From assembly GCF_000337575.1 (NCBI RefSeq), contig NZ_AOIM01000013.1, forward strand, positions 1 through 64,000: a stretch of 64,000 nucleotides of DNA, read 5' to 3'. The stretch is from Natrialba hulunbeirensis JCM 10989. Lineage in GTDB: Archaea; Halobacteriota; Halobacteria; Halobacteriales; Natrialbaceae. Shown here piece by piece: positions 1 through 64,000 of the stretch (position 1 is its first letter; each line of letters begins with the position of its first letter). A program made the position numbers and the translations under genes. Below the pieces are notes generated by a model that searched no databases, was not told where the DNA came from, and saw only the letters and a list, made by a program, of their open reading frames with translations.

Positions 1-29
1 GCGCCATCAGAGATGTGTATAAGAGACAG
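1..29. other. Nextera adapter remnant at contig end
   Basis: Bases 11-29 read AGATGTGTATAAGAGACAG, the 19-bp Tn5 mosaic end used in Nextera library preparation. The ten bases before it do not continue the reading frame of the gene that follows in any meaningful way. This is library DNA left at the contig end, so real genome starts at about base 30. Confidence 0.95.
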
Positions 30-31
30 AT

Positions 32-1453
32 GCCGAACTGACCGTCGGCAGCGGCCAGGAAGTACTGACTGCCCGTGCAACGTCGGTCGAACTCGAGGAT
101 ACGGGGCCGTTCGAGTCGAAATCCGGTGAAACCGCAGTCGGGCCGATTCAGGACGGACAGATCGTCTCTGTACCTCAGCAAATCGAGGTGCCGAACGATA
201 TCGAGCCCGGTGAGTACGATGTGTCGGTTCGTGTGCGATACGCGTACACGAGCATGGTTTCTGATCGTGCTGGCGTTACGCAACGACAGACTGCCTCGGA
301 AACCCACGACGTGACCGTCGTCGTTCCCGACGAACCACGGTTCGACATTACCGACGTGAAGACGGATGTCGAGCCAGGTGCCAGCAGCCCTGCGACGATC
401 GAAGTGACGAACACGGGGACCGAACAGGCAAACGTCACGCGTGCCACGATGACCGGTGGAACTGGCGTCACGATCGACGGCAGCACGCCGGAGGCACCAG
501 CAGAGGAGCTCATCGGTGATCTCGAACCGAACGAGTCGACCACGTTCGGAGTCGACGTCGCACTCGATACCGCACTGAGTGGCGGCGAAAAGCCACTCGA
601 CATCCAGTTCAGCTACCGCGATTCCTCGGGTATCGAACGCGAGAGCCAGTCCAAAACGGCGAGCCTCGTCCCCGCCTCAGAGCAGTCGTTCTCCATCGAC
701 AACCTCGAGGACACGCTCGCTGTCGGTTACGATGGCGAGATTACCGGTGAGCTTACGAACGACGGACCGCGGGCAGTCGACGACGCGGTACTGATCGTCG
801 AGCCGATGAGCGAGTCGTTGTTCATCGAGGATACGCGCTACGCGCTCCCAGAACTCGACGCCGGTGAAACGACGACGTTCCGCTACCCGACTGACGTGAG
901 CGGACAGGCCGACGAAGGGCCGCGCCAGCTTCGATTCTCCGTCGAGTACACCGGCAGCGGTGACGCCACACTCGAGGACGGTCCGATTTCAGAGCGCGTC
1001 TTCGTTGACCCACAGCACGATGAGTTCAGCCTGACTGACGACGGGATTTCTGTCCCACAGGGTGAGCAGACATCGTTCGACCTCGTGATTACCAACGAAC
1101 GTCAGGAGATGCTGTCGAATATCGACGCGAAGCTGTACACCGATAGTCCGCTGCAGACGAGCAACGACGAGGCGTTCGTTTCGGAACTCGAGCCCGGTGA
1201 ATCCGCGACGATGACGTTCGACGTGGCGGCGTCCGCCGACGCGCCAGCCGAAACGCATCCGGTCGAGCTCGACTTCGAGTACGAGACCGAACGCGGCGAG
1301 ACGACGATCTCGGACGTCTACCAGCATCCGATCGATGTCGAGGCCGTTGACTCAGACGACGGTGGCAGCTTCATCGGCTCTGCGGTCGGTCTGATGGCAG
1401 CGCTCACAGCGGTTGGTCTCGGCCTCGGATTCTGGTGGCGCGCACGTGAGTGA
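32..1453 (+). CDS. COG1361-type S-layer/CARDB-like surface protein, 5' end missing
   Basis: The reading frame is open from the adapter junction, so the start lies outside the window; the first internal ATG (188) is not the true start. About 470 residues remain. They are Ser/Thr/Asp/Glu-rich with repeated beta-sandwich (Ig/CARDB-like) units, recognisable from recurring phrases such as ELEPGESATMTFDV and LEPNESTTFGVDV that mark the end of each unit. A single C-terminal membrane helix (GSAVGLMAALTAVGLGLGFWW) and a short basic tail anchor it with the bulk outside the cell. It lies 90 bp upstream of an RND exporter in the same direction. In haloarchaea these two families are commonly paired, so it may be the exporter's external partner; that role is inferred. 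Confidence 0.8.
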   Translation, partial: AELTVGSGQEVLTARATSVELEDTGPFESKSGETAVGPIQDGQIVSVPQQIEVPNDIEPGEYDVSVRVRYAYTSMVSDRAGVTQRQTASETHDVTVVVPDEPRFDITDVKTDVEPGASSPATIEVTNTGTEQANVTRATMTGGTGVTIDGSTPEAPAEELIGDLEPNESTTFGVDVALDTALSGGEKPLDIQFSYRDSSGIERESQSKTASLVPASEQSFSIDNLEDTLAVGYDGEITGELTNDGPRAVDDAVLIVEPMSESLFIEDTRYALPELDAGETTTFRYPTDVSGQADEGPRQLRFSVEYTGSGDATLEDGPISERVFVDPQHDEFSLTDDGISVPQGEQTSFDLVITNERQEMLSNIDAKLYTDSPLQTSNDEAFVSELEPGESATMTFDVAASADAPAETHPVELDFEYETERGETTISDVYQHPIDVEAVDSDDGGSFIGSAVGLMAALTAVGLGLGFWWRARE

Positions 1454-1543
1454 ACGGATGTGTCGACTCACCGTTTCACGCCGTGAACTCGGTTTCAGGC
1501 CCTGTCGTGAGCAAACCAGTGTCCGACGAATGTCCAAAGAGCG

Positions 1544-4195
1544 ATGAGTGAAGATCGATCGGATCAGCCGGCGGAGACACGAGGAGAGTCGGCATCAGAG
1601 ACATCGTCATCAGAGAGCGGTGATACCGGTGTGAGCCTCTTTGGGACACTGAGTGATCGACTGGGCTCGCTCGGTGGTGGCTCCGGTGGTAGTTCGGATG
1701 GTGGTTCAGCTGGCGGATCGCGCGGCGATGATCCGTTTACTCGCCGCGTCAATCCCCTGATTACGAACCGACCCTGGACCGTCGTTCTAGTCTTTCTCCT
1801 GCTGACGGGTGTCTTCCTCGGCGGTGCAATTGGTGGTGGTGCCGGGCAGGAAGCCGGTGCTGACCAGTTCACCGAAGACACCGAGGCCTACGAGGCGTTC
1901 GAGGAGATGCAGGAGAACTTCGACCGTGGTGAGCGCTCGAGCGGTGGCACGTCGGCACAACTGTTCATTACGGATGAGCGAAACGTCCTCTCGGAGCCAA
2001 ATCTATTGCGGATGCTTGAGTTCCAGGATCGGATCGAGAACGACGGCGACCTTCGGGTTGTCTCGAGTACCAGTCCGGCCTCGCTGGTCGCCACGCAGCT
2101 CGATCCGTCGGCGACGACGCCCGAAGAGCAGTACCGGGCAGTCGACAGGGCCTCTCAGCGCCAACTCGACGAAGCGATTGCAACGGCCGACGAGACGAGT
2201 GGACTGCCGGTGAGCACGGACTTTACCCGCTCGTCGGCGAGTGCGAGCGTCGCACAGGTCGCGATCACGTACGATACGCCTCCGATGGCGGAGACGAGTG
2301 ATTATGCGAATCTGCAGTTCGAAACCCAGGACCTCGCGGACGAGATCGACGGCTTCGACACCGACGACAACGTCGTTATCTTCGGTGACGCGATTCTCGA
2401 AGAGGAGACCCTGCAGTTGCTCGGCGACACATCGATCGTCGTCTTCCCGGCGGCGATCATCCTGATCCTGTTCTTCCTGCTCGTTGCCTACCGTGATCCG
2501 ATCGACCTCGGTCTCGGACTCGTTGCGCTGGTGATGACGATGATCTGGACGTTCGGGTTCATGGGATTCGCCCAGATTCCGTTCTCGGACGCACTTATCA
2601 CCGTCTTCCCGCTGTTGCTCGCTGTCGGGATTGACTTCGGGATTCATATTATCAACCGATACCGCGAGGAGCGCACGACCGGTGTCCCGATCGGGGAGGC
2701 GATGCAGATTACGACCGGACAGTTGACGACTGCGTTGCTCATCGTCACGGTAACGACTGTCTTCAGCTTCGGCGCGAATCTCATCAGCGAGATGACCCGC
2801 GACTTCGGAATCGTCGCGGCTGGCGGGATCATCTTTACGTTCCTCATCTTTGGCGTCTTCTTGCCGGCAGGAAAGGTCGGGTTCGACCGGCTCCGCGAGG
2901 GAACTCGATTCCCCGAGTTCGGGACGACACCGCTCGGAAGCGAGCAGTCGTTCCTGGGGCGGGTGCTCCCGGTCGGTGTTCACATCGCTCGGGCAGTTCC
3001 AGTGCTCTTTCTCGTCACGATGCTCGTTATCGGGACGGGAGCTGCCGCGTACGGAGTCGGCGTCGACACCGAGTTCGACGACGAGGCGTTCTTCCCCGAC
3101 GAGGAACGTCTCGAGCAGTACGAGGCACTTCCCGAGCCGTTTGCAGCAGGTGACTATACCTTCCTGACGGTACTCGATCACATGGAGGAGGACTTTGAGC
3201 AAGGGCTCGAAGGCTCGGTAACCGTCTACATCGAGGATCCAGGGCTCAGAGACGACGACGCACTCAGAGAGATCGATCAGGCGCTCCAGCGTCCGCCCGC
3301 CGCCTTCGAATCGGACGGCAGACAGGCCGACGCGAACAGCCTGCTCGATACGATCGAGGCGCAGGCGGCCGCCGATCCCACGTTTGACGCGACCGTCACG
3401 CGATACGACAGTAGTGGCGACGAAATCCCAGACCGTGAGATCGACGCGGTCTACGACGCGCTGTTCGACACCGCGCCGGACGAGGCCGCGGACCGTCTGA
3501 CAACCGACCGAAGCGCCACGCGAATCGACATTCAGGTCGATGTCGACGCCGAGCAGGACGAGGCCGTCGCTGCGGCGACCGAGGTCGCCAACGATATGTC
3601 ACTCGATGCAACACCGACCGGCCAGCTCGTGTTGTTCGAGACCGTCATCGAACAGACGACCGACTCGTCGCTCACCAGTCTGTTTGTCGCGTTTGTGTTG
3701 ACAATCGTCTTCCTCGTGCTCTCGTACTGGTGGCTCGAGGGCCGGGCCATCTACGGCGTTATCAACCTCGTCCCCGTGTTGCTCGCCGTTGCACTGCTCG
3801 CTGGATCGATGCGACTGTTCGACATCCCGCTAAGTCCGATCAACGCACCGATCCTCTCGGTATCGATCGGACTCGGCGTCGACTACACGGTCCACCTGAT
3901 GCACCGGTTCGTCGACGAGTACGAGGAACGCGAGGACACTCACGAGGCGCTGCTCGTAACGGTGCAGGGAACTGGCGGCGCGCTCACTGGCAGCATGCTC
4001 ACGACCGTCTGTGGCCTTGGCGTGCTGTACCTTGCGCTGATTCCGCTAATCATGGAGTTCGGCTTGCTGCTCGCACTCGGCGTCTTCTACGCCTGGTTCA
4101 CGTCGATTCTCGTCCTCCCGTCGGTCGTGATCGTCTGGGACCGACTCGAGCAACGCTACGGTGAACTCGAGTGGTTCCCGTCGACGACGGCGTAG
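1544..4195 (+). CDS. RND superfamily (MMPL-type) exporter
   Basis: An 883-residue membrane protein of the RND/MMPL family, which uses the ion gradient to move lipids or other hydrophobic compounds across the membrane. A Ser/Gly-rich cytoplasmic tail precedes a first helix at about residues 78-98. A large extracellular domain follows, then a block of about five helices, and the whole pattern repeats in the second half. The signature helix-4 motifs are visible twice: GIDFGIHIINRYREE near residue 361 and GLGVDYTVHLMHRF near residue 776. Length and two-fold repeat fit a full 12-helix member. The substrate is not evident; the upstream surface protein is the likely partner. Confidence 0.88.
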   Translation: MSEDRSDQPAETRGESASETSSSESGDTGVSLFGTLSDRLGSLGGGSGGSSDGGSAGGSRGDDPFTRRVNPLITNRPWTVVLVFLLLTGVFLGGAIGGGAGQEAGADQFTEDTEAYEAFEEMQENFDRGERSSGGTSAQLFITDERNVLSEPNLLRMLEFQDRIENDGDLRVVSSTSPASLVATQLDPSATTPEEQYRAVDRASQRQLDEAIATADETSGLPVSTDFTRSSASASVAQVAITYDTPPMAETSDYANLQFETQDLADEIDGFDTDDNVVIFGDAILEEETLQLLGDTSIVVFPAAIILILFFLLVAYRDPIDLGLGLVALVMTMIWTFGFMGFAQIPFSDALITVFPLLLAVGIDFGIHIINRYREERTTGVPIGEAMQITTGQLTTALLIVTVTTVFSFGANLISEMTRDFGIVAAGGIIFTFLIFGVFLPAGKVGFDRLREGTRFPEFGTTPLGSEQSFLGRVLPVGVHIARAVPVLFLVTMLVIGTGAAAYGVGVDTEFDDEAFFPDEERLEQYEALPEPFAAGDYTFLTVLDHMEEDFEQGLEGSVTVYIEDPGLRDDDALREIDQALQRPPAAFESDGRQADANSLLDTIEAQAAADPTFDATVTRYDSSGDEIPDREIDAVYDALFDTAPDEAADRLTTDRSATRIDIQVDVDAEQDEAVAAATEVANDMSLDATPTGQLVLFETVIEQTTDSSLTSLFVAFVLTIVFLVLSYWWLEGRAIYGVINLVPVLLAVALLAGSMRLFDIPLSPINAPILSVSIGLGVDYTVHLMHRFVDEYEEREDTHEALLVTVQGTGGALTGSMLTTVCGLGVLYLALIPLIMEFGLLLALGVFYAWFTSILVLPSVVIVWDRLEQRYGELEWFPSTTA

Positions 4196-4303
4196 TCGGG
4201 AGTGAACCACGGATCGGGTTGGCTTCTGTTCCGGCTTCGATCGCAGTCAGTTCGGTGTTATGTGACCAGTCTTCTACTACCCCGCAACACCCACAGAGTA
4301 TGT

Positions 4304-4804
4304 CTATACCTGTCTTGACCCGTGTCGATGGCGACTCAGAAGCCAGACCACGAGTGCACTCACACCCGCACCGAGCGCCGGCCATCGATCACTGCTCAGG
4401 AACAGATCTGCGGCCGGGAAGCGGTAGCCAGAAATCGGCCAGAACACCGCGTAGGAGTGTCCTGTGGCAGTCACGAGCACGATATCGAGGACGTGGTGAG
4501 ACACGATTCCGACAACGATAAGCGCGAGTGCGCGCCGACGCAGATCTGGCGAGACGAACAACGAACCGAGCAGTGCGACGATGAGCGTTCCAACAAGCGT
4601 GTGCAACGGTGCCCAGGAGAACGGAACCCCGAGCAGGAACGAGACCGCCGGATCCGGGAGTAGTAACTCGATCTTGACGAAATCGGGTGCGAGCGCGCCG
4701 ATCATCACCAACGTCACATGTGCCGGTCGCATCCACTCGTAGCGCATCGACAACAGCGTTCCAATTACGTACCCGGCTAACACGTGGGTCAACACGTCAG
4801 CCAC
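4304..4804 (-). CDS. Membrane-bound metal-dependent hydrolase family (DUF457/YdjM-like)
   Basis: A membrane protein with four to five helices and conserved polar residues of the YdjM/DUF457 'metal-dependent hydrolase' family: THVLAGY near the N-terminus, ALAPDFVKIE in the first loop, PLHTLVGT and VSHHVLDIV later. I chose the GTG at 4804, giving ADVLTHVLAGY at the N-terminus as is usual for the family, over the ATG at 4828. The GTG start overlaps the end of the upstream gene by only 8 bp, which suggests translational coupling. The biochemical role of the family is poorly defined. Confidence 0.75.
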   Translation of the reverse strand: MADVLTHVLAGYVIGTLLSMRYEWMRPAHVTLVMIGALAPDFVKIELLLPDPAVSFLLGVPFSWAPLHTLVGTLIVALLGSLFVSPDLRRRALALIVVGIVSHHVLDIVLVTATGHSYAVFWPISGYRFPAADLFLSSDRWPALGAGVSALVVWLLSRHRHGSRQV

Positions 4805-5393
4805 GGCGCTCACCTCCCGCTCCGCCACGGCTGGGCGCTCGTAGCGTCGTGAGCCAGTCTGTGAATCGACTCGAGAGCCATCTCGTCACCGACAACCGAC
4901 GCTCTCGCGGGACGAACGCCAGGCGCTCTCGATCGAATCGCCACCCACACGCGAACCGACCGACGACCCACAGCCCACCGAGCAGCGACACCGCGTACAT
5001 ATACTGCATCTCGTTCGACTGCCGGGTGACCGTCCGCTCCGCGACCAGCGTCGACTCGTCCTCGAGTGTCCCGTAAGCAGTAAGCTGGTCACCGGACTCG
5101 AGTGGGCCGCCAGTAGTCACCAGCGTGTCATCGGCACCGACGATGGTGAACTGGCCGTAGCCGCTGGCCCTGGTTGCGATGACGACGGGCTCGGTGCTGA
5201 CGACTTCGCCGCCGAGGGTGACCGCAGAACCGACGTAGGCGGCCCGGTCCTGTGGGACATCGGTTTCGTCGGGACCGGGTTGTTCCATCGGTTCGGCTGG
5301 CGATGCGCCGGCCCAGACCATGAGTCCGAAGAGGAGCGCAAGCAAGAGCAGGATTGCAAGCAGGCGACCGCGCTGACCGAACGGTTCCGCCAT
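4797..5393 (-). CDS. Hypothetical membrane protein with central OB-like domain
   Basis: A 198-residue protein with an N-terminal helix (LLAILLLLALLFGLMVWAG), a central beta-rich stretch (residues about 50-115, GGEVVSTEPVVIAT... QFTIVGADDTLV ... GDQLTAYGTLED) that reads like a small OB fold, and a second helix near residue 135. The tail is basic and Arg-rich and should be cytoplasmic. It precedes and slightly overlaps the DUF457 gene, so the two are probably co-transcribed. I do not recognise a named function. Confidence 0.7.
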   Translation of the reverse strand: MAEPFGQRGRLLAILLLLALLFGLMVWAGASPAEPMEQPGPDETDVPQDRAAYVGSAVTLGGEVVSTEPVVIATRASGYGQFTIVGADDTLVTTGGPLESGDQLTAYGTLEDESTLVAERTVTRQSNEMQYMYAVSLLGGLWVVGRFACGWRFDRERLAFVPRERRLSVTRWLSSRFTDWLTTLRAPSRGGAGGERRG

Positions 5394-5482
5394 GTGTTCG
5401 GATGGAGAGAACGGAAGGGAGGGAATAGGTTTTCTGATCCGGTTGTCGTGGTACCGTGTCGGGTGTATTTTGCACCCCTAGT

Positions 5483-6997
5483 TTAGCGCCTGATGTCCTC
5501 GAGTACCTTCCAGAGCTGGCGGATCACGATCGTGCAGTCGAACCAGATGGACTGTTTGCGGATGTACTCGAGATCGTATCGGAGTTTCATGTTGGGGTCG
5601 GTGCTCTTTGCGTCGTTAATCTGAGCGAGACCCGTAAGCCCTGGTTTGACAAACCAGCGCTTTCGCCACGCGGGAACGTCCTGTTCGAGCAGCGGTTCTT
5701 CGCTGGTCCAGACCGCACGGGGGCCGACAACGCTCATTTCACCGAGCAGGATCGACCACAGCTGAGGGAGTTCGTCGAGGTGAGTTGTTCGGAGGACGCG
5801 TCCGACCCGCGTAATGCGGTCGTTGTCTTCGTCGTCGGTCGGCGTCGCGGACTCGCCTTCCGGGACCATCGTCCGGAACTTGTAGACTGGGAACGTCTCA
5901 CCGAACCCGGCAGTCCGGTGCTGGCTGTACAGCACGGGCCCAGGGCTGTCGAGTTTGATCGCAAGTGCAATGACGAGCATGAGCGGTGCAAACACGAGCA
6001 GTCCGACAGCAGCGAAGCAGATGTCGAAGACGCGCTTGAAGAAGTGATCGAACGGATCCCATGGTTCGAGATCGATATCGACCAACGTATCGACAGCACC
6101 GTTTGCGACCAGCACACTATCAGCGTACTTGCGGTGGACTTTCGCTCGCACGCCGTGTTCGTGACAGGCATCGAGCGCACCGAAGAACTCGGCACGGTCG
6201 GGCTGCTGGAAGGCAAGCACAACGGTATCGATGTCGTACTCGATCAGCACGTCCTCGAGTCGCGAGAGACCGCCGAGTCGAGTCAACGAATCAACGGTGC
6301 CGTGGTCTTCGTGACGTAGTGTGCCGGCATTCGGAGCTGTTTCGTCGGATGCTTCTCCATCCGGATCGTGGTCGTGGTCGCCAGTCTGTTGCTTCGGTGT
6401 GTCTCCGACGACGACGCCACCGTCAGTCGTCAGGTGTGTCCCGGCCGTCCGTTCGTCGAACGAGAATGTCGCAACCGTCGACGGGCAGAGGTAGCCAAGT
6501 ACCGGTGCATCGATTTCGGGAGCGATGCGTTCAATCTGGCCGAGGTCATCGCCGACGATGAGCGTCCGCGAAGCGGTCGTCCCAGGATGACGACGAATAA
6601 CGAGAAACAGCAGCGGAATCGCCACCAGAAGCATACCTGCGATCATCGCAAGCGTCGCTCGTGGCAGGCGGTGTGACCACTTGAAGTAGCCAAGCGCTGC
6701 GAGTGCGAGCAGTGCGACGATAACGCGCTTCTGGGAGAACACCACCAGATCAAGCGTCCGTCGCGGCTGGGGCTTGTACAGTGGAGTGAGACAGCCAACG
6801 ACTGCGACCACGCTCAATGTAATCGCCCAGTACAGCGACGGTCCCGAAAGCACCGTTACCTCAAGTCGGTTGAATAGTGGGACGTACGTGGTAAAGAGGG
6901 TCTGTGAAACGGGGTGGTTTGCAGCGAGCACGGCAGTGATCGTTACCATCATCACGCCGAGCATGCTTCCGATCCGAAACCGCCACCCAGTCAGCAT
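5483..6997 (-). CDS. Polyprenyl-phosphate sugar phosphotransferase (bacterial-type sugar transferase)
   Basis: A 504-residue member of the WbaP/WcaJ-type polyprenyl glycosylphosphotransferase family, which moves a sugar 1-phosphate onto a polyprenyl phosphate carrier to start glycan assembly. Four or five N-terminal helices (to about residue 135) are followed by a cytoplasmic nucleotide-binding-like domain (TLIVGDDLGQIERI near 145). The catalytic domain starts at about residue 315 with FKRVFDICFAAVGLL. Signature motifs are KFRTM near 370, LDELPQLWSILLGEMSVVGPR, and KPGLTGLAQIN. An acidic insert (GDHDHDPDGEASDE) sits in the middle domain. No other glycan genes are adjacent, which is unusual for this family. 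Confidence 0.88.
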   Translation of the reverse strand: MLTGWRFRIGSMLGVMMVTITAVLAANHPVSQTLFTTYVPLFNRLEVTVLSGPSLYWAITLSVVAVVGCLTPLYKPQPRRTLDLVVFSQKRVIVALLALAALGYFKWSHRLPRATLAMIAGMLLVAIPLLFLVIRRHPGTTASRTLIVGDDLGQIERIAPEIDAPVLGYLCPSTVATFSFDERTAGTHLTTDGGVVVGDTPKQQTGDHDHDPDGEASDETAPNAGTLRHEDHGTVDSLTRLGGLSRLEDVLIEYDIDTVVLAFQQPDRAEFFGALDACHEHGVRAKVHRKYADSVLVANGAVDTLVDIDLEPWDPFDHFFKRVFDICFAAVGLLVFAPLMLVIALAIKLDSPGPVLYSQHRTAGFGETFPVYKFRTMVPEGESATPTDDEDNDRITRVGRVLRTTHLDELPQLWSILLGEMSVVGPRAVWTSEEPLLEQDVPAWRKRWFVKPGLTGLAQINDAKSTDPNMKLRYDLEYIRKQSIWFDCTIVIRQLWKVLEDIRR

Positions 6998-7180
6998 TCG
7001 TTACGACTCACGTGTCGGCGTCGGCATAAAGTTGTTGAATAAATCACCTTCTGATACTGTCTCACCCGCGAGAACGGCCGTATTCGGCCAGTAACGTTAT
7101 CACGGATCACTAGCCGTATCGGTCAGCAATTCAGCACTCGTGACGAGACGACAGTGACAAGCACGAAAGGAAAACGTCGG

Positions 7181-7978
7181 TTAGAACGGGAACAGCGAGT
7201 CGGCGTCCGGATCACGTTCGAGGAGTTCGATCTCGTGACCGTCCTGATCCTTCGTGAACGCATACATGTTGTCGTTGCTCTCGGGATCCCGATAATCCGG
7301 TGCCTCGCGGGTCAACAGCTGCTCCCAGTCCTCCTCGAGATCATCAACACGAACGCAGAGATGCCCCCAGGCGTCGCCCATGTCGTAGCTGCGACCGTCG
7401 TAGTTGTAGGTGAGCTCGAGTGCCATCTCCTCTGGGGCGGCATCCTCGGGCTTCAGGAAGTAGTTCGCAAAGGTGTCTGCCTCCCAGCGGCCGGTGTGTT
7501 CGTACTCGAACTTGCGAGTCCAGTAGCCGAGCGCCTCGTCAGCATCCTCGACGCGGATCATCGTGTGGTCGAGCGACCAGAGCGCACCCTCGTCGGGGTC
7601 GCGCTTGACGATCTCGATCTCGTGGCCGTCCGGATCCTTGACGAACGCGTAGCGCCCGCCACAGGACTCTGGATCGCGATAGTCCTCGACGCCCTCGTCC
7701 ATGAGCTGCTGGTAGTAGTCCTCGAGTTCCCCCTCGGGAACGCGGACGGCGATGTGCCCCCAGGCGTCACCGACCTCGAGGTCGTCTTCGCCCTCGTTGT
7801 GAGTGAGTTCGAGCATCGCACCGTCCTCGTGCATCTCTTCGGGGCCGAGATAGACGATGGTGAAGCCGTCGCCCTCGTAGCGATCTTTCTCTTCGTACTC
7901 GAGATGGGTCTGGTACCACTCGAGTGACTCCTCGAGGTTTGCGACACGAAGCATCACGTGGTCGAGCGTTCCGTCCAT
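7181..7978 (-). CDS. Tandem VOC (glyoxalase/dioxygenase superfamily) protein
   Basis: A 265-residue protein made of two VOC domains. The first begins LDHVMLRVANLEESLEWY and ends YAFVKDPDGHEIEIV; the second begins LDHTMIRVEDADEALGYW and ends YAFTKDQDGHEIELLE. Each domain keeps an N-terminal His and a C-terminal Glu expected to bind a divalent metal, as in glyoxalase I. I placed the start at the ATG at 7978, where the first VOC domain begins; the frame stays open upstream but that part is antisense to the next gene. The substrate is not predictable; lactoylglutathione lyase-like activity is a family-based guess. Confidence 0.85.
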   Translation of the reverse strand: MDGTLDHVMLRVANLEESLEWYQTHLEYEEKDRYEGDGFTIVYLGPEEMHEDGAMLELTHNEGEDDLEVGDAWGHIAVRVPEGELEDYYQQLMDEGVEDYRDPESCGGRYAFVKDPDGHEIEIVKRDPDEGALWSLDHTMIRVEDADEALGYWTRKFEYEHTGRWEADTFANYFLKPEDAAPEEMALELTYNYDGRSYDMGDAWGHLCVRVDDLEEDWEQLLTREAPDYRDPESNDNMYAFTKDQDGHEIELLERDPDADSLFPF

Positions 7979-8105
7979 GGGCGGGCAAACGCCGGGAATT
8001 GGCAAAAGAGTGGCGAATGCGGAGGTCCGTTCGGCGCGAGGAGGGGGTAAACGGCAGTGTGATCGGCTCGGACGATCGGCGATGGTGCCGATCTGCAGGT
8101 GACGA

Positions 8106-9800
8106 TCAGTCGTCGCTTCCGTGGGTGGAACTGGCGTCAGTATCGCGGGTGACGGCCGAGGCCTTCGGATCGACGCCGCGGCGGCGTCCGTCGAGTTCCG
8201 AGAGGGCGTAGACGAGTCCAACGAGCAGGACGACGCCGATCGGGAGGAAGACGACAGGGGACACCGAGAGGTACCCATAGAGGAGGTAGCAGACGACGAC
8301 GACGGCCATGACCGTGGCAGCGTAGTACATCTGCGTCCGAATGTGGTCGATGAGATCCGCGCCGGTGAACGTCGATGAGAGCACGGAGGTATCCGAAATC
8401 GGTGACGTGTGGTCGCCGAAGATCGCACCGGAGAACACCGCACCGACGATGACCGGCATCAGTTCGAAGGTACCAGTGAGGTTGTAAGCAACCGTGATGG
8501 CAATCGGCGTCACGATCCCCATCGTCGCCCAGGACGACCCCATCGTGAACGCGACGAAGGCGGCGACGAAGAGGACGACGATCGGGAGCAGTTCGGGCGA
8601 GACGACGCCTTCTGCGACGCCCGCCACGTAGTCGCCGGTCCCGAGGTCCTCCGCAACGGCGCTGATCGACCACGCGAGGACGAGGACGGTCACTGCGGTC
8701 AGCATGAGGTTGAATCCTTCGAGTACCGTCTCGACGCTGTCGTCGAGGTCGAATAGGTCGTAGGCGAGCCCGATGATGACTGCCGTCGCGACCATGGCGA
8801 ACGAGCCCCAGACGAGCGCGGCGGCGAAGTCGCCGGCCCCGACGATGTCAACAGGAACCTGAACGACGCCGTCCTCGTTCATGGCCTCCGTGATCGTCGT
8901 CGGTGCTCCCTCCTCGGCCTGTTCGGCGACCCACTCCTGATACCCAGTCCAGAACGCACCGACGAGTGTCACCGCGATGAGAGTCGCGATCGGCGCGAAG
9001 AACGTCCGGAGCATCGGCTTCTCCTCGATCGGTTCGCGAAGGTCTTCCTCGACCTCCTGGAGTGGCTGTGCGTCATCTCGGTTCACCTTCCCCGTCTGCC
9101 AGGAGCGGTGTTCCGCGGTGAGCATCTCGCCGTAGTCGCGTCGTGAAAGGACGATAACGCCAACCATCACGATCGCAAGCAGCGAGTACGTGTTGAACGG
9201 AATCGAACCGACGAACGTTTCGAAGACGCCCGGCACATCCTCCGCGGCGACGTTGAGATCATCGTCGTTGATCAGACTCTCGTACCCCTCGTCGATCATC
9301 GACAGCTGAAACGCGACCCAACTCGAGAGTCCGATGGTTGCGACCGGCGCGGCAGTCGAGTCCACGATATAGGACAGCTTCTCGCGCGACATCCGCATCT
9401 GATCGGAGATTTCGCGCATCGTGTTGCCGACGATCGCCGTGTTTGCGTAGTCGTCGAAGAACAGGAGCATCCCGAGAATCCACGTGGAAAGTCCGGTGGC
9501 CCGCTGAGTCTGTAATCGCTCTGTCGCCCAGTTTCGAACTGCCGTTGCGCCGCCGAGACGCCAGATAAGTGCCACGCCAGAGCCGAGCAGGAGCGTGAAG
9601 ACAAGAATCTGTGCGTGGAAGACATCACCGATCGAACCGGTGATCCAGGCGAACGTCTGTCCAATTCCATGCGTTCCCGTTGCGATGATGCCGCCCGACC
9701 AGATCCCGACGAACAACGACAGAATCGGTCTGCGTGTCACGATCGCGAGTGCGATCGCGAGCAGCGGCGGAACGAGTGATATCGCACCAAAATCCGACAT
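8106..9800 (-). CDS. nhaC: Na+/H+ antiporter NhaC family protein
   Basis: A 564-residue polytopic membrane protein with about 12 helices. Family features include GIWSGGIIATG near the N-terminus, LGMLLFFDDYANTAIVGNTMREI, and TMGSSWATMGIVTPIA plus GAIFGDHTSPISDTSVLSS in the C-terminal half. NhaC proteins exchange Na+ for H+, central to sodium export in a haloarchaeon. The C-terminus is a short acidic cytoplasmic tail. A broken relative lies at 21,036-21,641. Confidence 0.9.
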   Translation of the reverse strand: MSDFGAISLVPPLLAIALAIVTRRPILSLFVGIWSGGIIATGTHGIGQTFAWITGSIGDVFHAQILVFTLLLGSGVALIWRLGGATAVRNWATERLQTQRATGLSTWILGMLLFFDDYANTAIVGNTMREISDQMRMSREKLSYIVDSTAAPVATIGLSSWVAFQLSMIDEGYESLINDDDLNVAAEDVPGVFETFVGSIPFNTYSLLAIVMVGVIVLSRRDYGEMLTAEHRSWQTGKVNRDDAQPLQEVEEDLREPIEEKPMLRTFFAPIATLIAVTLVGAFWTGYQEWVAEQAEEGAPTTITEAMNEDGVVQVPVDIVGAGDFAAALVWGSFAMVATAVIIGLAYDLFDLDDSVETVLEGFNLMLTAVTVLVLAWSISAVAEDLGTGDYVAGVAEGVVSPELLPIVVLFVAAFVAFTMGSSWATMGIVTPIAITVAYNLTGTFELMPVIVGAVFSGAIFGDHTSPISDTSVLSSTFTGADLIDHIRTQMYYAATVMAVVVVCYLLYGYLSVSPVVFLPIGVVLLVGLVYALSELDGRRRGVDPKASAVTRDTDASSTHGSDD

Positions 9801-10030
9801 GTGTCACTATTTATCGGGTGCGCAGATAATCCTACTCATTCGATTGTTTGTCCTATCGTTCATTATATTCTTGAAAGTACGGCCGTCGCTCGTGCGTGCC
9901 TGTCAAATTACTACGTCCTGCGTCACGACTCGTTCACTCGCGTTGCACTCGAGACGGACTGTACAATCGTGATACGACCGGACCACCGGTCGAGGGGTAC
10001 CAACGCGTATCGAACAAACGTGTCTGTCCG

Positions 10031-11143
10031 TCAGCGGCGCAAAATCAACTTCAACACGTCCTCGTCTTCGAGTACGTGCTCCTCGCCGACCTGTTGTTCG
10101 TCGTGAGTGGCGCTGGGGCCGCTGATGCGAGCGAAGCGGAACCGCTCTTCCATCTCACCGCCGAGTTTTGTGATTGCCTCACCGACAGTGGAGCCGCGTT
10201 CGATGACCAGCGGTTCCTCCCAGTCGACGCCGCGACCGGGTTTGTCCATGTAGACGCGGATGAGGTCGAGATTCTCCCAGATGCGATCTTTGAGCGCCTC
10301 GAGTCCCTTCTCCATCTCGGCGCTGATGAACGTCACCTCGTCGGGGTCGAGATCACGCTCGCGAAGCTGTTCGTCGACCGTTTCCTTGTAGTCGGGTTCG
10401 ATGAGGTCGACCTTGTTGACACAGGTGATCGATGGGATGTACTCGCGGTTGTCCATCAGCCCGTCGATCAAGCGGTCGATAGAGACGTTCTCCTGGAGGT
10501 TCAGGTCGGCGTTGACGTAGCCCTGGTCGCGGAGGACGTCCGAAATCGTCTCTTCGTCGAGGTCCTGGTCGGTACTCGAGGTGATCTTGATTCCGTCTTT
10601 GATCTTCGGGCGGACCGTCACACCCGGCGGCTCCTCGTCGACGCGGATGTTGATGTCGTAGAGTTCCTTCTGCAGGCGGTCGTACTGTTCAATCTCGAAC
10701 ACCGACAGCATGTACACGATCAGGTCGGCGTTTCGAACGACCGCGAGCACTTGCTTGCCGTCGCCACGCCCCGTCGCTGCGCCTTCGATCAGCCCGGGCA
10801 CGTCCAGCATCTGGATGTTCGCCCCGCGATGGTTGAGCATGCCGGGATTCACGTCGAGCGTCGTGAACTCGTAGGAGCCCGTCTCACTCTCTGCGTTGGT
10901 CATCGAGTTCAACAGCGACGACTTCCCGACGCTCGGAAAGCCGACCAGCGCGACCGTGGCGTCGCCGTGTTTTTCGACGGAGTAGCCACCGCCACCGCCC
11001 GAACCGGACTGTTGTTTCTCGAATTTCTCTTTTTTCTCGGCGAGCTTGGACTTCAGCCGACCGATATGGGCCTCGGTCGACTTGTTGTAGGGCGTGTTGG
11101 CGATTTCGTCCTCGATCTCCTGGATGTCCTCCTCGAGCCCCAT
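10031..11143 (-). CDS. drg: DRG-type GTP-binding protein with TGS domain
   Basis: A 370-residue GTPase of the Obg/DRG family, linked in archaea and eukaryotes to translation and ribosome interaction. An N-terminal helical region (residues 1-50, IQEIEDEIANTPYNKSTEAHIG) precedes the G domain with Walker A GFPSVGKSS near residue 66, switch II DVPGLIEGA and NKVD (CVNKVDLIEP). A TGS domain occupies the last ~80 residues (IRVYMDKPGRGVDWEEPLVIERGSTVGEAI). Length and order match archaeal DRG closely. It is the only gene on this strand in the local stretch. Confidence 0.92.
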   Translation of the reverse strand: MGLEEDIQEIEDEIANTPYNKSTEAHIGRLKSKLAEKKEKFEKQQSGSGGGGGYSVEKHGDATVALVGFPSVGKSSLLNSMTNAESETGSYEFTTLDVNPGMLNHRGANIQMLDVPGLIEGAATGRGDGKQVLAVVRNADLIVYMLSVFEIEQYDRLQKELYDINIRVDEEPPGVTVRPKIKDGIKITSSTDQDLDEETISDVLRDQGYVNADLNLQENVSIDRLIDGLMDNREYIPSITCVNKVDLIEPDYKETVDEQLRERDLDPDEVTFISAEMEKGLEALKDRIWENLDLIRVYMDKPGRGVDWEEPLVIERGSTVGEAITKLGGEMEERFRFARISGPSATHDEQQVGEEHVLEDEDVLKLILRR

Positions 11144-11306
11144 TTGTCTATACCCAGCCGGTCGTCCCGAAAAACCCTTTCCATGCGTGGGAACGGCGAG
11201 TCGTGTTCGAGTCCCCGTTCCTGTTCACTGTTCCCGAGTCTATTACCAATACAAACTGAATTCCGACACAGGTAAACGGGACTAGGCGAAACTGCAGCGT
11301 AGACAG

Positions 11307-11510
11307 ATGCCAGATCCGACACGGCTGCGTGACAGCACGCAAATCGTCCTTCCGGCAGAGGCTGTCGAGAGCCTCGAGCCACAGCTCACCGAGGAGTTTA
11401 CCGTCACGGTGTTTCCGGAAGGCGAAAACTACTGTCGAATCATTGGCAGCCCGGTCGAGATCAAGGCCGTGAGCGAGTTCCTGGCTCGACGCGGTGTGAG
11501 TGTCCCGTAG
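11307..11510 (+). CDS. VNG_1110C-like small conserved haloarchaeal protein
   Basis: A 67-residue acidic protein (begins MPDPTRLRDSTQIVLPAE, ends ARRGVSVP) that I recognise as a small conserved haloarchaeal family of unknown function. It has no membrane segment or metal motif. The pattern VFPEGENYCRIIGSPVEIKAVSEFLARRG suggests a compact alpha/beta fold. It is transcribed divergently from the DRG gene. Confidence 0.75.
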   Translation: MPDPTRLRDSTQIVLPAEAVESLEPQLTEEFTVTVFPEGENYCRIIGSPVEIKAVSEFLARRGVSVP

Positions 11511-11605
11511 GCTGGTTTCGCAGTGTGAGTGTCCCATCGGCTGCTTTCACAGTGTGAGCTGCTCGACGTTGGCCCCCCTTCACTGTCTCTCCTTGCACAC
11601 TCGAT

Positions 11606-11821
11606 TCATTCACCGCCTCGTTCGCCACGAATCTCTCGTCTGAGCGATGCAAGCATAACCCCCAAAAGAAGTCCGATACCGAAGCCCGGAAGGAAATTCT
11701 CGGTCCCGCTCACCGCTGCGAGTCCAACGCCACCGACCAGCGGCGGAACAAGCAGCGCTGCTAGCATCTCGAACGCGAACACACCCGGCGGCTTGGGGTC
11801 CGCACTCGTCGACAGTCCCAT
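11606..11821 (-). CDS. Small two-helix membrane protein
   Basis: A 71-residue protein with two predicted helices (FAFEMLAALLVPPLVGGVGLAAVSG and LPGFGIGLLLGVMLASL) and a short basic-then-acidic tail. Its ATG is 69 bp downstream of the tiaS stop in the same direction, so they may be co-transcribed. Function unknown. Confidence 0.6.
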   Translation of the reverse strand: MGLSTSADPKPPGVFAFEMLAALLVPPLVGGVGLAAVSGTENFLPGFGIGLLLGVMLASLRREIRGERGGE

Positions 11822-11889
11822 ATCGGCTGCACGACGGCGGGAACAAAGAATCTCCGGTCACATGTCGGTGACTCCGCTCCAACGCGCCC

Positions 11890-13266
11890 CTAGCGCTCCG
11901 GATGCACCGGCCCGTCGAACCCGCCCCGAACCAGCGGCTTCGCAATATGTCTACGCGCACACGGCGGCACCTCGTACCAACCCAACTCGAGTACCCGCTC
12001 AATCTCAGCCCGTTCCTTCCCGGGTGCGTCGGTTCCACAGTCTCGGCAGCGATAGCCCTGGTCGCGGCCGGCGCTCTCCATCGTGCGCTCGCAGTCGGGA
12101 CAGACCGGTGTCACGAGGTCGGTAGTATTGAGGCCTCGGACGGCGACCTTCTCGAGTTTGAGCGTGCCGTCGGCGAGTTCGCCGCAGACGGTGAGGCGGT
12201 CGCCGGGTCGCAGTGCGCGAACGTGGTCGCGAAAGCGTTTGGTGGGTTCGAAGGCGGCGCAGGGAAGTTTCGCCGGCGAGCTAGCGGCGTTGTCCGCATC
12301 GCCGGCTGCCACACCCTCCGGCGCAACGTCGACGAAGACGTGGCCGCCGCGTCGCGTCTCCGGCTCAGAAACAACTCGTGCGTCGAGTCGGTAGGCGCGG
12401 CCGTCCTGCAGGGAGGTCGCGGTCGCTGCATCGGCAGCCGACCCAGTGGTCCCCGAGTCACTGTCAGCGCCCACAGTCACATCCCGCAAATGCACGTCCG
12501 TCCCCTGGTTCGTCACGAACAGGTGACTCGAGTACACCGGCTCGCTATCGATCTGTTCAGCGACGCGGCGGACGGCTTCGGGATCGTCACCACGGATCCC
12601 GTGGAGAATCGGTCCTGGTGTGTGGGGTACGCAGACGGTTTCGTTCTCGCCGCGGTCGACGGTGTCCCAGACGTCGGGATAGCCGGAGTCTGCGGCCGCG
12701 AAGACGCTGTCGTGGTCGACCTCGCGCGGCGTTCCCCAGCGCTCGGGCTTGCGGTAGGAGATGTATTCGTACGTCCAGTCTGCAAGCGCGCTCCAGGCCC
12801 CGATGGCGGCCAGCGCGCCGATTCGCCCGCGGCCGTTTCCCGCGTGCCACGACTGGTAGCCGTGGTCGTCGATCAGGGTCTCGGCCGCAGCGCGCGAGAG
12901 GTGATCGCGGATCGCGCGCGTCGAAAACCGCGCGACAGCCGCCGGAATCGCGCCCTCGCCGGCGGCGAGATCGATGTCCGCGACGACCAGCCCCGGATTC
13001 GTCCGCTCGTCGCGCGTTTCTGCGAGGGACTCGAGTACCTCCCGTGAAATGTCGAACGCGCGAGCAGGATTGCAGTCGGTGTGGATCGCGAGCGCGGCGT
13101 TGCCGCGCGTTTTGTACTCGACGGCGGGGTTGAGCCGGACGAGGAGGGTTCGGGTGGCCGCGGCGTCAGCCTCGCGACGCAGCCGCTTTGCAATCTGCGC
13201 GGCGACGTAGGTCGTGCACATCCCGTGTTCGCGGGAATCCGTGTCGTCGAGCCCGACGATCGTCAT
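11890..13266 (-). CDS. tiaS: tRNA(Ile2) 2-agmatinylcytidine synthetase TiaS
   Basis: TiaS uses ATP and agmatine to convert C34 of tRNA-Ile(CAU) to agmatidine so that it reads AUA. The 458-residue protein starts with the diagnostic MTIVGLDDTDSREHGMCTTYVA and continues through the kinase-like domain (GNGRGRIGALAAIGAW). An OB-fold region near residue 300 is followed by a zinc ribbon (CPDCERTMESAGRDQGYRCRDCG) and the closing ARRHIAKPLVR. There is an Asp/Ala/Thr-rich insert near residue 275 (SDSGTTGSAADAATAT) typical of halophile linkers. Confidence 0.93.
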   Translation of the reverse strand: MTIVGLDDTDSREHGMCTTYVAAQIAKRLRREADAAATRTLLVRLNPAVEYKTRGNAALAIHTDCNPARAFDISREVLESLAETRDERTNPGLVVADIDLAAGEGAIPAAVARFSTRAIRDHLSRAAAETLIDDHGYQSWHAGNGRGRIGALAAIGAWSALADWTYEYISYRKPERWGTPREVDHDSVFAAADSGYPDVWDTVDRGENETVCVPHTPGPILHGIRGDDPEAVRRVAEQIDSEPVYSSHLFVTNQGTDVHLRDVTVGADSDSGTTGSAADAATATSLQDGRAYRLDARVVSEPETRRGGHVFVDVAPEGVAAGDADNAASSPAKLPCAAFEPTKRFRDHVRALRPGDRLTVCGELADGTLKLEKVAVRGLNTTDLVTPVCPDCERTMESAGRDQGYRCRDCGTDAPGKERAEIERVLELGWYEVPPCARRHIAKPLVRGGFDGPVHPER

Positions 13267-13390
13267 CAGCGAGTCTTGTGACGGCTGTGAGTAACGCCTT
13301 TCGGTGTGCCACCCTGATGGGCGGTTTGTATCTGGTACTGAATCGATGTGCGATGCAAGACGAACAGTTATAGCTGGGCGCTGACACCCC

Positions 13391-13400
13391 TATATAAGTA
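13391..13400 (+). promoter_or_regulatory. TATA box for the HTH regulator gene
   Basis: The sequence TATATAAGTA is a good archaeal TATA box inside the 220-bp gap between tiaS and the next gene. Transcription would start near 13,420, leaving an untranslated leader of roughly 65 nt before the ATG at 13,487. That is longer than the leaderless arrangement seen elsewhere in the window. Confidence 0.5.
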
Positions 13401-13486
13401 TACTGCTGGTACACATCCCAATCGCGACACCGCAGGTAGCCATCTTGGGGAAACGCTCTTGTATGAGGAATAGCTTACAATACCCT

Positions 13487-14452
13487 ATGTCCCGCTCCGC
13501 ACTGGTCGGCAACGTGACCGCGATGTTAGAGGACGCGGGATTCGTCGTCAGTGACCGGTGTGCAATCCGCCCGAAGAGTTTCGATATCGCCGCGCGTCGT
13601 GGCGAGGACCTGTTGCTCGTCAAGATTCTCGGCAATATCGACGCGTTCAACGAAGCGACCGGCCACGAGATGCGCCGCCTCGGGACGTATCTCCAGGCGA
13701 CGCCGCTCGTGCTCGGTCTGCGCAGTCGCGACGAGGATCTCAAGCCAGACGTCGTCTACTTCCGCCACGGCGTTCCGGTCCTGAGTCCCGACACCGCGTA
13801 CAACCTGTTCATCGAGGACGTGCCGCCGCTGATCTACGCCGCACCCGGCGGCCTCTACGTCAACATCGACGGCGACCTGCTCGCCGACGAACGCGAGGAC
13901 CGCGACTGGAGTCTCGGCCAACTCGCGACCGAACTCGGCGTCTCCCGGCGCACCGTCTCGAAGTACGAAGACGGGATGAACGCCTCTGTCGAAGTCGCGA
14001 TGGCGCTAGAGGATCTGTTCAACGAACCGCTGACGAGCCCCGTCGACGTGCTCGAGGGTGCAGACGACGTCCACGAGACCGATGACACGCCGGACGACCC
14101 CGAGGCCGATCCCGACGACAAACAGGTCGTCGCCGTCCTCACGCGGGCCGGCTACAGCGTCCACCCGACGATCCGCTCGCCGTTCAAGGCCATCAGCAAG
14201 GACGAAGACGACAGCGAGGTCGTCCTCACGGGTCACTCGGAGTTCACCAAGGCCGCCGAGAAGCGCGCCCGCATCATGAGTTCGATCGGCCAGGTCACCC
14301 GCACGCGCTCGGTGTACGTCGTCGACCGCGCCAAGCAGGAGTCCGTCGATGGCACCGCGCTCGTCGAACGCGAGGAACTCGAGAACCTTCGCGATACGGA
14401 CGAACTTCGAGACGTGATTCGAGAGCGTGCAGAGTACGAGGAAGCGGCCTAG
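13487..14452 (+). CDS. Conserved archaeal HTH-type transcriptional regulator
   Basis: A 321-residue protein of the conserved 'putative HTH-type transcriptional regulatory protein' family of haloarchaea and other euryarchaea. The N-terminal domain ([23 protein letters not shown]) resembles a nuclease-like fold. A Cro/C1-type helix-turn-helix lies near residues 140-165 ([21 protein letters not shown]), and a second alpha/beta domain forms the C-terminus. The ATG at 13,487 fits the family N-terminus better than the TTG at 13,445. Its target genes are unknown. Confidence 0.82.
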
Positions 14453-14489
14453 CCGGTCGATTTATTTTGGTTTCGCGGACAGGTAAGGT

Positions 14490-16328
14490 GTGACGAGCGA
14501 GAGTGAGCGTGAGCGCCAGTGTCAGTACGAATTCAATCCCGGTGTGTGGGAACGAACAGCCGAAACCGGAAACACACTGGATACAAGCGAGCTGAACGCC
14601 GACGGAACGTGGCGATGCCATCGGGCCGCCGACGGGAACAGCGGATACTGCCGCTTTCACACCCCACTTGCAGAACGAGACTGGGAACCCAGTGAAACGG
14701 TTGCTGCGCTCCGAGATGCAATCTGTGGTAAATCGGGCGGTAACGATAACAATAGCGACAACGACGGCAAGCGAGACCGTCGTCGGAGCAAACAGTTCAT
14801 CGGGGCGACGTTCGTTTCGCTCGACCTTCGCCACGAAACACTGGCTGCTCGAGATAACTACCCAATCGATCTCCGCCACGTGACTATCGAAGAGGGGGCA
14901 GATCTGCGCAAGGCAACCCTCGAGAACCCGCTCCAGTTCGATGGTGCGATCTGTAACGGCGATTTCGAGTGTTCGACAATCCGTGCACAACAGTCAGTCA
15001 CAGTTGCAGATGCCCACATCGGCGGCGACCTACGTGCAGGCGATGCACGGTTCGGCGATCGCGTTTCGATATCGGATACCGTGGTTAGGGGCGACCTCTC
15101 GCTACCTGATGCGACCTTCAGCGGTCGTGCCGTCTGCCGCGGAGTAGAAGTTGGCCGCGGGATCGATGCACCTGGTGCTAGATTTGCGGACGACGCACTC
15201 TTCGACAGGGTGACAGCAATCGAGGAGTCGTCGTTCAGCAACGCCTCGTTTCAGGGTGAAGCGTTCTTTTCCGGCGCTACCTTCGCCGGTGGGCTCAACT
15301 GGTGGAACGTAACCGTTGCTGGGCCGACCCGTTTCGGCGGTGCGACGATTCGACAGGAGGCGATGTTCCAAGATGGGACCTTCGAGGATGTCGTCCGACT
15401 CACCAACGTCACCGTTCCATCCCGAGCCGTCTTCGCACAGACGACGTTTGCCGATCGGCTCTTACTCACGGGACTCGAGTGCGATGCCGATGCCTGTCTG
15501 GTTGATCTGTCTGGCGCAGTACTTTCTGGTGGACGATTAGAAACGACTGACTCACTCACGTACGATCTTTCAGGTGCCGAAGTCGGGCCGATCGAGTGGG
15601 GAACTGGAAGCGACAGTGAGACCGGCGGAGCCGCTGTTACTGAGCGCAACAGCGACACTGAAAACCGGACGGAACCGGTTCCACTGTCGCTCTCACAGTT
15701 CATCATCGAAAACACGCACTTCGACGGGTTCGACTTCCGAGATCGGACCGTACGGAGTGCACTCGAGTCCAGTGGATGGCGACTCCACGAGTGGAACCAT
15801 GAAAACGAGAGTGGGTGTGGCGGAGACGAGCGGCAACTCTCACCAGAAACACTCGAGAGCACGTACCTCAAGGCAAAACACGGGGCAAAAGCCGTCGGCG
15901 ACAGCAAGGCAGCTGGTGAGTTCTTCCGCCACGAGATGCGCTACCGGCGGGACGGACACGCAAAACGCGCACGAGAGGTGGGTTGGTCACGGTCACGGAT
16001 CGTCGATAGCGGCAAGTGGGTCGCCAATGCCGTCTTCGGTGCTGTCGCCGGTCACGGCGAACGACCGGGTCGAGTCGTACTAACTGCTGCTGGAATCGTC
16101 GCTGGGTTTGCGCTCTTGTACGCGGCGCTTTGGCCGGGATCACCGCCGTATGGAGGTGCCGTCGGCTACCTGATGTTTAGCCTCGAATCGTTCGTAACGC
16201 TCGTACTGGGCGGCTCCGTACCGGTCGAGCGCACCGCCGTTCGACTGGCAGCGCAAGTGCAGGCGTTCGTTGGCGCCTTCCTCATCGCGCTATTCGTGTT
16301 TACGCTCACGCGGTCGATTCAACGGTAG
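14490..16328 (+). CDS. Pentapeptide-repeat protein with C-terminal two-helix channel-like domain
   Basis: A 612-residue protein starting at a GTG. Its N-terminus holds two cysteine-containing segments (CQYEFNPGVW, WRCHRAADGNSGYCRFHTP) that could bind a metal. From about residue 105 to 330 it is built of degenerate pentapeptide-type repeats of the A(D/N)LxX kind (GATFVSLDL, ATFSGRAVCRG, ASFQGEAFFSGATFAGG), which form a four-sided beta helix. A helical linker follows, and the end has two membrane helices with a short re-entrant-like stretch (YLMFSLESFVTLVLGG) between them, as in two-helix ion channels. This architecture recurs in haloarchaea; what it senses or conducts is unknown. Confidence 0.8.
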   Translation: MTSESERERQCQYEFNPGVWERTAETGNTLDTSELNADGTWRCHRAADGNSGYCRFHTPLAERDWEPSETVAALRDAICGKSGGNDNNSDNDGKRDRRRSKQFIGATFVSLDLRHETLAARDNYPIDLRHVTIEEGADLRKATLENPLQFDGAICNGDFECSTIRAQQSVTVADAHIGGDLRAGDARFGDRVSISDTVVRGDLSLPDATFSGRAVCRGVEVGRGIDAPGARFADDALFDRVTAIEESSFSNASFQGEAFFSGATFAGGLNWWNVTVAGPTRFGGATIRQEAMFQDGTFEDVVRLTNVTVPSRAVFAQTTFADRLLLTGLECDADACLVDLSGAVLSGGRLETTDSLTYDLSGAEVGPIEWGTGSDSETGGAAVTERNSDTENRTEPVPLSLSQFIIENTHFDGFDFRDRTVRSALESSGWRLHEWNHENESGCGGDERQLSPETLESTYLKAKHGAKAVGDSKAAGEFFRHEMRYRRDGHAKRAREVGWSRSRIVDSGKWVANAVFGAVAGHGERPGRVVLTAAGIVAGFALLYAALWPGSPPYGGAVGYLMFSLESFVTLVLGGSVPVERTAVRLAAQVQAFVGAFLIALFVFTLTRSIQR

Positions 16329-16430
16329 TTTCAGGTCGACGACGGGGCCATCGATGGCGGTCCGCTTTATCAGCGAAACAGGAGAATACCCCGGAGGCTT
16401 GACCTCGAGGTGATTCACCTCACAGGTCTT

Positions 16431-16679
16431 TCAGGCTCCGTACGTCTCTTCGAGATAGGCGACGATATCATCGCTTTCGTGCATTCCTTCGACATCGTTT
16501 GCTTCATCCGTGAGAACCGGTACACCGGTCTGCCCACTCACCGCTTCGACCTCTGTTCGCTTTCCGTGATCTCGTTCCACGTCGATCACGTCGTACTCGA
16601 GTTCGAGTTCGTCGAGTGTCGAGCGCACTTTTGCACAGAACGGACAGCCGGGGAGATTGTACAGTGTGATGTCAGCCAT
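16431..16679 (-). CDS. Glutaredoxin-like protein
   Basis: An 82-residue thioredoxin-fold protein with the redox motif CPFC at residues 12-15 (LYNLPGCPFCAKVRSTLDE), the cis-proline loop TGVPVL near residue 54 and a C-terminal helix (DIVAYLEETYG). The size and motif match glutaredoxin/NrdH-type disulfide reductases. Haloarchaea use gamma-glutamylcysteine rather than glutathione, so the physiological reductant is probably that thiol or a thioredoxin reductase. Confidence 0.88.
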   Translation of the reverse strand: MADITLYNLPGCPFCAKVRSTLDELELEYDVIDVERDHGKRTEVEAVSGQTGVPVLTDEANDVEGMHESDDIVAYLEETYGA

Positions 16680-16854
16680 ACGGGGTGCTAACGGGTGGAG
16701 GTGTATGAGCGCACCGGTCGCGGTATCAGTTCGGTTGCACGGTGTGATATCGCAGAAGTAGCAAACGAGTGTGAAGACGGCAACTACGGTGTTCCGCGGC
16801 GGGCGTTTCGTGGCGGACGTCAGGTCCCAGACGTCAGTTGTCTGCCGTCAGCAC

Positions 16855-18300
16855 TCAGAACGCCAGCACGCCAGCATCCGTCGCGAAGTAGGCGATGTAG
16901 TAGACGATGAACGCGACGACGAGCGCCCACTGGCCGAGCGAGACGTCAGCACGGTCGCCCACGGCGGTCTTGATCAGCGGGTAGCTCATGATCCCTGCGG
17001 CCAGTCCGTTCGCGATCGAGGCCGTCAGCGGCATGATCGTGATCGTGAGGCCACTCGAGATTAGCCAGGCTGGGTCGTTCCAGTCGATGTCAGCAACGCC
17101 CTGGAGCATGATGATACCGACCACGACCAGCGCGATGTAGGTCGCGTACTGCGGAATCGCACCCATCAGCGGGACGACCAGCAGCGAGAGCGCGAAGAGA
17201 CCGGCGACGACCAGTGCGGTAAAGCCGGTTCGGCCGCCCTCCTCGAGTCCGGCCGAGGATTCGATGAACGTCGTCACGGTCGAAGTCCCGATCATTGCGC
17301 CGACGGTCGTACCGACTGCGTCGGCCATCAGCGGGCGCTCCATCTCGGGCAGGTTCCCCTCCTCGTCGAGGAAGCCACCGATCTGGGAGACGCCGATGAG
17401 CGTCCCGGCGGTGTCGAAGAAGTCGACGAAGAAGAACGTGAAGACGACGAGCGCGAAGACGAGTGGCTCCTCAGTGATCATCCCCAGTCCGTCCACAAAG
17501 CCGTAGATGAGCGGCGTGAAGTCGTACTGGACAGTCATGATCATTTCGGCGATGCCGCTTAGCCCCTCGTTCGTGATCTGGTTGTACTCGTCTTCGGGCG
17601 CGAGTTCACCGGGTGCGACGAAGCCGAGCAGGGTAAGCAGCCAGCCGCTGATCGCGGTGAAGAGAATACCGAGGACGATCCCACCACGCACGCCACGGGC
17701 GTAGAGGATGAACGTCAGCACCAGTCCGACGAGCGAGAGCGCAGCGACGGGGCTCGTCGCGACGTTGCCGAGGTAGACCAGTGTCTCCGGGTCGGCGACG
17801 ACCAGTTCGATCTCTTGCAGTCCGAGGAAGAGCAAGAAGACACCGATACCGGCCCCGACGGCGAACTTGACGGGTTCCGGGAACAGTTCGATAATGTAGC
17901 GACGCGCACCGACTGCGGTCAGTGCGATGAAGATGATCCCCTCGACGAACACGGCGGCGAGTGCGACCTCCCAGGGGACGCCGAGTCCGAGGACGACGGT
18001 GAACGCGAAGAAGGCGTTTAGCCCCATCCCGGGCGCGAGCCCGAACGGCCGATCCGCCCAGAACGCCATCACGATCGTCGCGACGATCGATGCGAGAATC
18101 GTCGCGACGGCGATCATCTGCAGTGTCTGTGTCTGGTCGTAACCGTCGATCTGGATCGCTTCGGCCAGAATCATCGGGTTGACGACGATGATGTACGACA
18201 TCGCCAGGAACGTCGTCAGCCCGGCGACCATCTCGGTCGACAGGCTCGTGTCGTACTCATCGAATCCAAAGTAGTCCGCGATCGTTTCGGTAACCCCCAT
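16855..18300 (-). CDS. NCS2 family purine permease (AzgA-like)
   Basis: A 481-residue membrane protein of the AzgA branch of NCS2 transporters, which take up adenine, guanine or hypoxanthine with protons. Family motifs include AGLTTFLAMSYIIVVNP near the N-terminus, GLAPGMGLNAFFAF, and FFFVDFFDTAGTLIGV followed by TSTVTTFIESSAGLEEGGRTGFTA. About 12-14 helices are visible. The minus-strand promoter is likely the AT-rich stretch near 18,331-18,340 (ACTTTTAACT read on the gene strand), about 35 nt before the ATG. Confidence 0.9.
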   Translation of the reverse strand: MGVTETIADYFGFDEYDTSLSTEMVAGLTTFLAMSYIIVVNPMILAEAIQIDGYDQTQTLQMIAVATILASIVATIVMAFWADRPFGLAPGMGLNAFFAFTVVLGLGVPWEVALAAVFVEGIIFIALTAVGARRYIIELFPEPVKFAVGAGIGVFLLFLGLQEIELVVADPETLVYLGNVATSPVAALSLVGLVLTFILYARGVRGGIVLGILFTAISGWLLTLLGFVAPGELAPEDEYNQITNEGLSGIAEMIMTVQYDFTPLIYGFVDGLGMITEEPLVFALVVFTFFFVDFFDTAGTLIGVSQIGGFLDEEGNLPEMERPLMADAVGTTVGAMIGTSTVTTFIESSAGLEEGGRTGFTALVVAGLFALSLLVVPLMGAIPQYATYIALVVVGIIMLQGVADIDWNDPAWLISSGLTITIMPLTASIANGLAAGIMSYPLIKTAVGDRADVSLGQWALVVAFIVYYIAYFATDAGVLAF

Positions 18301-18493
18301 ATTGGATGGTCAAGCATATCCACAGCGCTTAGTTAAAAGTTCTTGTCTCGGTTTCGGAAAACCATTCCACATATGTGCATACATTCGGATACCGTGGCAG
18401 AGAGGTTGGTGTGGTGATTGACAGGATTGGACGGCAGTCCTCACCACGACGTGGGACGAACGTATTTCATCTCGGAGCATGTACTGTGTTATC

Positions 18494-19144
18494 ATGAAGT
18501 TCGTCATCGTTGGGTACGGCCGCGTGGGCTCTCGAACCAGTCGGATCCTCAGCGAGGAGGGACACGACGTCGTCGTCGTTGATAACGACCCCGACCGAAT
18601 CGATCGGGCGAGCGGCGACGGCTTCGAAACCGTCCAGGGCGACGGCGCGGACGAAGCCGTCCTCGTCGACGCCGGCATCGAAACCGCGGACGCAATCGGC
18701 GCGTTCACGCCCGACCTCAACGCCAACTTCGCCGCCTGCATGGTCGGCGACCACCACGACTGTCGGACCGCCCTGCGAATCGACGAAGACTACCGCGAGG
18801 AAATCTACACCAGATACGCCGACGAGGTCGACGAGATCATCTACCCCGAGCGACTCGGCGCTGCCGGCGCGAAAACCGCCATGCTTGGCGGCGACTTCAA
18901 CGTCGTCACTGACCTTGCGACGAATCTGCAACTCACCGTCCTCGAGATCCCCGATGGCTCGGCCGCGGTCGGCAAGCGCATGAGTGAACTCGAGTTACCC
19001 GAGTCGGCGCGGATCTATGCCCATGGGCGAGCCCGCGAGTCGTTGACGATTCCGCTGCCGGGGACGGAACTCGAAGCGGGTGATGAGGTGGCGGTGGTGA
19101 CGGAGGCGAGCAGTGCGGACGAGGTGCGGACGGCGTTGCAGTAG
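18494..19144 (+). CDS. TrkA-type NAD-binding (RCK) protein
   Basis: A 216-residue RCK protein with an N-terminal Rossmann domain (MKFVIVGYGRVGSRTSR, GxGxxG at residues 7-12, acidic VVDND loop at the end of strand 2) and a C-terminal TrkA_C-like domain (VGKRMSELELPESARIYAHGR... ELEAGDEVAVV). Such proteins gate potassium transporters or channels in response to NAD(H) or nucleotides. I chose the ATG at 18,494; an in-frame ATG at 18,479 would add five residues. No Trk/Ktr membrane subunit is adjacent, so its partner lies elsewhere. Confidence 0.87.
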   Translation: MKFVIVGYGRVGSRTSRILSEEGHDVVVVDNDPDRIDRASGDGFETVQGDGADEAVLVDAGIETADAIGAFTPDLNANFAACMVGDHHDCRTALRIDEDYREEIYTRYADEVDEIIYPERLGAAGAKTAMLGGDFNVVTDLATNLQLTVLEIPDGSAAVGKRMSELELPESARIYAHGRARESLTIPLPGTELEAGDEVAVVTEASSADEVRTALQ

Positions 19145-19237
19145 TAGGGACGCGAGTGGAATGGTGCTGTAGTGGAGACACACGAGGTGGATTTGGGTCC
19201 TGCCAGCGAACGACCGTCACGCAGCGGTCTCGTCTGG

Positions 19238-20359
19238 TTACCCAGCGGTCTCGTCCGGACGGAACACGAGAATATTCTGGTGGACCATCGAGGGGACGAA
19301 CGAGAACGGATAGCCGTAGACGTGGAGGTCTTTCGTTGGGTCGTACCAGACCAGACTAGCCGCGAGGGTGACAGGCGCGGTTGATTCAATCGCTCGTGCG
19401 AGGTCGGCCGAGAGGAACTTGTAGGACTGGTCGCGGTACATGTCGCCGATGAAGACGACGATGTGGCCGTCGGGGGCGACGGCGTCGGTGAAGCGGTCGA
19501 ATTTAGTGGCCATGTCGGTGAGCCAGTCGTCTTTCGTCGTGGTTTCGACTGCGTCTCCTGCAGTCTCAGCCGTGTCTCCTGTCGGTCCGGCTGCGTCTCC
19601 AGTGGTATCCCTGTCGTCCGCTGTCTCAGTCCCGGTAGCTCCCGCTTCGTCCGCGTCGAACGACCCCAACTTGCTCTCTCGAGTCTCGTGGACATTCCGC
19701 GTCTGCTCGAGTTCGTCCATATGCCAGTAGGGGACGTCGGTCAACAGGAGGTCAACGCTGTCGTCGTCGACCTCCTCGATCAGGTCCGCACAGTCACCGT
19801 GGCGCATCTCCTGTGTGGCGAGTTCGGGTTCCCCACGGGCGCGTCGCTCCTCGTTTTCGCACTCGAGTACCTCGGCGTAGATGTCGGTCCAGCGCTCGGT
19901 ACGCTCGAAGCCGATCGCGTCCCTGAGTCCGGTTCCCTCGTGTTCACAGAAGCTCGCACCGAGGAGGGTGCCGCCGACGCCGGCGAACGGGTCGAGCACG
20001 GTATCGCCGGCCTTGCTGAACCGGCCGATAAGTTCCGCACAGAGCCGAGGCGGCTTTTGGCCGCCGTGCTCGCTGCGCAGGTCGTGCTGGACGGCCGGCG
20101 GGTAGCCCTCCGCGATCACCGATTTGGTCGCGTACTTCCACTCCTTGCCAGTGAGGTCGTTGACTCGATTTCGCTCGTCGTAGATGCCTCGTCCCTCGAC
20201 GTAGTGCTGATGCTCAGCGAGGTCGTCGGTGTCGATGACCTCGCCGTCTTCGACCGGCAGGGACTCGTCACGAGCGCGTTCGGCGTCGAACGTGCCGTCG
20301 TCGTCGGTCAAGAGTCGGCTCTGTCGGTGTCTCCCCGGCCCGTCACCCTCGTCTGCCAT
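19238..20359 (-). CDS. Orphan DNA N4/N6 methyltransferase
   Basis: A 373-residue SAM-dependent DNA methyltransferase of the N6-adenine/N4-cytosine class. SAM-binding motif I is DPFAGVGGTLLGA near residue 120, just after the motif X-like helix LCAELIGRFSKAG. Catalytic motif IV is TDVPYW near residue 204, a DVPYW variant of the usual DPPYW. A Thr/Ala/Asp/Gly-rich insert of about 45 residues follows before the C-terminal alpha/beta part (HIVVFIGDMYRD). No restriction enzyme or specificity subunit is adjacent, so it is solitary. It could be the conserved haloarchaeal CTAG methylase (Zim), but the sequence alone does not settle that. Confidence 0.8.
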   Translation of the reverse strand: MADEGDGPGRHRQSRLLTDDDGTFDAERARDESLPVEDGEVIDTDDLAEHQHYVEGRGIYDERNRVNDLTGKEWKYATKSVIAEGYPPAVQHDLRSEHGGQKPPRLCAELIGRFSKAGDTVLDPFAGVGGTLLGASFCEHEGTGLRDAIGFERTERWTDIYAEVLECENEERRARGEPELATQEMRHGDCADLIEEVDDDSVDLLLTDVPYWHMDELEQTRNVHETRESKLGSFDADEAGATGTETADDRDTTGDAAGPTGDTAETAGDAVETTTKDDWLTDMATKFDRFTDAVAPDGHIVVFIGDMYRDQSYKFLSADLARAIESTAPVTLAASLVWYDPTKDLHVYGYPFSFVPSMVHQNILVFRPDETAG

Positions 20360-20457
20360 TGTATCCCGGAGTGAACGCCCAGTCTACTTAAATGTCGAAC
20401 ACTGGCCTTTCGATCGCAGCCACCAGCTATCGCTGTCGACTTGTCGTCTACAGAGTC

Positions 20458-20706
20458 GTGACTGGACCGATCGATACCCGCGCACTCGGACTCGCGTCCG
20501 GTATTTTCTGGGCACTGCTCATTGCCCTTCTCGAACTGACGGCTGACACCCAGTATGGCGAGCGGTGGCGGCTGCTCTTCGAGGATATCTATCCGGGATA
20601 CGACCGAACGCCCGGCGACCTCCTCTGGGGGACGGCGCTGGCGTTCGTGGATGGGTTCAGTGCCGCATTCGCGTTTGGCTGGCTGTACAACCGTCTCGCG
20701 GAGTGA
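20458..20706 (+). CDS. Small holin-like membrane protein
   Basis: About 82 residues with helices at ALGLASGIFWALLIALLELTA and LLWGTALAFVDGFSAAFAFGWLYNRL. It resembles a haloarchaeal family often labelled 'bacteriophage holin', though no phage genes are near and a lysis role is not shown. The GTG at 20,458 gives the family-like N-terminus IDTRALGLASG; the ATG at 20,392 would add 22 residues but sits inside a TATA-like stretch (ACTTAAATG). Confidence 0.6.
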   Translation: MTGPIDTRALGLASGIFWALLIALLELTADTQYGERWRLLFEDIYPGYDRTPGDLLWGTALAFVDGFSAAFAFGWLYNRLAE

Positions 20707-20763
20707 GCCGCGAGTCGTAAGTCGCGAGCCACGGACCACGGATCGCGGGCCGCGGGTCGCGGA

Positions 20764-21039
20764 TTAGCTCGTGTAGGAGCTTTCGCCGACGATTTCGATG
20801 AATTCGCCGCGTCCAGTAGCCGCTTCCTCGTCGAACTCGGTCACGCGAACGCGAACGCGTTTTTCGACTGTCGCCTGTCCCGCGCCCTCGACGAGCAGGT
20901 GTGTATCCCCGATGTAGACGTGTCCGTTTCCGTCACTGTTCGCCTCCGCGACGAAGACGTCGAGTTCGTCGCCCACCGTGAGCGACGGCGTCGTATCGCG
21001 GAACTGCCATCCTTTGAGGTACTTCGTGAAGATGCTCAT
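20764..21039 (-). CDS. TRAM domain-containing protein
   Basis: A 91-residue protein whose central part (VGDELDVFVAEANSDGNGHVYIGDTHLLVEGAG and VRVRVTEFDEEAATGRGEFIEIV) fits a TRAM OB-fold, a small beta-barrel that binds RNA in many archaeal proteins. Its ATG overlaps the stop codon of the broken antiporter gene by 4 bp (ATGA), so it was once translated as the second gene of that unit and may now lack its native promoter. Confidence 0.75.
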   Translation of the reverse strand: MSIFTKYLKGWQFRDTTPSLTVGDELDVFVAEANSDGNGHVYIGDTHLLVEGAGQATVEKRVRVRVTEFDEEAATGRGEFIEIVGESSYTS

Positions 21040-21641
21040 ATGCGTGCCACCTCCTCACTCTCGCGGTCGATTACGTACTCACGGCCGAAGCCGGTGAGCG
21101 CTGCGATGACAAAGACTGCCACCAGGAGCCAGCCCTGGAAGACGAACGGAACAACGTCGATCGGCGTCACCAGCATCCCGGTGTCGAACCAATCGTAACT
21201 GTCCGGGAGATCCTGCATCGCGGTATACCCCGCGAGTACGCCGCCGGACCACGGGAAGATATACCCAAGCGCCGCCGTCTGGGCGTCCAGAATGTTCGCC
21301 CGCCGGTAGCCGTTCAGATTGAACCGCTCGCCGATTTTCGAGATGTACGGTCCGATCGCGACCTCCGCGGCCGTATTGATCGTGATGACCGCATTGATCA
21401 GCGCTGCCGAGCCGACCATCGTGAGTTCGGCGTTGCGAACGTTCGTTGCCAGATTCTCGATCGACCAGTCCAGAATCGCCTGGAAGGCACCGCCGCGAAT
21501 CATAATCTGGGCCGCCGCGATGATCAGCAAGACGAGAATCGCCAGCTCGAAGAAGCCCGACGCCCCCTCGATGAGGCTCCCGCCGACGCTGACCGCGTCG
21601 GGATCGTCGTCGAAGATCGCTCCTAAGAGGATTATCCAAAA
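21036..21641 (-). pseudogene. NhaC-type antiporter, N-terminal part lost
   Basis: The frame encodes the C-terminal ~200 residues of an NhaC-like antiporter (LINAVITINTAAEVAIGPYISKIGERFNLNGYRR, YIFPWSGGVLAGY, then a last helix and the tail REYVIDRESEEVARI). The intact NhaC at 8,106-9,800 is 564 residues, so well over half is missing. Homology-like sequence stops near 21,641 and the frame runs on into AT-rich, unrelated DNA. A TTG at 21,530 could serve as a start, but the product would lack most of the transport path. Confidence 0.75.
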
Positions 21642-23030
21642 AGGAGAACAGGGTTCGCGCCGAGCAATAGGCCTGCAGAGACAGGGTGGTGAACCTAGTC
21701 ATTACACACGTAATGATATCCTGTTTATAATATTTTATTGGGAGGTATAGAACAAATGTGTACAAGGGGAAAGGATTATGCTACTAAGTTAAACTACGGC
21801 ATCCCTGGCTGGCAACCCTCATTATCCCACCTCAGATAATCGTCGTGTCCGCGTATCCCAGAACTAATACCGTCTCGCCACTGGAATGATGCTTCATGGT
21901 GAAGCAGTTGCTCATCACACTTTGGAGAGATGTCATAGTAGTTTCTACTACCAACATTAAAGACTTGAGAAGCGCTACCTCCACTGTTCCATTCCCACTC
22001 CCAATCAGCTTTTTCTGTTGTAGATGTACTTTTAAACGATACATCCGGTTGGTCATAATCCCAAGAAATAGATGCGGCATTATAGCTAAGACTAGCTGAA
22101 GTGCTCCAACTTCCGCTCCTTTCACCTGATGGACTATGCTCAGCATGTGTCTGATCCCCGTCACCAACTGAATTATCACTCCAATCAATAGTATCCCATG
22201 CTCTATAATTAACGAAATCCCAATCATCATCTGAGCATTGATTTATACCTGGATAAGTACTCAAGGTCACATGAGCGCCAAACTGTTTTGAAGAAATATC
22301 TTCATGTTCCCAAAGTTTAAGTTCAGATGTGTATTTTCCAAAGGGACAGTCTCCGTTTTCAACTACACTTTGGTCAACTAATCTGTGCCAATCTTCATCA
22401 ACACAAACTCCACCTTCACATGACTCTATCGTCACATCGTTTGCAGAACGCTGTAATCTATCTAAGTATTCTTCAGCACCTCTATGCCGGTCTATTACGT
22501 TTGCATTTGCATTTGCGTCTGACTCGTTGCGAGGTGCCGCACCAATCCATGAACGAGCGTTTCCTTGTTCAGTAATATAGTACAAGTATGAAACAATATT
22601 CGTTTCATCATCGAATTCGGGAATATTATTAACAATTCCCCTATCCAAGTCCCTATCTTCCATATATCTATTCTTTACTGTTCTTTGGATATTCATGATC
22701 TCTTCTTTAGTTATAGGATTATCATGATTCCGTTTCCTAATAATGAATTCTCCGTCTTTTTCTTTCTCCGCTGAAACAGCGCTCGGGGCAATTGCGGTAC
22801 CCATAGCAACACTAGTGGCTGCAAGAAATTGTCGTCGGTTGGGCTGAATAGTTCGCTTTCTATCATCTGCATTTTTTGCTCCGCTTCTTTTTTCATTTCC
22901 ATGAGTCATTTCCATCAACAATAGAGTCTGTGATGCCTACCAATATAAATTTATTCATACGAACATTTACATACTAATATGTGGGTGAAAACCATCATCT
23001 CTCTATCAGTACTATTGTTATCAAATTTGC
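21642..23030. other. AT-rich inserted island between two broken transporter genes
   Basis: Base composition drops sharply between about 21,640 and 23,030 compared with the GC-rich DNA on both sides, and codon choice becomes A/T-ending. The island holds one gene on the minus strand. Just inside its left side is a hairpin with 7-bp arms, TCATTAC at 21,699-21,705 and GTAATGA at 21,710-21,716, which may be a terminator or an element end. The genes on both sides are cut at the island. No transposase or integrase is present. Confidence 0.75.
21794..22915 (-). CDS. Tat-exported protein of unknown function, AT-rich
   Basis: A 373-residue protein with a twin-arginine signal (NRRQFLAATSVAMGTAIAPSAVSA, residues about 26-50), so it is folded before export. 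The mature part has an Asn/Asp-rich helical segment, six cysteines (CEGGVC, CPFG, QCSDD, KCDEQ, GCQPG) and an aromatic, Ser/Thr-rich beta region (SASLSYNAASISWDYDQPDVSF ... ADWEWEWN). The even cysteine count suggests disulfide bonding outside the cell. Start options are TTG 22,921, ATG 22,915 and ATG 22,909. Base composition is quite unlike its neighbours, pointing to recent transfer. I do not recognise the family; a secreted toxin/halocin-like or surface role is only a guess. Confidence 0.75.
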   Translation of the reverse strand: MEMTHGNEKRSGAKNADDRKRTIQPNRRQFLAATSVAMGTAIAPSAVSAEKEKDGEFIIRKRNHDNPITKEEIMNIQRTVKNRYMEDRDLDRGIVNNIPEFDDETNIVSYLYYITEQGNARSWIGAAPRNESDANANANVIDRHRGAEEYLDRLQRSANDVTIESCEGGVCVDEDWHRLVDQSVVENGDCPFGKYTSELKLWEHEDISSKQFGAHVTLSTYPGINQCSDDDWDFVNYRAWDTIDWSDNSVGDGDQTHAEHSPSGERSGSWSTSASLSYNAASISWDYDQPDVSFKSTSTTEKADWEWEWNSGGSASQVFNVGSRNYYDISPKCDEQLLHHEASFQWRDGISSGIRGHDDYLRWDNEGCQPGMP

Positions 23031-23287
23031 TATTTGGTGATACCGACATAGCCGCGGGAAACGTCGTCGGCTCGAACGTGTTCAACCTCCTCGCGGTGCT
23101 CGGCCTCGCCGCATCCATCCGCCCCCTCGCCGTCGACCCTGCCGTCCTTCCCGGACTGGCGTGGCTGCTAGCCGTGACCGCCATTGCGACCATCTTACTG
23201 GCGACCGGTCGGCGAGTGACTCGCCTCGAAGGCCTGATCCTCCTTGCACTCGGGATGAGCTACTGGCTCGGCAACGTGTTCGTCTGA
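23030..23287 (+). pseudogene. Na+/Ca2+ exchanger (CaCA family), C-terminal fragment
   Basis: About 85 residues remain of a sodium/calcium antiporter. The alpha-2 repeat motif is clear: DIAAGNVVGSNVFNLLAVLGLAASIRPL, followed by two last helices (WLLAVTAIATILLATG and LILLALGMSYWLGNVFV). Full-length relatives are roughly 300-350 residues, so the first three quarters are gone. An ATG at 22,979 in AT-rich DNA opens the frame but encodes an unrelated leader. Confidence 0.75.
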
Positions 23288-23309
23288 CTATGCACCGACC
23301 CAACAGTCT

Positions 23310-23430
23310 GAAACAACAGTTCGGGTGCCGGGTCCGGGATACAGGACGCGGAACGTGGGGTCCAAGACGCAGAACATGGAGACGGAACGCAGAATAGGGG
23401 GTATAAGAGGCAGAACACGGATACGGAACG
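23310..23430. repeat. Degenerate short tandem repeats
   Basis: The gap before the GST-like gene contains repeated, imperfect units of about 10-20 bp sharing the core (A)GACGC(A/G)GAAC or ACGGAACGC (for example near 23,342, 23,363, 23,381, 23,410 and 23,423). The units are too irregular for CRISPR and no protein is encoded. They look like slippage-derived filler. Confidence 0.5.
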
Positions 23431-23501
23431 CGAGCGACACACAGCAGACAGCGATTCGGGCGGTAACGAGTCTCTTTACGTCTTGATCCGTTACAGACCG
23501 T

Positions 23502-24506
23502 ATGAACATGCTCGTCGACGGCGAGTGGCGAACGGATGCACACGAACTAACCGGCGACGACGGCTCGTTCGATCGGCAGGAGACCACGTTTCGCGACTGG
23601 GTACAGGACGATCCCGATGCCCGATTCCAGCCCGAATCGGACCGCTACCACCTCTACGTCTCCTACGCGTGTCCGTGGGCGCACCGGACGCTCGTCACGC
23701 GCGCGCTGAAGGGACTCGAGGACGCCATCTCGGTGTCGGTCGTCGACCCCTACCGCGGCGAAGATGGGTGGCAGTTTACACCCGGGAAAGAAGGCTGTAC
23801 GCACGATCACGTTCACGGCGTCGACTACTTGCGCGAGTTGTACGTGCAGGCCGATCCGGACGTGACCTGTCGCGTGACGGTGCCGGTCCTCTGGGACACC
23901 GAGGAAGACACCATCGTCAACAACGAATCGGAAGAGATCATGCGGATGCTCGACACCGAGTTCGACGAGTTCGCGGATCACACTGTGGACCTCTATCCAG
24001 ACGGAGATCAGGCGGAGGTCGACCGGATCATCGACGACATCTACGAACCGATCAACAACGGCGTCTACCGGGCTGGCTTCGCGACCGAACAGGGCCCCTA
24101 CGACGAGGCTGTCGATGAACTCTTCGGTGCGCTCACCCACTGGGACGACGTGCTCGCAGACCAGCGCTATCTCGCCGGTGACCGCCTAACCGAGGCCGAT
24201 ATCGCGATGTTCACGACGCTGGTTCGTTTCGATAACGTCTACCACACCCACTTCATGTGTAACGTCCAGTACATCCGCGAGTTCGACAATCTGTGGCCGT
24301 ACCTCCGGGATCTCTATCAGACGCCAGGTGTTGGCGAAACGGTGGACATGGACCACATCACGGAACACTACTACACGACCCATCCGGACGTGAACCCACA
24401 CCGGATCATCGCCCGCGGACCCGACCTCTACTTCGGAGCGCCACACGACCGGGACGAACTGGCCGGCGAGCCACCGGCTGCGCTCGTCTCGTCTGCAAAG
24501 CGGTAA
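23502..24506 (+). CDS. Glutathionyl-hydroquinone reductase-like GST family protein
   Basis: A 334-residue protein of the Xi-class GST family (YqjG/PcpF-like), enzymes that reduce S-thiol-hydroquinones. The catalytic cysteine is in YVSYACPWAHRTLV near residue 55. Family motifs VPVLWDTEEDTIVNNESEEIMRML and YRAGFATEQGPYDEAVDELF are present, with the all-helical C-terminal domain (DRLTEADIAMFTTLVRFD) complete. Because haloarchaea contain gamma-glutamylcysteine rather than glutathione, the natural thiol is probably that compound. Confidence 0.9.
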   Translation: MNMLVDGEWRTDAHELTGDDGSFDRQETTFRDWVQDDPDARFQPESDRYHLYVSYACPWAHRTLVTRALKGLEDAISVSVVDPYRGEDGWQFTPGKEGCTHDHVHGVDYLRELYVQADPDVTCRVTVPVLWDTEEDTIVNNESEEIMRMLDTEFDEFADHTVDLYPDGDQAEVDRIIDDIYEPINNGVYRAGFATEQGPYDEAVDELFGALTHWDDVLADQRYLAGDRLTEADIAMFTTLVRFDNVYHTHFMCNVQYIREFDNLWPYLRDLYQTPGVGETVDMDHITEHYYTTHPDVNPHRIIARGPDLYFGAPHDRDELAGEPPAALVSSAKR

Positions 24507-24549
24507 GTTTGGGAAAAAGACCCGAGACCCGAGACCCAATCCGTCGCGA

Positions 24550-24795
24550 TCAGGCGCCGTTCGGCGAGTTGGGCTTCCGGTCTCGCTCTCGGTTCGCCGT
24601 CTCGGTTCGCCACCGTTCGTAACTCGACTCCGGCGGGTCCTCGGCGACGAAGGCGCGCCAGAGGAGCCAGACGACCGCGATGACGGGGAGCGCCGGCAAC
24701 AGCAACAGGGCGATTGCCACCGCCATCACGTAGCCGAACGCCGACATCTGTAGATTCGGCACGTAGCCCGTCGACTCGGACACTTTCGTGGACAT
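24550..24795 (-). CDS. Small membrane protein, conserved haloarchaeal type
   Basis: An 81-residue protein starting STKVSESTGYVPNLQMSAFGYV, with one or two helices (FGYVMAVAIALLLLPALPVIAVVWLLW) and an Arg/Glu/Pro-rich cytoplasmic tail. The ATG at 24,795 matches the likely family start; longer in-frame extensions lie in gap DNA. Function unknown. Confidence 0.65.
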   Translation of the reverse strand: MSTKVSESTGYVPNLQMSAFGYVMAVAIALLLLPALPVIAVVWLLWRAFVAEDPPESSYERWRTETANRERDRKPNSPNGA

Positions 24796-24906
24796 ACGGC
24801 CTAGTAGAAACGTTCCGATATTCGGTCTTTCGATCCCAGCGACGACTCGACGGACTCCTGAACCGCGTTCTGAAAGTGCGAGCATCGGCTCCATTCGTGT
24901 AGCGCC

Positions 24907-25362
24907 TCACCGCGGAGATACCGACTGTCCTCGCTGTTGCTGCCAGTATCGGCCAGCACGAACGAGCGCCTCAGCCAGCACGACTCCCGCGAGGACCACC
25001 CCACAGATCAGGGTGAACGCCACGATGACGATCACACCGCTTCCCTCGCCGGCCCCCACCCACCTGAGATACGTCGCCAACACGGCAAGAAACAGCGTCA
25101 GCGTTCCCAGCAAGACGGTGATCGGCGTCACACCGCGCATCTCGGCCGTTTGCAAGCGGTGTAACACCACGAGGCCAAGCGAGCCGGCGGCGACGAGTTC
25201 GACCGAAACGGGAACGGGGACGGGGACGGGGACGGAGCCAGCGCTCAGCCACACCGGATACGGTCGCGGAATATCCGTAAACACCACGGCTGCAACACCC
25301 AGCACGAGCACGGCGAGTCCGTAGTCTACGAATCGCGCCAGCGACCCGTCAATCTCCCCCAT
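24907..25362 (-). CDS. Hypothetical four-helix membrane protein with VP repeat
   Basis: A 151-residue membrane protein (MGEIDGSLARFVDYGLAVLVLGVAAVVF...) with four predicted helices. Between helices 1 and 2 it contains PVPVPVPV, encoded by a run of six-base repeats at 25,210-25,236 that also forms a G-quadruplex-type motif on the opposite strand. The ATG at 25,362 was preferred because the upstream extension is not hydrophobic. Function unknown. Confidence 0.6.
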   Translation of the reverse strand: MGEIDGSLARFVDYGLAVLVLGVAAVVFTDIPRPYPVWLSAGSVPVPVPVPVSVELVAAGSLGLVVLHRLQTAEMRGVTPITVLLGTLTLFLAVLATYLRWVGAGEGSGVIVIVAFTLICGVVLAGVVLAEALVRAGRYWQQQRGQSVSPR

Positions 25363-25464
25363 TCGTATCGATTCTGATCTTTCACGTATTCCTATAAAAA
25401 CGTACGTGTGACATCCCGTCCGCACAGAATCCGACACGCTACAATCAGGGTCTGCGAACGGGGA

Positions 25465-26235
25465 CTACTCGAGTACCCGCGCCGAATCGTCCTGGGGCTG
25501 GTACTCGAGTCCGAGCATGGTTTCGGTGAGCGAGAGGAAGCGTGCTGCGTTGTTCGAGATGCCGTGGGCGGTAAACGGTGTGTGCGGGAGCGAACTCGTC
25601 ACGGCGGCCTCCATGAGTCGCTGGCAGTCGTCGGGACTGAGCCACATCGCGCGGGCGTAGCGTTCGCCGGCGCCGTCGCGGTCTGCGATTTCGGCGTCCA
25701 GTTCCTCGTTCGAGAGGAGCCAGCCGATCCGGAGGTTGATCACGTCCAGTCCGTGTCGGTTGGCGTAGTAAGAGCCCAGCGCCTCGCCGAAGACCTTGGT
25801 GACGCCGTAGTAGGTGTCCGGATCCATCGAATCGTCCGGACGGACGGCGGTCGGCGTGCCGACGGTCGACTCCGGACGGGTAGGTGAGACGGTGTTTCCC
25901 ATGTTGACCGCGTGGTTCGAACTCGCGAAGACGACGCGCTGGAGGTCGTGCTCGAGCGCGGCCGCGTAGACGTTGTAGACGCCCTCGATGTTCGGTTCCT
26001 GTACTGCATCCCACTCGGCGCGCGGATCGGGGTTGGCCGCGAGGTGGATGACGATGTCCTGTCCGTCGAGCGCGTCCATGACCGCCTCGCGATCGCCGAT
26101 CTCGATCGGGGTCGTCTCGAGGTCTTCGGTTTCGCTGTGCGAGAAGAGGGTGAGCGCTTCCTCGCGGTCCTCGAACGCCTCGATAGTCTCCCTGCCGACC
26201 CGACCGGATGCGCCGGTGATCGCAACGTTCGTCAT
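25465..26235 (-). CDS. NAD-dependent epimerase/dehydratase family protein (Azf-like)
   Basis: A 256-residue extended short-chain dehydrogenase. The cofactor motif is TGASGRVG near residues 7-14, and the active-site YxxxK is YYGVTK near residue 145, with FASSNHAV upstream. SSNHAV, INLRIGWL, RAMWLSPDDC and the ending LEYQPQDDSA resemble haloarchaeal Azf (NAD-dependent glucose-6-phosphate dehydrogenase) and uronate dehydrogenases. It may be Azf or a paralogue. It lies tail-to-tail with a small membrane protein gene and head-to-head with an SRPBCC gene. Confidence 0.82.
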   Translation of the reverse strand: MTNVAITGASGRVGRETIEAFEDREEALTLFSHSETEDLETTPIEIGDREAVMDALDGQDIVIHLAANPDPRAEWDAVQEPNIEGVYNVYAAALEHDLQRVVFASSNHAVNMGNTVSPTRPESTVGTPTAVRPDDSMDPDTYYGVTKVFGEALGSYYANRHGLDVINLRIGWLLSNEELDAEIADRDGAGERYARAMWLSPDDCQRLMEAAVTSSLPHTPFTAHGISNNAARFLSLTETMLGLEYQPQDDSARVLE

Positions 26236-26322
26236 AGGAGGAAGTCACCGACCGCGGGGAAATAGCTCGGGCCAGCGCGTTCCGGTGGCCACCGGTCGAG
26301 GACGGTTCGTTGGTTCGACTGA

Positions 26323-26373
26323 CCGCAACGCAACTACCGCTAACGCGACTACCGCTGACGCAACTAACCGCTA
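26323..26373. repeat. Three tandem 15-bp repeats
   Basis: The unit ACGCAACTACCGCTA is repeated about three times with small changes (ACGCGACTACCGCTG, ACGCAACTAACCGCTA) in the gap between the divergent Azf-like and SRPBCC genes. The spacing places it where both promoters should lie, so it could be a binding array or simple slippage. Confidence 0.6.
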
Positions 26374-26406
26374 CGGCCATACACGTTCACCACGTTATCA
26401 GTACAC

Positions 26407-26853
26407 ATGAAACAGATCGAGGTCTTCGAAGAAATCGACGCCCCACCCGATGTCGTCTGGGACGTGCTACTCGAGTTCGAGCGCTATCCGGAGTGGAATC
26501 CGTTCGTGCAGTCGATCGAGGGGACACCGGTGGAGGGAGAGCAGTTGCGGGTCCGAATCCAGCCACCGGGCGGGCGAGGAATGACGTTCAAACCGGCGAT
26601 CGTCGCACTCGAAGAGGGGCGGCGACTGGCCTGGTTCGGTCGGCTGGTCGTCCCCTTCGCGTTCGACGGCTACCACGAGTTCCGAGTAGAGCCGATTGAC
26701 AGAGCCCAGCGGACGCGGTTCCTGCAGCGAGAGACGTTCCGCGGCGCGCTCGTCCCGGTGCTCGCCAATCAGGACCGACTCGAGCGCGGCTTTCGGTCGA
26801 TGAACGAGGCGATCAAGGAGCGTGCCGAGGCGCGGGTTGCGGCGTCGAGCTGA
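26407..26853 (+). CDS. SRPBCC family protein
   Basis: A 148-residue protein of the START/Bet v1-like SRPBCC superfamily, with a deep hydrophobic ligand pocket. Typical features are the N-terminal EEIDAPPDVVWDVLLEFERYPEWNPFVQSIEG and the later GRRLAWFGRLVVPFAFDGYHEFRVEP. The C-terminal helix contains RLERGFRSMNEAIKERAE. The ligand is not predictable from sequence. Confidence 0.85.
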   Translation: MKQIEVFEEIDAPPDVVWDVLLEFERYPEWNPFVQSIEGTPVEGEQLRVRIQPPGGRGMTFKPAIVALEEGRRLAWFGRLVVPFAFDGYHEFRVEPIDRAQRTRFLQRETFRGALVPVLANQDRLERGFRSMNEAIKERAEARVAASS

Positions 26854-26857
26854 ATCG

Positions 26858-27520
26858 TTATTGTTGTGAAAGCGCTCGCAGCGACTCGATTTCGAACGTC
26901 GGCCGAGCGGGACCGTCGAAGGTGTACCCCTCGCGATGCTCCCGCCGAATAAAGGCCACGTCGATTCCGAGCGCATCCGCGGCGGCAACGTCGACGTAGC
27001 TGTCACCCACGTAGAGCGGCTCCGTCGCGTCCAGTTCGTCGATCGCTTGCTCGAGATAGTACGGCCGCGGCTTCTTGCGGTTGATCCCCTCGAGTGTCGG
27101 TTCTCGTCCGTACCAGACCTCGAACGGTGGGAGATCCAGTTCATCCAGAATGTTCCCGATCGTCTCGTGCTGGTTGTTGCTCACGATCGCCGTCGGCTGG
27201 GGAAGGGACTCGAGTGCGGCCGTGTCGTCGTAGCACTGTTTGCGGCCGGCGGTGAGTTCTGCGCGCTGGGCGGCGATGGCGGCTTCTTCGCGGGCAGTCC
27301 AGAGCGTCTGGGGCTCGACGCCGTGCTCGGCTGCGGTGGTCCGGAGCGAGTCGACGTCCGGGCTGAGGAGGGTTTCGATGGCTGCCTGGGGCGGGTTCGA
27401 GACGCCGACGGTCGCGAACGCCTCGGTCATGGCCTCGAGGAGGACATCTCGGTCCGTCGGGGTGGTCAACACGCCGTCGTTGTCGAAGAGAATCGCGTCG
27501 TACGAGCTGTCCATCTCCAT
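26858..27520 (-). CDS. HAD family hydrolase
   Basis: A 220-residue haloacid dehalogenase-like phosphatase of subfamily IA. Motif I is DAILFDNDGVLT near residue 9 (DxDGVL, with the nucleophile Asp). The motif II-like IVSNN follows near 115, motif III is KKPRPYYLEQAIDEL, and motif IV is YVGDSYVDVAAADALGI. The cap domain lies between motifs I and II. The substrate is probably a small phosphorylated metabolite such as phosphoglycolate. It ends only a few bases from the SRPBCC gene, tail to tail. Confidence 0.87.
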   Translation of the reverse strand: MEMDSSYDAILFDNDGVLTTPTDRDVLLEAMTEAFATVGVSNPPQAAIETLLSPDVDSLRTTAAEHGVEPQTLWTAREEAAIAAQRAELTAGRKQCYDDTAALESLPQPTAIVSNNQHETIGNILDELDLPPFEVWYGREPTLEGINRKKPRPYYLEQAIDELDATEPLYVGDSYVDVAAADALGIDVAFIRREHREGYTFDGPARPTFEIESLRALSQQ

Positions 27521-27713
27521 TCGTAGTCAGTTCGAGTGAGGCGGGCGAGCCAGTTTGATGTTTCGCCGTGGCGCACGCGTGCGGGCGTTGGCTCAGTTTG
27601 AGAGGGGCCAAAGACACGAGACGGACTGGTGGTCGATGTCTCTCACCCTGCTAGTGACGGTGCCTTCGCGTGCCGGAGCCAGTCTTTTTCCCGGGACGAG
27701 CGGAGCGGTGTGT

Positions 27714-27857
27714 ATGCGAGAGACGACAGCCTCGAGTAACTCGACGGTACAGGGTTCGTGCCCGTACTGTTCGGCCGAAAACGACTTTTTCTACACGTTC
27801 TGTCGGAACTGTCTGCAGGAGTTGCCCAGTAACGCGCGGCGCCACTCGCCTCACTGA
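27714..27857 (+). CDS. Small zinc-ribbon protein
   Basis: A 47-residue protein starting RETTASSNSTVQGSCPYC and carrying two CxxC knuckles, CPYC and CRNC, 12 residues apart (CPYCSAENDFFYTFCRNC). This is a complete zinc ribbon and matches small haloarchaeal zinc-ribbon proteins. The start at 27,714 (ATG) gives a tight product; upstream extension is low complexity. Role unknown. Confidence 0.6.
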   Translation: MRETTASSNSTVQGSCPYCSAENDFFYTFCRNCLQELPSNARRHSPH

Positions 27858-27952
27858 CGGGACCCAGTTGGGGGAGGGCAGGTCTTGCTCGTCGGCTGGC
27901 TCAGTTCCGGTCCTGAGGTTCAAATACCGAAAGGGAACCAGAGTCGACAATG

Positions 27953-28004
27953 TCGATGCCGATGCCGATGCCGACACTGACACCGACACCGATACCGATA
28001 CCGA
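27953..28004. repeat. Hexanucleotide microsatellite
   Basis: Imperfect six-base units drift from GATGCC to GACACC to GATACC over about 50 bp, ending about 95 bp upstream of the DUF6735-like start. On the plus strand the run could encode alternating Asp-Ala and Asp-Thr, but the surrounding frame has no gene-like features. Confidence 0.7.
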
Positions 28005-28100
28005 GTGACCGTCGCAGCGACGACAGACGCTGGCGACACCGACGAACACCGAGGGCGGACCTCCCCAGAGAGCGTTCGAGAACGGCAGAAACCACCCACA

Positions 28101-28799
28101 ATGACGCGGAGGGAATGCGTGGGACATAGAGCACTCGTCGGCTACCGCCGTCCGGACGGACTCTACGACCTCCGATACAGCCACTGGGGCGGGGCCGACC
28201 GCTCGCTCGTGGCCGAACTCACCGCCGACACACCGCTCGCCGACGGCGCCGTCTCCGCGAGCCTGCTTGCCGACTCGATCGCCCGCGACCGCATTCTTAC
28301 CGACCACCTCGATCCCTGCGTTCACGAGATGCTGTTCCTCGTCGAACCTAGCGCTGGCTACGAAGTCACACCCTACCACGTCTGCTGGCTCGAGTGGGGC
28401 GACGGCCACGGTGACGGCCGGGGCGCGCTTATCGGAACCGACCAGACGGACGAGTCCGTCAGAACGTGGTTTCGGGCGATCAAGACAACCCTCTCGGACG
28501 TGATCGAGATGGGCGTCCTCTCACAGCGAGCCGCACAATCGTACCTGGAAGCGCGCGTCTGTGAGGAGTACGCCGGCGTCGTCTACACCTACACGGGGAC
28601 TCCGTCCGAGCCGGCGGATACAGACCCGACCGACCCCGCCAGCGACCCGTCGGTCCAGCCGACCTCACTTCCGAAGGGGGATCGATTCCCGCCGGAGCTT
28701 CGCGGCTGGTTCGATGAGACGCCCTTCGACTCGGTCTCTCGGCATACCGACCGAAACGACGACGATCAAAACAGCGACCACGGCCCTGACTGGTCGTAA
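28101..28799 (+). CDS. DUF6735-like haloarchaeal protein
   Basis: A 232-residue soluble protein. The N-terminus (CVGHRALVGYRRPDGLYDLRYSHWGGADRSL) matches the haloarchaeal DUF6735 family, whose function is unknown. The core ends near residue 170, followed by a Thr/Asp/Pro-rich linker and an acidic tail (RNDDDQNSDHGPDWS). The ATG at 28,101 matches the family start; the open frame upstream passes through the microsatellite and is unlikely to be translated. Confidence 0.75.
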   Translation: MTRRECVGHRALVGYRRPDGLYDLRYSHWGGADRSLVAELTADTPLADGAVSASLLADSIARDRILTDHLDPCVHEMLFLVEPSAGYEVTPYHVCWLEWGDGHGDGRGALIGTDQTDESVRTWFRAIKTTLSDVIEMGVLSQRAAQSYLEARVCEEYAGVVYTYTGTPSEPADTDPTDPASDPSVQPTSLPKGDRFPPELRGWFDETPFDSVSRHTDRNDDDQNSDHGPDWS

Positions 28800-28836
28800 C
28801 CGCCCGACTCAGCGACTCACTCGGCCACTCAGCCAC

Positions 28837-30762
28837 TCACTCACTCCAGCGCGCATCCGCCAGTGTCCGCTGCACCACGTCGTTGCCGACCGCCTCACCA
28901 AGCGTCTCGAAGCCCGCACGCTCGGCCCGGTCGTCCGCGTTCGCCACCAGTCGCGAGACGATGAACTCCGGCGTCGACCGCCCCACCGTGTCGAACCGTG
29001 GCTGGTAATCTACGAGCAACTCGAGTTCCGGGCTCAGTCCCTCGGCGAAAATGCCGTCCACGCGAGCCTCAGGCGGTAGCGGCTCCAGGTCGTCCGCGAG
29101 GTGCGTGACGAAGACGCCGAGCGCATCGCGCTCGACGGTCAGCGTCACGAGCCCGTGCAACAGATCGGCCGCACTCCCCGGCTCCGTGATCGCCTCGAAC
29201 TCGTCGACCAACATTAGCGTTCGTCCGTCCGAGGACAGCGGCGGCACGACCGAGCGCAGGGTGGACTCGAGTACCCCCGCGTTGAAACTGGCGTGGCGGC
29301 GGTGGAACACGAGCGAGTCGACGGGCGTCACCTCGGCGCGCTCGGCGGGGACCGGCAGCCCCATCGAGGCGAGGAGAACAACCTGACAGCACGTCTCGAG
29401 CAGCGTGGTTTTCCCGCCGCTGTTCGCGCCGGTGAGGACGGAGACACGTTCCCGTCCGGGAACTGCGTTTGCGCTGGCGTCGTCGCCATTGGTATCGGTG
29501 CCGACACCGGTCCCAGTGCCAGCGCCGGTACCGGTCCCGTCGCGGCCAGAGATCGCATCCGCTTCGGTGAGTCCGTGCTCGCCCAGCGCGTAGGTGATTG
29601 GCTGGACCTGGTCGCCGCCATTGTGCCGGTTCCCTCCTTCGCGCCGGTCACCACCGTCGCGCTGGTCAGCACTTGAGTCGGTCGCCGGCGAGGCAAGCGT
29701 CAGATTCCGCGCCTCGACGACCGACACCGCAGCCGATTCGCCCCCGACGAACGTCGGTCGGGTACAGCCGTACGCGAGCGCGAAGCGCGCGAGCGAGAGG
29801 TGCAACGCGATGTCGTCGACCGCCGCGACCGCCTGGTCGATGGCGTCCCGAGCCCCCTCGAGTTCGGCTCGCAACTCGCCAGCGACCTGCTCCTCGCGGT
29901 CGTCGATCGCCGCCGTGAGGTCCCCCCGAAGCGTCCGAAGCGTACCCCCCACGAAATCCGTCGCGTCGGTCGCGTCAGTCGGCATCGCCTCGCGAACCTG
30001 GTCGACCGTCACCGCCGTCTCCGAGAGCAGGTGGTCCTCGAACGCCTCGCGGAACTGGCCCACGTCGCGGACGCCGTCGTCCCGCAGTTCCTCGATCAAC
30101 TCGAGTGCGTTCGCGTCCATATCCTCGACAGTTCCGAGGGCGTCGTGCAGGCGGTCGAGTTCGTCGTCGGCACCGCGGACGAGTCGGCCCTGCCCGCCGT
30201 CGTCCGCGAAGGCAGAGAGCGCATCTGCGGCGGTTGCGAGCGTCTCGCGCTCGAGTTCAGCGACGGTTTCGAACGGGCCGGAGTCGACCCCGGCCTCGAG
30301 CAGGGCGAGCGCGGTTTCGACGGCGGCGCGTTCGCTCTCGTCGCGTTCGTCGTAGCGCTCGTAGGCTTCGAGGACGGCCTCGCGGTCTGCCTTCTCGAGT
30401 GCCGCCCAGGCGTCGCGGGCCGCGAGCACGTCGTCGAGACGCGACTCCATTTCCTCGCGGCTGGTGAGCGGCGTGAGGACGCGGATTCGGTCGGCCGCGC
30501 GCTGCGTGACGGCGTGCTCGACCGCCAGATCGAGCAGGTCCTTGTACGCCGCGCGGGCGTCGCTCGTCGCCAGCATGTCGATTCCGTCGCCGCCGGTCGC
30601 TCGCCGCAGGATACGTGTTGCGCGCCCGCGAGCGAGGCCGGCGGTCGCGAGTTCGCGAACGTCGCCGCTCTCGATCGCCTGGATCGCGCGTTCCCGTCCC
30701 AGCTCCGACACAAGTGCCTCCCTCGTCTTCGGGCCGACGCCCCAGTACTCCTCGAGTCGCAT
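28837..30762 (-). CDS. MutS-related ATPase with N-terminal helix-hairpin-helix
   Basis: A 641-residue protein related to MutS/MutS2. The N-terminus has a helix-hairpin-helix-like start (LEEYWGVGPKTREALVSELG). A long helical core region follows, like the MutS lever/clamp domains. The ATPase domain begins near residue 440 with Walker A TGANSGGKTTLLE, then Walker B MLVDEFEAITEPG. A low-complexity Gly/Thr-rich insert (GTGTGAGTGTGVGTDT, about residues 405-425) lies just before Walker A. No Smr nuclease domain and no mismatch-recognition domain are visible. It likely acts on branched DNA structures, but that is inferred. Confidence 0.85.
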   Translation of the reverse strand: MRLEEYWGVGPKTREALVSELGRERAIQAIESGDVRELATAGLARGRATRILRRATGGDGIDMLATSDARAAYKDLLDLAVEHAVTQRAADRIRVLTPLTSREEMESRLDDVLAARDAWAALEKADREAVLEAYERYDERDESERAAVETALALLEAGVDSGPFETVAELERETLATAADALSAFADDGGQGRLVRGADDELDRLHDALGTVEDMDANALELIEELRDDGVRDVGQFREAFEDHLLSETAVTVDQVREAMPTDATDATDFVGGTLRTLRGDLTAAIDDREEQVAGELRAELEGARDAIDQAVAAVDDIALHLSLARFALAYGCTRPTFVGGESAAVSVVEARNLTLASPATDSSADQRDGGDRREGGNRHNGGDQVQPITYALGEHGLTEADAISGRDGTGTGAGTGTGVGTDTNGDDASANAVPGRERVSVLTGANSGGKTTLLETCCQVVLLASMGLPVPAERAEVTPVDSLVFHRRHASFNAGVLESTLRSVVPPLSSDGRTLMLVDEFEAITEPGSAADLLHGLVTLTVERDALGVFVTHLADDLEPLPPEARVDGIFAEGLSPELELLVDYQPRFDTVGRSTPEFIVSRLVANADDRAERAGFETLGEAVGNDVVQRTLADARWSE

Positions 30763-30884
30763 AGTATACGCATCGCATTCGAGTCAGTACGCTTGAATAC
30801 TGTGCCATCGGCTACCCGCTGGCGCGTGTCGGCGCAGATGCAGGCGTGCATACAAACATATATTACCTCTTCATACATTCTCCC

Positions 30885-31082
30885 ATGTCAACAGGAACCC
30901 CGAACTCGACTACCATCAGACTCGGGTTCGTCTACTGCTGTGGCGTCGTGCTGGCGTTCACAGCCGGCCGACTGTCCGACGGCATGGCAACACAGGACAA
31001 CTGGCCGTTCCTCCTCGCAACCACCCTGCTGATCGGACTCGGACTGTACGGAATCGTCCGTTCCAGTGCACCTCGCTCGTAG
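30885..31082 (+). CDS. Small two-helix membrane protein
   Basis: A 65-residue protein (begins STGTPNSTTIRLGFVYCCGVV) with helices at GFVYCCGVVLAFTAGRL and PFLLATTLLIGLGLYGIV. The ATG at 30,885 is preceded by an AT-rich stretch (ATATATTACC) suited to a leaderless promoter. It is divergent from the MutS-related gene. Function unknown. Confidence 0.55.
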   Translation: MSTGTPNSTTIRLGFVYCCGVVLAFTAGRLSDGMATQDNWPFLLATTLLIGLGLYGIVRSSAPRS

Positions 31083-31193
31083 CAGGCAGGACTGTGCTCA
31101 GCGCGGTGTGTGCCAGGGCAGGAATTCTCGAATGGGGTGTACTCGAGTACACTCGACCGTAGATTTAAGCGGCCACCGACAACGTATCGAGTA

Positions 31194-31754
31194 ATGGCAA
31201 ACCGGCGTCACGAACGGCAGTACTCCGGCTGGGATGAGGCGGGTGCCAGCGACGGGATGGTTCGACAGTACGACACCACCCGAATGCGCTGGGTCGAACT
31301 CGACCTCGAAGACGTACCGGGTCGCGTAATCGCGCGCCACCGCGGAGCGGACGGGTCAGCGGAAGCAGACGGCTCGCCGGAACCAGACAACTCGTCGGAG
31401 CCTCCATCGGGGCCGACCCAAGAATCCGGCCCGGCTGCGCAGACAGGCGAGATCGTCGATGTGGAACTCGTACTCGAGTCCGCTCAGACGAAACACGCCG
31501 TCGAGTCGTTCGTCGTTACCGTCGAAAACCAGGCAGCTACGCCGCTGACAGTCGACCGCGCAGGGCTCACGTTCGACGACGAACCCGAAAAGAGCGCGCC
31601 AATTGAGGCGGTGGTACTCGAGTCCGGCGAGACGGCAGCGATTGAGGTGCACTGGAGCTGGATTCATCAGGACCAGGATGTACTGACGGTCGGGGTTCGC
31701 TCGGGAAGCGAGCCAATTGCGATGGCGACGGTTGACCTCGACGACTACAGGTAG
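31194..31754 (+). CDS. Hypothetical haloarchaeal protein with C-terminal beta-sandwich
   Basis: A 186-residue acidic protein. The N-terminal part (RQYSGWDEAGASDGMVRQYDTTRMRWVELDLEDVPGRV) is followed by a low-complexity Ser/Pro/Glu linker and a beta-rich domain (VESFVVTVENQAATPLTVDRAGLTF ... EVHWSWIHQDQDVLTVGVRSG) reminiscent of Ig/CARDB-type folds. There is no signal peptide, so it is probably cytoplasmic. A perfect 12-bp palindrome lies 43 bp upstream. Function unknown. Confidence 0.65.
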   Translation: MANRRHERQYSGWDEAGASDGMVRQYDTTRMRWVELDLEDVPGRVIARHRGADGSAEADGSPEPDNSSEPPSGPTQESGPAAQTGEIVDVELVLESAQTKHAVESFVVTVENQAATPLTVDRAGLTFDDEPEKSAPIEAVVLESGETAAIEVHWSWIHQDQDVLTVGVRSGSEPIAMATVDLDDYR

Positions 31755-31830
31755 CGGCCTGTTCGATCATATGCACATCCGTGTATAATATTGTGTGGTG
31801 AACCGTCTCTGGAGCGCACAAACACGGGGA

Positions 31831-31838
31831 TTTTTATC
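31831..31838 (+). promoter_or_regulatory. TATA box of purF
   Basis: TTTTTATC sits about 27 nt before the ATG at 31,862. This is the usual distance for leaderless transcripts in haloarchaea and supports that ATG rather than the internal one at 31,901. Confidence 0.5.
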
Positions 31839-31861
31839 CGGGCGGGCTCCTATGGACGACC

Positions 31862-33373
31862 ATGACTGATGGGCGGGGCGAAACTCCCCGGCGAACAGGA
31901 ATGACCGAAAAGTGCGGCGTCGTCGGCGTCTCACTGGACGGTCGAGACGCGGCACGACCGTTGTACTACGCGCTCTACGCACTCCAGCACCGCGGCCAGG
32001 AGTCCGCCGGGATCGTCACACACGACGGCTTCCAGCAACACAGCCATGTCGACATGGGCCTCGTCGGGGACGTCTTCGGCGAGGGCGACCTCGACCCACT
32101 CGCCGGATCGGCCGGGATCGGCCACGTCCGCTATCCGACCGCCGGTTCCGTCGACACCTCGTGTGCACAGCCCTTCTCCGTCTCGTTCAAGAGTGGCTCA
32201 CTCGGCCTCTCTCACAACGGCAACCTCGTCAACGCCGACGAGATCCGGGACGAGTTGGCCGCCGTCGGCCACGCGTTCACGAGCGACGGCGACACCGAGG
32301 TCATCGCACACGACCTCGCGCGCAACCTCCTGGAAGAAGACCTCGTGCGCGCCGTCAAACGCACGATGGGGCGCATCCACGGCTCCTACGCGCTGACGAT
32401 CAGCCACGACGACACCGTCCTCGGCGTCCGCGACCCACAGGGGAACCGGCCACTCTGTATCGGCGAACTCGAGGACGGCTACATCCTCGCTTCGGAGTCG
32501 GCCGCGATCGATACGCTCGACGGCGAACTGGTCCGTGACGTTCGGCCGGGCGAACTCGTCGTCCTGCAGGAAGACGGCGACGGCTTCGACTCCTACCAGC
32601 TCGTCGAGGAGGACAACACCGCCCACTGCTTCTTCGAACACGTCTACTTCGCGCGCCCGGACAGCGTCATCGACGAGACGCTCGTCTACGAGGCGCGTCG
32701 AAACCTCGGCCGCAAGCTCTGGGAAGAAAGCGGCGTCGAGACGGACGTCGTCATGCCGGTTCCCGACTCCGGACGCGCGTTCGCCTCGGGCTACGCCGAT
32801 GCGGCGACCGAGACGACCGCGGACGGCGAAGCTCGAGCCGAGGACGACGACGGCGTCGAGTTCGCCGAAGGGCTGATGAAGAACCGCTACGTCGGGCGGA
32901 CGTTCATCATGCCGACGCAGGACGAGCGCGAGCGCGCCGTCCGGCTGAAGCTCAACCCGATCAAGTCCACGATCGAGGGGAAAACCGTCACCGTCATCGA
33001 CGACTCGATCGTCCGGGGAACGACCTCGACGCAGCTCGTCCAGCTCCTGAAAGACTGCGGTGCAGCAGAGGTCCACGTTCGGATCGGCGCGCCGGAAATC
33101 GTCGCCCCGTGTTACATGGGAATCGACATGGCCACCCGCGAGGAGCTGATCGCCTCGGACAAGTCGACCGAGGAGATTCGGGATGCGATCAGCGCCGACA
33201 GTCTCGCGTACCTCTCGACGGATGCCGTCGCCGACGTGCTCGGGAAGGAGCGACTCGACCTCTGTCTGGGCTGTGTTACCGGCGAGTACCCCTACGATAT
33301 CGAGGGCGAGGAAACCGACCGGGACGTCCAGCGACCGCAACTCGCCAGCCGACAGCTGTCGGCGGACGACTAG
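31862..33373 (+). CDS. purF: Amidophosphoribosyltransferase
   Basis: PurF catalyses the first committed step of purine synthesis, turning PRPP and glutamine into phosphoribosylamine. The N-terminal nucleophile cysteine is in EKCGVVGVSLDGRDAA, 13 residues past the more likely cut or start at the internal ATG 31,901. The glutamine amidotransferase domain shows GLSHNGNLVNADEIRDEL and GDTEVIAHDL; the transferase domain has the PRPP loop VTVIDDSIVRGTTS near residue 375. A C-terminal CxxC (LDLCLGCVTGEYP) resembles the Fe-S ligand region of Bacillus-type PurF. An acidic insert (GEARAEDDDGVEFA) is specific to this sequence. Confidence 0.93.
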   Translation: MTDGRGETPRRTGMTEKCGVVGVSLDGRDAARPLYYALYALQHRGQESAGIVTHDGFQQHSHVDMGLVGDVFGEGDLDPLAGSAGIGHVRYPTAGSVDTSCAQPFSVSFKSGSLGLSHNGNLVNADEIRDELAAVGHAFTSDGDTEVIAHDLARNLLEEDLVRAVKRTMGRIHGSYALTISHDDTVLGVRDPQGNRPLCIGELEDGYILASESAAIDTLDGELVRDVRPGELVVLQEDGDGFDSYQLVEEDNTAHCFFEHVYFARPDSVIDETLVYEARRNLGRKLWEESGVETDVVMPVPDSGRAFASGYADAATETTADGEARAEDDDGVEFAEGLMKNRYVGRTFIMPTQDERERAVRLKLNPIKSTIEGKTVTVIDDSIVRGTTSTQLVQLLKDCGAAEVHVRIGAPEIVAPCYMGIDMATREELIASDKSTEEIRDAISADSLAYLSTDAVADVLGKERLDLCLGCVTGEYPYDIEGEETDRDVQRPQLASRQLSADD

Positions 33374-33477
33374 AATCGCTGTCGGTCAGGGACCGCTCCG
33401 ACCGACCGGTTGCCGAGATATGACAGTCAGCAAAACGCTGCGCTAATTTTAACATAGAGACGCGTGAACACCTCACT

Positions 33478-33621
33478 ATGGACTTAAACGAGTTCCTCGA
33501 GGGGCACAATCTGACGGGACGACAGGCAGCGATCATCTTCTTTGGGTTCCTGTTACTGATCATCATCGCTGGACTGTTCCTGATACTGTTCAGTGACTTC
33601 TTCCAGGAGCTGATCTCGTAG
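33478..33621 (+). CDS. 47-residue single-span membrane protein
   Basis: A short gene beginning DLNEFLEGHNLTGRQAAIIFF, with one long helix (IIFFGFLLLIIIAGLFLILF) and the tail SDFFQELIS. An amphipathic acidic start followed by a single helix and an A/T-rich leader (CTAATTTTAACATAG) about 25 nt upstream is typical of real small haloarchaeal membrane proteins. Function unknown. Confidence 0.55.
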   Translation: MDLNEFLEGHNLTGRQAAIIFFGFLLLIIIAGLFLILFSDFFQELIS

Positions 33622-33677
33622 CCCCCGGACCCACAGCGTTCCTCCGTCGACGCCCAGAATCGTTCTACCAGGATCGC

Positions 33678-34241
33678 TCAATACAGTACGTGACCGAGCA
33701 CGTACACCACGATTCCCAGCGAAAACGAAATCAGCCAGAGGCTCGCCGCGATTCGTCCGATACGAGCGTGGCTCGTCTGTCGAAGCTCGGAAATCGGGCG
33801 CGAAACCGCCAGCAACAGCGCATAGTACACGAGCGGAATACAGACGACTGCGAGGAGGATGTGGATCGCCAGAACCGGCAGGTAGACGGTGAGATAAACC
33901 GTCTCAGGGCCAGGGAACGGATCCGGGCCACCGGTCGCGATCAGTCGATAGAGGTAGAACGTGAGAAACGCCCCAAAGAGGGCGAACGAAGCGAGCATCG
34001 CCCGTCGGTGTGCAACGATATCGCCGCGGCGGATCGCTCGCCACCCCACCGCGATCGTCACGATCGCCGTCGCGCTGATCGCGACGTTGAGATGCGGAAC
34101 GGACTCGAGTACCCACCCAGGCGCAGCCGGGACGGCCGACTGTGGAATGCGGCCGCCTGCGGCGGCGAAGACGACGATGAGTGAGACGACGCTCAGGATG
34201 GCGGTGAGAGGGGTGACGCGTTCCCGCGAGACGTACTCCAT
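33678..34241 (-). CDS. DUF420 family membrane protein
   Basis: A 187-residue protein with five predicted helices. The arrangement of histidines (PHLNVAISATAIVTI, AHRRAMLASFALFGAFLTFYL, HILLAVVCIPLVYYALLLAV, TSHARIGRIAASLWLISFSLGIVVY) matches the DUF420 family, related to CtaM-type factors that help assemble heme-copper oxidases. It lies tail-to-tail with the small membrane protein. No oxidase subunit is close by. Confidence 0.85.
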   Translation of the reverse strand: MEYVSRERVTPLTAILSVVSLIVVFAAAGGRIPQSAVPAAPGWVLESVPHLNVAISATAIVTIAVGWRAIRRGDIVAHRRAMLASFALFGAFLTFYLYRLIATGGPDPFPGPETVYLTVYLPVLAIHILLAVVCIPLVYYALLLAVSRPISELRQTSHARIGRIAASLWLISFSLGIVVYVLGHVLY

Positions 34242-34362
34242 TGTCTATAGGTGAGTGTTGGATGGAACGAGGAAGTGCGTATCGACTTTGCGTGCAGCGG
34301 TGCTCTCGAGCGAGAGTGGGTGTTGTGATTTTTCCGAATCACAACGCAACCACTGTCGCTCT

Positions 34363-34504
34363 TTGGTGTAGGTTTCTGAAAGGATTATGCGTGGGTGATG
34401 TCCGCGAAGGGAAATCACCTGCATCGTTTCGCTCGGCGGTGAAACCGCCTTGCGTTTCGCGGTACGGTGTACCGCGCATGCGATGCGTGGGACCGGATTC
34501 GAAC
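34363..34504. repeat. 142-bp direct repeat, distal copy
   Basis: This copy matches 34,628-34,769 with only three mismatches (34,428, 34,430 and 34,467) and no gaps, at an offset of 265 bp. Its last 21 bases are the 3' end of the tRNA-Leu gene read on the minus strand. The repeat contains three hairpins, at 34,394-34,419, 34,435-34,449 and 34,458-34,476. Confidence 0.93.
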
Positions 34505-34601
34505 TCCCGTCGTTTCGCTCCGCGCTACGCGTCGCTCCACGACGACATTCGCGATTGGCAGGGCCAATCGCTCATCGGCGGACCCCTGCGGGACAGCGCC
34601 C
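34484..34601 (-). pseudogene. Fragmented copy of tRNA-Leu
   Basis: The 3' end of the tRNA (acceptor strand, T-arm to TTCGAA) is present at 34,484-34,504. A second piece matching the variable arm and part of the anticodon stem lies at 34,577-34,601 with one mismatch to 34,771-34,795. The 72 bp between are unrelated, and the 5' half of the tRNA is missing, so this copy cannot make a tRNA. Confidence 0.75.
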
Positions 34602-34627
34602 GGATGGGACGGGAAAGCCGTCGCTTC

Positions 34628-34748
34628 TTGGTGTAGGTTTCTGAAAGGATTATGCGTGGGTGATGTCCGCGAAGGGAAATCACCTGCATCGTGTTGCTCG
34701 GCGGTGAAACCGCCTTGCGTTTCGCGGTACGATGTACCGCGCATGCGA

Positions 34749-34769
<21 letters not shown>
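34628..34769. repeat. 142-bp direct repeat, tRNA-proximal copy
   Basis: The second copy of the repeat directly adjoins and includes the last 21 bases of the functional tRNA-Leu (34,749-34,769). It lies mostly downstream of the tRNA in its direction of transcription. See the distal copy for mismatches and hairpins. Confidence 0.93.
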
Positions 34770-34833
<64 letters not shown>

Positions 34834-34876
34834 TCGCGGTTTCGTTCTTTGTCTGCACTCAATCGTATCCAGTGTG

Positions 34877-34886
34877 ATTATAAAAG
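34877..34886. promoter_or_regulatory. TATA-like box between tRNA-Leu and aMBF1
   Basis: ATTATAAAAG lies in the gap between two divergent genes. Read on the minus strand (CTTTTATAAT) it is about 45 nt from the tRNA 5' end; read on the plus strand it is about 90 nt from the aMBF1 start. It is better placed for the tRNA. Confidence 0.4.
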
Positions 34887-34974
34887 CCCTTTCCTTTGTG
34901 CTTGCGTCTGCGGTGAGGTCACACGGGACCGATTGGAACGGAGATTTCAAATGGCACAATTGCCAAAGCATACC

Positions 34975-35499
34975 ATGGCTAAATACTCGACTGGTTCGTC
35001 CGGCGGCGGTGGCGGGACGAACTGCGAACTCTGTGGTGCCGAAAGCGACTCCCTGCGGCTGGCGTCGGTCGCCGGCGCGGAACTCGAGGTCTGTCCCGAC
35101 TGTGCACCTCACGACGATACCCAGCAAACGTCGAGTCGCCGACGCTCCTCGCAGGACTCAGGCGGCTCGCACTCGCAGGACGAACCGAGCCGCAAGAAAA
35201 AGGCCGCCCAGAACGTCGCGAAGGCGAACCCGGTCTGGGACGGCGACTCCGAGCACTGGGAGAAAGACGGCACGAACTACGACGACGACCCGCTGCCGTA
35301 CCTCGTTTCGGACTACGGCGACAAACTCATCGACGCTCGCCAGGACGCTGGCCTCCAGCGCTCAGAACTCGCAGACGAGCTCGAGGTCCCCGAAAAGGAC
35401 CTTCTCGCAGTCGAACAGGGCCGTGCAACACAGGCCGGCATCGGCGGCGGGCTGATCGATGCACTCGAGGAGCACCTCGATATCGAACTGGCTGAGTGA
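34975..35499 (+). CDS. Archaeal multiprotein bridging factor 1 (aMBF1)
   Basis: A 174-residue protein with the aMBF1 layout. An N-terminal zinc ribbon (CELCG ... CPDCAPHD) is followed by a Ser/Gln/Lys linker and a C-terminal Cro-type helix-turn-helix (LIDARQDAGLQRSELADELEVPEKDLLAVEQG). MBF1 bridges transcription factors and the basal machinery in eukaryotes; in archaea it associates with ribosomes and affects translation. The ATG at 34,975 follows family practice; one at 34,951 would add eight residues. It is divergent from tRNA-Leu. Confidence 0.87.
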   Translation: MAKYSTGSSGGGGGTNCELCGAESDSLRLASVAGAELEVCPDCAPHDDTQQTSSRRRSSQDSGGSHSQDEPSRKKKAAQNVAKANPVWDGDSEHWEKDGTNYDDDPLPYLVSDYGDKLIDARQDAGLQRSELADELEVPEKDLLAVEQGRATQAGIGGGLIDALEEHLDIELAE

Positions 35500-35592
35500 G
35501 AGGCGGAGGAGATCGGGAGTACTCGAGACCGAGCGGGGTATCATCCGCAATCGGCGAGCAGCTTTTTAGTACCGCGCGACGGAGTGAGACCG

Positions 35593-36921
35593 ATGAGTGG
35601 GCAACGGGCGGCAGCGGAGCCGTACGCCACGCGGTTCGAGACCGAAGTGACGGCGATCGACGGCCGACGAGTCTGGCTCGAGACGAGCTACTTCTACGGC
35701 GAGAGCGGCGGCCAGCCGGCCGACCGCGGAACAATCGACAGCGTCGCCGTCGAGGATGTCCAGCTCGAGGACGGCGAGCAGGTCCACGTATTGGCCGAGG
35801 AGCCGTCGTTCCGGGCCGGCCAGCGCGTCCTCTGTTCGATCGACTGGTCGTTCCGGATGTACTGCATGCGCGCACACACGGCCAGCCACGCCCTCTACGG
35901 AGCCGGTCGCCGGCTCCTCGACGACCTCGGCTACGGCGGCTTCGACATCGGCGAGGAGAAGGTGCGCGTCGACCTCGAGACGACCAGTGAACTCGACGAC
36001 GAGACGCTGCTCGAACTCGACTCGCTGGTGAACAGAGCCGTCTGGGAGTCCCGGCCCGTTTCCTGGGAAGACATCCCGGTCGCCGACGCGCGCGAACGCG
36101 AAGATATCGCGTTCAACGAGGCTACCGAGGACGGCGCGTTCCAGAAGGGGCGCGTTCGCATCGTCACGATCGGCGGCGCGGACGAGAATGGCGGCAACGG
36201 TACACGCACGCGAAATAGATCGTCTGCTGGGCCGACCGTGACCACGAGCACCGACGGCTCGGCCGAGCCCTGGGACGTCGCCGCCTGCGGCGGCACGCAC
36301 GTCCGCAACACGCGCGAAATCGGCCCCGTCACCGTCCTCGGGCGATCCAACCCCGGCGAAGGCATGACGCGCGTCGAGTTCAGCGTCGGCCCGACGGCTA
36401 TCGACCGCCGGCGCGAGGAAAAGGCTGTCGTGCTCACCGCGCGCCAGGAACTCGGCGTTCCCCTCGAGGAGGTCGGCGACGAACTGGCACGTCTCCAGGA
36501 CGAACGCGACGACCTCGCCGCCGAGGTGCAGACACTCCAGCGCGACCTGGTCGAGCGCCAACTCGAGTCCGCCGACTCGTTCGAACGGGACGGACTCGAG
36601 TGGCTGGCTGTCGCGGTCGGAAGAGGCGGCGAGAGCGCAGGTGTCGACGCGAACGACGCAGGCGAAATCGCGCGCGAAGCGGCGGGAGAGCGTGCGGCCG
36701 TCGTCGTCATTGCGGGTGCGACTGGCTCACCGTACGCTGTCGCAAGCGTGGCCGAAGACGCACAGGAGACGATTTCGGCTGGCGCGGTGATCGACGCCCT
36801 GACGGCCGAATTCGGCGGTGGTGGCGGCGGCTCGGATGCGCTCGCACAGGCCGGCGGCTTCGCCGAGTTGCCAGACGAGGACGAGATTCGGGACGTACTC
36901 GAGTCGGTCGAGTTACAGTAG
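35593..36921 (+). CDS. Alanyl-tRNA editing protein, AlaX-type with DHHA1 domain
   Basis: A 442-residue protein that would hydrolyse mischarged Ser- or Gly-tRNA-Ala. The editing-site motifs are HTASH near residue 94 and CGGTH near residue 232, together binding Zn2+. A coiled-coil (DELARLQDERDDLAAEVQTLQRDLVERQL) leads to a C-terminal DHHA1 domain with GGGGGGSDALAQAGG, as in AlaRS. An insert near residue 200 (ENGGNGTRTRNRSSAG) sits between the two zinc motifs. The size fits the long AlaX-L form. Start at ATG 35,593; GTG 35,584 is also in frame. Confidence 0.88.
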   Translation: MSGQRAAAEPYATRFETEVTAIDGRRVWLETSYFYGESGGQPADRGTIDSVAVEDVQLEDGEQVHVLAEEPSFRAGQRVLCSIDWSFRMYCMRAHTASHALYGAGRRLLDDLGYGGFDIGEEKVRVDLETTSELDDETLLELDSLVNRAVWESRPVSWEDIPVADAREREDIAFNEATEDGAFQKGRVRIVTIGGADENGGNGTRTRNRSSAGPTVTTSTDGSAEPWDVAACGGTHVRNTREIGPVTVLGRSNPGEGMTRVEFSVGPTAIDRRREEKAVVLTARQELGVPLEEVGDELARLQDERDDLAAEVQTLQRDLVERQLESADSFERDGLEWLAVAVGRGGESAGVDANDAGEIAREAAGERAAVVVIAGATGSPYAVASVAEDAQETISAGAVIDALTAEFGGGGGGSDALAQAGGFAELPDEDEIRDVLESVELQ

Positions 36922-37164
36922 GTTTGGGCTTCAGTTTTAGTTTGAGTCTGGGTCTGCGTTTACGTTTGTGTAGATCTGTTAAAATCCTCAGCAGATAACA
37001 AGAGGTGACTGCTGAATACAGAGGCGGGGGAGTGCAACACGATGACTTCGATTGTTTTCACCCTACATTGGTGAACTATCCCCCTTACTAAACGTGCGTA
37101 CTCAGTCTATTGAAACCAGTCATCACCTGGGTTCAATGGGCCAATAGTCCTCCACCAAGCACGA

Positions 37165-37359
37165 CTATTCTTCTGGGACTGTCCGTTTCAATAGTAAAGG
37201 CGTGAGTATGAGACCAGCAGCAGCAACGGCATAAATACCCAACTGGAGTGTCTCATCTTCGACGAGGAAAAATCCTATTGCTGCGATCATAACGGCATCA
37301 AGTACGGCGATTCCCCAACGGAAGAGCGGATATCGAAACAGCGACGGTGTCTGTGACAT
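37165..37359 (-). CDS. Small two-helix membrane protein
   Basis: A 64-residue protein (begins SQTPSLFRYPLFRWGIAVLDA) with helices WGIAVLDAVMIAAIGFFLV and LGIYAVAAAGLILTPLLL and an acidic C-terminus. Its DNA is less GC-rich than that of its neighbours. Function unknown; it faces away from the next small membrane gene. Confidence 0.55.
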   Translation of the reverse strand: MSQTPSLFRYPLFRWGIAVLDAVMIAAIGFFLVEDETLQLGIYAVAAAGLILTPLLLKRTVPEE

Positions 37360-37438
37360 AGCTCTTATTCGTCTTCTTATCTGCGATATACTATTCGGAA
37401 TGCTTTAGCTAGAGAGTTGAGAGATTTAACAATATTGC

Positions 37439-37867
37439 ATGGAAGAACAATCCACCTCCGGCGACGAGGGCGAGCGGTTGACATCTCGTCTTCGGTTTGA
37501 CACTCTCGGACAAGTGTTTGGTACGATAGCTGCCACTGGAGTGGGTCTGTTTGTTCTCTCGTTTTTCGGACTCTTCGCATTCGCGGTGCAGTCGCCAGAC
37601 GGGGCAGAAATGCCACTGTCCCATCCCACCCTGATTGTAGGGTTCGGTTCGTGGGCCTGCGTAGTAATCTCACTGTTCAGTTACGTCATCTGGGCGGTCC
37701 GGGAACTTCGAAAACAATCGCGAGATTCTGACCGACCGATTAGCTGGAAGGCCAACGATGCGGACCCATATGGGCAGCGAGAACGCCGAGTCGTTTTCGC
37801 ACTCGGGTTCGGGGTACTCTTTCTGTTGATACCTCTAGCCATATTTGGCGGCGCTGACGGGTCCTAA
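37439..37867 (+). CDS. Hypothetical three-helix membrane protein
   Basis: A 142-residue protein with an acidic N-terminal tail (EEQSTSGDEGERLTSRLRFD) and three helices (IAATGVGLFVLSFFGLFAFAV, TLIVGFGSWACVVISLFSYVIWAV, VVFALGFGVLFLLIPLAIFGG). It is divergent from the small membrane gene at 37,165, and both lie in a stretch of lower GC than the flanks. No family recognised. Confidence 0.6.
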   Translation: MEEQSTSGDEGERLTSRLRFDTLGQVFGTIAATGVGLFVLSFFGLFAFAVQSPDGAEMPLSHPTLIVGFGSWACVVISLFSYVIWAVRELRKQSRDSDRPISWKANDADPYGQRERRVVFALGFGVLFLLIPLAIFGGADGS

Positions 37868-38131
37868 ACACAGCTGTTGTCCCATCCAAGACAAACGCTA
37901 CACTGATCGAGCACTCCCCTTCACAGATCGGCTCTGAGCACGTGGGACATTCGCGCTGTGTATTCAGCAAGCTAGCGGGAGTTTATCACCGATTGAGTAT
38001 TTCAATAAGACCGTTTGTGTTTGAGTGCAGACCTGGGTTCAGATCCGGTTTCGTGGTCTGCGAGACGACTGTGTCAACGAGCCGAGCGCTGTGCCCCCAG
38101 CATTATGCCCGTCATCGGTGTACACGCCCCG

Positions 38132-39370
38132 ATGGGAATCGATTACTCACAGCTTCGCGATCCGAACGCCGAGTACACGATGCGCGAACTCTCGGCGGAG
38201 ACGATGGGCATAACACGCGAGCGTGGTGGCGATCGGGATCTGGAGATCACCGACGTGCAGACGACGATGGTCGACGGCAACTTCCCGTGGACGCTCGTTC
38301 GGGTCTACACCGACGCGGGCATCGTCGGCACCGGTGAGGCCTACTGGGGCGCGGGCGCGCCGGAACTCATCAAGCGCATGGCACCCTTCCTCCGTGGCGA
38401 AAATCCGCTCGACATCGACCGACTCACCGAACACCTCGTCCAGAAGATGTCCGGTGAGGGTTCGATCGGCGGGGTGACTGTAACGGCAATCTCGGGGATC
38501 GAAATCGCGCTGCACGATCTGGCCGGCAAAGTGCTCGACGTACCGGCGTACCAGCTGCTCGGTGGCAAGTACCGCGACGAGATCCGTGTCTACTGCGACT
38601 GCCACACCGAGGAGGAAGCGGACCCGATCGCCTGCGCGGACGAAGCCGAGCGTGTGGTGGACGACCTGGGATACGACGCCCTCAAATTCGACCTCGACGT
38701 GCCCTCCGGACACGAGAAGGACCGGGCAAATCGACACCTTCGCGAACCCGAAATCGAGCACAAAGCGAGCATCGTCGAGGCCGTTACCGACCGCGTCGGC
38801 TCACGCGCAGACGTGGCCTTCGACTGCCACTGGACGTTCTCCGGCGGTAGCGCGAAACGCCTTGCCAGACGGCTCGAGGAGTACGACGTCTGGTGGCTCG
38901 AAGATCCCGTTCCGCCGGAGAACCACGACGTCCAGCGCGAGATTTCCCACCAGACATCGACGCCGATCGCCGCCGGCGAGAACGTCTACCGAACCCATGG
39001 CCAGCGCCGACTCATCGAGGAGCAAGCCGTCGACATCATCGCCCCCGACATGCCCAAAGTTGGGGGGATGCGAGAAACGCAGAAGATCGCCGACCTCGCA
39101 GACCTCTACTACATGCCCGTCGCGATGCACAACGTCGCCTCCCCCATCGCGACGATGGGCGGCGTCCACGTCGCCGCCTCGATCTCGAACTCGCTTGCAC
39201 TCGAGTACCACTCCTACGAACTCGGCTGGTGGGAAGACCTGGTCGAGGAGGACGTGATCGAAGACGGCTACATCGAGGTGCCAGAGGAGCCGGGACTGGG
39301 CGTTACACTGGACATGGACGCCGTTGCGGAGCGTATGGTCGACGGCGAGGAACTCTTCGACGAGACGTGA
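38132..39370 (+). CDS. gnaD: Gluconate dehydratase, first copy
   Basis: A 412-residue enolase-superfamily enzyme that dehydrates D-gluconate to 2-keto-3-deoxygluconate in the haloarchaeal Entner-Doudoroff pathway. Mandelate-racemase-type residues are in place: the Lys in ALKFDLDVPSG, metal ligands in AFDCHWTFSG, WWLEDPVPPE and AAGENVYRTHG, and the His in VAMHNVASP. The start at 38,132 gives MGIDYSQLRDPNAEYTMRELS, matching the second copy at 52,879 residue for residue in layout. By hand alignment the two proteins differ at about 47 of 412 positions, with no gaps. A role on a related sugar acid such as xylonate is possible. Confidence 0.85.
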   Translation: MGIDYSQLRDPNAEYTMRELSAETMGITRERGGDRDLEITDVQTTMVDGNFPWTLVRVYTDAGIVGTGEAYWGAGAPELIKRMAPFLRGENPLDIDRLTEHLVQKMSGEGSIGGVTVTAISGIEIALHDLAGKVLDVPAYQLLGGKYRDEIRVYCDCHTEEEADPIACADEAERVVDDLGYDALKFDLDVPSGHEKDRANRHLREPEIEHKASIVEAVTDRVGSRADVAFDCHWTFSGGSAKRLARRLEEYDVWWLEDPVPPENHDVQREISHQTSTPIAAGENVYRTHGQRRLIEEQAVDIIAPDMPKVGGMRETQKIADLADLYYMPVAMHNVASPIATMGGVHVAASISNSLALEYHSYELGWWEDLVEEDVIEDGYIEVPEEPGLGVTLDMDAVAERMVDGEELFDET

Positions 39371-39416
39371 TGTAATAGTACACCATAATTATACAATCGC
39401 CGTGCGTATCAGAGGT

Positions 39417-41627
39417 ATGGCTCGTGAAGACACTGACAGGATCGAAAGCGGCGACGGCTCTCACCATCCCGGCCCGCCCCGCTTTGTCACCGTCGGCGAG
39501 GGACTGATCAACCCGAACGGCGACGAGATGGAGACGCGCGACGAACTCGCACCGTGGAATCTCGATCGGAATCCAGATGGCGAGTTCGTCTGGAACGTCG
39601 CAGACGCACCCGAAGAGTCCACTGCTACCCCCACCGACGCGCCAATCGCGGAGTTCGTCCCCGACGTTCCCGGTGAGTACACACTCGTTCTCGAGGCCCC
39701 TGACGGCGAGCACGAACTCACGGTTCGTGCGTTTCCGCAGCAGGCGGACAAGAGCGGACAGCCGCGTCCGCAGGTCCGACTCGAGGCGACCGTCGACACG
39801 GATCGGGATTCGGATCCGAATCGGAATCCCAATCGAATCCAGTTTGCGGCGACGACGAAACTGGCGGGCAGCGACGCAACAGCGGACGACGAAACCCAAA
39901 CCGACCTGACCGTCGAATACTACATCGACGATCGGAGCGCACTCGAGTTGGACGACCGGAACGGGATTCGCACCGCCGAACTCGTCGAGCAGGAACTCGA
40001 GTACCCCGTTCGCGTCTATGCGGTTGCGGTCACCGACGACGGCCGGTATTCGATTCCTGACGCAGTGGAACTCGATTCAGAACCCGGCGCTGACGGTGTC
40101 CAACTCGAACGCCCCTTCGAACCGCCGTCCTGGGTCGAAGACGCGGTCGTCTACGAAATTTTCACGCGTCGGTTTCCAGACCAGGACGACCCGACCTTCG
40201 AGACGATCGCGGATCGCGTCGATCACCTTGCCGACCTCGGTGTCGACGTACTCTGGCTCACGCCGATGCTCGAGACGGACCGCGGCTTCGGCACGCCGGA
40301 CAGCCAGGGCGGCCCGCACGGCTATCACACGGACGATTACCTTCAGGTCGACCCGGATCTGGGCACGCTGGCCGATTTCGAGGCGCTGGTCGATGCCTGC
40401 CACGACCACGACATCCGGGTCGTTTTCGACCTGGTGATCAACCACACCGGGGATACGCATCCGTTCTACGAGGCCGCCGTCGACGACTCCCATCCAGAGC
40501 ACGAGCGCTACCGCGACTGGTACCGCTGGGAGGACTTCGAGGAGCGAGATGCGGACACCTACTTCGGCTGGGATGGCATCCCGAACCTCGATCACAGCAA
40601 CCCAGCCGTGCGCGCGTACTTACTCGAGGTGATCGACTTCTGGGCACCGCTGGTCGACGGCTTCCGCACAGACGTTGCCTGGGGCGTCCCGCTTGGCTTC
40701 TGGACAGAGGTTTCCGATCGACTGCGCCGGTACGACGCGGAGTTCTTCCTGCTCGATGAAACCATCCCCTCGGATGTCGAGATGGGTGGCGGCCGATTCC
40801 ACATGCATCACGACGACGTGTTGCACGATACACTCGAGTCGGTTGCCGCGGCGGCTGTGTCTGCAGATGGGGCTGGCGGTACCGGACGTAATGAAGAAGG
40901 ATGGCGCAGAGAAGCGGAAGCAGAAGCAGAAAACAGCGACACAGACACCGAAAACGCCGTCGCCGACACCTTCTCCGACATGTCCGTCGACGCCAGCGAC
41001 GGCGCCAGCGCGATCCTCGACGCGGTCGACGAACGTGCCCGCCGCGGCACACACCCAGACTCGGAGTGGCTCCTCTACGTCGAAAACCACGACACCGACC
41101 GCTTCCTCACCGAACACGGCCGCGACGCACAGCAGGCCGCTGCCGCCGCCACCTTCACACTTCCCGGCTCGCCGATGCTCTACTACGGTCAGGAAACCGG
41201 TCTCACCGAGCGCCGCGAACCCATGAACTGGGGTGCGTTCGATGCGGCGCTACTCGAGTACTACCACCAGCTCTGTGACCTTCGTCAGTCGGTGCCGGCG
41301 CTCCAGCGCGCGGCGGCACTCGAGCGGGTGTCGTACGAGGCATCGACAAAGTATGCAGTTGCGTACGCGCGTGACGCATCGACGGCGGACCGGGCGGTGC
41401 AGTCGGATCAAACGGACGCCGAGGACGGGCCAGAGCGTGTTCTCATCGTCCTCAATTTCAGCCCGGAGCCGACGACGGTGCGGGTGAACGAGCGCGTGTC
41501 GGGTCCGGATCTGCTCTCCGGTGCACAGGTCGTCAGCCAGAGCGACGGAGACGAGTCCGACTGGGAGCGAACAGTGACTGTCGATTCGGCGGTGGTACTC
41601 GAGTCCGAGGGTTCGGCTACGGAGTAG
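39417..41627 (+). CDS. GH13 alpha-amylase family enzyme (neopullulanase/cyclomaltodextrinase-like)
   Basis: A 736-residue glycoside hydrolase, no signal peptide, so intracellular. An N-terminal beta-sandwich-type region runs to about residue 235 and the (beta/alpha)8 barrel follows. The four GH13 regions are DLVINHTGD (about 340), GFRTDVAWG with the nucleophile Asp (about 414), LLDETIPSD with the acid Glu (about 446) and YVENHDTDR (about 556). An acidic low-complexity insert (GGTGRNEEGWRREAEAEAE, about residues 482-520) separates regions III and IV. It starts 46 bp after gluconate dehydratase and likely cuts imported maltodextrins or cyclodextrins. Confidence 0.88.
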   Translation: MAREDTDRIESGDGSHHPGPPRFVTVGEGLINPNGDEMETRDELAPWNLDRNPDGEFVWNVADAPEESTATPTDAPIAEFVPDVPGEYTLVLEAPDGEHELTVRAFPQQADKSGQPRPQVRLEATVDTDRDSDPNRNPNRIQFAATTKLAGSDATADDETQTDLTVEYYIDDRSALELDDRNGIRTAELVEQELEYPVRVYAVAVTDDGRYSIPDAVELDSEPGADGVQLERPFEPPSWVEDAVVYEIFTRRFPDQDDPTFETIADRVDHLADLGVDVLWLTPMLETDRGFGTPDSQGGPHGYHTDDYLQVDPDLGTLADFEALVDACHDHDIRVVFDLVINHTGDTHPFYEAAVDDSHPEHERYRDWYRWEDFEERDADTYFGWDGIPNLDHSNPAVRAYLLEVIDFWAPLVDGFRTDVAWGVPLGFWTEVSDRLRRYDAEFFLLDETIPSDVEMGGGRFHMHHDDVLHDTLESVAAAAVSADGAGGTGRNEEGWRREAEAEAENSDTDTENAVADTFSDMSVDASDGASAILDAVDERARRGTHPDSEWLLYVENHDTDRFLTEHGRDAQQAAAAATFTLPGSPMLYYGQETGLTERREPMNWGAFDAALLEYYHQLCDLRQSVPALQRAAALERVSYEASTKYAVAYARDASTADRAVQSDQTDAEDGPERVLIVLNFSPEPTTVRVNERVSGPDLLSGAQVVSQSDGDESDWERTVTVDSAVVLESEGSATE

Positions 41628-41774
41628 GTCTGTTTCGGTTCGCGAATCTGAGGCCTCGATTTCATCGCACGGTCGCTGAATCAGCACATAGAGTGTACCA
41701 TTGCTGGAGGTCACCCGCCTCAGTAGTTTGTTCTTAGACCAGTACGGATTAGTATCATCGTCTATCAGTTGAGA

Positions 41775-42212
41775 ATGATTGATATGAACCGTCGAACTGC
41801 TCTAGCGATGATTAGCACGGGGGTGACAGCATGGGGTGCTGGCTGCCCCTCTATCAACAGAGCTGGTCCTGTTGCGTTCCAACTCATGAACGTTACAGAG
41901 GAGACACAGCACGTTGCTGTTACGCTCTCGGAGCACGAGGGAGAGACAGTACTGAGTGAATCCTATGAAATCGGTGAACGAAAGCCAACAGGCGAAGCAA
42001 CTGTGATTCGGGAAGACGAATTCGTCGAAGCACGTACTGACGACCGGTTCACTATCGATCTTGAACTCTCTAGCGGTGAATCTGCGGAGAGCGGATTTCG
42101 AGTGATGTGTATGGGCAGAGAGAACAGTACGGATGTATTCGTAGCAGAGATACGAGCGTCGCGTGAGGAGAACGACACCTATTTTGTATTTGACCAATCT
42201 GTCTGCGGTTGA
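41775..42212 (+). CDS. Small putative Tat lipoprotein
   Basis: A 145-residue protein with twin arginines (MNRRTALAMISTGVTAWGAGC) and a cysteine in a lipobox-like position near residue 20, so it is probably a Tat-exported lipoprotein. The mature part is beta-rich (TQHVAVTLSEHEGETVLSESYEIG). The ATG at 41,784 may be the real start; 41,775 and TTG 41,769 are upstream in frame. Function unknown, perhaps unrelated to the sugar genes on either side. Confidence 0.6.
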   Translation: MIDMNRRTALAMISTGVTAWGAGCPSINRAGPVAFQLMNVTEETQHVAVTLSEHEGETVLSESYEIGERKPTGEATVIREDEFVEARTDDRFTIDLELSSGESAESGFRVMCMGRENSTDVFVAEIRASREENDTYFVFDQSVCG

Positions 42213-42355
42213 GTTTCGCAAAACCAGCCACTACGGTCAGCGGTACGGCAAATAGAGTCCGTTTCGATCAGATATCCGACAGCGTTTGCGTCGACGAAAA
42301 GCCGATCACAGAGAGGGAGCGATCGGGAAAGAAACAGAGCGTGAGTACGGCCCGA

Positions 42356-43336
42356 TCAGCCTTCCATCCCGCCAAACGAGAGCCCGCTCTCGACGTAGCT
42401 CTGGGCGAAGAAGTAAATCAGCGCGACGGGCATCGCGAACAGGATCGCGAACGCCGAGAACTGAGTCCACGGCGTGTCGTACTGGCCGGCCGTCGCGAGC
42501 GCGTAGAGTTCGACCGAGAGCGTGTAGTTCTCCGGACTGAGTAGCGTTCGCGCGACGATGAACTCGTTCCAGCCTGCGAGGAAGGTGAACACCAACACGA
42601 CGGCGATACCGGGCTTCGAGAGCGGCAAGATCACCTCGCGAATGACTTCCCAGCGTCCCGCACCGTCGATGACGGCAGCCTCCTCGTAGGAGACCGGAAT
42701 GTTGTCCATGAACGTCTTGAGTAGCCACGTGTTGAACGGAATCGCGCCTGCGGCGTAGAACAACCCGAGCACGAGCAGGTTGTTACTCAGGCCGAAGTTG
42801 ACGAACAAGACATAGAGTGCGATGAGCGTCGCAATCGACAGGCCCGCACCGACCTGCGTGAACAGGACGTAGCCGTAGAGGATCTTCTTCCGGCCGCGGA
42901 ACTCGTGGCGTGAGAGTGCGTACGCGCCGGGGATGACGACCGACATCGAGACCGAGACGGTCACGAAGACGACGATCAGGCTGTTGAGCAGCGCGTCCGT
43001 GAACGACGACTCGAACAGCACCCAGCGGTAGGCATCGAGATTGTACGTCGACGGATCCGCGAAGACGCCCTCGGTGCTCATCAGTCCCGCACCTTCGGAG
43101 AGCGAGGCCGTGAAGATCCAGTAGATCGGGAACATAAGCACGACGAGAACGGCAATCGCACCGCCGGTCCCGGCCACTGTCTTGGCGAGATCACGAACGC
43201 TTCGCTTTCCGGTTCGGACCTGTTCGAGGGTCAGTCTGACCGTTCTGGCGGCCCGCATCGGCCAGGTCACCTTCTCGTGTGCCCAGGTCGTGAGCACGCT
43301 GATGACGTTCGCGAGGATGGCGACGACCGCGATCAT
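42356..43336 (-). CDS. Sugar ABC transporter permease, MalG-like
   Basis: A 326-residue permease. The N-terminal extension (MIAVVAILANVISVLTTW) precedes a MalG-type core of six helices. The EAA loop that contacts the ATPase is EEAAVIDGAGRWEVIREVILPLSKPGIAVV. It ends with the family-type SYVESGLSFGGMEG. Its start overlaps the stop of the MalF-like gene by 4 bp, so the two are translationally coupled. It should form the pore with that gene and move maltose/maltodextrin-type sugars. Confidence 0.9.
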   Translation of the reverse strand: MIAVVAILANVISVLTTWAHEKVTWPMRAARTVRLTLEQVRTGKRSVRDLAKTVAGTGGAIAVLVVLMFPIYWIFTASLSEGAGLMSTEGVFADPSTYNLDAYRWVLFESSFTDALLNSLIVVFVTVSVSMSVVIPGAYALSRHEFRGRKKILYGYVLFTQVGAGLSIATLIALYVLFVNFGLSNNLLVLGLFYAAGAIPFNTWLLKTFMDNIPVSYEEAAVIDGAGRWEVIREVILPLSKPGIAVVLVFTFLAGWNEFIVARTLLSPENYTLSVELYALATAGQYDTPWTQFSAFAILFAMPVALIYFFAQSYVESGLSFGGMEG

Positions 43337-44367
43337 GCGGAATCCACCCCCTCAGCGAGGTTGCCCTTTCTGACGGCGAGCCACATGAACAGACCAACGA
43401 ATGCGATTGCGGTGACCATAATTGCAGACGCGTAGGCGTACTGATTGAGTTCGATTGCCTCCCGATAGCCGTAGACGATGAGCAACTCGTTCTGGCGTGA
43501 CGGACCACCCGAGTTGAAGATCCACGGGATGAGGAACTGCTGGAACGAGGTCGCGGCGGTCAGGATCGACGCGAACATGACCGGCCGCTTGACTGCTGGA
43601 AGCGTCACGTGAACGAATCGGTGGAGGTACCCCGCACCGTCAACCTTGGCTGCGTCGTGTAGCTCCATTGGAACGTCCTGCAGCGCACTCACGATGATGA
43701 TCACCATGAACGGATACGCCAGCCAGACCTCCGTCGTGACGTATGCCATAAATGCACTCCAGCGACCGCTGAGCCAGCTCACTGGCATGTCCACGAGCAG
43801 AAACTCCGGCACCGAAACGGCGACGAAGAACAGCGCCTGGTCGACGACGCCTGCAAGCGTCGTGACGGCGCTGTTGTACGTCGCTAACAGCTCGTTGAAC
43901 GGACCGAATCTGGCACCGCTGAACATCCCGCGCCAGACGGTGATGATGAAAATCGCCGGCAGCCCCATCGGGATGATGACGATCGCTCGCATGTATCGCT
44001 TTCCGACGACGCGAGCATGTGTCAGTAACATCGCGAGGCCGAGTCCGACGACGATCTTGATTACCAGGCTCACTGCCAGGAACAGCCAGGTTATCCCGAA
44101 GGACGTCCAGAACTGACTATCGGTGAAGAGGTCGACGTAGTTGTCGAACCCGACGAAGTTCGTGTCGCCACCGATGACCGTTCCTGCGTGGGTCGCGTCG
44201 GTCATCGAGAGATAGACCAGAAACGCGATCGGGAACAGCATGAACGACAGGAACAACACCGCACCCGGTGCGACGAGCAAGAGCCCAAACAGGTTGAGGT
44301 TGCGCGTATCGAACGGGAGCAATCGCTGACTCTCCGCAGACACGCGATCGAGGAGTGACGTAGACAT
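43333..44367 (-). CDS. Sugar ABC transporter permease, MalF-like
   Basis: A 344-residue permease with an N-terminal cytoplasmic tail, then six to seven helices (LFGLLLVAPGAVLFLSFMLFPIAFLVYL first). The EAA loop is ELHDAAKVDGAGYLHRFVHVTLPAVKRPVMFA near residue 235. It pairs with the MalG-like permease. It starts 38 bp after the solute-binding protein stop and is clearly in the same operon. Confidence 0.9.
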   Translation of the reverse strand: MSTSLLDRVSAESQRLLPFDTRNLNLFGLLLVAPGAVLFLSFMLFPIAFLVYLSMTDATHAGTVIGGDTNFVGFDNYVDLFTDSQFWTSFGITWLFLAVSLVIKIVVGLGLAMLLTHARVVGKRYMRAIVIIPMGLPAIFIITVWRGMFSGARFGPFNELLATYNSAVTTLAGVVDQALFFVAVSVPEFLLVDMPVSWLSGRWSAFMAYVTTEVWLAYPFMVIIIVSALQDVPMELHDAAKVDGAGYLHRFVHVTLPAVKRPVMFASILTAATSFQQFLIPWIFNSGGPSRQNELLIVYGYREAIELNQYAYASAIMVTAIAFVGLFMWLAVRKGNLAEGVDSA

Positions 44368-44405
44368 GGCGTGAAGGTACTAACTACAGCTGGGACCGGC
44401 GACGG

Positions 44406-45608
44406 TTAGTCCCAGCGACCGCGAATCTCTTCGGCTGCCGCTTCCATCGCTTCGGCCGGCTCTTCGCTCTCGTTGAACACGCGCTCGAGTGCCTCCTCGA
44501 GTGGCGTGAAGACGAGGTCCATCCGTGGGTCGGCCGGCATCGGCGTTCCCATCTCGACGGTCTCGACGAAGGTATCGACGTCCTCACCGAGATCGTCGCT
44601 CTCTGCGTACTCCTGGTGGACCGGGATCAGGCCGTGTCGCTCGGCGTTGTCGACGATCACGTCCTCGTTGGTCGTGTACCACTCCGCCCAGTCGATGGTC
44701 GTCTCGAGTGTCTCCTCGTCTGCGCCGTCGAGTCCCGAGGTGAAGTACCAGACCTGAATGCCCGTGTAGGGGGTCGGCGAACCGCCGTCGACATCCGGCA
44801 ACGGCGCGAGCGTCGCGTCGACACCGGCGTCACGGAAGCCACCGACCTGCCACGGTCCGTTGATCGCGAACGGCGCGTTGCCGTCGTTGAACGGGGCCAT
44901 CTGTGACCCGTATTCCGGATCAGACGGCACGTACTCCCAGAGGTTCTCCTGAAGCAGTTCGAGACCCTCGATGAACTCGTCGTCTTCGATGCCGAGTTCG
45001 CCGGTGTCCTCGTGGAAGATTCGACCGCCGAACGCGTGCAAGAAGCCGCTAACGAAGTACGGGTCGACCGGTGGGTACGAGAGTCCCCACTGGTTGTTGG
45101 CAGGGTCGTGGTAGTCGTCCATGATCTCGACCATCTCCTCAAGTGTCTCCGGTGGCTCGTCGACCAGATCCGGATTGTACATGAGCGTCACCGTCTCGGA
45201 CGCGTAGGGAAGGCCGTAGGTGTGACCCTCCCACTGAACTGCGTCGACGGCGTCGGCGGTGAACTCGCTCTCGAGGTCGAGATTCAGATCGCCACTGGCG
45301 TCGTAGCCGAACTCCTGGTCGTGGTAGCGGCCGAGCCAGTCGTGTGCCCACGCGAACGTTTCAGGGCCGTCACCGGCTGGAATCGCCGTCTCGAGCTGGT
45401 CTTCCATATCGGCGATGTTGTCCGCGTTGAGTTCGTTGTCACGACCCTCGTTGAACGCGTCGAGGTGCTCTTCGAGCGTCTCCTCTTCGGCGTCCTCGAA
45501 CTCGTTCCAGAGCGTCGTTCCCTGGTCTTCGTCGCCGAGACATCCTGCGACCGTCAGCATCGTGGCCCCCCCGATCCCCGCGAGGACTTGCCTGCGTTGC
45601 ATTGGCAT
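44406..45608 (-). CDS. Sugar ABC transporter solute-binding lipoprotein
   Basis: A 400-residue extracellular binding protein of the MalE/family 1 type. The signal peptide is Tat/lipoprotein-like (MQRRQVLAGIGGATMLTVAGC) with lipobox Cys near residue 23. The mature protein has aromatic stretches typical of sugar sites (WAHDWLGRYHDQEFGYD, WGLSYPPVDPYFVSGFLHAFGG, NGPWQVGGFRDAG). First gene of the operon, divergent from the ATPase gene. Start could be the ATG at 45,608 or 45,602. Confidence 0.9.
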   Translation of the reverse strand: MPMQRRQVLAGIGGATMLTVAGCLGDEDQGTTLWNEFEDAEEETLEEHLDAFNEGRDNELNADNIADMEDQLETAIPAGDGPETFAWAHDWLGRYHDQEFGYDASGDLNLDLESEFTADAVDAVQWEGHTYGLPYASETVTLMYNPDLVDEPPETLEEMVEIMDDYHDPANNQWGLSYPPVDPYFVSGFLHAFGGRIFHEDTGELGIEDDEFIEGLELLQENLWEYVPSDPEYGSQMAPFNDGNAPFAINGPWQVGGFRDAGVDATLAPLPDVDGGSPTPYTGIQVWYFTSGLDGADEETLETTIDWAEWYTTNEDVIVDNAERHGLIPVHQEYAESDDLGEDVDTFVETVEMGTPMPADPRMDLVFTPLEEALERVFNESEEPAEAMEAAAEEIRGRWD

Positions 45609-45623
45609 GGTGGAAACAGTGAT

Positions 45624-45840
45624 GAATTATATCTTCATATATTTAATTGTTAGGATCCAGTATCCCGGGTTGTCGACCGAAAGCGACCCGCATACGCCCG
45701 TTTCGTGCGCGCGGACTGGCTACTCGTCGGAAACGGAGACGGATGAACACAGCGACTCAGTCCAGCTCACAACCCATCGAACTGTAATTAGTGGTGTAAT
45801 ATTTCTTCTAACATCTCTGATTTTGGGAAAGGACTTTATG
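45624..45840. promoter_or_regulatory. Divergent promoter region of the sugar ABC operon
   Basis: This gap lies between the binding-protein gene (minus) and the ATPase gene (plus). Minus-strand TATA-like sequences are at 45,624-45,647, about 20-35 nt from the binding-protein ATG. A plus-strand TATA-like stretch (CTTTATG, 45,834-45,840) lies about 27 nt before the ATPase ATG at 45,865. Both genes therefore look leaderless. I did not find an operator I can name. Confidence 0.5.
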
Positions 45841-45864
45841 TTCGCTCACCGAACGAACACGGAA

Positions 45865-47004
45865 ATGGCACGTGTCAGGGTCGAATCGCTCCGAAAGGAA
45901 TACGACGTTGGAACGGTCGTCGCGGTCGACGATCTGAACCTCGAAATCGAGGACGGCGAGTTCGTGACCGTCGTCGGTCCCTCCGGCTGTGGGAAGACAA
46001 CGACACTTCGAATGCTGGCCGGACTCGAGGAGCCAACCAGCGGTCGGATCGAGATCGGCGACGAGGACGTTACCGATGTCCACGCCAAGAACCGGGACGT
46101 CGCGATGGTGTTCCAGAACTACGCGCTGTACCCGCACAAGACCGTCTTCGAGAACATGGCGTTCGGGCTCCGGATGAGTACCGACCTCGACGCGGACGAG
46201 CGTGAACGGCGCGTCGTCGAGACGGCCGAGATGATGGATATCGAAACCTTACTCGAGGACAAGCCCGACGAGCTCTCCGGCGGACAGAAACAGCGCGTCG
46301 CACTCGGTCGTGCAATCGTCAGAGAGCCCGACCTGTTCCTGTTCGACGAGCCGCTGAGTAATCTGGACGCCAAACTCCGAACGACGATGCGAGCCGAGAT
46401 CCAGCGTCTGCAGGACGAACTCGGTATTACGGCGGTCTACGTCACACACGACCAGCACGAGGCGATGACGATGGGTGACCGAATCGTCATCCTGAACGAC
46501 GGCGAACTGCAACAGCAGGGTGCACCGACTGACGTCTACGAGAACCCCACGAACAAGTTTGTCGGCGGCTTTATCGGCTCGCCGTCGATGAACTTCATCG
46601 ATGTCACTGTCGATCAGGTCAGCGACGGCCTCCAGCTAACCGACACCGATAGCGACTTTTCGTTTACGCTGTCCGCAGCGTACGCCACCGCGAACGACGC
46701 GGCACTCGGCATGGACCGCTACACGCTGGGTATTCGACCGGAGAACGTCGAAATCGCACGCGGCCAGCCGTCGAACACGATCTCGGCCGGTGTCGACGTC
46801 GTCGAACCGGTCGGGTCGGACAACTTCCTCCATCTCGACGTCGGCCCGGAGTTCATCGCTCGCGTGCCATCCGACGTCGATCTCGAAGCCGGTGAGACGG
46901 TTTCGATCACCTTCGACGAGTCGGACATCCACCTGTTCGACATCGAAACCGGCGCGGAAATCCTCGGTCGCGATCCGGAGTCCCAGCCGGCGACAGCGCC
47001 GTAA
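45865..47004 (+). CDS. Sugar ABC transporter ATPase, MalK/UgpC-like
   Basis: A 379-residue ATPase. Walker A is GPSGCGKTT near residue 38, Q-loop NYALYPHKTVFENM, ABC signature LSGGQKQRVALGRAIVREPDLFLFDEPLSNLD with Walker B, and H-loop YVTHDQHEA. A C-terminal regulatory OB domain (TOBE-like, LGIRPENVEIARG) follows, as in MalK. The ATG at 45,865 is the family start; 45,838 is upstream. It energises the MalF/G-like permeases encoded divergently. Confidence 0.92.
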   Translation: MARVRVESLRKEYDVGTVVAVDDLNLEIEDGEFVTVVGPSGCGKTTTLRMLAGLEEPTSGRIEIGDEDVTDVHAKNRDVAMVFQNYALYPHKTVFENMAFGLRMSTDLDADERERRVVETAEMMDIETLLEDKPDELSGGQKQRVALGRAIVREPDLFLFDEPLSNLDAKLRTTMRAEIQRLQDELGITAVYVTHDQHEAMTMGDRIVILNDGELQQQGAPTDVYENPTNKFVGGFIGSPSMNFIDVTVDQVSDGLQLTDTDSDFSFTLSAAYATANDAALGMDRYTLGIRPENVEIARGQPSNTISAGVDVVEPVGSDNFLHLDVGPEFIARVPSDVDLEAGETVSITFDESDIHLFDIETGAEILGRDPESQPATAP

Positions 47005-47125
47005 CGGGACGGGCCGGCGAGCCGAGATCTCCGTCAAGAAACCCGCAAGACGAAGCGTTCTTTGTTCGAATCGTCTGCCAACCGCGCAGCGACGAGTCAC
47101 CGGAACCACGAACGCCGAGACCCAG

Positions 47126-49267
47126 TCAGTCCTGTACCGGCGCGCAATCCGAGTTCATCGCTGACGCCGGCTCCTGCTCGACCGTCGCTAGCTCCGCCGC
47201 CGTCGCGAGTCGCAACGCGTGCGGCCAGCCAAGCGGTGTCGCGCTATCGGCCGTTCCGTCGTCGAAGAACTGCTCTGGAAGGTACTCCCCGTCGCGGCGG
47301 AGCTGTCCGCCCGGCTCGACGAGCGCGAGTAGCTCCCGTGCCCGCTCGTCGAACCGCGAGGCGGCCTCGTGGTCGTGTGCGGCGAGTAGCGCCCCCATCT
47401 CGGCCGCGGCGTGTGCGCCCCATGCCGTCGTCACGGACCAGATCTTCGCGTCGGCCTGCTCGTCGACGCGCCACGGATCGTCCTCGAAGCGAGCGACGCC
47501 CTCGAGTGGCCCCTCGGGATCGCGGTAGAGCCCGTCGATGGTCGTCTCGATGTGGGTTACCAGCCGGGCGAGTCGGTCAGCATCAACGCCGACGCCGCCA
47601 GCATGTTCGCTAGTTCCGCTTGTGTCTGACTGGTCACGCTCGAGTACGTCGAACTCGCGGTGGGCCGCAGCGAGCGCGAAGGTGCTGCCGTCGAGGCGGT
47701 CGTCGAGGTCGCCGTCGTCGAGTCGGAGCGCGTAGCAGCCGCGGTCAGCGACCCAGAGGTCGTCGAGTGCGCTGTAGACGGTGCGAGCCCGGTCCCGTGC
47801 GCGTTCACGGTGCTCGTCTGCGATGGGGGCGCGGGCGATCGCCGCGTAGGCCTCGAGGAACGTCGCGGCGGTGTGGGTGAACCGACCGGTCATGTTCTCC
47901 CAGGCGTTCTGGACGCGTTCCGGCAGGCCGTCGTCGGCGAGCGTCGCGTCGAGACCGTCGAGTGCGGCGACGAGCGCCTTGCGGACCTGCTCGTCGTCGG
48001 CGTCGACGGTGCGGAGGTACGTCGCGAGATAGGCGGCGACGCTCGCGGTCTGGTCAGCCTGATAGTCCGTCGAATCAGCGGCCTCCTCGACGCGGCCGTG
48101 TGCCCAGCCGGGTGCGAGCCGTCCGTTTCGCGGCCAGACGCGGTGGGGCCAGGTGCCGTCTGCGAGCTGGCTCGTGGTGTAGAAGTGTGCGCTCTGGCGG
48201 TGCCACTGCTCGAGTCCGAGGCCGGCGCGCCGGTCGGCCGCGAGCAGGAAGCCGGCGATTTCGGCGTCGTCCCGGAACCACGTGTAGCCGTAGCCGCCCG
48301 AATAGCGGTAGAACGGGTCGAATTCGGGGCCGGCAATGCGCGCGCCGGTCGGTGCACGAAGCAGACGCAGCGCCCGCAAGTCGGCGATCGGATCGGCGAT
48401 ATCGACGGTTTCGGCGTCGTCTGTCGCCGCTCGAACGCCCTCGAACGCGGTTTCGGCCTGCGCTTGGGCCGCCTCGAGGAGTGCATCGCGAGTTGCGTGC
48501 TCCGCAGCGCCGGCGCGGGCGCGTTTGAGCGCGCCAGTTCGTGACTCCTCACCCGCCTCCGAATCGGCGAGTAACGTCGCCACGGTCGTCGAGGCATCCG
48601 ATCCCGAGAGCTCGACTTCGGCCAGTGTGATCGGGCTCAGTCGCGCCTCCTCGTACCGGCCGTCGTCCTCACCGCGAGGCAGTTCAGTCGGCTCGGACTC
48701 GAGTAGCTCCGAAAATGTCGCGGGAATCTGTCCGGTGACCTCGATGTCGGTCGCGGCGGTCAGGAAGTCGTGTTCACGGTCGTGGTGGACTTCGACGGCG
48801 TCGCCGTGGAGTAGTTGGCCGATGCGGCTGACGCGGTCTTCGGGGGCGAAGGCGACGCAGGCGTAGAGGGTTGCGTCCGGGTCGGTGTCGTCGCGCTCGT
48901 CGTCGGTAGAGAGGGAGAAGTGGGTGAGATGGAGGCGGCCGAGCGTGAGGTCGTACTGGGTAAGTGTGTGGCCGTCGACCTCGTGTGTGGTCTCCACGAG
49001 CGCCGTCTCACCGACGTAGCGCTGGTCGCCCGGTTCGTCGAGCCAGTAGAGCGTGTCGTCGAGTTCGAGACCGAACCGCGAGTGGTCGATACCAACCAGT
49101 CCCGAGAGCGGGTAGGAGTAGTCACTGAGCGCGCCGTTCGGTGCGACGTGGACGAGCCTGTCGTCGAAGCCGGAGAAGCGACCCGTCGTCGACCGGCGCT
49201 CGCCGGGGAATCGGCGGTCGTCACCCCGTGAGCGCTTGACGTCGTTCAGGGCGCTGTGAAGTTTCAT
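47126..49267 (-). CDS. GH15 glucoamylase-like enzyme
   Basis: A 713-residue glycoside hydrolase of family 15 with no signal peptide. An N-terminal beta-sandwich domain (to about residue 260) is followed by a short linker and the (alpha/alpha)6 barrel. Barrel landmarks are YRYSGGYGYTWFRDDAEIAGF, DGTWPHRVWPRNG, and the acid Glu region RVQNAWENMTG near residue 455. The base Glu region is EYLPEQFFDDG near residue 663. It should release glucose from the non-reducing ends of imported oligosaccharides. It is divergent from the TrmB-type regulator gene. Confidence 0.87.
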   Translation of the reverse strand: MKLHSALNDVKRSRGDDRRFPGERRSTTGRFSGFDDRLVHVAPNGALSDYSYPLSGLVGIDHSRFGLELDDTLYWLDEPGDQRYVGETALVETTHEVDGHTLTQYDLTLGRLHLTHFSLSTDDERDDTDPDATLYACVAFAPEDRVSRIGQLLHGDAVEVHHDREHDFLTAATDIEVTGQIPATFSELLESEPTELPRGEDDGRYEEARLSPITLAEVELSGSDASTTVATLLADSEAGEESRTGALKRARAGAAEHATRDALLEAAQAQAETAFEGVRAATDDAETVDIADPIADLRALRLLRAPTGARIAGPEFDPFYRYSGGYGYTWFRDDAEIAGFLLAADRRAGLGLEQWHRQSAHFYTTSQLADGTWPHRVWPRNGRLAPGWAHGRVEEAADSTDYQADQTASVAAYLATYLRTVDADDEQVRKALVAALDGLDATLADDGLPERVQNAWENMTGRFTHTAATFLEAYAAIARAPIADEHRERARDRARTVYSALDDLWVADRGCYALRLDDGDLDDRLDGSTFALAAAHREFDVLERDQSDTSGTSEHAGGVGVDADRLARLVTHIETTIDGLYRDPEGPLEGVARFEDDPWRVDEQADAKIWSVTTAWGAHAAAEMGALLAAHDHEAASRFDERARELLALVEPGGQLRRDGEYLPEQFFDDGTADSATPLGWPHALRLATAAELATVEQEPASAMNSDCAPVQD

Positions 49268-49376
49268 CGTGACGGACGACTACAACCCCCACCGATTAAA
49301 GTTTGTTGTAAAATGTAATCTCACTTTTCGAGTTCCCGCGTGGAGGCCGTAACCGGCTTGCGAGCCCGGCGCAACC

Positions 49377-49391
49377 GTGAAACTTTTTCAC
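49377..49391. promoter_or_regulatory. Inverted repeat operator candidate between GH15 and trmB-like genes
   Basis: GTGAAA-CTT-TTTCAC is a perfect 6-bp inverted repeat with a 3-bp spacer, lying 34 bp before the regulator ATG and 110 bp before the divergent glucoamylase ATG. Its position fits an autoregulatory site. It does not match the published Halobacterium TrmB motif. Confidence 0.4.
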
Positions 49392-49424
49392 GCACCGTCG
49401 CAATCCGTGAAGTACTGTATACTC

Positions 49425-50516
49425 ATGGATACTGACGGGCTCGCCGACCTCCTCGAACGGTTCGGACTCTCCGAAAAGGAAATCGACACCTACCTCGCGA
49501 TTCTCGACCACGGCGCGTCGAAGGCGAGTACCATCGCCGACGCCGCCGACGTCTCGAAGCGCTACGTCTACAGCATCAGTGAGGAACTCGAGAACCGTGG
49601 CTTCGTGGAGGTCGACGACCATGCCGTCCCGACCGTGATCAGACCCGTCGATCCCGAAACCGTCGTCGACCGGCTCACCCGCAGCGTCGAAGACATCGAG
49701 CCCGAACTCCGCGAGCGCTATACCGCAACCGAACGCACCGGCGAGCAGTTCGAGGTGATCAAGTCCCGCCAGACCGTCGTCAAGCGACTCGAGGAACTGC
49801 TCGCGAGCGCCGACACCGAGGTGACGCTCTCGATTCCCGTCAGCATCCTCCCCCAGATTCGATCGACACTCGAGGAGACCGTCGACCGCGGCGTGCTCGT
49901 GCTCCTCCTGCTCGGTGCGACCGGCGGCGACGAACAGGATATCGCCTCACTTGCGGGTGCGGCGAGTACGGTGCGGACGTGGGACGCGCTGGTGCCGACG
50001 ATGCTCACCGTGGACCGCCAGCACGGCCTGCTCGCGCCGAGCCAGTTGCTCACGAGTTCGACGAGCGATACGCGCGCGATCGCGCTCTCACAGGAACAGC
50101 TCGTGCCGGTGCTCGCGGGCTCGTTCCTGGCGAACTACTGGCCGACCGCCGAGGAGCGCTACGTGACGACCCCGCGGGCGCTGCCCGAGACCTACGACGG
50201 ATTCCGGAACGCGGTGTTTCAGATCGCACTTCACCGCGCGACGGACACGGCGCTCGAAGCAACGGTGTCGGGAACTCCCGTTGGCGACGGAGACACCTCG
50301 ACCGCCCCGGGGACGCTCACCGGCCGAGTCGTCGACGTGCGTCAGAGTCTCGTTCGCCCGGAAACGTCGTCCGTTCCGATCGAGAACTCGTTCACGATCG
50401 AGGTGACAGACGAGAGCGCGGGAGAGGCCGAGCGCTACACGATCGGCGGAACCGGCGCGTTCCTCGAGGACTTCGAGGCCGAGTCGGTGACGCTCCGCGA
50501 ACTGAGCGGCGAGTAA
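49425..50516 (+). CDS. TrmB-family transcriptional regulator
   Basis: A 363-residue regulator. The N-terminal winged helix (LLERFGLSEKEIDTYLAILDHGASKASTIADAADVSKRYVYSISEELENRG) is typical of TrmB. The middle domain (residues about 110-260) includes a coiled region and a PLD-like fold, and the C-terminus is the sugar-binding domain (LTGRVVDVRQSL). TrmB proteins sense sugars and control sugar import and glycolysis/gluconeogenesis. The position between glucoamylase and the Entner-Doudoroff genes supports that role here. The ATG at 49,425 was chosen over GTG 49,377, which overlaps the inverted repeat. Confidence 0.88.
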   Translation: MDTDGLADLLERFGLSEKEIDTYLAILDHGASKASTIADAADVSKRYVYSISEELENRGFVEVDDHAVPTVIRPVDPETVVDRLTRSVEDIEPELRERYTATERTGEQFEVIKSRQTVVKRLEELLASADTEVTLSIPVSILPQIRSTLEETVDRGVLVLLLLGATGGDEQDIASLAGAASTVRTWDALVPTMLTVDRQHGLLAPSQLLTSSTSDTRAIALSQEQLVPVLAGSFLANYWPTAEERYVTTPRALPETYDGFRNAVFQIALHRATDTALEATVSGTPVGDGDTSTAPGTLTGRVVDVRQSLVRPETSSVPIENSFTIEVTDESAGEAERYTIGGTGAFLEDFEAESVTLRELSGE

Positions 50517-50654
50517 TAGAGTCGCCTGTGAGTAAATTTCTTGGTGAGTGGCCAGAAAGACGGAGTCGATGTGTAGAGATGCACTCCGTAATACGTCCGT
50601 CCGAAACGACCAGCCCGGTGAAAACTATCCGTCGGGCCCACGTGGAGACACCCA

Positions 50655-51302
50655 ATGACCGACAAACGAACCACCGAGGATCGAATCGTCGAGAGCGGCG
50701 TTATCGCCGTCCTGCGCGGCGTCAGCGAGGACCAGATCGTCTCCGTCTCACGCGCCCTCGCCGATGCTGGCGTCGAGGCACTCGAGATCACCGCCGACGG
50801 AACCCGTTCTGCCGAGATGATCGCCGACGTGGATCGTGAACTCGCGGACACCGACACCGTCATCGGCGCGGGAACTGTCCTCGACGCTGCGACGGCACAG
50901 TCGGTAATCGACGCGGGCGCGACGTTCGTCGTCTCGCCACACACCAGTCCCGAGGTCGTCCGGACGTGCAACCGCCACGGCGTGCTTGCAGCACCGGGTG
51001 TCATGACGCCGACCGAGGCCGTCACGGCGATGGAAGCCGGCGCGGATCTGTTGAAGATGTTCCCCGCCTCGACGGTCGGGCCGGGTCACATCGGTGCACT
51101 CAGCGGCCCGCTCGGCGATGTAGGTATTATTCCAACGGGTGGCGTCTCGCCCGACAACGTCGCGGACTTCTTCGACGCGGGCGCGGTCGCCGTCGGCGCG
51201 GGCGGTGCGATTCTCGACGACGAGGCCATCGAACGCGGTGACATGGAGCAGGTCCGCGAAACCGCCGAGACGTTCGTCGAGGCGGTCGAGGACGCCCGGT
51301 AG
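50655..51302 (+). CDS. eda: KDPG/KHG aldolase (Eda type)
   Basis: A 215-residue aldolase of the bacterial Eda family, which splits 2-keto-3-deoxy-6-phosphogluconate into pyruvate and glyceraldehyde 3-phosphate. Motifs are GVIAVLRGVS near residue 15, EITADGT with the acid Glu, GAGTV, and the Schiff-base Lys in DLLKMFPASTVGP near 137, then IIPTGGVSPDN for phosphate binding. It has the usual length. It is the last enzyme of the semi-phosphorylative Entner-Doudoroff route whose earlier steps lie just downstream. Confidence 0.93.
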   Translation: MTDKRTTEDRIVESGVIAVLRGVSEDQIVSVSRALADAGVEALEITADGTRSAEMIADVDRELADTDTVIGAGTVLDAATAQSVIDAGATFVVSPHTSPEVVRTCNRHGVLAAPGVMTPTEAVTAMEAGADLLKMFPASTVGPGHIGALSGPLGDVGIIPTGGVSPDNVADFFDAGAVAVGAGGAILDDEAIERGDMEQVRETAETFVEAVEDAR

Positions 51303-51688
51303 TAGTCGACACCCACGGTAGTTACTGCTGGTCCCGGACCACTGTTCACAATATGGCCGCCAGTGGCAGCGCTTGCCACAAAAATTAGTGCTGCAAGCCG
51401 TCGCGGGCGACGGTGCTAACAGTGACTGTACTGTATTGGGTCCGATACACCGACTAGCTGTTCGAACAGCAGTCGAGTCAGTACGACTGATGCAGCAACC
51501 GGTTAGCTTGATCGCCTGAGAGACTGGTCCGAGAGTGCCTCCAGCCGACGACTGAGAGTTGTACCTGATGTTCGCCGAGGGGTGCATCTCTGTCGGAATC
51601 CGAATAGGTACTGACGGTCAGACCGCGTTATTCAGAAGTTTACTACTGGAAGGGTAAATTTTTATTCCACTGGTCCCGTTGGTCGAGT
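51303..51688. other. 386-bp gap with glucose dehydrogenase promoter
   Basis: No gene is supported here. The right end holds AATTTTTATT at 51,657-51,666, a TATA-like box about 28 nt before the glucose dehydrogenase ATG, consistent with a leaderless transcript. A short paired stretch (CGTCGC-GGGCGACG, near 51,400) may be part of a terminator for the aldolase gene. The rest has no visible structure. Confidence 0.5.
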
Positions 51689-52756
51689 ATGAAAGCGATC
51701 GCTGTCGACCCAGGGGCCGGCCAACCCGCTCTCGTCGAGCGGCCACGCCCCGATCCCGAGCCAGGCGAAGCCCTCGTCCGGACGCTGCGCGTCGGTATCG
51801 ACGGCACCGACCACGAGGTGATCGCGGGCCACCACGGCGATCTCCCCGACGGAGCGGACGAGCTCGTCCTCGGCCACGAAGCCGTCGGCGTCGTCGAGGA
51901 TCCCAACGGGACGGCACTCGAGTCCGGCCAGTTCGTCGTGCCGACCGTGCGTCGGCGACCTGACGAGACCAACGAGTTCTTCGACCGCGGCGAGCCCGAC
52001 ATGGCCCCAAGCGGCGAGTACGTCGAGCGTGGAATCGTCGGCGCACACGGCTTTATGGCCGAGTACTTCACCAGTCCCGCGGAGTACCTCGTCCCGATTC
52101 CCGCGGAACTCGCACCGCTTGGCTTCCTCGTCGAACCGATCAGTATCACGGAGAAAGCACTCGAGCACGCCGTCGCGAGCCGATCCGCGTTCGAGTGGGA
52201 ACCCGACTCGGCGCTCGTCCTCGGGAACGGCCCGCTCGGGCTCATCACCCTCGCGATGTTCGAGTCGGTACTCGAGTTCGACCGGACCTACTGTCTGGGT
52301 CGCCGGGATCGGTCGCACCCGACGGTCGAACTGGTTTCGGAGCTGGGCGGTACCTACGTCGACTCACGAGAGACGCCGGTTGCAGAGATTCCGGCCGAAC
52401 ACGAGGCTGTCGACCTGGTCTATGAGGCGACGGGACACGCAAAGCACGCCTTCGAAACGGTCGAGGCGCTCGCGCCGAACGGGGTCGGTGTTCTGCTTGG
52501 AGTGCCAGAGCCCTGGAAGTTCGAAGTCGACGGCGGTCGGCTCCATCGGGAACTCGTCTTGCACAACAAGGCGCTGCTCGGGACGGTCAACTCCCACCGC
52601 GGGCACTTCGAGGCCGCGATCGACACGCTCGCACAGCTTCCAGACTGGTTCACCGAGGAACTCGCGGCCGGAGTGTACGACCTCGAGAACTATCGGGACG
52701 CCTTCGACGCGGGGGACGAGGTCGTCAAGACTGCGATCGAGTTCGACGGCGTCTGA
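51689..52756 (+). CDS. gdh: Glucose 1-dehydrogenase
   Basis: A 355-residue medium-chain dehydrogenase closely resembling the well-studied Haloferax mediterranei enzyme, which oxidises glucose to gluconolactone with NADP. The zinc site includes VGIDGTDHEV, LGHEAVGVV and the Glu in VEPISITEKALEHA. The cofactor-binding loop is LGNGPLGL near residue 179. Sequences PDMAPSGEYVERGIVGAHG and VLHNKALLGTVNSH match the halophilic enzyme closely. First step of the Entner-Doudoroff pathway; the gluconate dehydratase follows after 122 bp in the same direction. Confidence 0.95.
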   Translation: MKAIAVDPGAGQPALVERPRPDPEPGEALVRTLRVGIDGTDHEVIAGHHGDLPDGADELVLGHEAVGVVEDPNGTALESGQFVVPTVRRRPDETNEFFDRGEPDMAPSGEYVERGIVGAHGFMAEYFTSPAEYLVPIPAELAPLGFLVEPISITEKALEHAVASRSAFEWEPDSALVLGNGPLGLITLAMFESVLEFDRTYCLGRRDRSHPTVELVSELGGTYVDSRETPVAEIPAEHEAVDLVYEATGHAKHAFETVEALAPNGVGVLLGVPEPWKFEVDGGRLHRELVLHNKALLGTVNSHRGHFEAAIDTLAQLPDWFTEELAAGVYDLENYRDAFDAGDEVVKTAIEFDGV

Positions 52757-52878
52757 GTTTGGAGTGTTCGTTTGAGCGCCTGCACTGCAACGGGCGACTC
52801 GGAAACACAGACCGTCGAGGCGCGTTCGCACGCACCGGATGCAAAACTATTACTATCATAGGTGTAAGTATTCATTCC

Positions 52879-54117
52879 ATGGGTGTAGATTACACGCGGC
52901 TCCACGATCCGAACGCCGAGTACACGATGCGAGAGCTCTCGGCGGAGACGATGGGCGTGACACGCGAGCGCGGCGGCGGCCGCGACGTCGAGATTACCGA
53001 CGTGCAGACGACGATGATCGACGGCAACTTCCCGTGGACACTCGTCCGAATCTACACGGACGCGGGCATCGTCGGCACCGGCGAGGCCTACTGGGGTGCT
53101 GGCGCGCCGGAACTCATCGAGCGGATGGCGCCTTTCCTCCGTGGCGAGAACCCACTCGACATCGACCGGCTCACCGAACACCTCGTGCAGAAGATGTCCG
53201 GCGAGGGCTCGATCGGCGGCGTTACCGTGACGGCGATTTCGGGAATCGAGGTCGCACTGCACGACCTCGCGGGCAAGATTCTCGAGGTTCCCGCCTACCA
53301 GTTGCTCGGCGGCAAGTACCGCGACGAGGTCCGCGTCTACTGCGACTGTCACACCGAGGACGAGGCTGACCCGATTGCGTGTGCTGACGAGGCAGAACGC
53401 GTCGTCGAAGACCTCGGCTACGACGCCCTCAAATTCGACCTCGACGTCCCTTCGGGTCACGAGAAGGACCGCGCGAACCGCCATCTTCGCAAGCCCGAGA
53501 TCGAACACAAGGCCTCGATCGTCGAAGCCATCACGGAACGCGTCGGCTCGCGGGCCGACGTGGCCTTCGACTGCCACTGGACGTTCTCCGGTGGCAGCGC
53601 CAAGCGTCTCGCAAAGCGACTCGAGGAGTACGACGTCTGGTGGCTCGAGGACCCCGTCCCGCCGGAGAACCACGATGTCCAGCGCGAAGTGACCCAGTCG
53701 ACGACCACCCCAATCACCGTCGGCGAAAACGTCTACCGCAAACACGGCCAGCGCCGCCTCCTCGAAGAGCAAGCGGTCGACATCATCGCCCCCGACATGC
53801 CGAAAGTCGGCGGGATGCGCGAAACCAGGAAAATCGCCGACCTCGCGGACCTCTACTACGTCCCCGTCGCGATGCACAACGTCGCCTCACCCGTCGCAAC
53901 CATGGCCAGCGCCCACGTCGGCGCGGCCATCTCGAACTCGCTCGCCGTCGAGTACCACTCCTACGAACTCGAGTGGTGGTCGGATCTCGTCGAGGAGGAT
54001 GTAATCGAGGACGGCTACATCGAGATTCCCGAGGAGCCGGGACTCGGTGTTACCCTCGACCTGGATACTGTCGAGGAGCACATGGTCGAGGGTGAGGAGT
54101 TGTTCGACGAAGCGTAA
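52879..54117 (+). CDS. gnaD: Gluconate dehydratase, second copy
   Basis: A 412-residue enzyme with the same length and about 88-89% identity by hand count to the copy at 38,132. All catalytic and metal-binding residues are kept (ALKFDLDVPSG, AFDCHWTFSG, WLEDPVPPE, TVGENVYRKHG, VAMHNVASP). It is adjacent to glucose dehydrogenase and so is the better candidate for the main gluconate dehydratase. Substitutions are conservative and cluster after residue 260. Confidence 0.9.
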   Translation: MGVDYTRLHDPNAEYTMRELSAETMGVTRERGGGRDVEITDVQTTMIDGNFPWTLVRIYTDAGIVGTGEAYWGAGAPELIERMAPFLRGENPLDIDRLTEHLVQKMSGEGSIGGVTVTAISGIEVALHDLAGKILEVPAYQLLGGKYRDEVRVYCDCHTEDEADPIACADEAERVVEDLGYDALKFDLDVPSGHEKDRANRHLRKPEIEHKASIVEAITERVGSRADVAFDCHWTFSGGSAKRLAKRLEEYDVWWLEDPVPPENHDVQREVTQSTTTPITVGENVYRKHGQRRLLEEQAVDIIAPDMPKVGGMRETRKIADLADLYYVPVAMHNVASPVATMASAHVGAAISNSLAVEYHSYELEWWSDLVEEDVIEDGYIEIPEEPGLGVTLDLDTVEEHMVEGEELFDEA

Positions 54118-54136
54118 CACCGGCACGCTGGAACCG

Positions 54137-54195
54137 CTTTGCTGTTCGCTGTTAGTTAGTCGCTATTTGCTATTCGTTGCTCGCTGCTCGCTAGA
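54137..54195. repeat. Imperfect GCTGTTCGCT-type repeats
   Basis: The short gap between the second gluconate dehydratase and GH15 gene has drifting copies of TTCGCTGTT / TCGCTATTTGCT / TCGTTGCTCGCTGCTCGCT. It is probably slippage; no protein is encoded. Confidence 0.45.
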
Positions 54196-54253
54196 TGAGA
54201 CGAAACCACATCGAACGAACACAGCGACTGAGATCGGAACAGCACCAGAGCGC

Positions 54254-56287
54254 TCAGTCAGTGACGACATCCTCGTTACCCCGCCGAAACAGCGTTTCCA
54301 CGTTCTCCGGATGGAAATCCTCGGGTGATACGTCCCCATCAGCATCCATCGCCCGCGCGAGATAACTCACGCTGTTGATCAACCCCAGATGCGAGAACGC
54401 CTGCGGAAAATTTCCGAGCAGTCGACCGCTATCGGGGTCGACCTTCTCCGAATACAGCCCGAGCGGCGAGGCGTACTCGAGTACCGATTCGAAGTACTCC
54501 GTCGCGAGCTCGAGTCGGTTCGAGAGGACGAGCGCGTCGATGAGCCAGAACGAACAGAGCAGGAAGGGCTCCTCCTCGTCTTCCCGCACGTCGGTATCCA
54601 CGAAGCGCACGACGAGCCCGTCGTCGGTCGCGAGCTTCTCGAGGACGGTGTCGATGGTCGACTGGACGCGCTCGTCCTCTGGCGGGAGGAACTCGTAGAT
54701 TGGGATCAGGAGTGCCGTCGCGTCGACCGCCTCGTCACTTTCGAAGTGCTGGACGAAACTGCCGGCAGCCTCGCTGTAGCCGCGCGTTTCGATCGCTTCA
54801 CGAACCTCGTCGCGCGTGTCTCTCCAGCGTTCGAGCGGCGCGTCGAAGTCGTTTTCCTCGGCCAGCGCGATGCCGCGGTCGAGCGCGACCCAGCACAGCA
54901 GTTTGGAGTGCAGGAAGTGACGATGTTCCTCGCGGAACTCCCAGATGCCGGCATCCGGCTGGTCCCAGTTGCGACAGACGTAGTTGATGCTCTCGATGAC
55001 GGCGTCCCAGCTGTCCTCGCTCAGTCCGGCGTCCTCGTCGAACTGGACGGTTTCGTAGATGGCCTGAACGAACGTGCCGTGGACGTCGAGCTGGAGCTGT
55101 GATGCGGCACCGTTGCCGACCCGAACCGGACCCGTGTCGCGATAGCCGGCGAGATGATCGAGCGTCCGTTCGTCGAGATCGTCGTCGTGTTCGCCGTGGA
55201 GTCCGTACAGCGGGCGAATCTCGGTGGGATGGTCCGTCGCGATGCCGACGAACCAGTCGAAGTAGTTCCTGGCTTCCTGACGGTGGCCCGTATCGTGCAG
55301 CGCCTGGACGGTGAACTTGGCGTCGCGAATCCAGTTGTACCGGTAGTCCCAGGTGCGATCAGAGCCGATTTTCTCTGGGATCGACGTGGTCGCTGCAGCC
55401 GGAATCGCCCCCGTCTCGTGGTGAATCAGGAGTTTCAAGACGAGTTCTGCGCGGACGACCATCTCGTGCCAGCGCTCCGGAACCGAGTCCGCTGCGCCGT
55501 CCCGGCCGCCGATCCACTCGCGCCAGTACCGTTTGGTCTCGTCGAGCCACTCCTGATACGACGGTGACTCCGGTTGTGCTGGCTCCCGGCCACCGTACTG
55601 GACGCCGACCCAGCAGGTGTCGTCGGCCTCGAGCGAGACGGTCCCGGTCGCTCGCGCTTCCTCGTGGTCGATTTCGAGGTCGGCGTCGCCGACGTAGTGG
55701 ACTGGCTGGTGGCGCTGGTCGAGCCAGTCGTCTTCATCGTCGCTGTCTTCGGTGCCGCCAGTGTCCGCCCCCTCGCCACCTTCCCGCCTCGCCGTAATAC
55801 CATCCCTGACCGCCTCGAACGTCGGCGTCACTCGCGCGTACTCGAGTCGGGGTTCGAAGACGACCTGACACGCCATCGAGCCGCGGTCGCACTCGAGTCG
55901 GCGGTAGATGGCGTGTTGTGGCTGTGGGTGCTGGTCGTCTGCGTGCTGGGAGTCCGAACCGATTTGGTCGGTCCGCTGCGTAGCGTCGTTACCGTTCCGG
56001 ATCGGCATGAAGTCGGTGACCGTGACCTGACCGCTCTCCGTTTCGAAAATCGTCTGCAGGACGTTCGTCCGGTCTGCATACCGGTGGCTCGACTCGTAGT
56101 CGTCAGTCACTGGTGACACGGTGAAGTGTCCGCCGTCGTCCGCATCGAGAACGCGAGCGAAGACGCTCGGCGATTCGAGGTGGGGGAAACAGCACCAGTC
56201 GATCGAACCGGCTCGGCTGACCAGTGCACACCGGTCGTCGTTGCCGATACTGCCGTAGTCGCGAAGGGGTGGATACTCGTGTTCCAT
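54254..56287 (-). CDS. GH15 family glucoamylase/trehalase-like enzyme
   Basis: A 677-residue protein of the other GH15 branch, beginning EHEYPPLRDYGSIGNDDRCALVSRAGSIDWCCFPHLESPSVFARVLD, the typical opening of glucoamylase/trehalase-type proteins. The barrel has GSDRTWDYRYNWIRDAKF, WEFREEHRHFLHSKLLCWVALDRG with the acid Glu, and LYSEKVDPDSGRLLGNFPQAFSHLGLINS with the base Glu. An acidic insert lies near residue 195. I placed the start at ATG 56,287; the open frame upstream is Pro-rich and crosses a G-rich gap. The substrate could be trehalose or short maltodextrins. Confidence 0.87.
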   Translation of the reverse strand: MEHEYPPLRDYGSIGNDDRCALVSRAGSIDWCCFPHLESPSVFARVLDADDGGHFTVSPVTDDYESSHRYADRTNVLQTIFETESGQVTVTDFMPIRNGNDATQRTDQIGSDSQHADDQHPQPQHAIYRRLECDRGSMACQVVFEPRLEYARVTPTFEAVRDGITARREGGEGADTGGTEDSDDEDDWLDQRHQPVHYVGDADLEIDHEEARATGTVSLEADDTCWVGVQYGGREPAQPESPSYQEWLDETKRYWREWIGGRDGAADSVPERWHEMVVRAELVLKLLIHHETGAIPAAATTSIPEKIGSDRTWDYRYNWIRDAKFTVQALHDTGHRQEARNYFDWFVGIATDHPTEIRPLYGLHGEHDDDLDERTLDHLAGYRDTGPVRVGNGAASQLQLDVHGTFVQAIYETVQFDEDAGLSEDSWDAVIESINYVCRNWDQPDAGIWEFREEHRHFLHSKLLCWVALDRGIALAEENDFDAPLERWRDTRDEVREAIETRGYSEAAGSFVQHFESDEAVDATALLIPIYEFLPPEDERVQSTIDTVLEKLATDDGLVVRFVDTDVREDEEEPFLLCSFWLIDALVLSNRLELATEYFESVLEYASPLGLYSEKVDPDSGRLLGNFPQAFSHLGLINSVSYLARAMDADGDVSPEDFHPENVETLFRRGNEDVVTD

Positions 56288-56605
56288 CGTTGTGTTCACG
56301 TGGAAACTCTGGCACGGTGCCCGTGTTTCGGTGCCTGGGGTGGGAGGCGAACCGAGGGGACCGCGGCCAGGTGGGGTGTGGGTAGGGTGTGGGTGTGGGG
56401 TGATGACGGTTAGGCGAGGTTCCAGCGGTCGCGGAGAGTCAGTGACCCGTTGTGTTGTCACCGTTCACGCGCATAAATGTCGGCCAGCAGCGGCCGGGTG
56501 TGGCGAGTAACGAGCGCCTACACGAGTTATCGGGCATCCAAGAGAGTGAGAACAATGGCGTGCTGGCCGGCGTTTTATGGCCCTCGTCACGGTGGAACGT
56601 CTACG
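56288..56605. other. 318-bp gap with a G-quadruplex motif
   Basis: No gene is supported. At 56,373-56,400 the plus strand has five runs of three or four G separated by loops of two or three bases, a strong G-quadruplex pattern. It lies 86-113 bp upstream of the minus-strand GH15 start and over 200 bp from the plus-strand protease start. Confidence 0.65.
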
Positions 56606-57757
56606 ATGGGACGACAACGACAGCACGAACTCTCACGGCGGCGACTCCTTCGAGCGGGCAGCAGCGCCGCAGTCGTCGGGATCAGCGCCGGAGCAGGTGT
56701 CGGCACCGGCGGCGCTGATAGAGTGGCGACACGCAGACTGCAGGACGACACCGCAGACGACGAGAACGGCGAGGACAGCGACGATCCGTTCGACGCCGGC
56801 GGCCCCTACGCTGACGTCTACGACGATATCATCGACGACGTCGTGCTGGTGACCGTCGTCGGCTCGGACGATCCGTTCGACGACGACCCCGGCGGCATCG
56901 GTTCCGGCTTCGTCGTCGGCGATCACGTCGTCACCAACGCCCACGTCGTCGGAGAAGCCAGCACCGTCGAACTCCAGTTCCGTGACGAACAGTGGCGCGA
57001 AGGCGAGGTAGTCGGCACCGACAGTCACAGCGACCTCGCCGCGATCGCCGTTGATGACCTCCCGGATATCACGGACGGACTCTCGTTTACGGCTGACGAC
57101 CCGGTGATCGGCCAGGAGGCCCTCGTCCTCGGGAACCCGCTCGGACTCGACGCCTCGCTCTCCCAGGGAATCGTCAGCGGCCTCGACCGCCAACTGCCGA
57201 GCCCGACCGGTTTTGCCATTCCGGCCGCGATCCAGACCGATGCGCCGGTCAACCCGGGCAACAGCGGCGGCCCGCTCGTCTCGCTGGACGGCGAGGTCCT
57301 CGGCGTCGTCTTCGCCGGTGCCGGCCAGACCATCGGCTTCGCAATCGCCGCACAGCTCGCAGACCGCGTCATCCCGGCACTCGTCGAAGACGGCGAGTAC
57401 GAACACCCATACATGGGGATCGGCGTCTCGGCGGTCGGACCGCAGGTTGCCGAGGCGAACGACCTCGAGGAAGCCCGCGGCGTTCTCGTCTCCGAAGTCG
57501 TCCCCGATTCGCCGGCAGACGGTGTCCTCGAACCGATCGACGGTGAGACAATGATCGACGGCGACCCCGTCCCGATCGGTGGCGACGTGATCGTCTCGAT
57601 CGGTGACGAAGACATCCCGAACGAGGCGCGTCTGACTTCCGTCCTGGCACTCGAGACGACCCCCGGCGAAACAGTCGAACTCGAGGTCATCCGCGAGGGC
57701 GAGTCCCAGCAGGTGGAGGTGACACTCGAGGAGCGACCGGATGTCGACCTCCCATAG
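56606..57757 (+). CDS. Tat-exported HtrA/Deg-type serine protease
   Basis: A 383-residue trypsin-like protease with a C-terminal PDZ domain. The Tat signal is SRRRLLRAGSSAAVVGISAGAG. The catalytic triad is His in TNAHVV near residue 109, Asp in SHSDLAAI near 140 and Ser in NPGNSGGPL near 218. An acidic segment (DDTADDENGEDSDDPFD) follows the signal. The PDZ domain begins MGIGVSAVGPQVAEAN and includes SPADGVLEPID. It probably trims damaged extracellular proteins. The ATG at 56,606 is the start; longer frames upstream are low complexity. Confidence 0.9.
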   Translation: MGRQRQHELSRRRLLRAGSSAAVVGISAGAGVGTGGADRVATRRLQDDTADDENGEDSDDPFDAGGPYADVYDDIIDDVVLVTVVGSDDPFDDDPGGIGSGFVVGDHVVTNAHVVGEASTVELQFRDEQWREGEVVGTDSHSDLAAIAVDDLPDITDGLSFTADDPVIGQEALVLGNPLGLDASLSQGIVSGLDRQLPSPTGFAIPAAIQTDAPVNPGNSGGPLVSLDGEVLGVVFAGAGQTIGFAIAAQLADRVIPALVEDGEYEHPYMGIGVSAVGPQVAEANDLEEARGVLVSEVVPDSPADGVLEPIDGETMIDGDPVPIGGDVIVSIGDEDIPNEARLTSVLALETTPGETVELEVIREGESQQVEVTLEERPDVDLP

Positions 57758-57848
57758 CGACGGCAACGGACGACTGACAGACGAGGACGAGCAGATCATC
57801 ACCGGATCCGACAGCCACCACCAGAACTGACAAAACTCCACACCACCC

Positions 57849-58805
57849 ATGACACAACTCGGCTACAAACTCATCTGCGAGGAGCACGGCCCGACCGACC
57901 TCACCCAGTACGCCACCCTGGCCGACCAGTCCGCGTTCGAGTTCGCGATGATCTCGGACCACTTCCACCCCTGGACCTCGACGCAGGGCGAGAGCCCGTT
58001 CGTCTGGAACGTCATCGGCGCAATCGCGCAGGCGACCGACGACCTCCGGCTCGGCACGTCCATCACCTGTCCGATCATTCGATACCACCCCGGACTCATC
58101 GCACAGGCGGCCGCGACGGCGGGCGTCCAGCTTCCCGGCCAGTTCTTCCTCGGCGTCGGCACCGGCGAGAACTTGAGCGAGCACGTCTTCGGCGACCGCT
58201 GGCCGCCACACGCGATTCGACTCGAGATGCTCCGCGAAGCCGTCGACCTCATCCGCACCCTCTGGGAAGGAGAAACGACGAGCTACCGCGGCGAGTACTA
58301 CACTGTCGAAAACGCGCGCCTCTACACGCTGCCCGACGAACTGCCGCCGATTCCGATTGCGGCCGACGGGCCGAAAACGGCACGCGCAGCGGGCGAGATC
58401 GGCGACGGACTCGTGGCCGTCGCGCCGGACGAAGAACTCGTCGAGGCGTTCGAAGACGGCGGCGGCAAGAACAAGCCGCGATACGCTGAGATCGATGTCT
58501 GCTACGCCGAAGACGAGCAGGAAGCTATCGAAACCGCCCACGAAATCTGGCCGCAGGCGGCGCTTCCTGGCGAACTGCTCTGGGAACTCGCGACACCCGC
58601 TCACTTCCAGCAGGCGACCGAGGCCGTTTCCGAGGAGGACATCGCCGACCTCGTCGTCTGCGGGCCAGATCCCGACGCGCACATCGAGACGATTCAGGAG
58701 TACGTCGACGCCGGCTTCGATCACATCGCGATCCACCAGATCGGCTCGAATCAGGCCGAGTTCATCGAGTTCTACGAGGAAGCAGTCATTCCCGAAATCG
58801 ACTGA
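57849..58805 (+). CDS. F420-dependent LLM class oxidoreductase
   Basis: A 318-residue luciferase-like monooxygenase of the F420-dependent glucose-6-phosphate dehydrogenase-like group. Motifs are AMISDHFHPWTSTQGESPFVW near residue 32, RLGTSITCPIIRYHPGLIAQAAAT, GVGTGENLSEHVFGDRWPP and IPIAADGPKTARAAGEIGDGLV. The fold is a TIM barrel. The substrate is unknown; group members oxidise alcohols or sugars with coenzyme F420. Confidence 0.88.
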   Translation: MTQLGYKLICEEHGPTDLTQYATLADQSAFEFAMISDHFHPWTSTQGESPFVWNVIGAIAQATDDLRLGTSITCPIIRYHPGLIAQAAATAGVQLPGQFFLGVGTGENLSEHVFGDRWPPHAIRLEMLREAVDLIRTLWEGETTSYRGEYYTVENARLYTLPDELPPIPIAADGPKTARAAGEIGDGLVAVAPDEELVEAFEDGGGKNKPRYAEIDVCYAEDEQEAIETAHEIWPQAALPGELLWELATPAHFQQATEAVSEEDIADLVVCGPDPDAHIETIQEYVDAGFDHIAIHQIGSNQAEFIEFYEEAVIPEID

Positions 58806-58877
58806 GACGGGCTACTGCCAACACAGCCCACAAAACGGTCCACGAAACGGTCGGCCCGCCACGAAGCAGTCGGCTCG

Positions 58878-59105
58878 CTACTCTTCAGTCTCCTTCTCGA
58901 GTTCGGCTGCCTCCTCACCTTCCTCGCCTTCCTGCTCGTCCTGCTCGCCACGTTCGTCCCGCCTCGGTGCGCTCTGGGACCCAACGTCGGTACTCCCCTC
59001 GTCGACCTCGTCCGGATCGCGGTCGATGCGCTCGAGTTCGTCTTCGATCTCCGCCTTGCGCTCTGATTCGTACTCGTCTGCTCGATCGGTGTTGTCTTCT
59101 GCCAT
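58878..59105 (-). CDS. Small highly acidic protein
   Basis: A 75-residue protein, about half Asp/Glu (AEDNTDRADEYESERKAEIE at the start, ELEKETEE at the end), with no hydrophobic core or metal motif. The first 30 residues could form a helix. Short acidic proteins like this are common in haloarchaea, but this could also be an unexpressed frame in GC-rich DNA. Confidence 0.5.
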   Translation of the reverse strand: MAEDNTDRADEYESERKAEIEDELERIDRDPDEVDEGSTDVGSQSAPRRDERGEQDEQEGEEGEEAAELEKETEE

Positions 59106-59243
59106 ACTCCGACTTCAGCCGCGGGTCGTTTGGACGACCGGCCGTCGAGTGCAACGTCGGGTCGCTGTTGTCGGCGGTCGGTACTCGAGTACACGCGGGT
59201 TCAGCCGAGTACCACAGACGATTGCTCGGAAAACACGAAAGAC

Positions 59244-59252
59244 AGATAAAAG
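59244..59252 (+). promoter_or_regulatory. TATA box of secE-spt5
   Basis: AGATAAAAG lies about 29 nt before the secE ATG at 59,277, the spacing of a leaderless promoter. It would drive both secE and the overlapping spt5. Confidence 0.5.
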
Positions 59253-59276
59253 TCCCCGCGTTGTGAACAGACAAAT

Positions 59277-59456
59277 ATGGACGTTCCCTACGATCTCACC
59301 TCGTACGTTCGGGTGTTGAAAATGGCGACGACACCCACCACCCAGGAGTTCCTTCAGGTGTCGAAGATCGCCGGTGCAGGCATCCTACTGGTCGGATTCA
59401 TCGGCTTCATCATCGGCGGCATCATGCTGTTGCTGACCGGTACTGGTGGTGTCTAA
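59277..59456 (+). CDS. secE: Protein translocase subunit SecE/Sec61 gamma
   Basis: A 59-residue single-span protein ([20 protein letters not shown] first, then the helix [21 protein letters not shown]) matching archaeal SecE. It clamps the SecY channel. Position 59,277 is the only ATG giving the amphipathic N-terminal helix ([23 protein letters not shown]). Its stop overlaps the next start by one base (TAATG), so Spt5 is translationally coupled, a conserved archaeal arrangement. Confidence 0.93.
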
Positions 59457-59893
59457 TGGGTATATTCGCTGTCAAAACGACGGCGAGCCAGGAGCGCACC
59501 GTCGCGGAGATGATCATCAACCGCGAGGAACCCGAGATTCACGCCGCGCTCGCGCCTGACTCGCTGACCTCGTACGTGATGGTCGAAGCTGAGGGCAGTG
59601 CCGTCCTGAACCGGGTACTCGAGGACATCCCCCACGCGCGCAGCATCGTCCCCGGCGAGTCCGATATTTCCGAAGTCGAGCACTTCCTCTCGCCAAAGCC
59701 GGACGTCGAGGGCATTGCAGAGGGAGACATCGTCGAACTCATCGCCGGCCCGTTCAAGGGCGAGAAGGCACAGGTCCAGCGCATCGACGAAGGCAAGGAT
59801 CAGGTGACGGTCGAACTCTACGAGGCGACGGTCCCGATTCCGGTGACAGTTCGCGGCGACCAGATCCGCGTGCTCGACTCCGACGAGCGATAG
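59456..59893 (+). CDS. spt5: Transcription elongation factor Spt5
   Basis: A 145-residue protein with an N-terminal NGN domain ([20 protein letters not shown] ... [29 protein letters not shown]) and a C-terminal KOW domain ([33 protein letters not shown]). It binds the RNA polymerase clamp with Spt4 and promotes elongation. Length and domain order are standard for archaea. Confidence 0.95.
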
Positions 59894-59975
59894 CGCGCCG
59901 ACGAGCGAGACGGCGTCTCCGTCAGTCAGTCACCAGTTACCAGTCAGACAGTTCGTTCTGATCTGTGAATTATAA

Positions 59976-60275
59976 CTACTCCTGCACATCGGAGCCGATC
60001 GACTCCGGATCAGCCACATCTGCAACTGTCTCCAGTAACTCCTCGCGCTCGCGTACGTCGGCCGAATTCGCACCGTAGGCGCGCACGTACTCCGCGCGGC
60101 TGTGTTCCGTGAACGTGTGGCGAATCGCGAGATACCCATCGGGAACGAGTGCGTCACAGATTTCGCACTCGAGATGGTCGTGTGCCGTCGCCTGATGGGT
60201 GACAGCCGACTCGATGTCGCCGAAGACGTCGCCGCAGCCGTCGATCTCGCATTCCCAGGCTAGTCCCGTTCCCAT
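59976..60275 (-). CDS. Small C2H2-like zinc-finger protein
   Basis: A 99-residue protein with two Cys/His clusters: CEIDGCGDVF ... H..H (THQATAHDH) and CEIC...H...H (IRHTFTEH). Each could bind one zinc. A C-terminal acidic helix follows. It resembles small haloarchaeal zinc-finger proteins of unknown role; I see no DNA-binding residue pattern beyond the fingers. Confidence 0.75.
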   Translation of the reverse strand: MGTGLAWECEIDGCGDVFGDIESAVTHQATAHDHLECEICDALVPDGYLAIRHTFTEHSRAEYVRAYGANSADVREREELLETVADVADPESIGSDVQE

Positions 60276-60398
60276 TCGTCTTCGCGTCGAACTGGACGGG
60301 CCGCCCTAATGGTCTTTTCGTAGTACACGTGACGGAATAGACAGGTTCGAATCCAGTGACCGGCCCCATAGCGAATCAGAATTCATAACTCTCCGGTC

Positions 60399-61178
60399 GT
60401 GAAACGAGCAGTCGTGAGTGATGGAGTGTCGTCTCGGGTCGACTGTCACGTGAAGGTGCTCGACGAAACCGTCGTCGAGCGCGCCACGCGAGCGGGACTC
60501 GACGTGATCGTCTACGCACCGCACTTCCAACGGCTGCCAGAGATTCGGGAAACGGCCACACGGTACTCGAGTGACGAACTGCTGGTCGTCCCCGGTCGCG
60601 AGGTGTTCACCGGCCCCTGGTCCAACCGCAAACACGTCCTCGCGATCGGACTTGAGGAGCCGGTTCCGGATTTCATCACACTCGAGGCGGTGATGACCGA
60701 GTTCGACCGACAGGACGCGACGGTGCTCGCCCCGCACCCAGACTTCCTGAACGTGAGTCTCTCGCCGGCCGACCTGCGCCAGTACCGTGAGACGATCGAC
60801 GCCGTCGAGATTTTCAACCCGAAACACCTGCCGCCACACAACCGACGGGCGCGGCGGCTGGCGGAGGAACTCGAGTTGCCGCCGTTCACGTCGTCGTATG
60901 CACACCTGCCGAGTTCGGTGGGTGTGGCCCACACGACGTTCGAGACGGCGATCGAGTCCGAGGCGGAGCTCTGTGAGGCGTTCGAGGACGACGCTCCACG
61001 ACAGATTGTCCGCTCGAACGGGCTCGACCGGTGGCTGACGACGACGGCGGAGTTGCTCCATCTCGGGTACGAGAACACGTGGAAGAAGGCGGAGCGGCTG
61101 TTTCTCTCGGGGACGGAGCCGACGCATCCGGACCACATCGCCTACGACGGGCGGTTCGACGACGCGGCGGTGTACTGA
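60399..61178 (+). CDS. PHP domain-containing protein
   Basis: A 259-residue metal-dependent phosphoesterase-like protein. The N-terminal HxH-like motif is DCHVKVLDE near residue 16; later metal ligands are in YAPHFQRLPEI, VPGREVFTGP, LAPHPDFLN and SSYAHLPSSVG. It lacks a polymerase domain, unlike PolX nearby. The start at 60,399 is a GTG; another possible start lies a few codons in. Related proteins act on nucleic acid or phosphate esters; the substrate is unknown. Confidence 0.8.
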   Translation: MKRAVVSDGVSSRVDCHVKVLDETVVERATRAGLDVIVYAPHFQRLPEIRETATRYSSDELLVVPGREVFTGPWSNRKHVLAIGLEEPVPDFITLEAVMTEFDRQDATVLAPHPDFLNVSLSPADLRQYRETIDAVEIFNPKHLPPHNRRARRLAEELELPPFTSSYAHLPSSVGVAHTTFETAIESEAELCEAFEDDAPRQIVRSNGLDRWLTTTAELLHLGYENTWKKAERLFLSGTEPTHPDHIAYDGRFDDAAVY

Positions 61179-61320
61179 TCACGGTTCGTCCGATTGAAGT
61201 CCCACAGACAGCCTGTTCTTCCGAACGAATGCGCGGTGTGAGCGCGAGAAGTGGGTGCCGAGCAGACGGAGTACTCGAGTACGAGAGGAGATCGGTCAGT
61301 AGTGTCCGATACGAGATCCG

Positions 61321-61815
61321 TCAGTAGTCCTCGAGTGTCTGTGCGACACGATCCCAGTGGCTCCCACGCCAGAAGTACTGCCCGCACGAGCGACAGCGCC
61401 AGACGGCCCTCGAATCGGTCTCCTCGTCTTCGCCACCGTCGTCGTCGGCTGGGCCCTCGACCGGATCCGGCGCATACTCGGGCGTCTCCGCCGACGGATC
61501 GACGCGCTCGAGTACCCCGTTGCACCGCCCGCAGTACGAGGGCTCAGCTGCGAGTTCGAGTTCCACACCTGCCTCACTGAGTTCTCCCAGTTGTTCTTCC
61601 ACCTCGAGTGCCGTCAGCAGAATTGCGTCGTCCGCTCGGCCTGCGAGTTCGGTATCTCTCGTGACGAGCGTGCGGCCTTCCGTCTCCGCGGCGGCGAGCA
61701 GGTCGTCGTCGGACTCGAGTACCGGTTCGCGGTCACCCGCGTAGACCGTGTCGTAGTCGCACATCCGTAAGTAGGCGACGAGCCCGCCGCACATGGTGTC
61801 GAGGAGGAATCGCAT
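61321..61815 (-). CDS. Mut7-C RNase domain protein
   Basis: A 164-residue protein with a PIN-like N-terminal domain (MRFLLDTMCGGLVAYLRMCDYDT, first Asp at residue 6, then LVTRDTELA) and a C-terminal zinc ribbon (CGRCNGVL ... CRSCGQYFWRGSHWDR). This is the archaeal Mut7-C/DUF82 family, predicted to be a ribonuclease. An acidic linker (DPVEGPADDDGGEDEETD) separates the two parts of the zinc ribbon. Confidence 0.87.
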   Translation of the reverse strand: MRFLLDTMCGGLVAYLRMCDYDTVYAGDREPVLESDDDLLAAAETEGRTLVTRDTELAGRADDAILLTALEVEEQLGELSEAGVELELAAEPSYCGRCNGVLERVDPSAETPEYAPDPVEGPADDDGGEDEETDSRAVWRCRSCGQYFWRGSHWDRVAQTLEDY

Positions 61816-61843
61816 GGGTCGAAAGGAACGCCTGGGTGCGCGC

Positions 61844-63604
61844 TCAGTGCAGGAACGCCCGCAACTCCGAGAGCTCCCACGTGTTGATCACGTCCGCGGG
61901 CTCGGCCCAGCCCCGGCGCGCCGTGTGGACGCCCCAGCGCATATACTCGAGTGTCGACGGCCGGTGGGAGTCCGTGTTGACGGCGATCACTGCGCCCTCG
62001 TCGATGGCGGCCTGGACGGCGCTCCCCCAGAGGTCGAGGCGGCGTGGGTTAGCATTGACCTCGAGTGCAGTGTTGTGCTCGGCGGCAGCCGCACCGAGCG
62101 CGCTCGCGTCGAAGTCGAGACCGGAGCGCTCGTTCAGCATGCGGCCGCTGGGGTGGCCGAGAACGTCGATGGCTGGATTTTCGACGGCGGTGATGAGCCG
62201 GTCGGTCGCTCGTTCGGCGTCCTGGTCGAGCGCGCTGTGGGTCGAGGCGACGATAACATCGAGTGCGTCGATGACCTCCTCGGAGAGGCCGATCTCACCT
62301 TCGGCGTCGACGTTTGCCTCGATGCCGGCGAAGACGGTGATCTCGCTCTCGTCGTCGACCGCGCGGATTGCCTCGACCTGCTCCAGAATTTCGGCGTCCG
62401 AGAGCCCCATGCCGCCGACGATGCCGGGCCCCTCTGCGTGGTCGGCGATACCAAAGTAGTCGTAGCCCCGGTCCTCGGCGGCCGCCACCATCGCCTTGAT
62501 CGAGGTGTTGCCGTCGGACCACTCGGTGTGGCTGTGGAGGTCGCCGCGGATGTCCTCGCGCGTGAGCAGGTCCGGCAGGGCGTCGTTCTCGGCGGCCGTG
62601 ATCTCGCCGCGGTCGGTCCGCAGCTCCGGCGGAATCCACGGCAGCCCGAGTGCGTTGTACATTCCCCCCTCGGTCTCGCCGGCGATGCGTTCGCCGACGC
62701 GCTGGCCCTCGTCTCCGTCTTCGAGGTCGCTGACGTCGAAGACGCCGTACTCGTTGACCTTCAGGTCGCGGTCGATCGCGTAGTTACGGAGCCGGACGTT
62801 GTGGTCCTTGCTTCCCGTAAAGTACTGCAGCGCGGAGCCGAACTCGTCGGGGACGACCACGCGGAGGTCGACGCGACTCTCGCCGATTCGCACGCTCGCC
62901 TTCGCTGGGCCGGACTCGATTTCGCTGTCGACCGAGTCCCAGCCGACGAACTGCTCAATGACGGTTTCGTTCTCGTTCGTCGCGACGAGTACGTCCACGT
63001 CGCCGATGGTCTCGCGCCAGCGCCGGATCGAGCCCGCCACCTCGCAGCGCTCGACGACGTCGAGCGACTCGAGAAAGGCGAGCACGTCGTCGGCGAGCGG
63101 GCGGGCCTCGCCGAGCAACTGCCGCTGGCCGACCTCGCGTGCGAACTCGATGTTGTCGCGGATGTTTTCCTCCGTCTTCGGACCGAAGCCCTTGACCGCC
63201 TGAATCTCGCCGGCCTCGGCGGCGTCCTCGAGATCGTCCAGCGTTTCGATCCCCAGTTCGCGGTACAGTTTGCCGGCCGTCTTGGGGCCGACGCCCTCGA
63301 TTCGGGTGATGTCCGCGATGTCGATCGGGAGTTCGGCTTTGAGTTCCTCCAGTTCCTCGATCTCGCCGGTCTCGACGTACTCGACGATCTTTGCGGAAAT
63401 CGCGTCGCCGACGCCGTCGATTTCGTCGAGAATCTCCTCGTCGCCGTCTGCAACCCGGTCACCGATCGGAACGGGATGGGCACGAATGTTCTCAGCCGCA
63501 CGGCGATACGCGCGGGGTTTGTACTCCACGTCGTCGGCCTCGAGCAAGTCGGCGAACTCCTCGAAGCGGCCGGCGAGTTCGGCGTTGGTCGCCACCGTGA
63601 TCAC
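61844..63604 (-). CDS. polX: DNA polymerase X family with PHP domain
   Basis: A 586-residue PolX. The N-terminal 8-kDa-like and helix-hairpin-helix region (YKPRAYRRAAENIRAH, ITRIEGVGPKTAGKLY, VKGFGPKTEENIR) is followed by the polymerase palm with catalytic Asp pair IGDVDVLVATNE near residue 200. The C-terminal PHP domain (DLHSHTEWSDGNTS, near 350, then GIADHAEGPG and VNTDSHRP) gives 3'-5' exonuclease activity. It is a base-excision repair gap filler. GTG start at 63,604 overlaps the upstream stop by 4 bp (GTGA). Confidence 0.95.
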   Translation of the reverse strand: MITVATNAELAGRFEEFADLLEADDVEYKPRAYRRAAENIRAHPVPIGDRVADGDEEILDEIDGVGDAISAKIVEYVETGEIEELEELKAELPIDIADITRIEGVGPKTAGKLYRELGIETLDDLEDAAEAGEIQAVKGFGPKTEENIRDNIEFAREVGQRQLLGEARPLADDVLAFLESLDVVERCEVAGSIRRWRETIGDVDVLVATNENETVIEQFVGWDSVDSEIESGPAKASVRIGESRVDLRVVVPDEFGSALQYFTGSKDHNVRLRNYAIDRDLKVNEYGVFDVSDLEDGDEGQRVGERIAGETEGGMYNALGLPWIPPELRTDRGEITAAENDALPDLLTREDIRGDLHSHTEWSDGNTSIKAMVAAAEDRGYDYFGIADHAEGPGIVGGMGLSDAEILEQVEAIRAVDDESEITVFAGIEANVDAEGEIGLSEEVIDALDVIVASTHSALDQDAERATDRLITAVENPAIDVLGHPSGRMLNERSGLDFDASALGAAAAEHNTALEVNANPRRLDLWGSAVQAAIDEGAVIAVNTDSHRPSTLEYMRWGVHTARRGWAEPADVINTWELSELRAFLH

Positions 63605-64000
63605 CGCCCCCGCCGTGCGCTCTGGTCGTCGTCGCGGCCGAGCGCCTGTTTGAGGAACGACATCCAGCGCTTGGTGTCGGCAGCCTGCTTGACCTGCTGT
63701 TCGCGCTCTATGTCTGTTGGGCCGAGGTTCTCGAGTGCGTTCAGCGCGCGGTCGATCCCGATGATGCTCTGGGCGAGTTCGTCGCCCTTCGTGTGAGAGA
63801 TGTCGCCCTCCTCGATCCGTTCGAGGCGTTCGACGCGCTCTCGTCTGAGGTTTCGTTTCGCCTGCTCGACGCGGTCGCGCTCGCCTGGGGGTACCGTCTC
63901 GCGGCGTTTGATCTCGAAGACGAAGGTGCGAAGGTCGAGCTCCTCGCCTTGCACCGTGATCGTCTCGGGGATGTCCGCGCCGACGGTCGCACCCTCGCGC
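63601..64000 (-). CDS. DUF5788 family protein, start outside window
   Basis: The frame is open to the window edge, so the N-terminus is missing. The visible part begins REGATVGADIPETITVQGEE (upstream of the GTG at 63,954, which is not the real start) and continues as charged helices (VEQAKRNLRRERVERLERIEEGD, SIIGIDRALNALENL). This matches the haloarchaeal DUF5788 family of unknown function. It overlaps polX by 4 bp and is probably co-transcribed with it. Confidence 0.82.
   Translation of the reverse strand, partial: REGATVGADIPETITVQGEELDLRTFVFEIKRRETVPPGERDRVEQAKRNLRRERVERLERIEEGDISHTKGDELAQSIIGIDRALNALENLGPTDIEREQQVKQAADTKRWMSFLKQALGRDDDQSARRGR

Follow-up and report, generated by a model that had tools for sequence, protein, structure and literature searches.

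Recurrent concerted evolution of protein-coding genes has been catalogued by Wang and Chen (2018, PMC6053082), whose seven archaeal entries all come from methanogens. Among prokaryotes, protein-coding duplicates rarely evolve in concert over long times, and no haloarchaeal case is catalogued. In the polyploid Haloferax volcanii, intermolecular gene conversion is efficient and long-tract (PMC8223754). For the sugar regulator TrmB, the motif TACT-N7-8-GAGTA has been described in Halobacterium (VNG1451C; PMC4158304), and ChIP-seq in Haloarcula hispanica placed TrmB on the promoter of gdh (PMC10817205).

The locus described here lies in a window of 64,000 nt from Natrialba hulunbeirensis JCM 10989 (the whole stretch of DNA that was analysed, to which all positions refer) and contains two copies of gnaD on either side of a block of sugar genes. 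As in the cases of Wang and Chen (PMC6053082), a paralog at a syntenic position resembles the other copy of its own lineage more than its syntenic orthologs elsewhere, a pattern that covers more than five species and comes with long identical tracts; unlike that catalogue, which holds no haloarchaeal gene and no sugar dehydratase, the gnaD promoters have demonstrably diverged. Conversion as in Haloferax volcanii (PMC8223754) is a plausible engine for gnaD homogenisation, although there it equalised chromosome copies, i.e. alleles, and not two loci on one chromosome. A putative operator matching the haloarchaeal TrmB regulon (PMC4158304, PMC10817205) is found 5′ of the right gnaD copy and, weakly, of gdh, with a TrmB gene in the cassette. 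The enzyme families Gdh, GnaD and KDPG aldolase are those of the semi-phosphorylative Entner–Doudoroff pathway of Haloferax volcanii (Sutter et al. 2016, as cited in PMC10817205). Unlike in Haloferax volcanii, gdh, gnaD and kdpgA are clustered in the window with amylase and importer genes, and gnaD is present twice. The corresponding Haloferax volcanii genes are dispersed. In our reading, the locus probably represents gnaD duplicates at fixed positions that are homogenised by conversion, the right copy having a TrmB-type promoter and the left copy being freed from it, around an old cassette that is lost by ordinary deletions.

The genes of the site are as follows.
35584–36921, plus strand: alaX-like alanyl-tRNA editing protein (tRNA_SAD Pfam match, family synteny), left landmark of the conserved site
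38132–39370, plus strand: gnaD_L, the left copy, gluconate dehydratase family (MR/MLE), Arg at residue 9, without an upstream TrmB-type element
39417–41627, plus strand: GH13 alpha-amylase, MalA-like (Pfam), probable start ATG 39417 in a frame open from 39324
42356–43336, minus strand: MalG-like permease (profile matches)
43333–44367, minus strand: MalF-like permease (profile matches)
44406–45608, minus strand: MalE-like solute-binding lipoprotein (profile matches)
45865–47004, plus strand: MalK/UgpC-type ATPase (profile matches)
47126–49267, minus strand: GH15-like glucoamylase/oligosaccharide amylase (weak GH15 match, under the Pfam cut-off, and TIGR01577 match)
49425–50516, plus strand: TrmB-family sugar-sensing regulator (profile matches), with a predicted start
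50655–51302, plus strand: KDPG aldolase (profile matches)
51689–52756, plus strand: glucose dehydrogenase, gdh (Glu_dehyd_C, E 2e-92)
52879–54117, plus strand: gnaD_R, the right copy, gluconate dehydratase family, His at residue 9
54254–56461, minus strand: GH15/trehalase-like glycosidase, an optional neighbour of gnaD_R in relatives (synteny)
56477–57757, plus strand: HtrA-like serine protease with PDZ domain, right landmark of the conserved site

The preliminary description had reported two co-oriented 412-codon gnaD genes, about 88–89% identical as proteins, around a 13.5-kb block with amylase, ABC importer, glucoamylase, regulator, aldolase and glucose dehydrogenase. Pfam confirmed this content, with a weak match for GH15, and both open reading frames are on the plus strand with 1239 nt including the stop codon (412 aa), are separated by 13,508 nt and encode proteins of 88.6% identity. 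The same description had called the genes near-identical long direct repeats, which is apt for the proteins and does not hold for the DNA, where identity is 83.6%, dS is approximately 0.83 (dN approximately 0.062) and the longest identical run is 35 nt. Third codon positions account for 154 of the 203 differences, and the similarity is confined to the stretch from start to stop, the 150-nt flanks aligning at 39–46%, i.e. at background. Both copies are under purifying selection (dN/dS approximately 0.07), and the segments KFDLD, DCHW, EDPV and GEN, putative MR/MLE active-site segments, are identical between them. The likeness is true homology and not chance. Because of the DNA identity, the third-position bias, the dS, the short longest run and the end of similarity at the limits of the reading frames, the copies are regarded as two functional, selected genes and not as a fresh repeat. 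With 35 nt as its longest run, the pair is too diverged to be a good recombination substrate now, and no further direct repeat of at least 40 nt was found between 36 and 56 kb of the window.

The MR_MLE domains of gnaD_L are well matched (PF13378, E 2e-62; PF02746, E 7e-14), and gnaD scores below both the curated gluconate dehydratase equivalog NF040790 (210.9 bits, cut-off 750) and the galactonate dehydratase model NF010624 (216.7 bits, cut-off 311). Gluconate is predicted as substrate from the gdh and kdpgA neighbours and the haloarchaeal gnaD precedent. Likewise, the cassette would take up and hydrolyse maltodextrins by means of the amylase, the CUT1-type importer and the GH15 enzyme, and the glucose would then be oxidised via the semi-phosphorylative Entner–Doudoroff route by Gdh, GnaD and KDPG aldolase; a KDG kinase is absent from the block. 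These substrates are putative. The cassette TrmB reaches 134 bits with the Halo TrmB model, under its cut-off of 500. The block is not a single operon, malG/F/E and the GH15 gene being on the minus strand. All profile matches within it are to metabolic, transport and regulator families, with no integrase or transposase, and a small open reading frame at 41769–42212 has no Pfam match. Elsewhere in the window, a tRNA-Leu (gag) gene is located at 34749–34833 (minus strand), just left of the mbf–alaX landmark and approximately 3.3 kb from gnaD_L, with no sign of use as an integration site. Positions 22001–24000, over a secreted-protein-like open reading frame (21794–22921, minus strand), have a GC content of 0.50 compared to approximately 0.62 around them and were possibly acquired recently.

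The site was compared across approximately 65 Natrialbaceae genomes, for some of which names are predicted (G003, N. magadii; G019, Natronobacterium gregoryi; G033, Haloterrigena turkmenica; G044, a Halobiforma). The frame purF–mbf–alaX–[variable]–htrA–spt5–PHP–polX is conserved across the family. Two gnaD copies and the full block are present in the window, Natrialba SSL1, G003, N. chahannaoensis, Natronorubrum texcoconense, Nr. halalkaliphilum, Halobiforma haloterrestris, G044, G024, G030 and G051, and two copies around a shrunken block in Nr. thiooxidans, Natronolimnohabitans innermongolicus and G029 (each with kdpgA–gdh) and in Natronolimnohabitans A-GB9 (kdpgA). Natrinema and Haloterrigena carry the left copy only, with the block kept or shortened. 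The right copy only is found in neutrophilic Natrialba and Natronococcus, both with cassette genes retained, and in Halopiger, Nr. bangense, Nr. sulfidifaciens and others. A bare single gnaD occurs in Halovivax, G011, the metagenome-assembled genome L115, Natronobiforma and two separate Natrinema-group lineages. Close sisters differ, as in the case of G041 and Natrinema ejinorense, and loss of the block is frequent. Trees of the cassette genes mostly return the genus groups of the flank tree, branch order above the genus being weakly supported, so that the block appears to be mainly inherited and lost and not repeatedly imported. The maltodextrin/glucose block is thus old, occupies a conserved site and has mostly been passed on vertically. 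In the neutrophilic Natrialba asiatica (L092, 4507–5967), a GntP-family gluconate permease by a redoxin-like gene sits where gnaD_L and part of the block would be. In Natribaculum breve and Natronosalvus (L139 and L150, at 10001), the gnaD in alaX context groups with sequences of other haloarchaeal families, which suggests in-place replacement by a foreign allele.

The origin of the arrangement can be discussed against this distribution. A Campbell-type single crossover, by which a circle with gdh–gnaD–amy–mal–GH15–trmB–kdpgA entered a resident alaX–gnaD–htrA site and gave gnaD–[cassette]–gnaD, would explain where the block sits, why gnaD is there twice and how the order came to be permuted at other sites; it concerns origin and not loss. 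In line with such an event, several early-branching relatives (L107, L071, L115, L121) lack the cassette and have a single gnaD, in the order alaX–gnaD–spt5, and the alaX–gnaD spacing is alike in bare and two-copy loci. Moreover, Halostagnicola and N. swarupiae carry gdh–gnaD–(amy)–mal–GH15–trmB at a different site, the permuted order that a circle opened elsewhere would give. On the other hand, neither an integrase nor a plasmid or circle was seen, the root of the family is uncertain so that the permuted order may be a later relocation, and the chimera signal expected inside gnaD has been erased by conversion. We consider a Campbell-type origin unlikely, though not far-fetched.

Whatever their origin, the two copies differ in their leaders. 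Matches to the TrmB motif were located 5′ of gnaD_R and of gdh.
52848–52867, plus strand: TrmB-type element TATTACTATCATAGGTGTAA, 28.0 bits, 11 nt 5′ of gnaD_R, the best of 3 matches above 8 bits in the 64 kb
51638–51657, plus strand: weak TrmB-type element, 11.1 bits, 31 nt upstream of gdh

The third match above 8 bits in the 64 kb scanned is an unrelated site at 9906. The gnaD_R element reads TACT-N7-GTGTA, one mismatch away from the published form; none was found before gnaD_L in the window. Across the family, a TACT-N7-GAGTA-type element is present 11–13 nt 5′ of gnaD_R in all 15 two-copy genomes and degraded 5′ of gnaD_L in all 15. The 20 single-copy genes at the left position all have it intact. 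A gap-tolerant pattern separates the copies completely (15/15 right, 0/15 left), although it was fixed after the leaders had been viewed. The de novo motif, derived from single-copy genomes only (TaTTACTAccTt.cGAGT, with its 3′ end 13 nt upstream of the start codon), agrees with the TrmB site described in Halobacterium (PMC4158304). It was not tuned in this manner and gave median scores of 23.0 bits for right copies, 4.6 for left copies and 25.6 (minimum 20.2) for the 20 single genes at the left position (Mann–Whitney, left vs right p = 4e-4, left vs single p = 1e-7). This motif mis-scores the two Halobiforma right copies, owing to a spacer that is shorter or longer by one base. Most left copies have kept the TATTAC half, possibly a TATA box, and lost the GAGT half, so that the operator may be gone with promoter function kept. 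Some of this conservation may reflect the core promoter, since the element lies across the place where the TATA box of a leaderless promoter is expected. In this scheme, gnaD_R and, more weakly, gdh would carry a TrmB-type operator that gnaD_L has lost; the cassette copy would be sugar-regulated together with gdh, and the alaX-side copy expressed independently of TrmB. Both the TrmB control and the separate expression roles are predictions.

The coding regions show a different history. Despite their fixed positions, left and right gnaD copies of the same genus cluster together in the gene tree, and constraining the 15 left copies to one clade is rejected (dlnL 600, p-AU 7e-115). Orthology of the left copies is also rejected lineage by lineage in Halobiforma (AU, 0.004), g25 (0.0004), N. 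thiooxidans (0.028), A-GB9 (9e-65) and G019 (1e-5), and not in the Natrialba lineage of the window (p 0.29) or N. innermongolicus (p 0.30). Identical tracts extend over 1128 nt in G019, 650 nt in A-GB9, 176 and 119 nt in Halobiforma and 95 nt in N. chahannaoensis (permutation p ≤ 0.0005). The last of these tracts is from a draft assembly and contains a join artefact; the tree used this copy with the duplicate trimmed. Weaker tracts were obtained for G051, G024, Nr. halalkaliphilum and G030 (p 0.003–0.013), and the window pair has no standout tract (permutation p 0.46). In terms of the definition of Wang and Chen (PMC6053082), which asks for at least five species, paralogs cluster within the lineage against syntenic orthologs in five lineages (seven species), the window lineage being non-significant, and conversion tracts lie within the gene in five genomes, the window genome excluded. 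In G019 the copies are approximately 2 Mb apart after a rearrangement (L049, L050) and still 99% identical, which indicates that homogenisation does not require proximity. The dS between the window copies is close to between-genus values, and together with the AU and tract results this points to conversion that is old or absent in the window lineage. Conversion spares the promoters and roughly the opening 10 codons. All 15 left copies have Arg at residue 9, and His stands there in 11/15 right copies and 80/83 other gnaD genes. No 3′-end residue distinguishes left from right consistently across genera. At least five lineages thus show concerted evolution of the copies, apparently through gene conversion, with the caveat that conversion and lineage-specific re-duplication are not separable by sequence alone in every lineage.

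Independent, lineage-specific duplications on both sides of the block, in place of one old pair with conversion, would fit the gene-tree topology alone. They would, however, have to reproduce the same two positions and neighbours together with the left-specific Arg9 and promoter decay in all 15 genomes, and the left-copy leaders and residue 9 are, as largely shown, older than the genera and common across them despite the genus clustering. The mosaic in A-GB9, 650 nt identical and then 87–93% with sharp tract ends inside the gene, is also at odds with such duplications, which we regard as improbable. Assembly effects were recognised at several loci. An 84-nt internal duplication in both gnaD genes of N. 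chahannaoensis (L079 10001–11320, L046 1639–2952) and N. innermongolicus (L103, 410 and 4080) was rejected as a draft-assembly artefact, an 83-nt overlap joined by N, which arises where two gnaD copies share an identical stretch and would yield wrong public proteins. Similarly, the apparently truncated gnaD genes of G029 are due to assembly gaps (N runs) inside both genes.

According to the preliminary description, homologous recombination between the gnaD genes could excise the cassette as a circle, leave one chimeric gnaD behind and make the block prone to gain and loss. The outcome is as anticipated: the refuting pattern, with conversion absent and the complete arrangement present in every relative, does not occur, since conversion is clear among relatives and the block has been lost often in the approximately 65 genomes. 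The route is not, as no loss carries a clear loop-out signature. Both mapped deletions have their ends outside gnaD and do not involve a second gnaD: G041, compared to N. ejinorense, lacks approximately 10 kb, with one end 2 nt beyond the gnaD stop and the other within trmB, of which remnants are left, and Haloterrigena salina, compared to G053, lacks approximately 7.4 kb from approximately 21 nt past gnaD to the trmB start. Amylase and transport genes were lost with both gnaD copies kept in Nr. thiooxidans (L083), Natronolimnohabitans (L086, L103) and G029, as in the shrunken cassette of L048, and most single-gnaD genomes retain cassette genes. Strains with one gnaD and no cassette, which had been proposed as a check, do exist (alaX–gnaD–htrA in L085, L087 and L114), but these bare loci of the Natrinema group (Natrinema thermotolerans and Haloterrigena H1 groups) arose among genomes that already had one gnaD, and chimerism is unreadable after homogenisation. 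A close homologue of the cassette KDPG aldolase was absent genome-wide from Haloterrigena H1 and N. thermotolerans. Haloterrigena H1 was considered as proof of a loop-out chimera and set aside as such: its gnaD resembles left copies at residue 9 only, and its sister genomes likewise carry a single gnaD, so that it decides neither way. Thus, even with two co-oriented homologous copies flanking the block and clear recombination between them in relatives, as conversion, loop-out is highly improbable in view of the deletion ends, the short identical run of the window pair and the home site of N. swarupiae (L196), which is empty of any gnaD with alaX directly beside htrA. Rather, the frequent loss of the cassette is probably due to ordinary deletions that end outside gnaD, and direct repeats that frame a block need not be the route of its loss.

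In summary, concerted evolution together with the left-specific decay of the element makes the pair look like duplicates whose coding regions were homogenised and whose promoters were split. We give about an even chance to the wider view that gnaD is a duplicate maintained throughout the family, conversion equalising the enzymes and the promoters holding split roles, one TrmB-controlled and one freed. If true, haloarchaea would for the first time enter the short list of protein genes with long-lasting concerted evolution, and the unit kept separate would be the promoter with approximately 10 codons. As at least 15 genomes allow coding sequence, promoter and block to be followed separately, selection for an equal enzyme in two differently controlled copies becomes testable in this culturable group.
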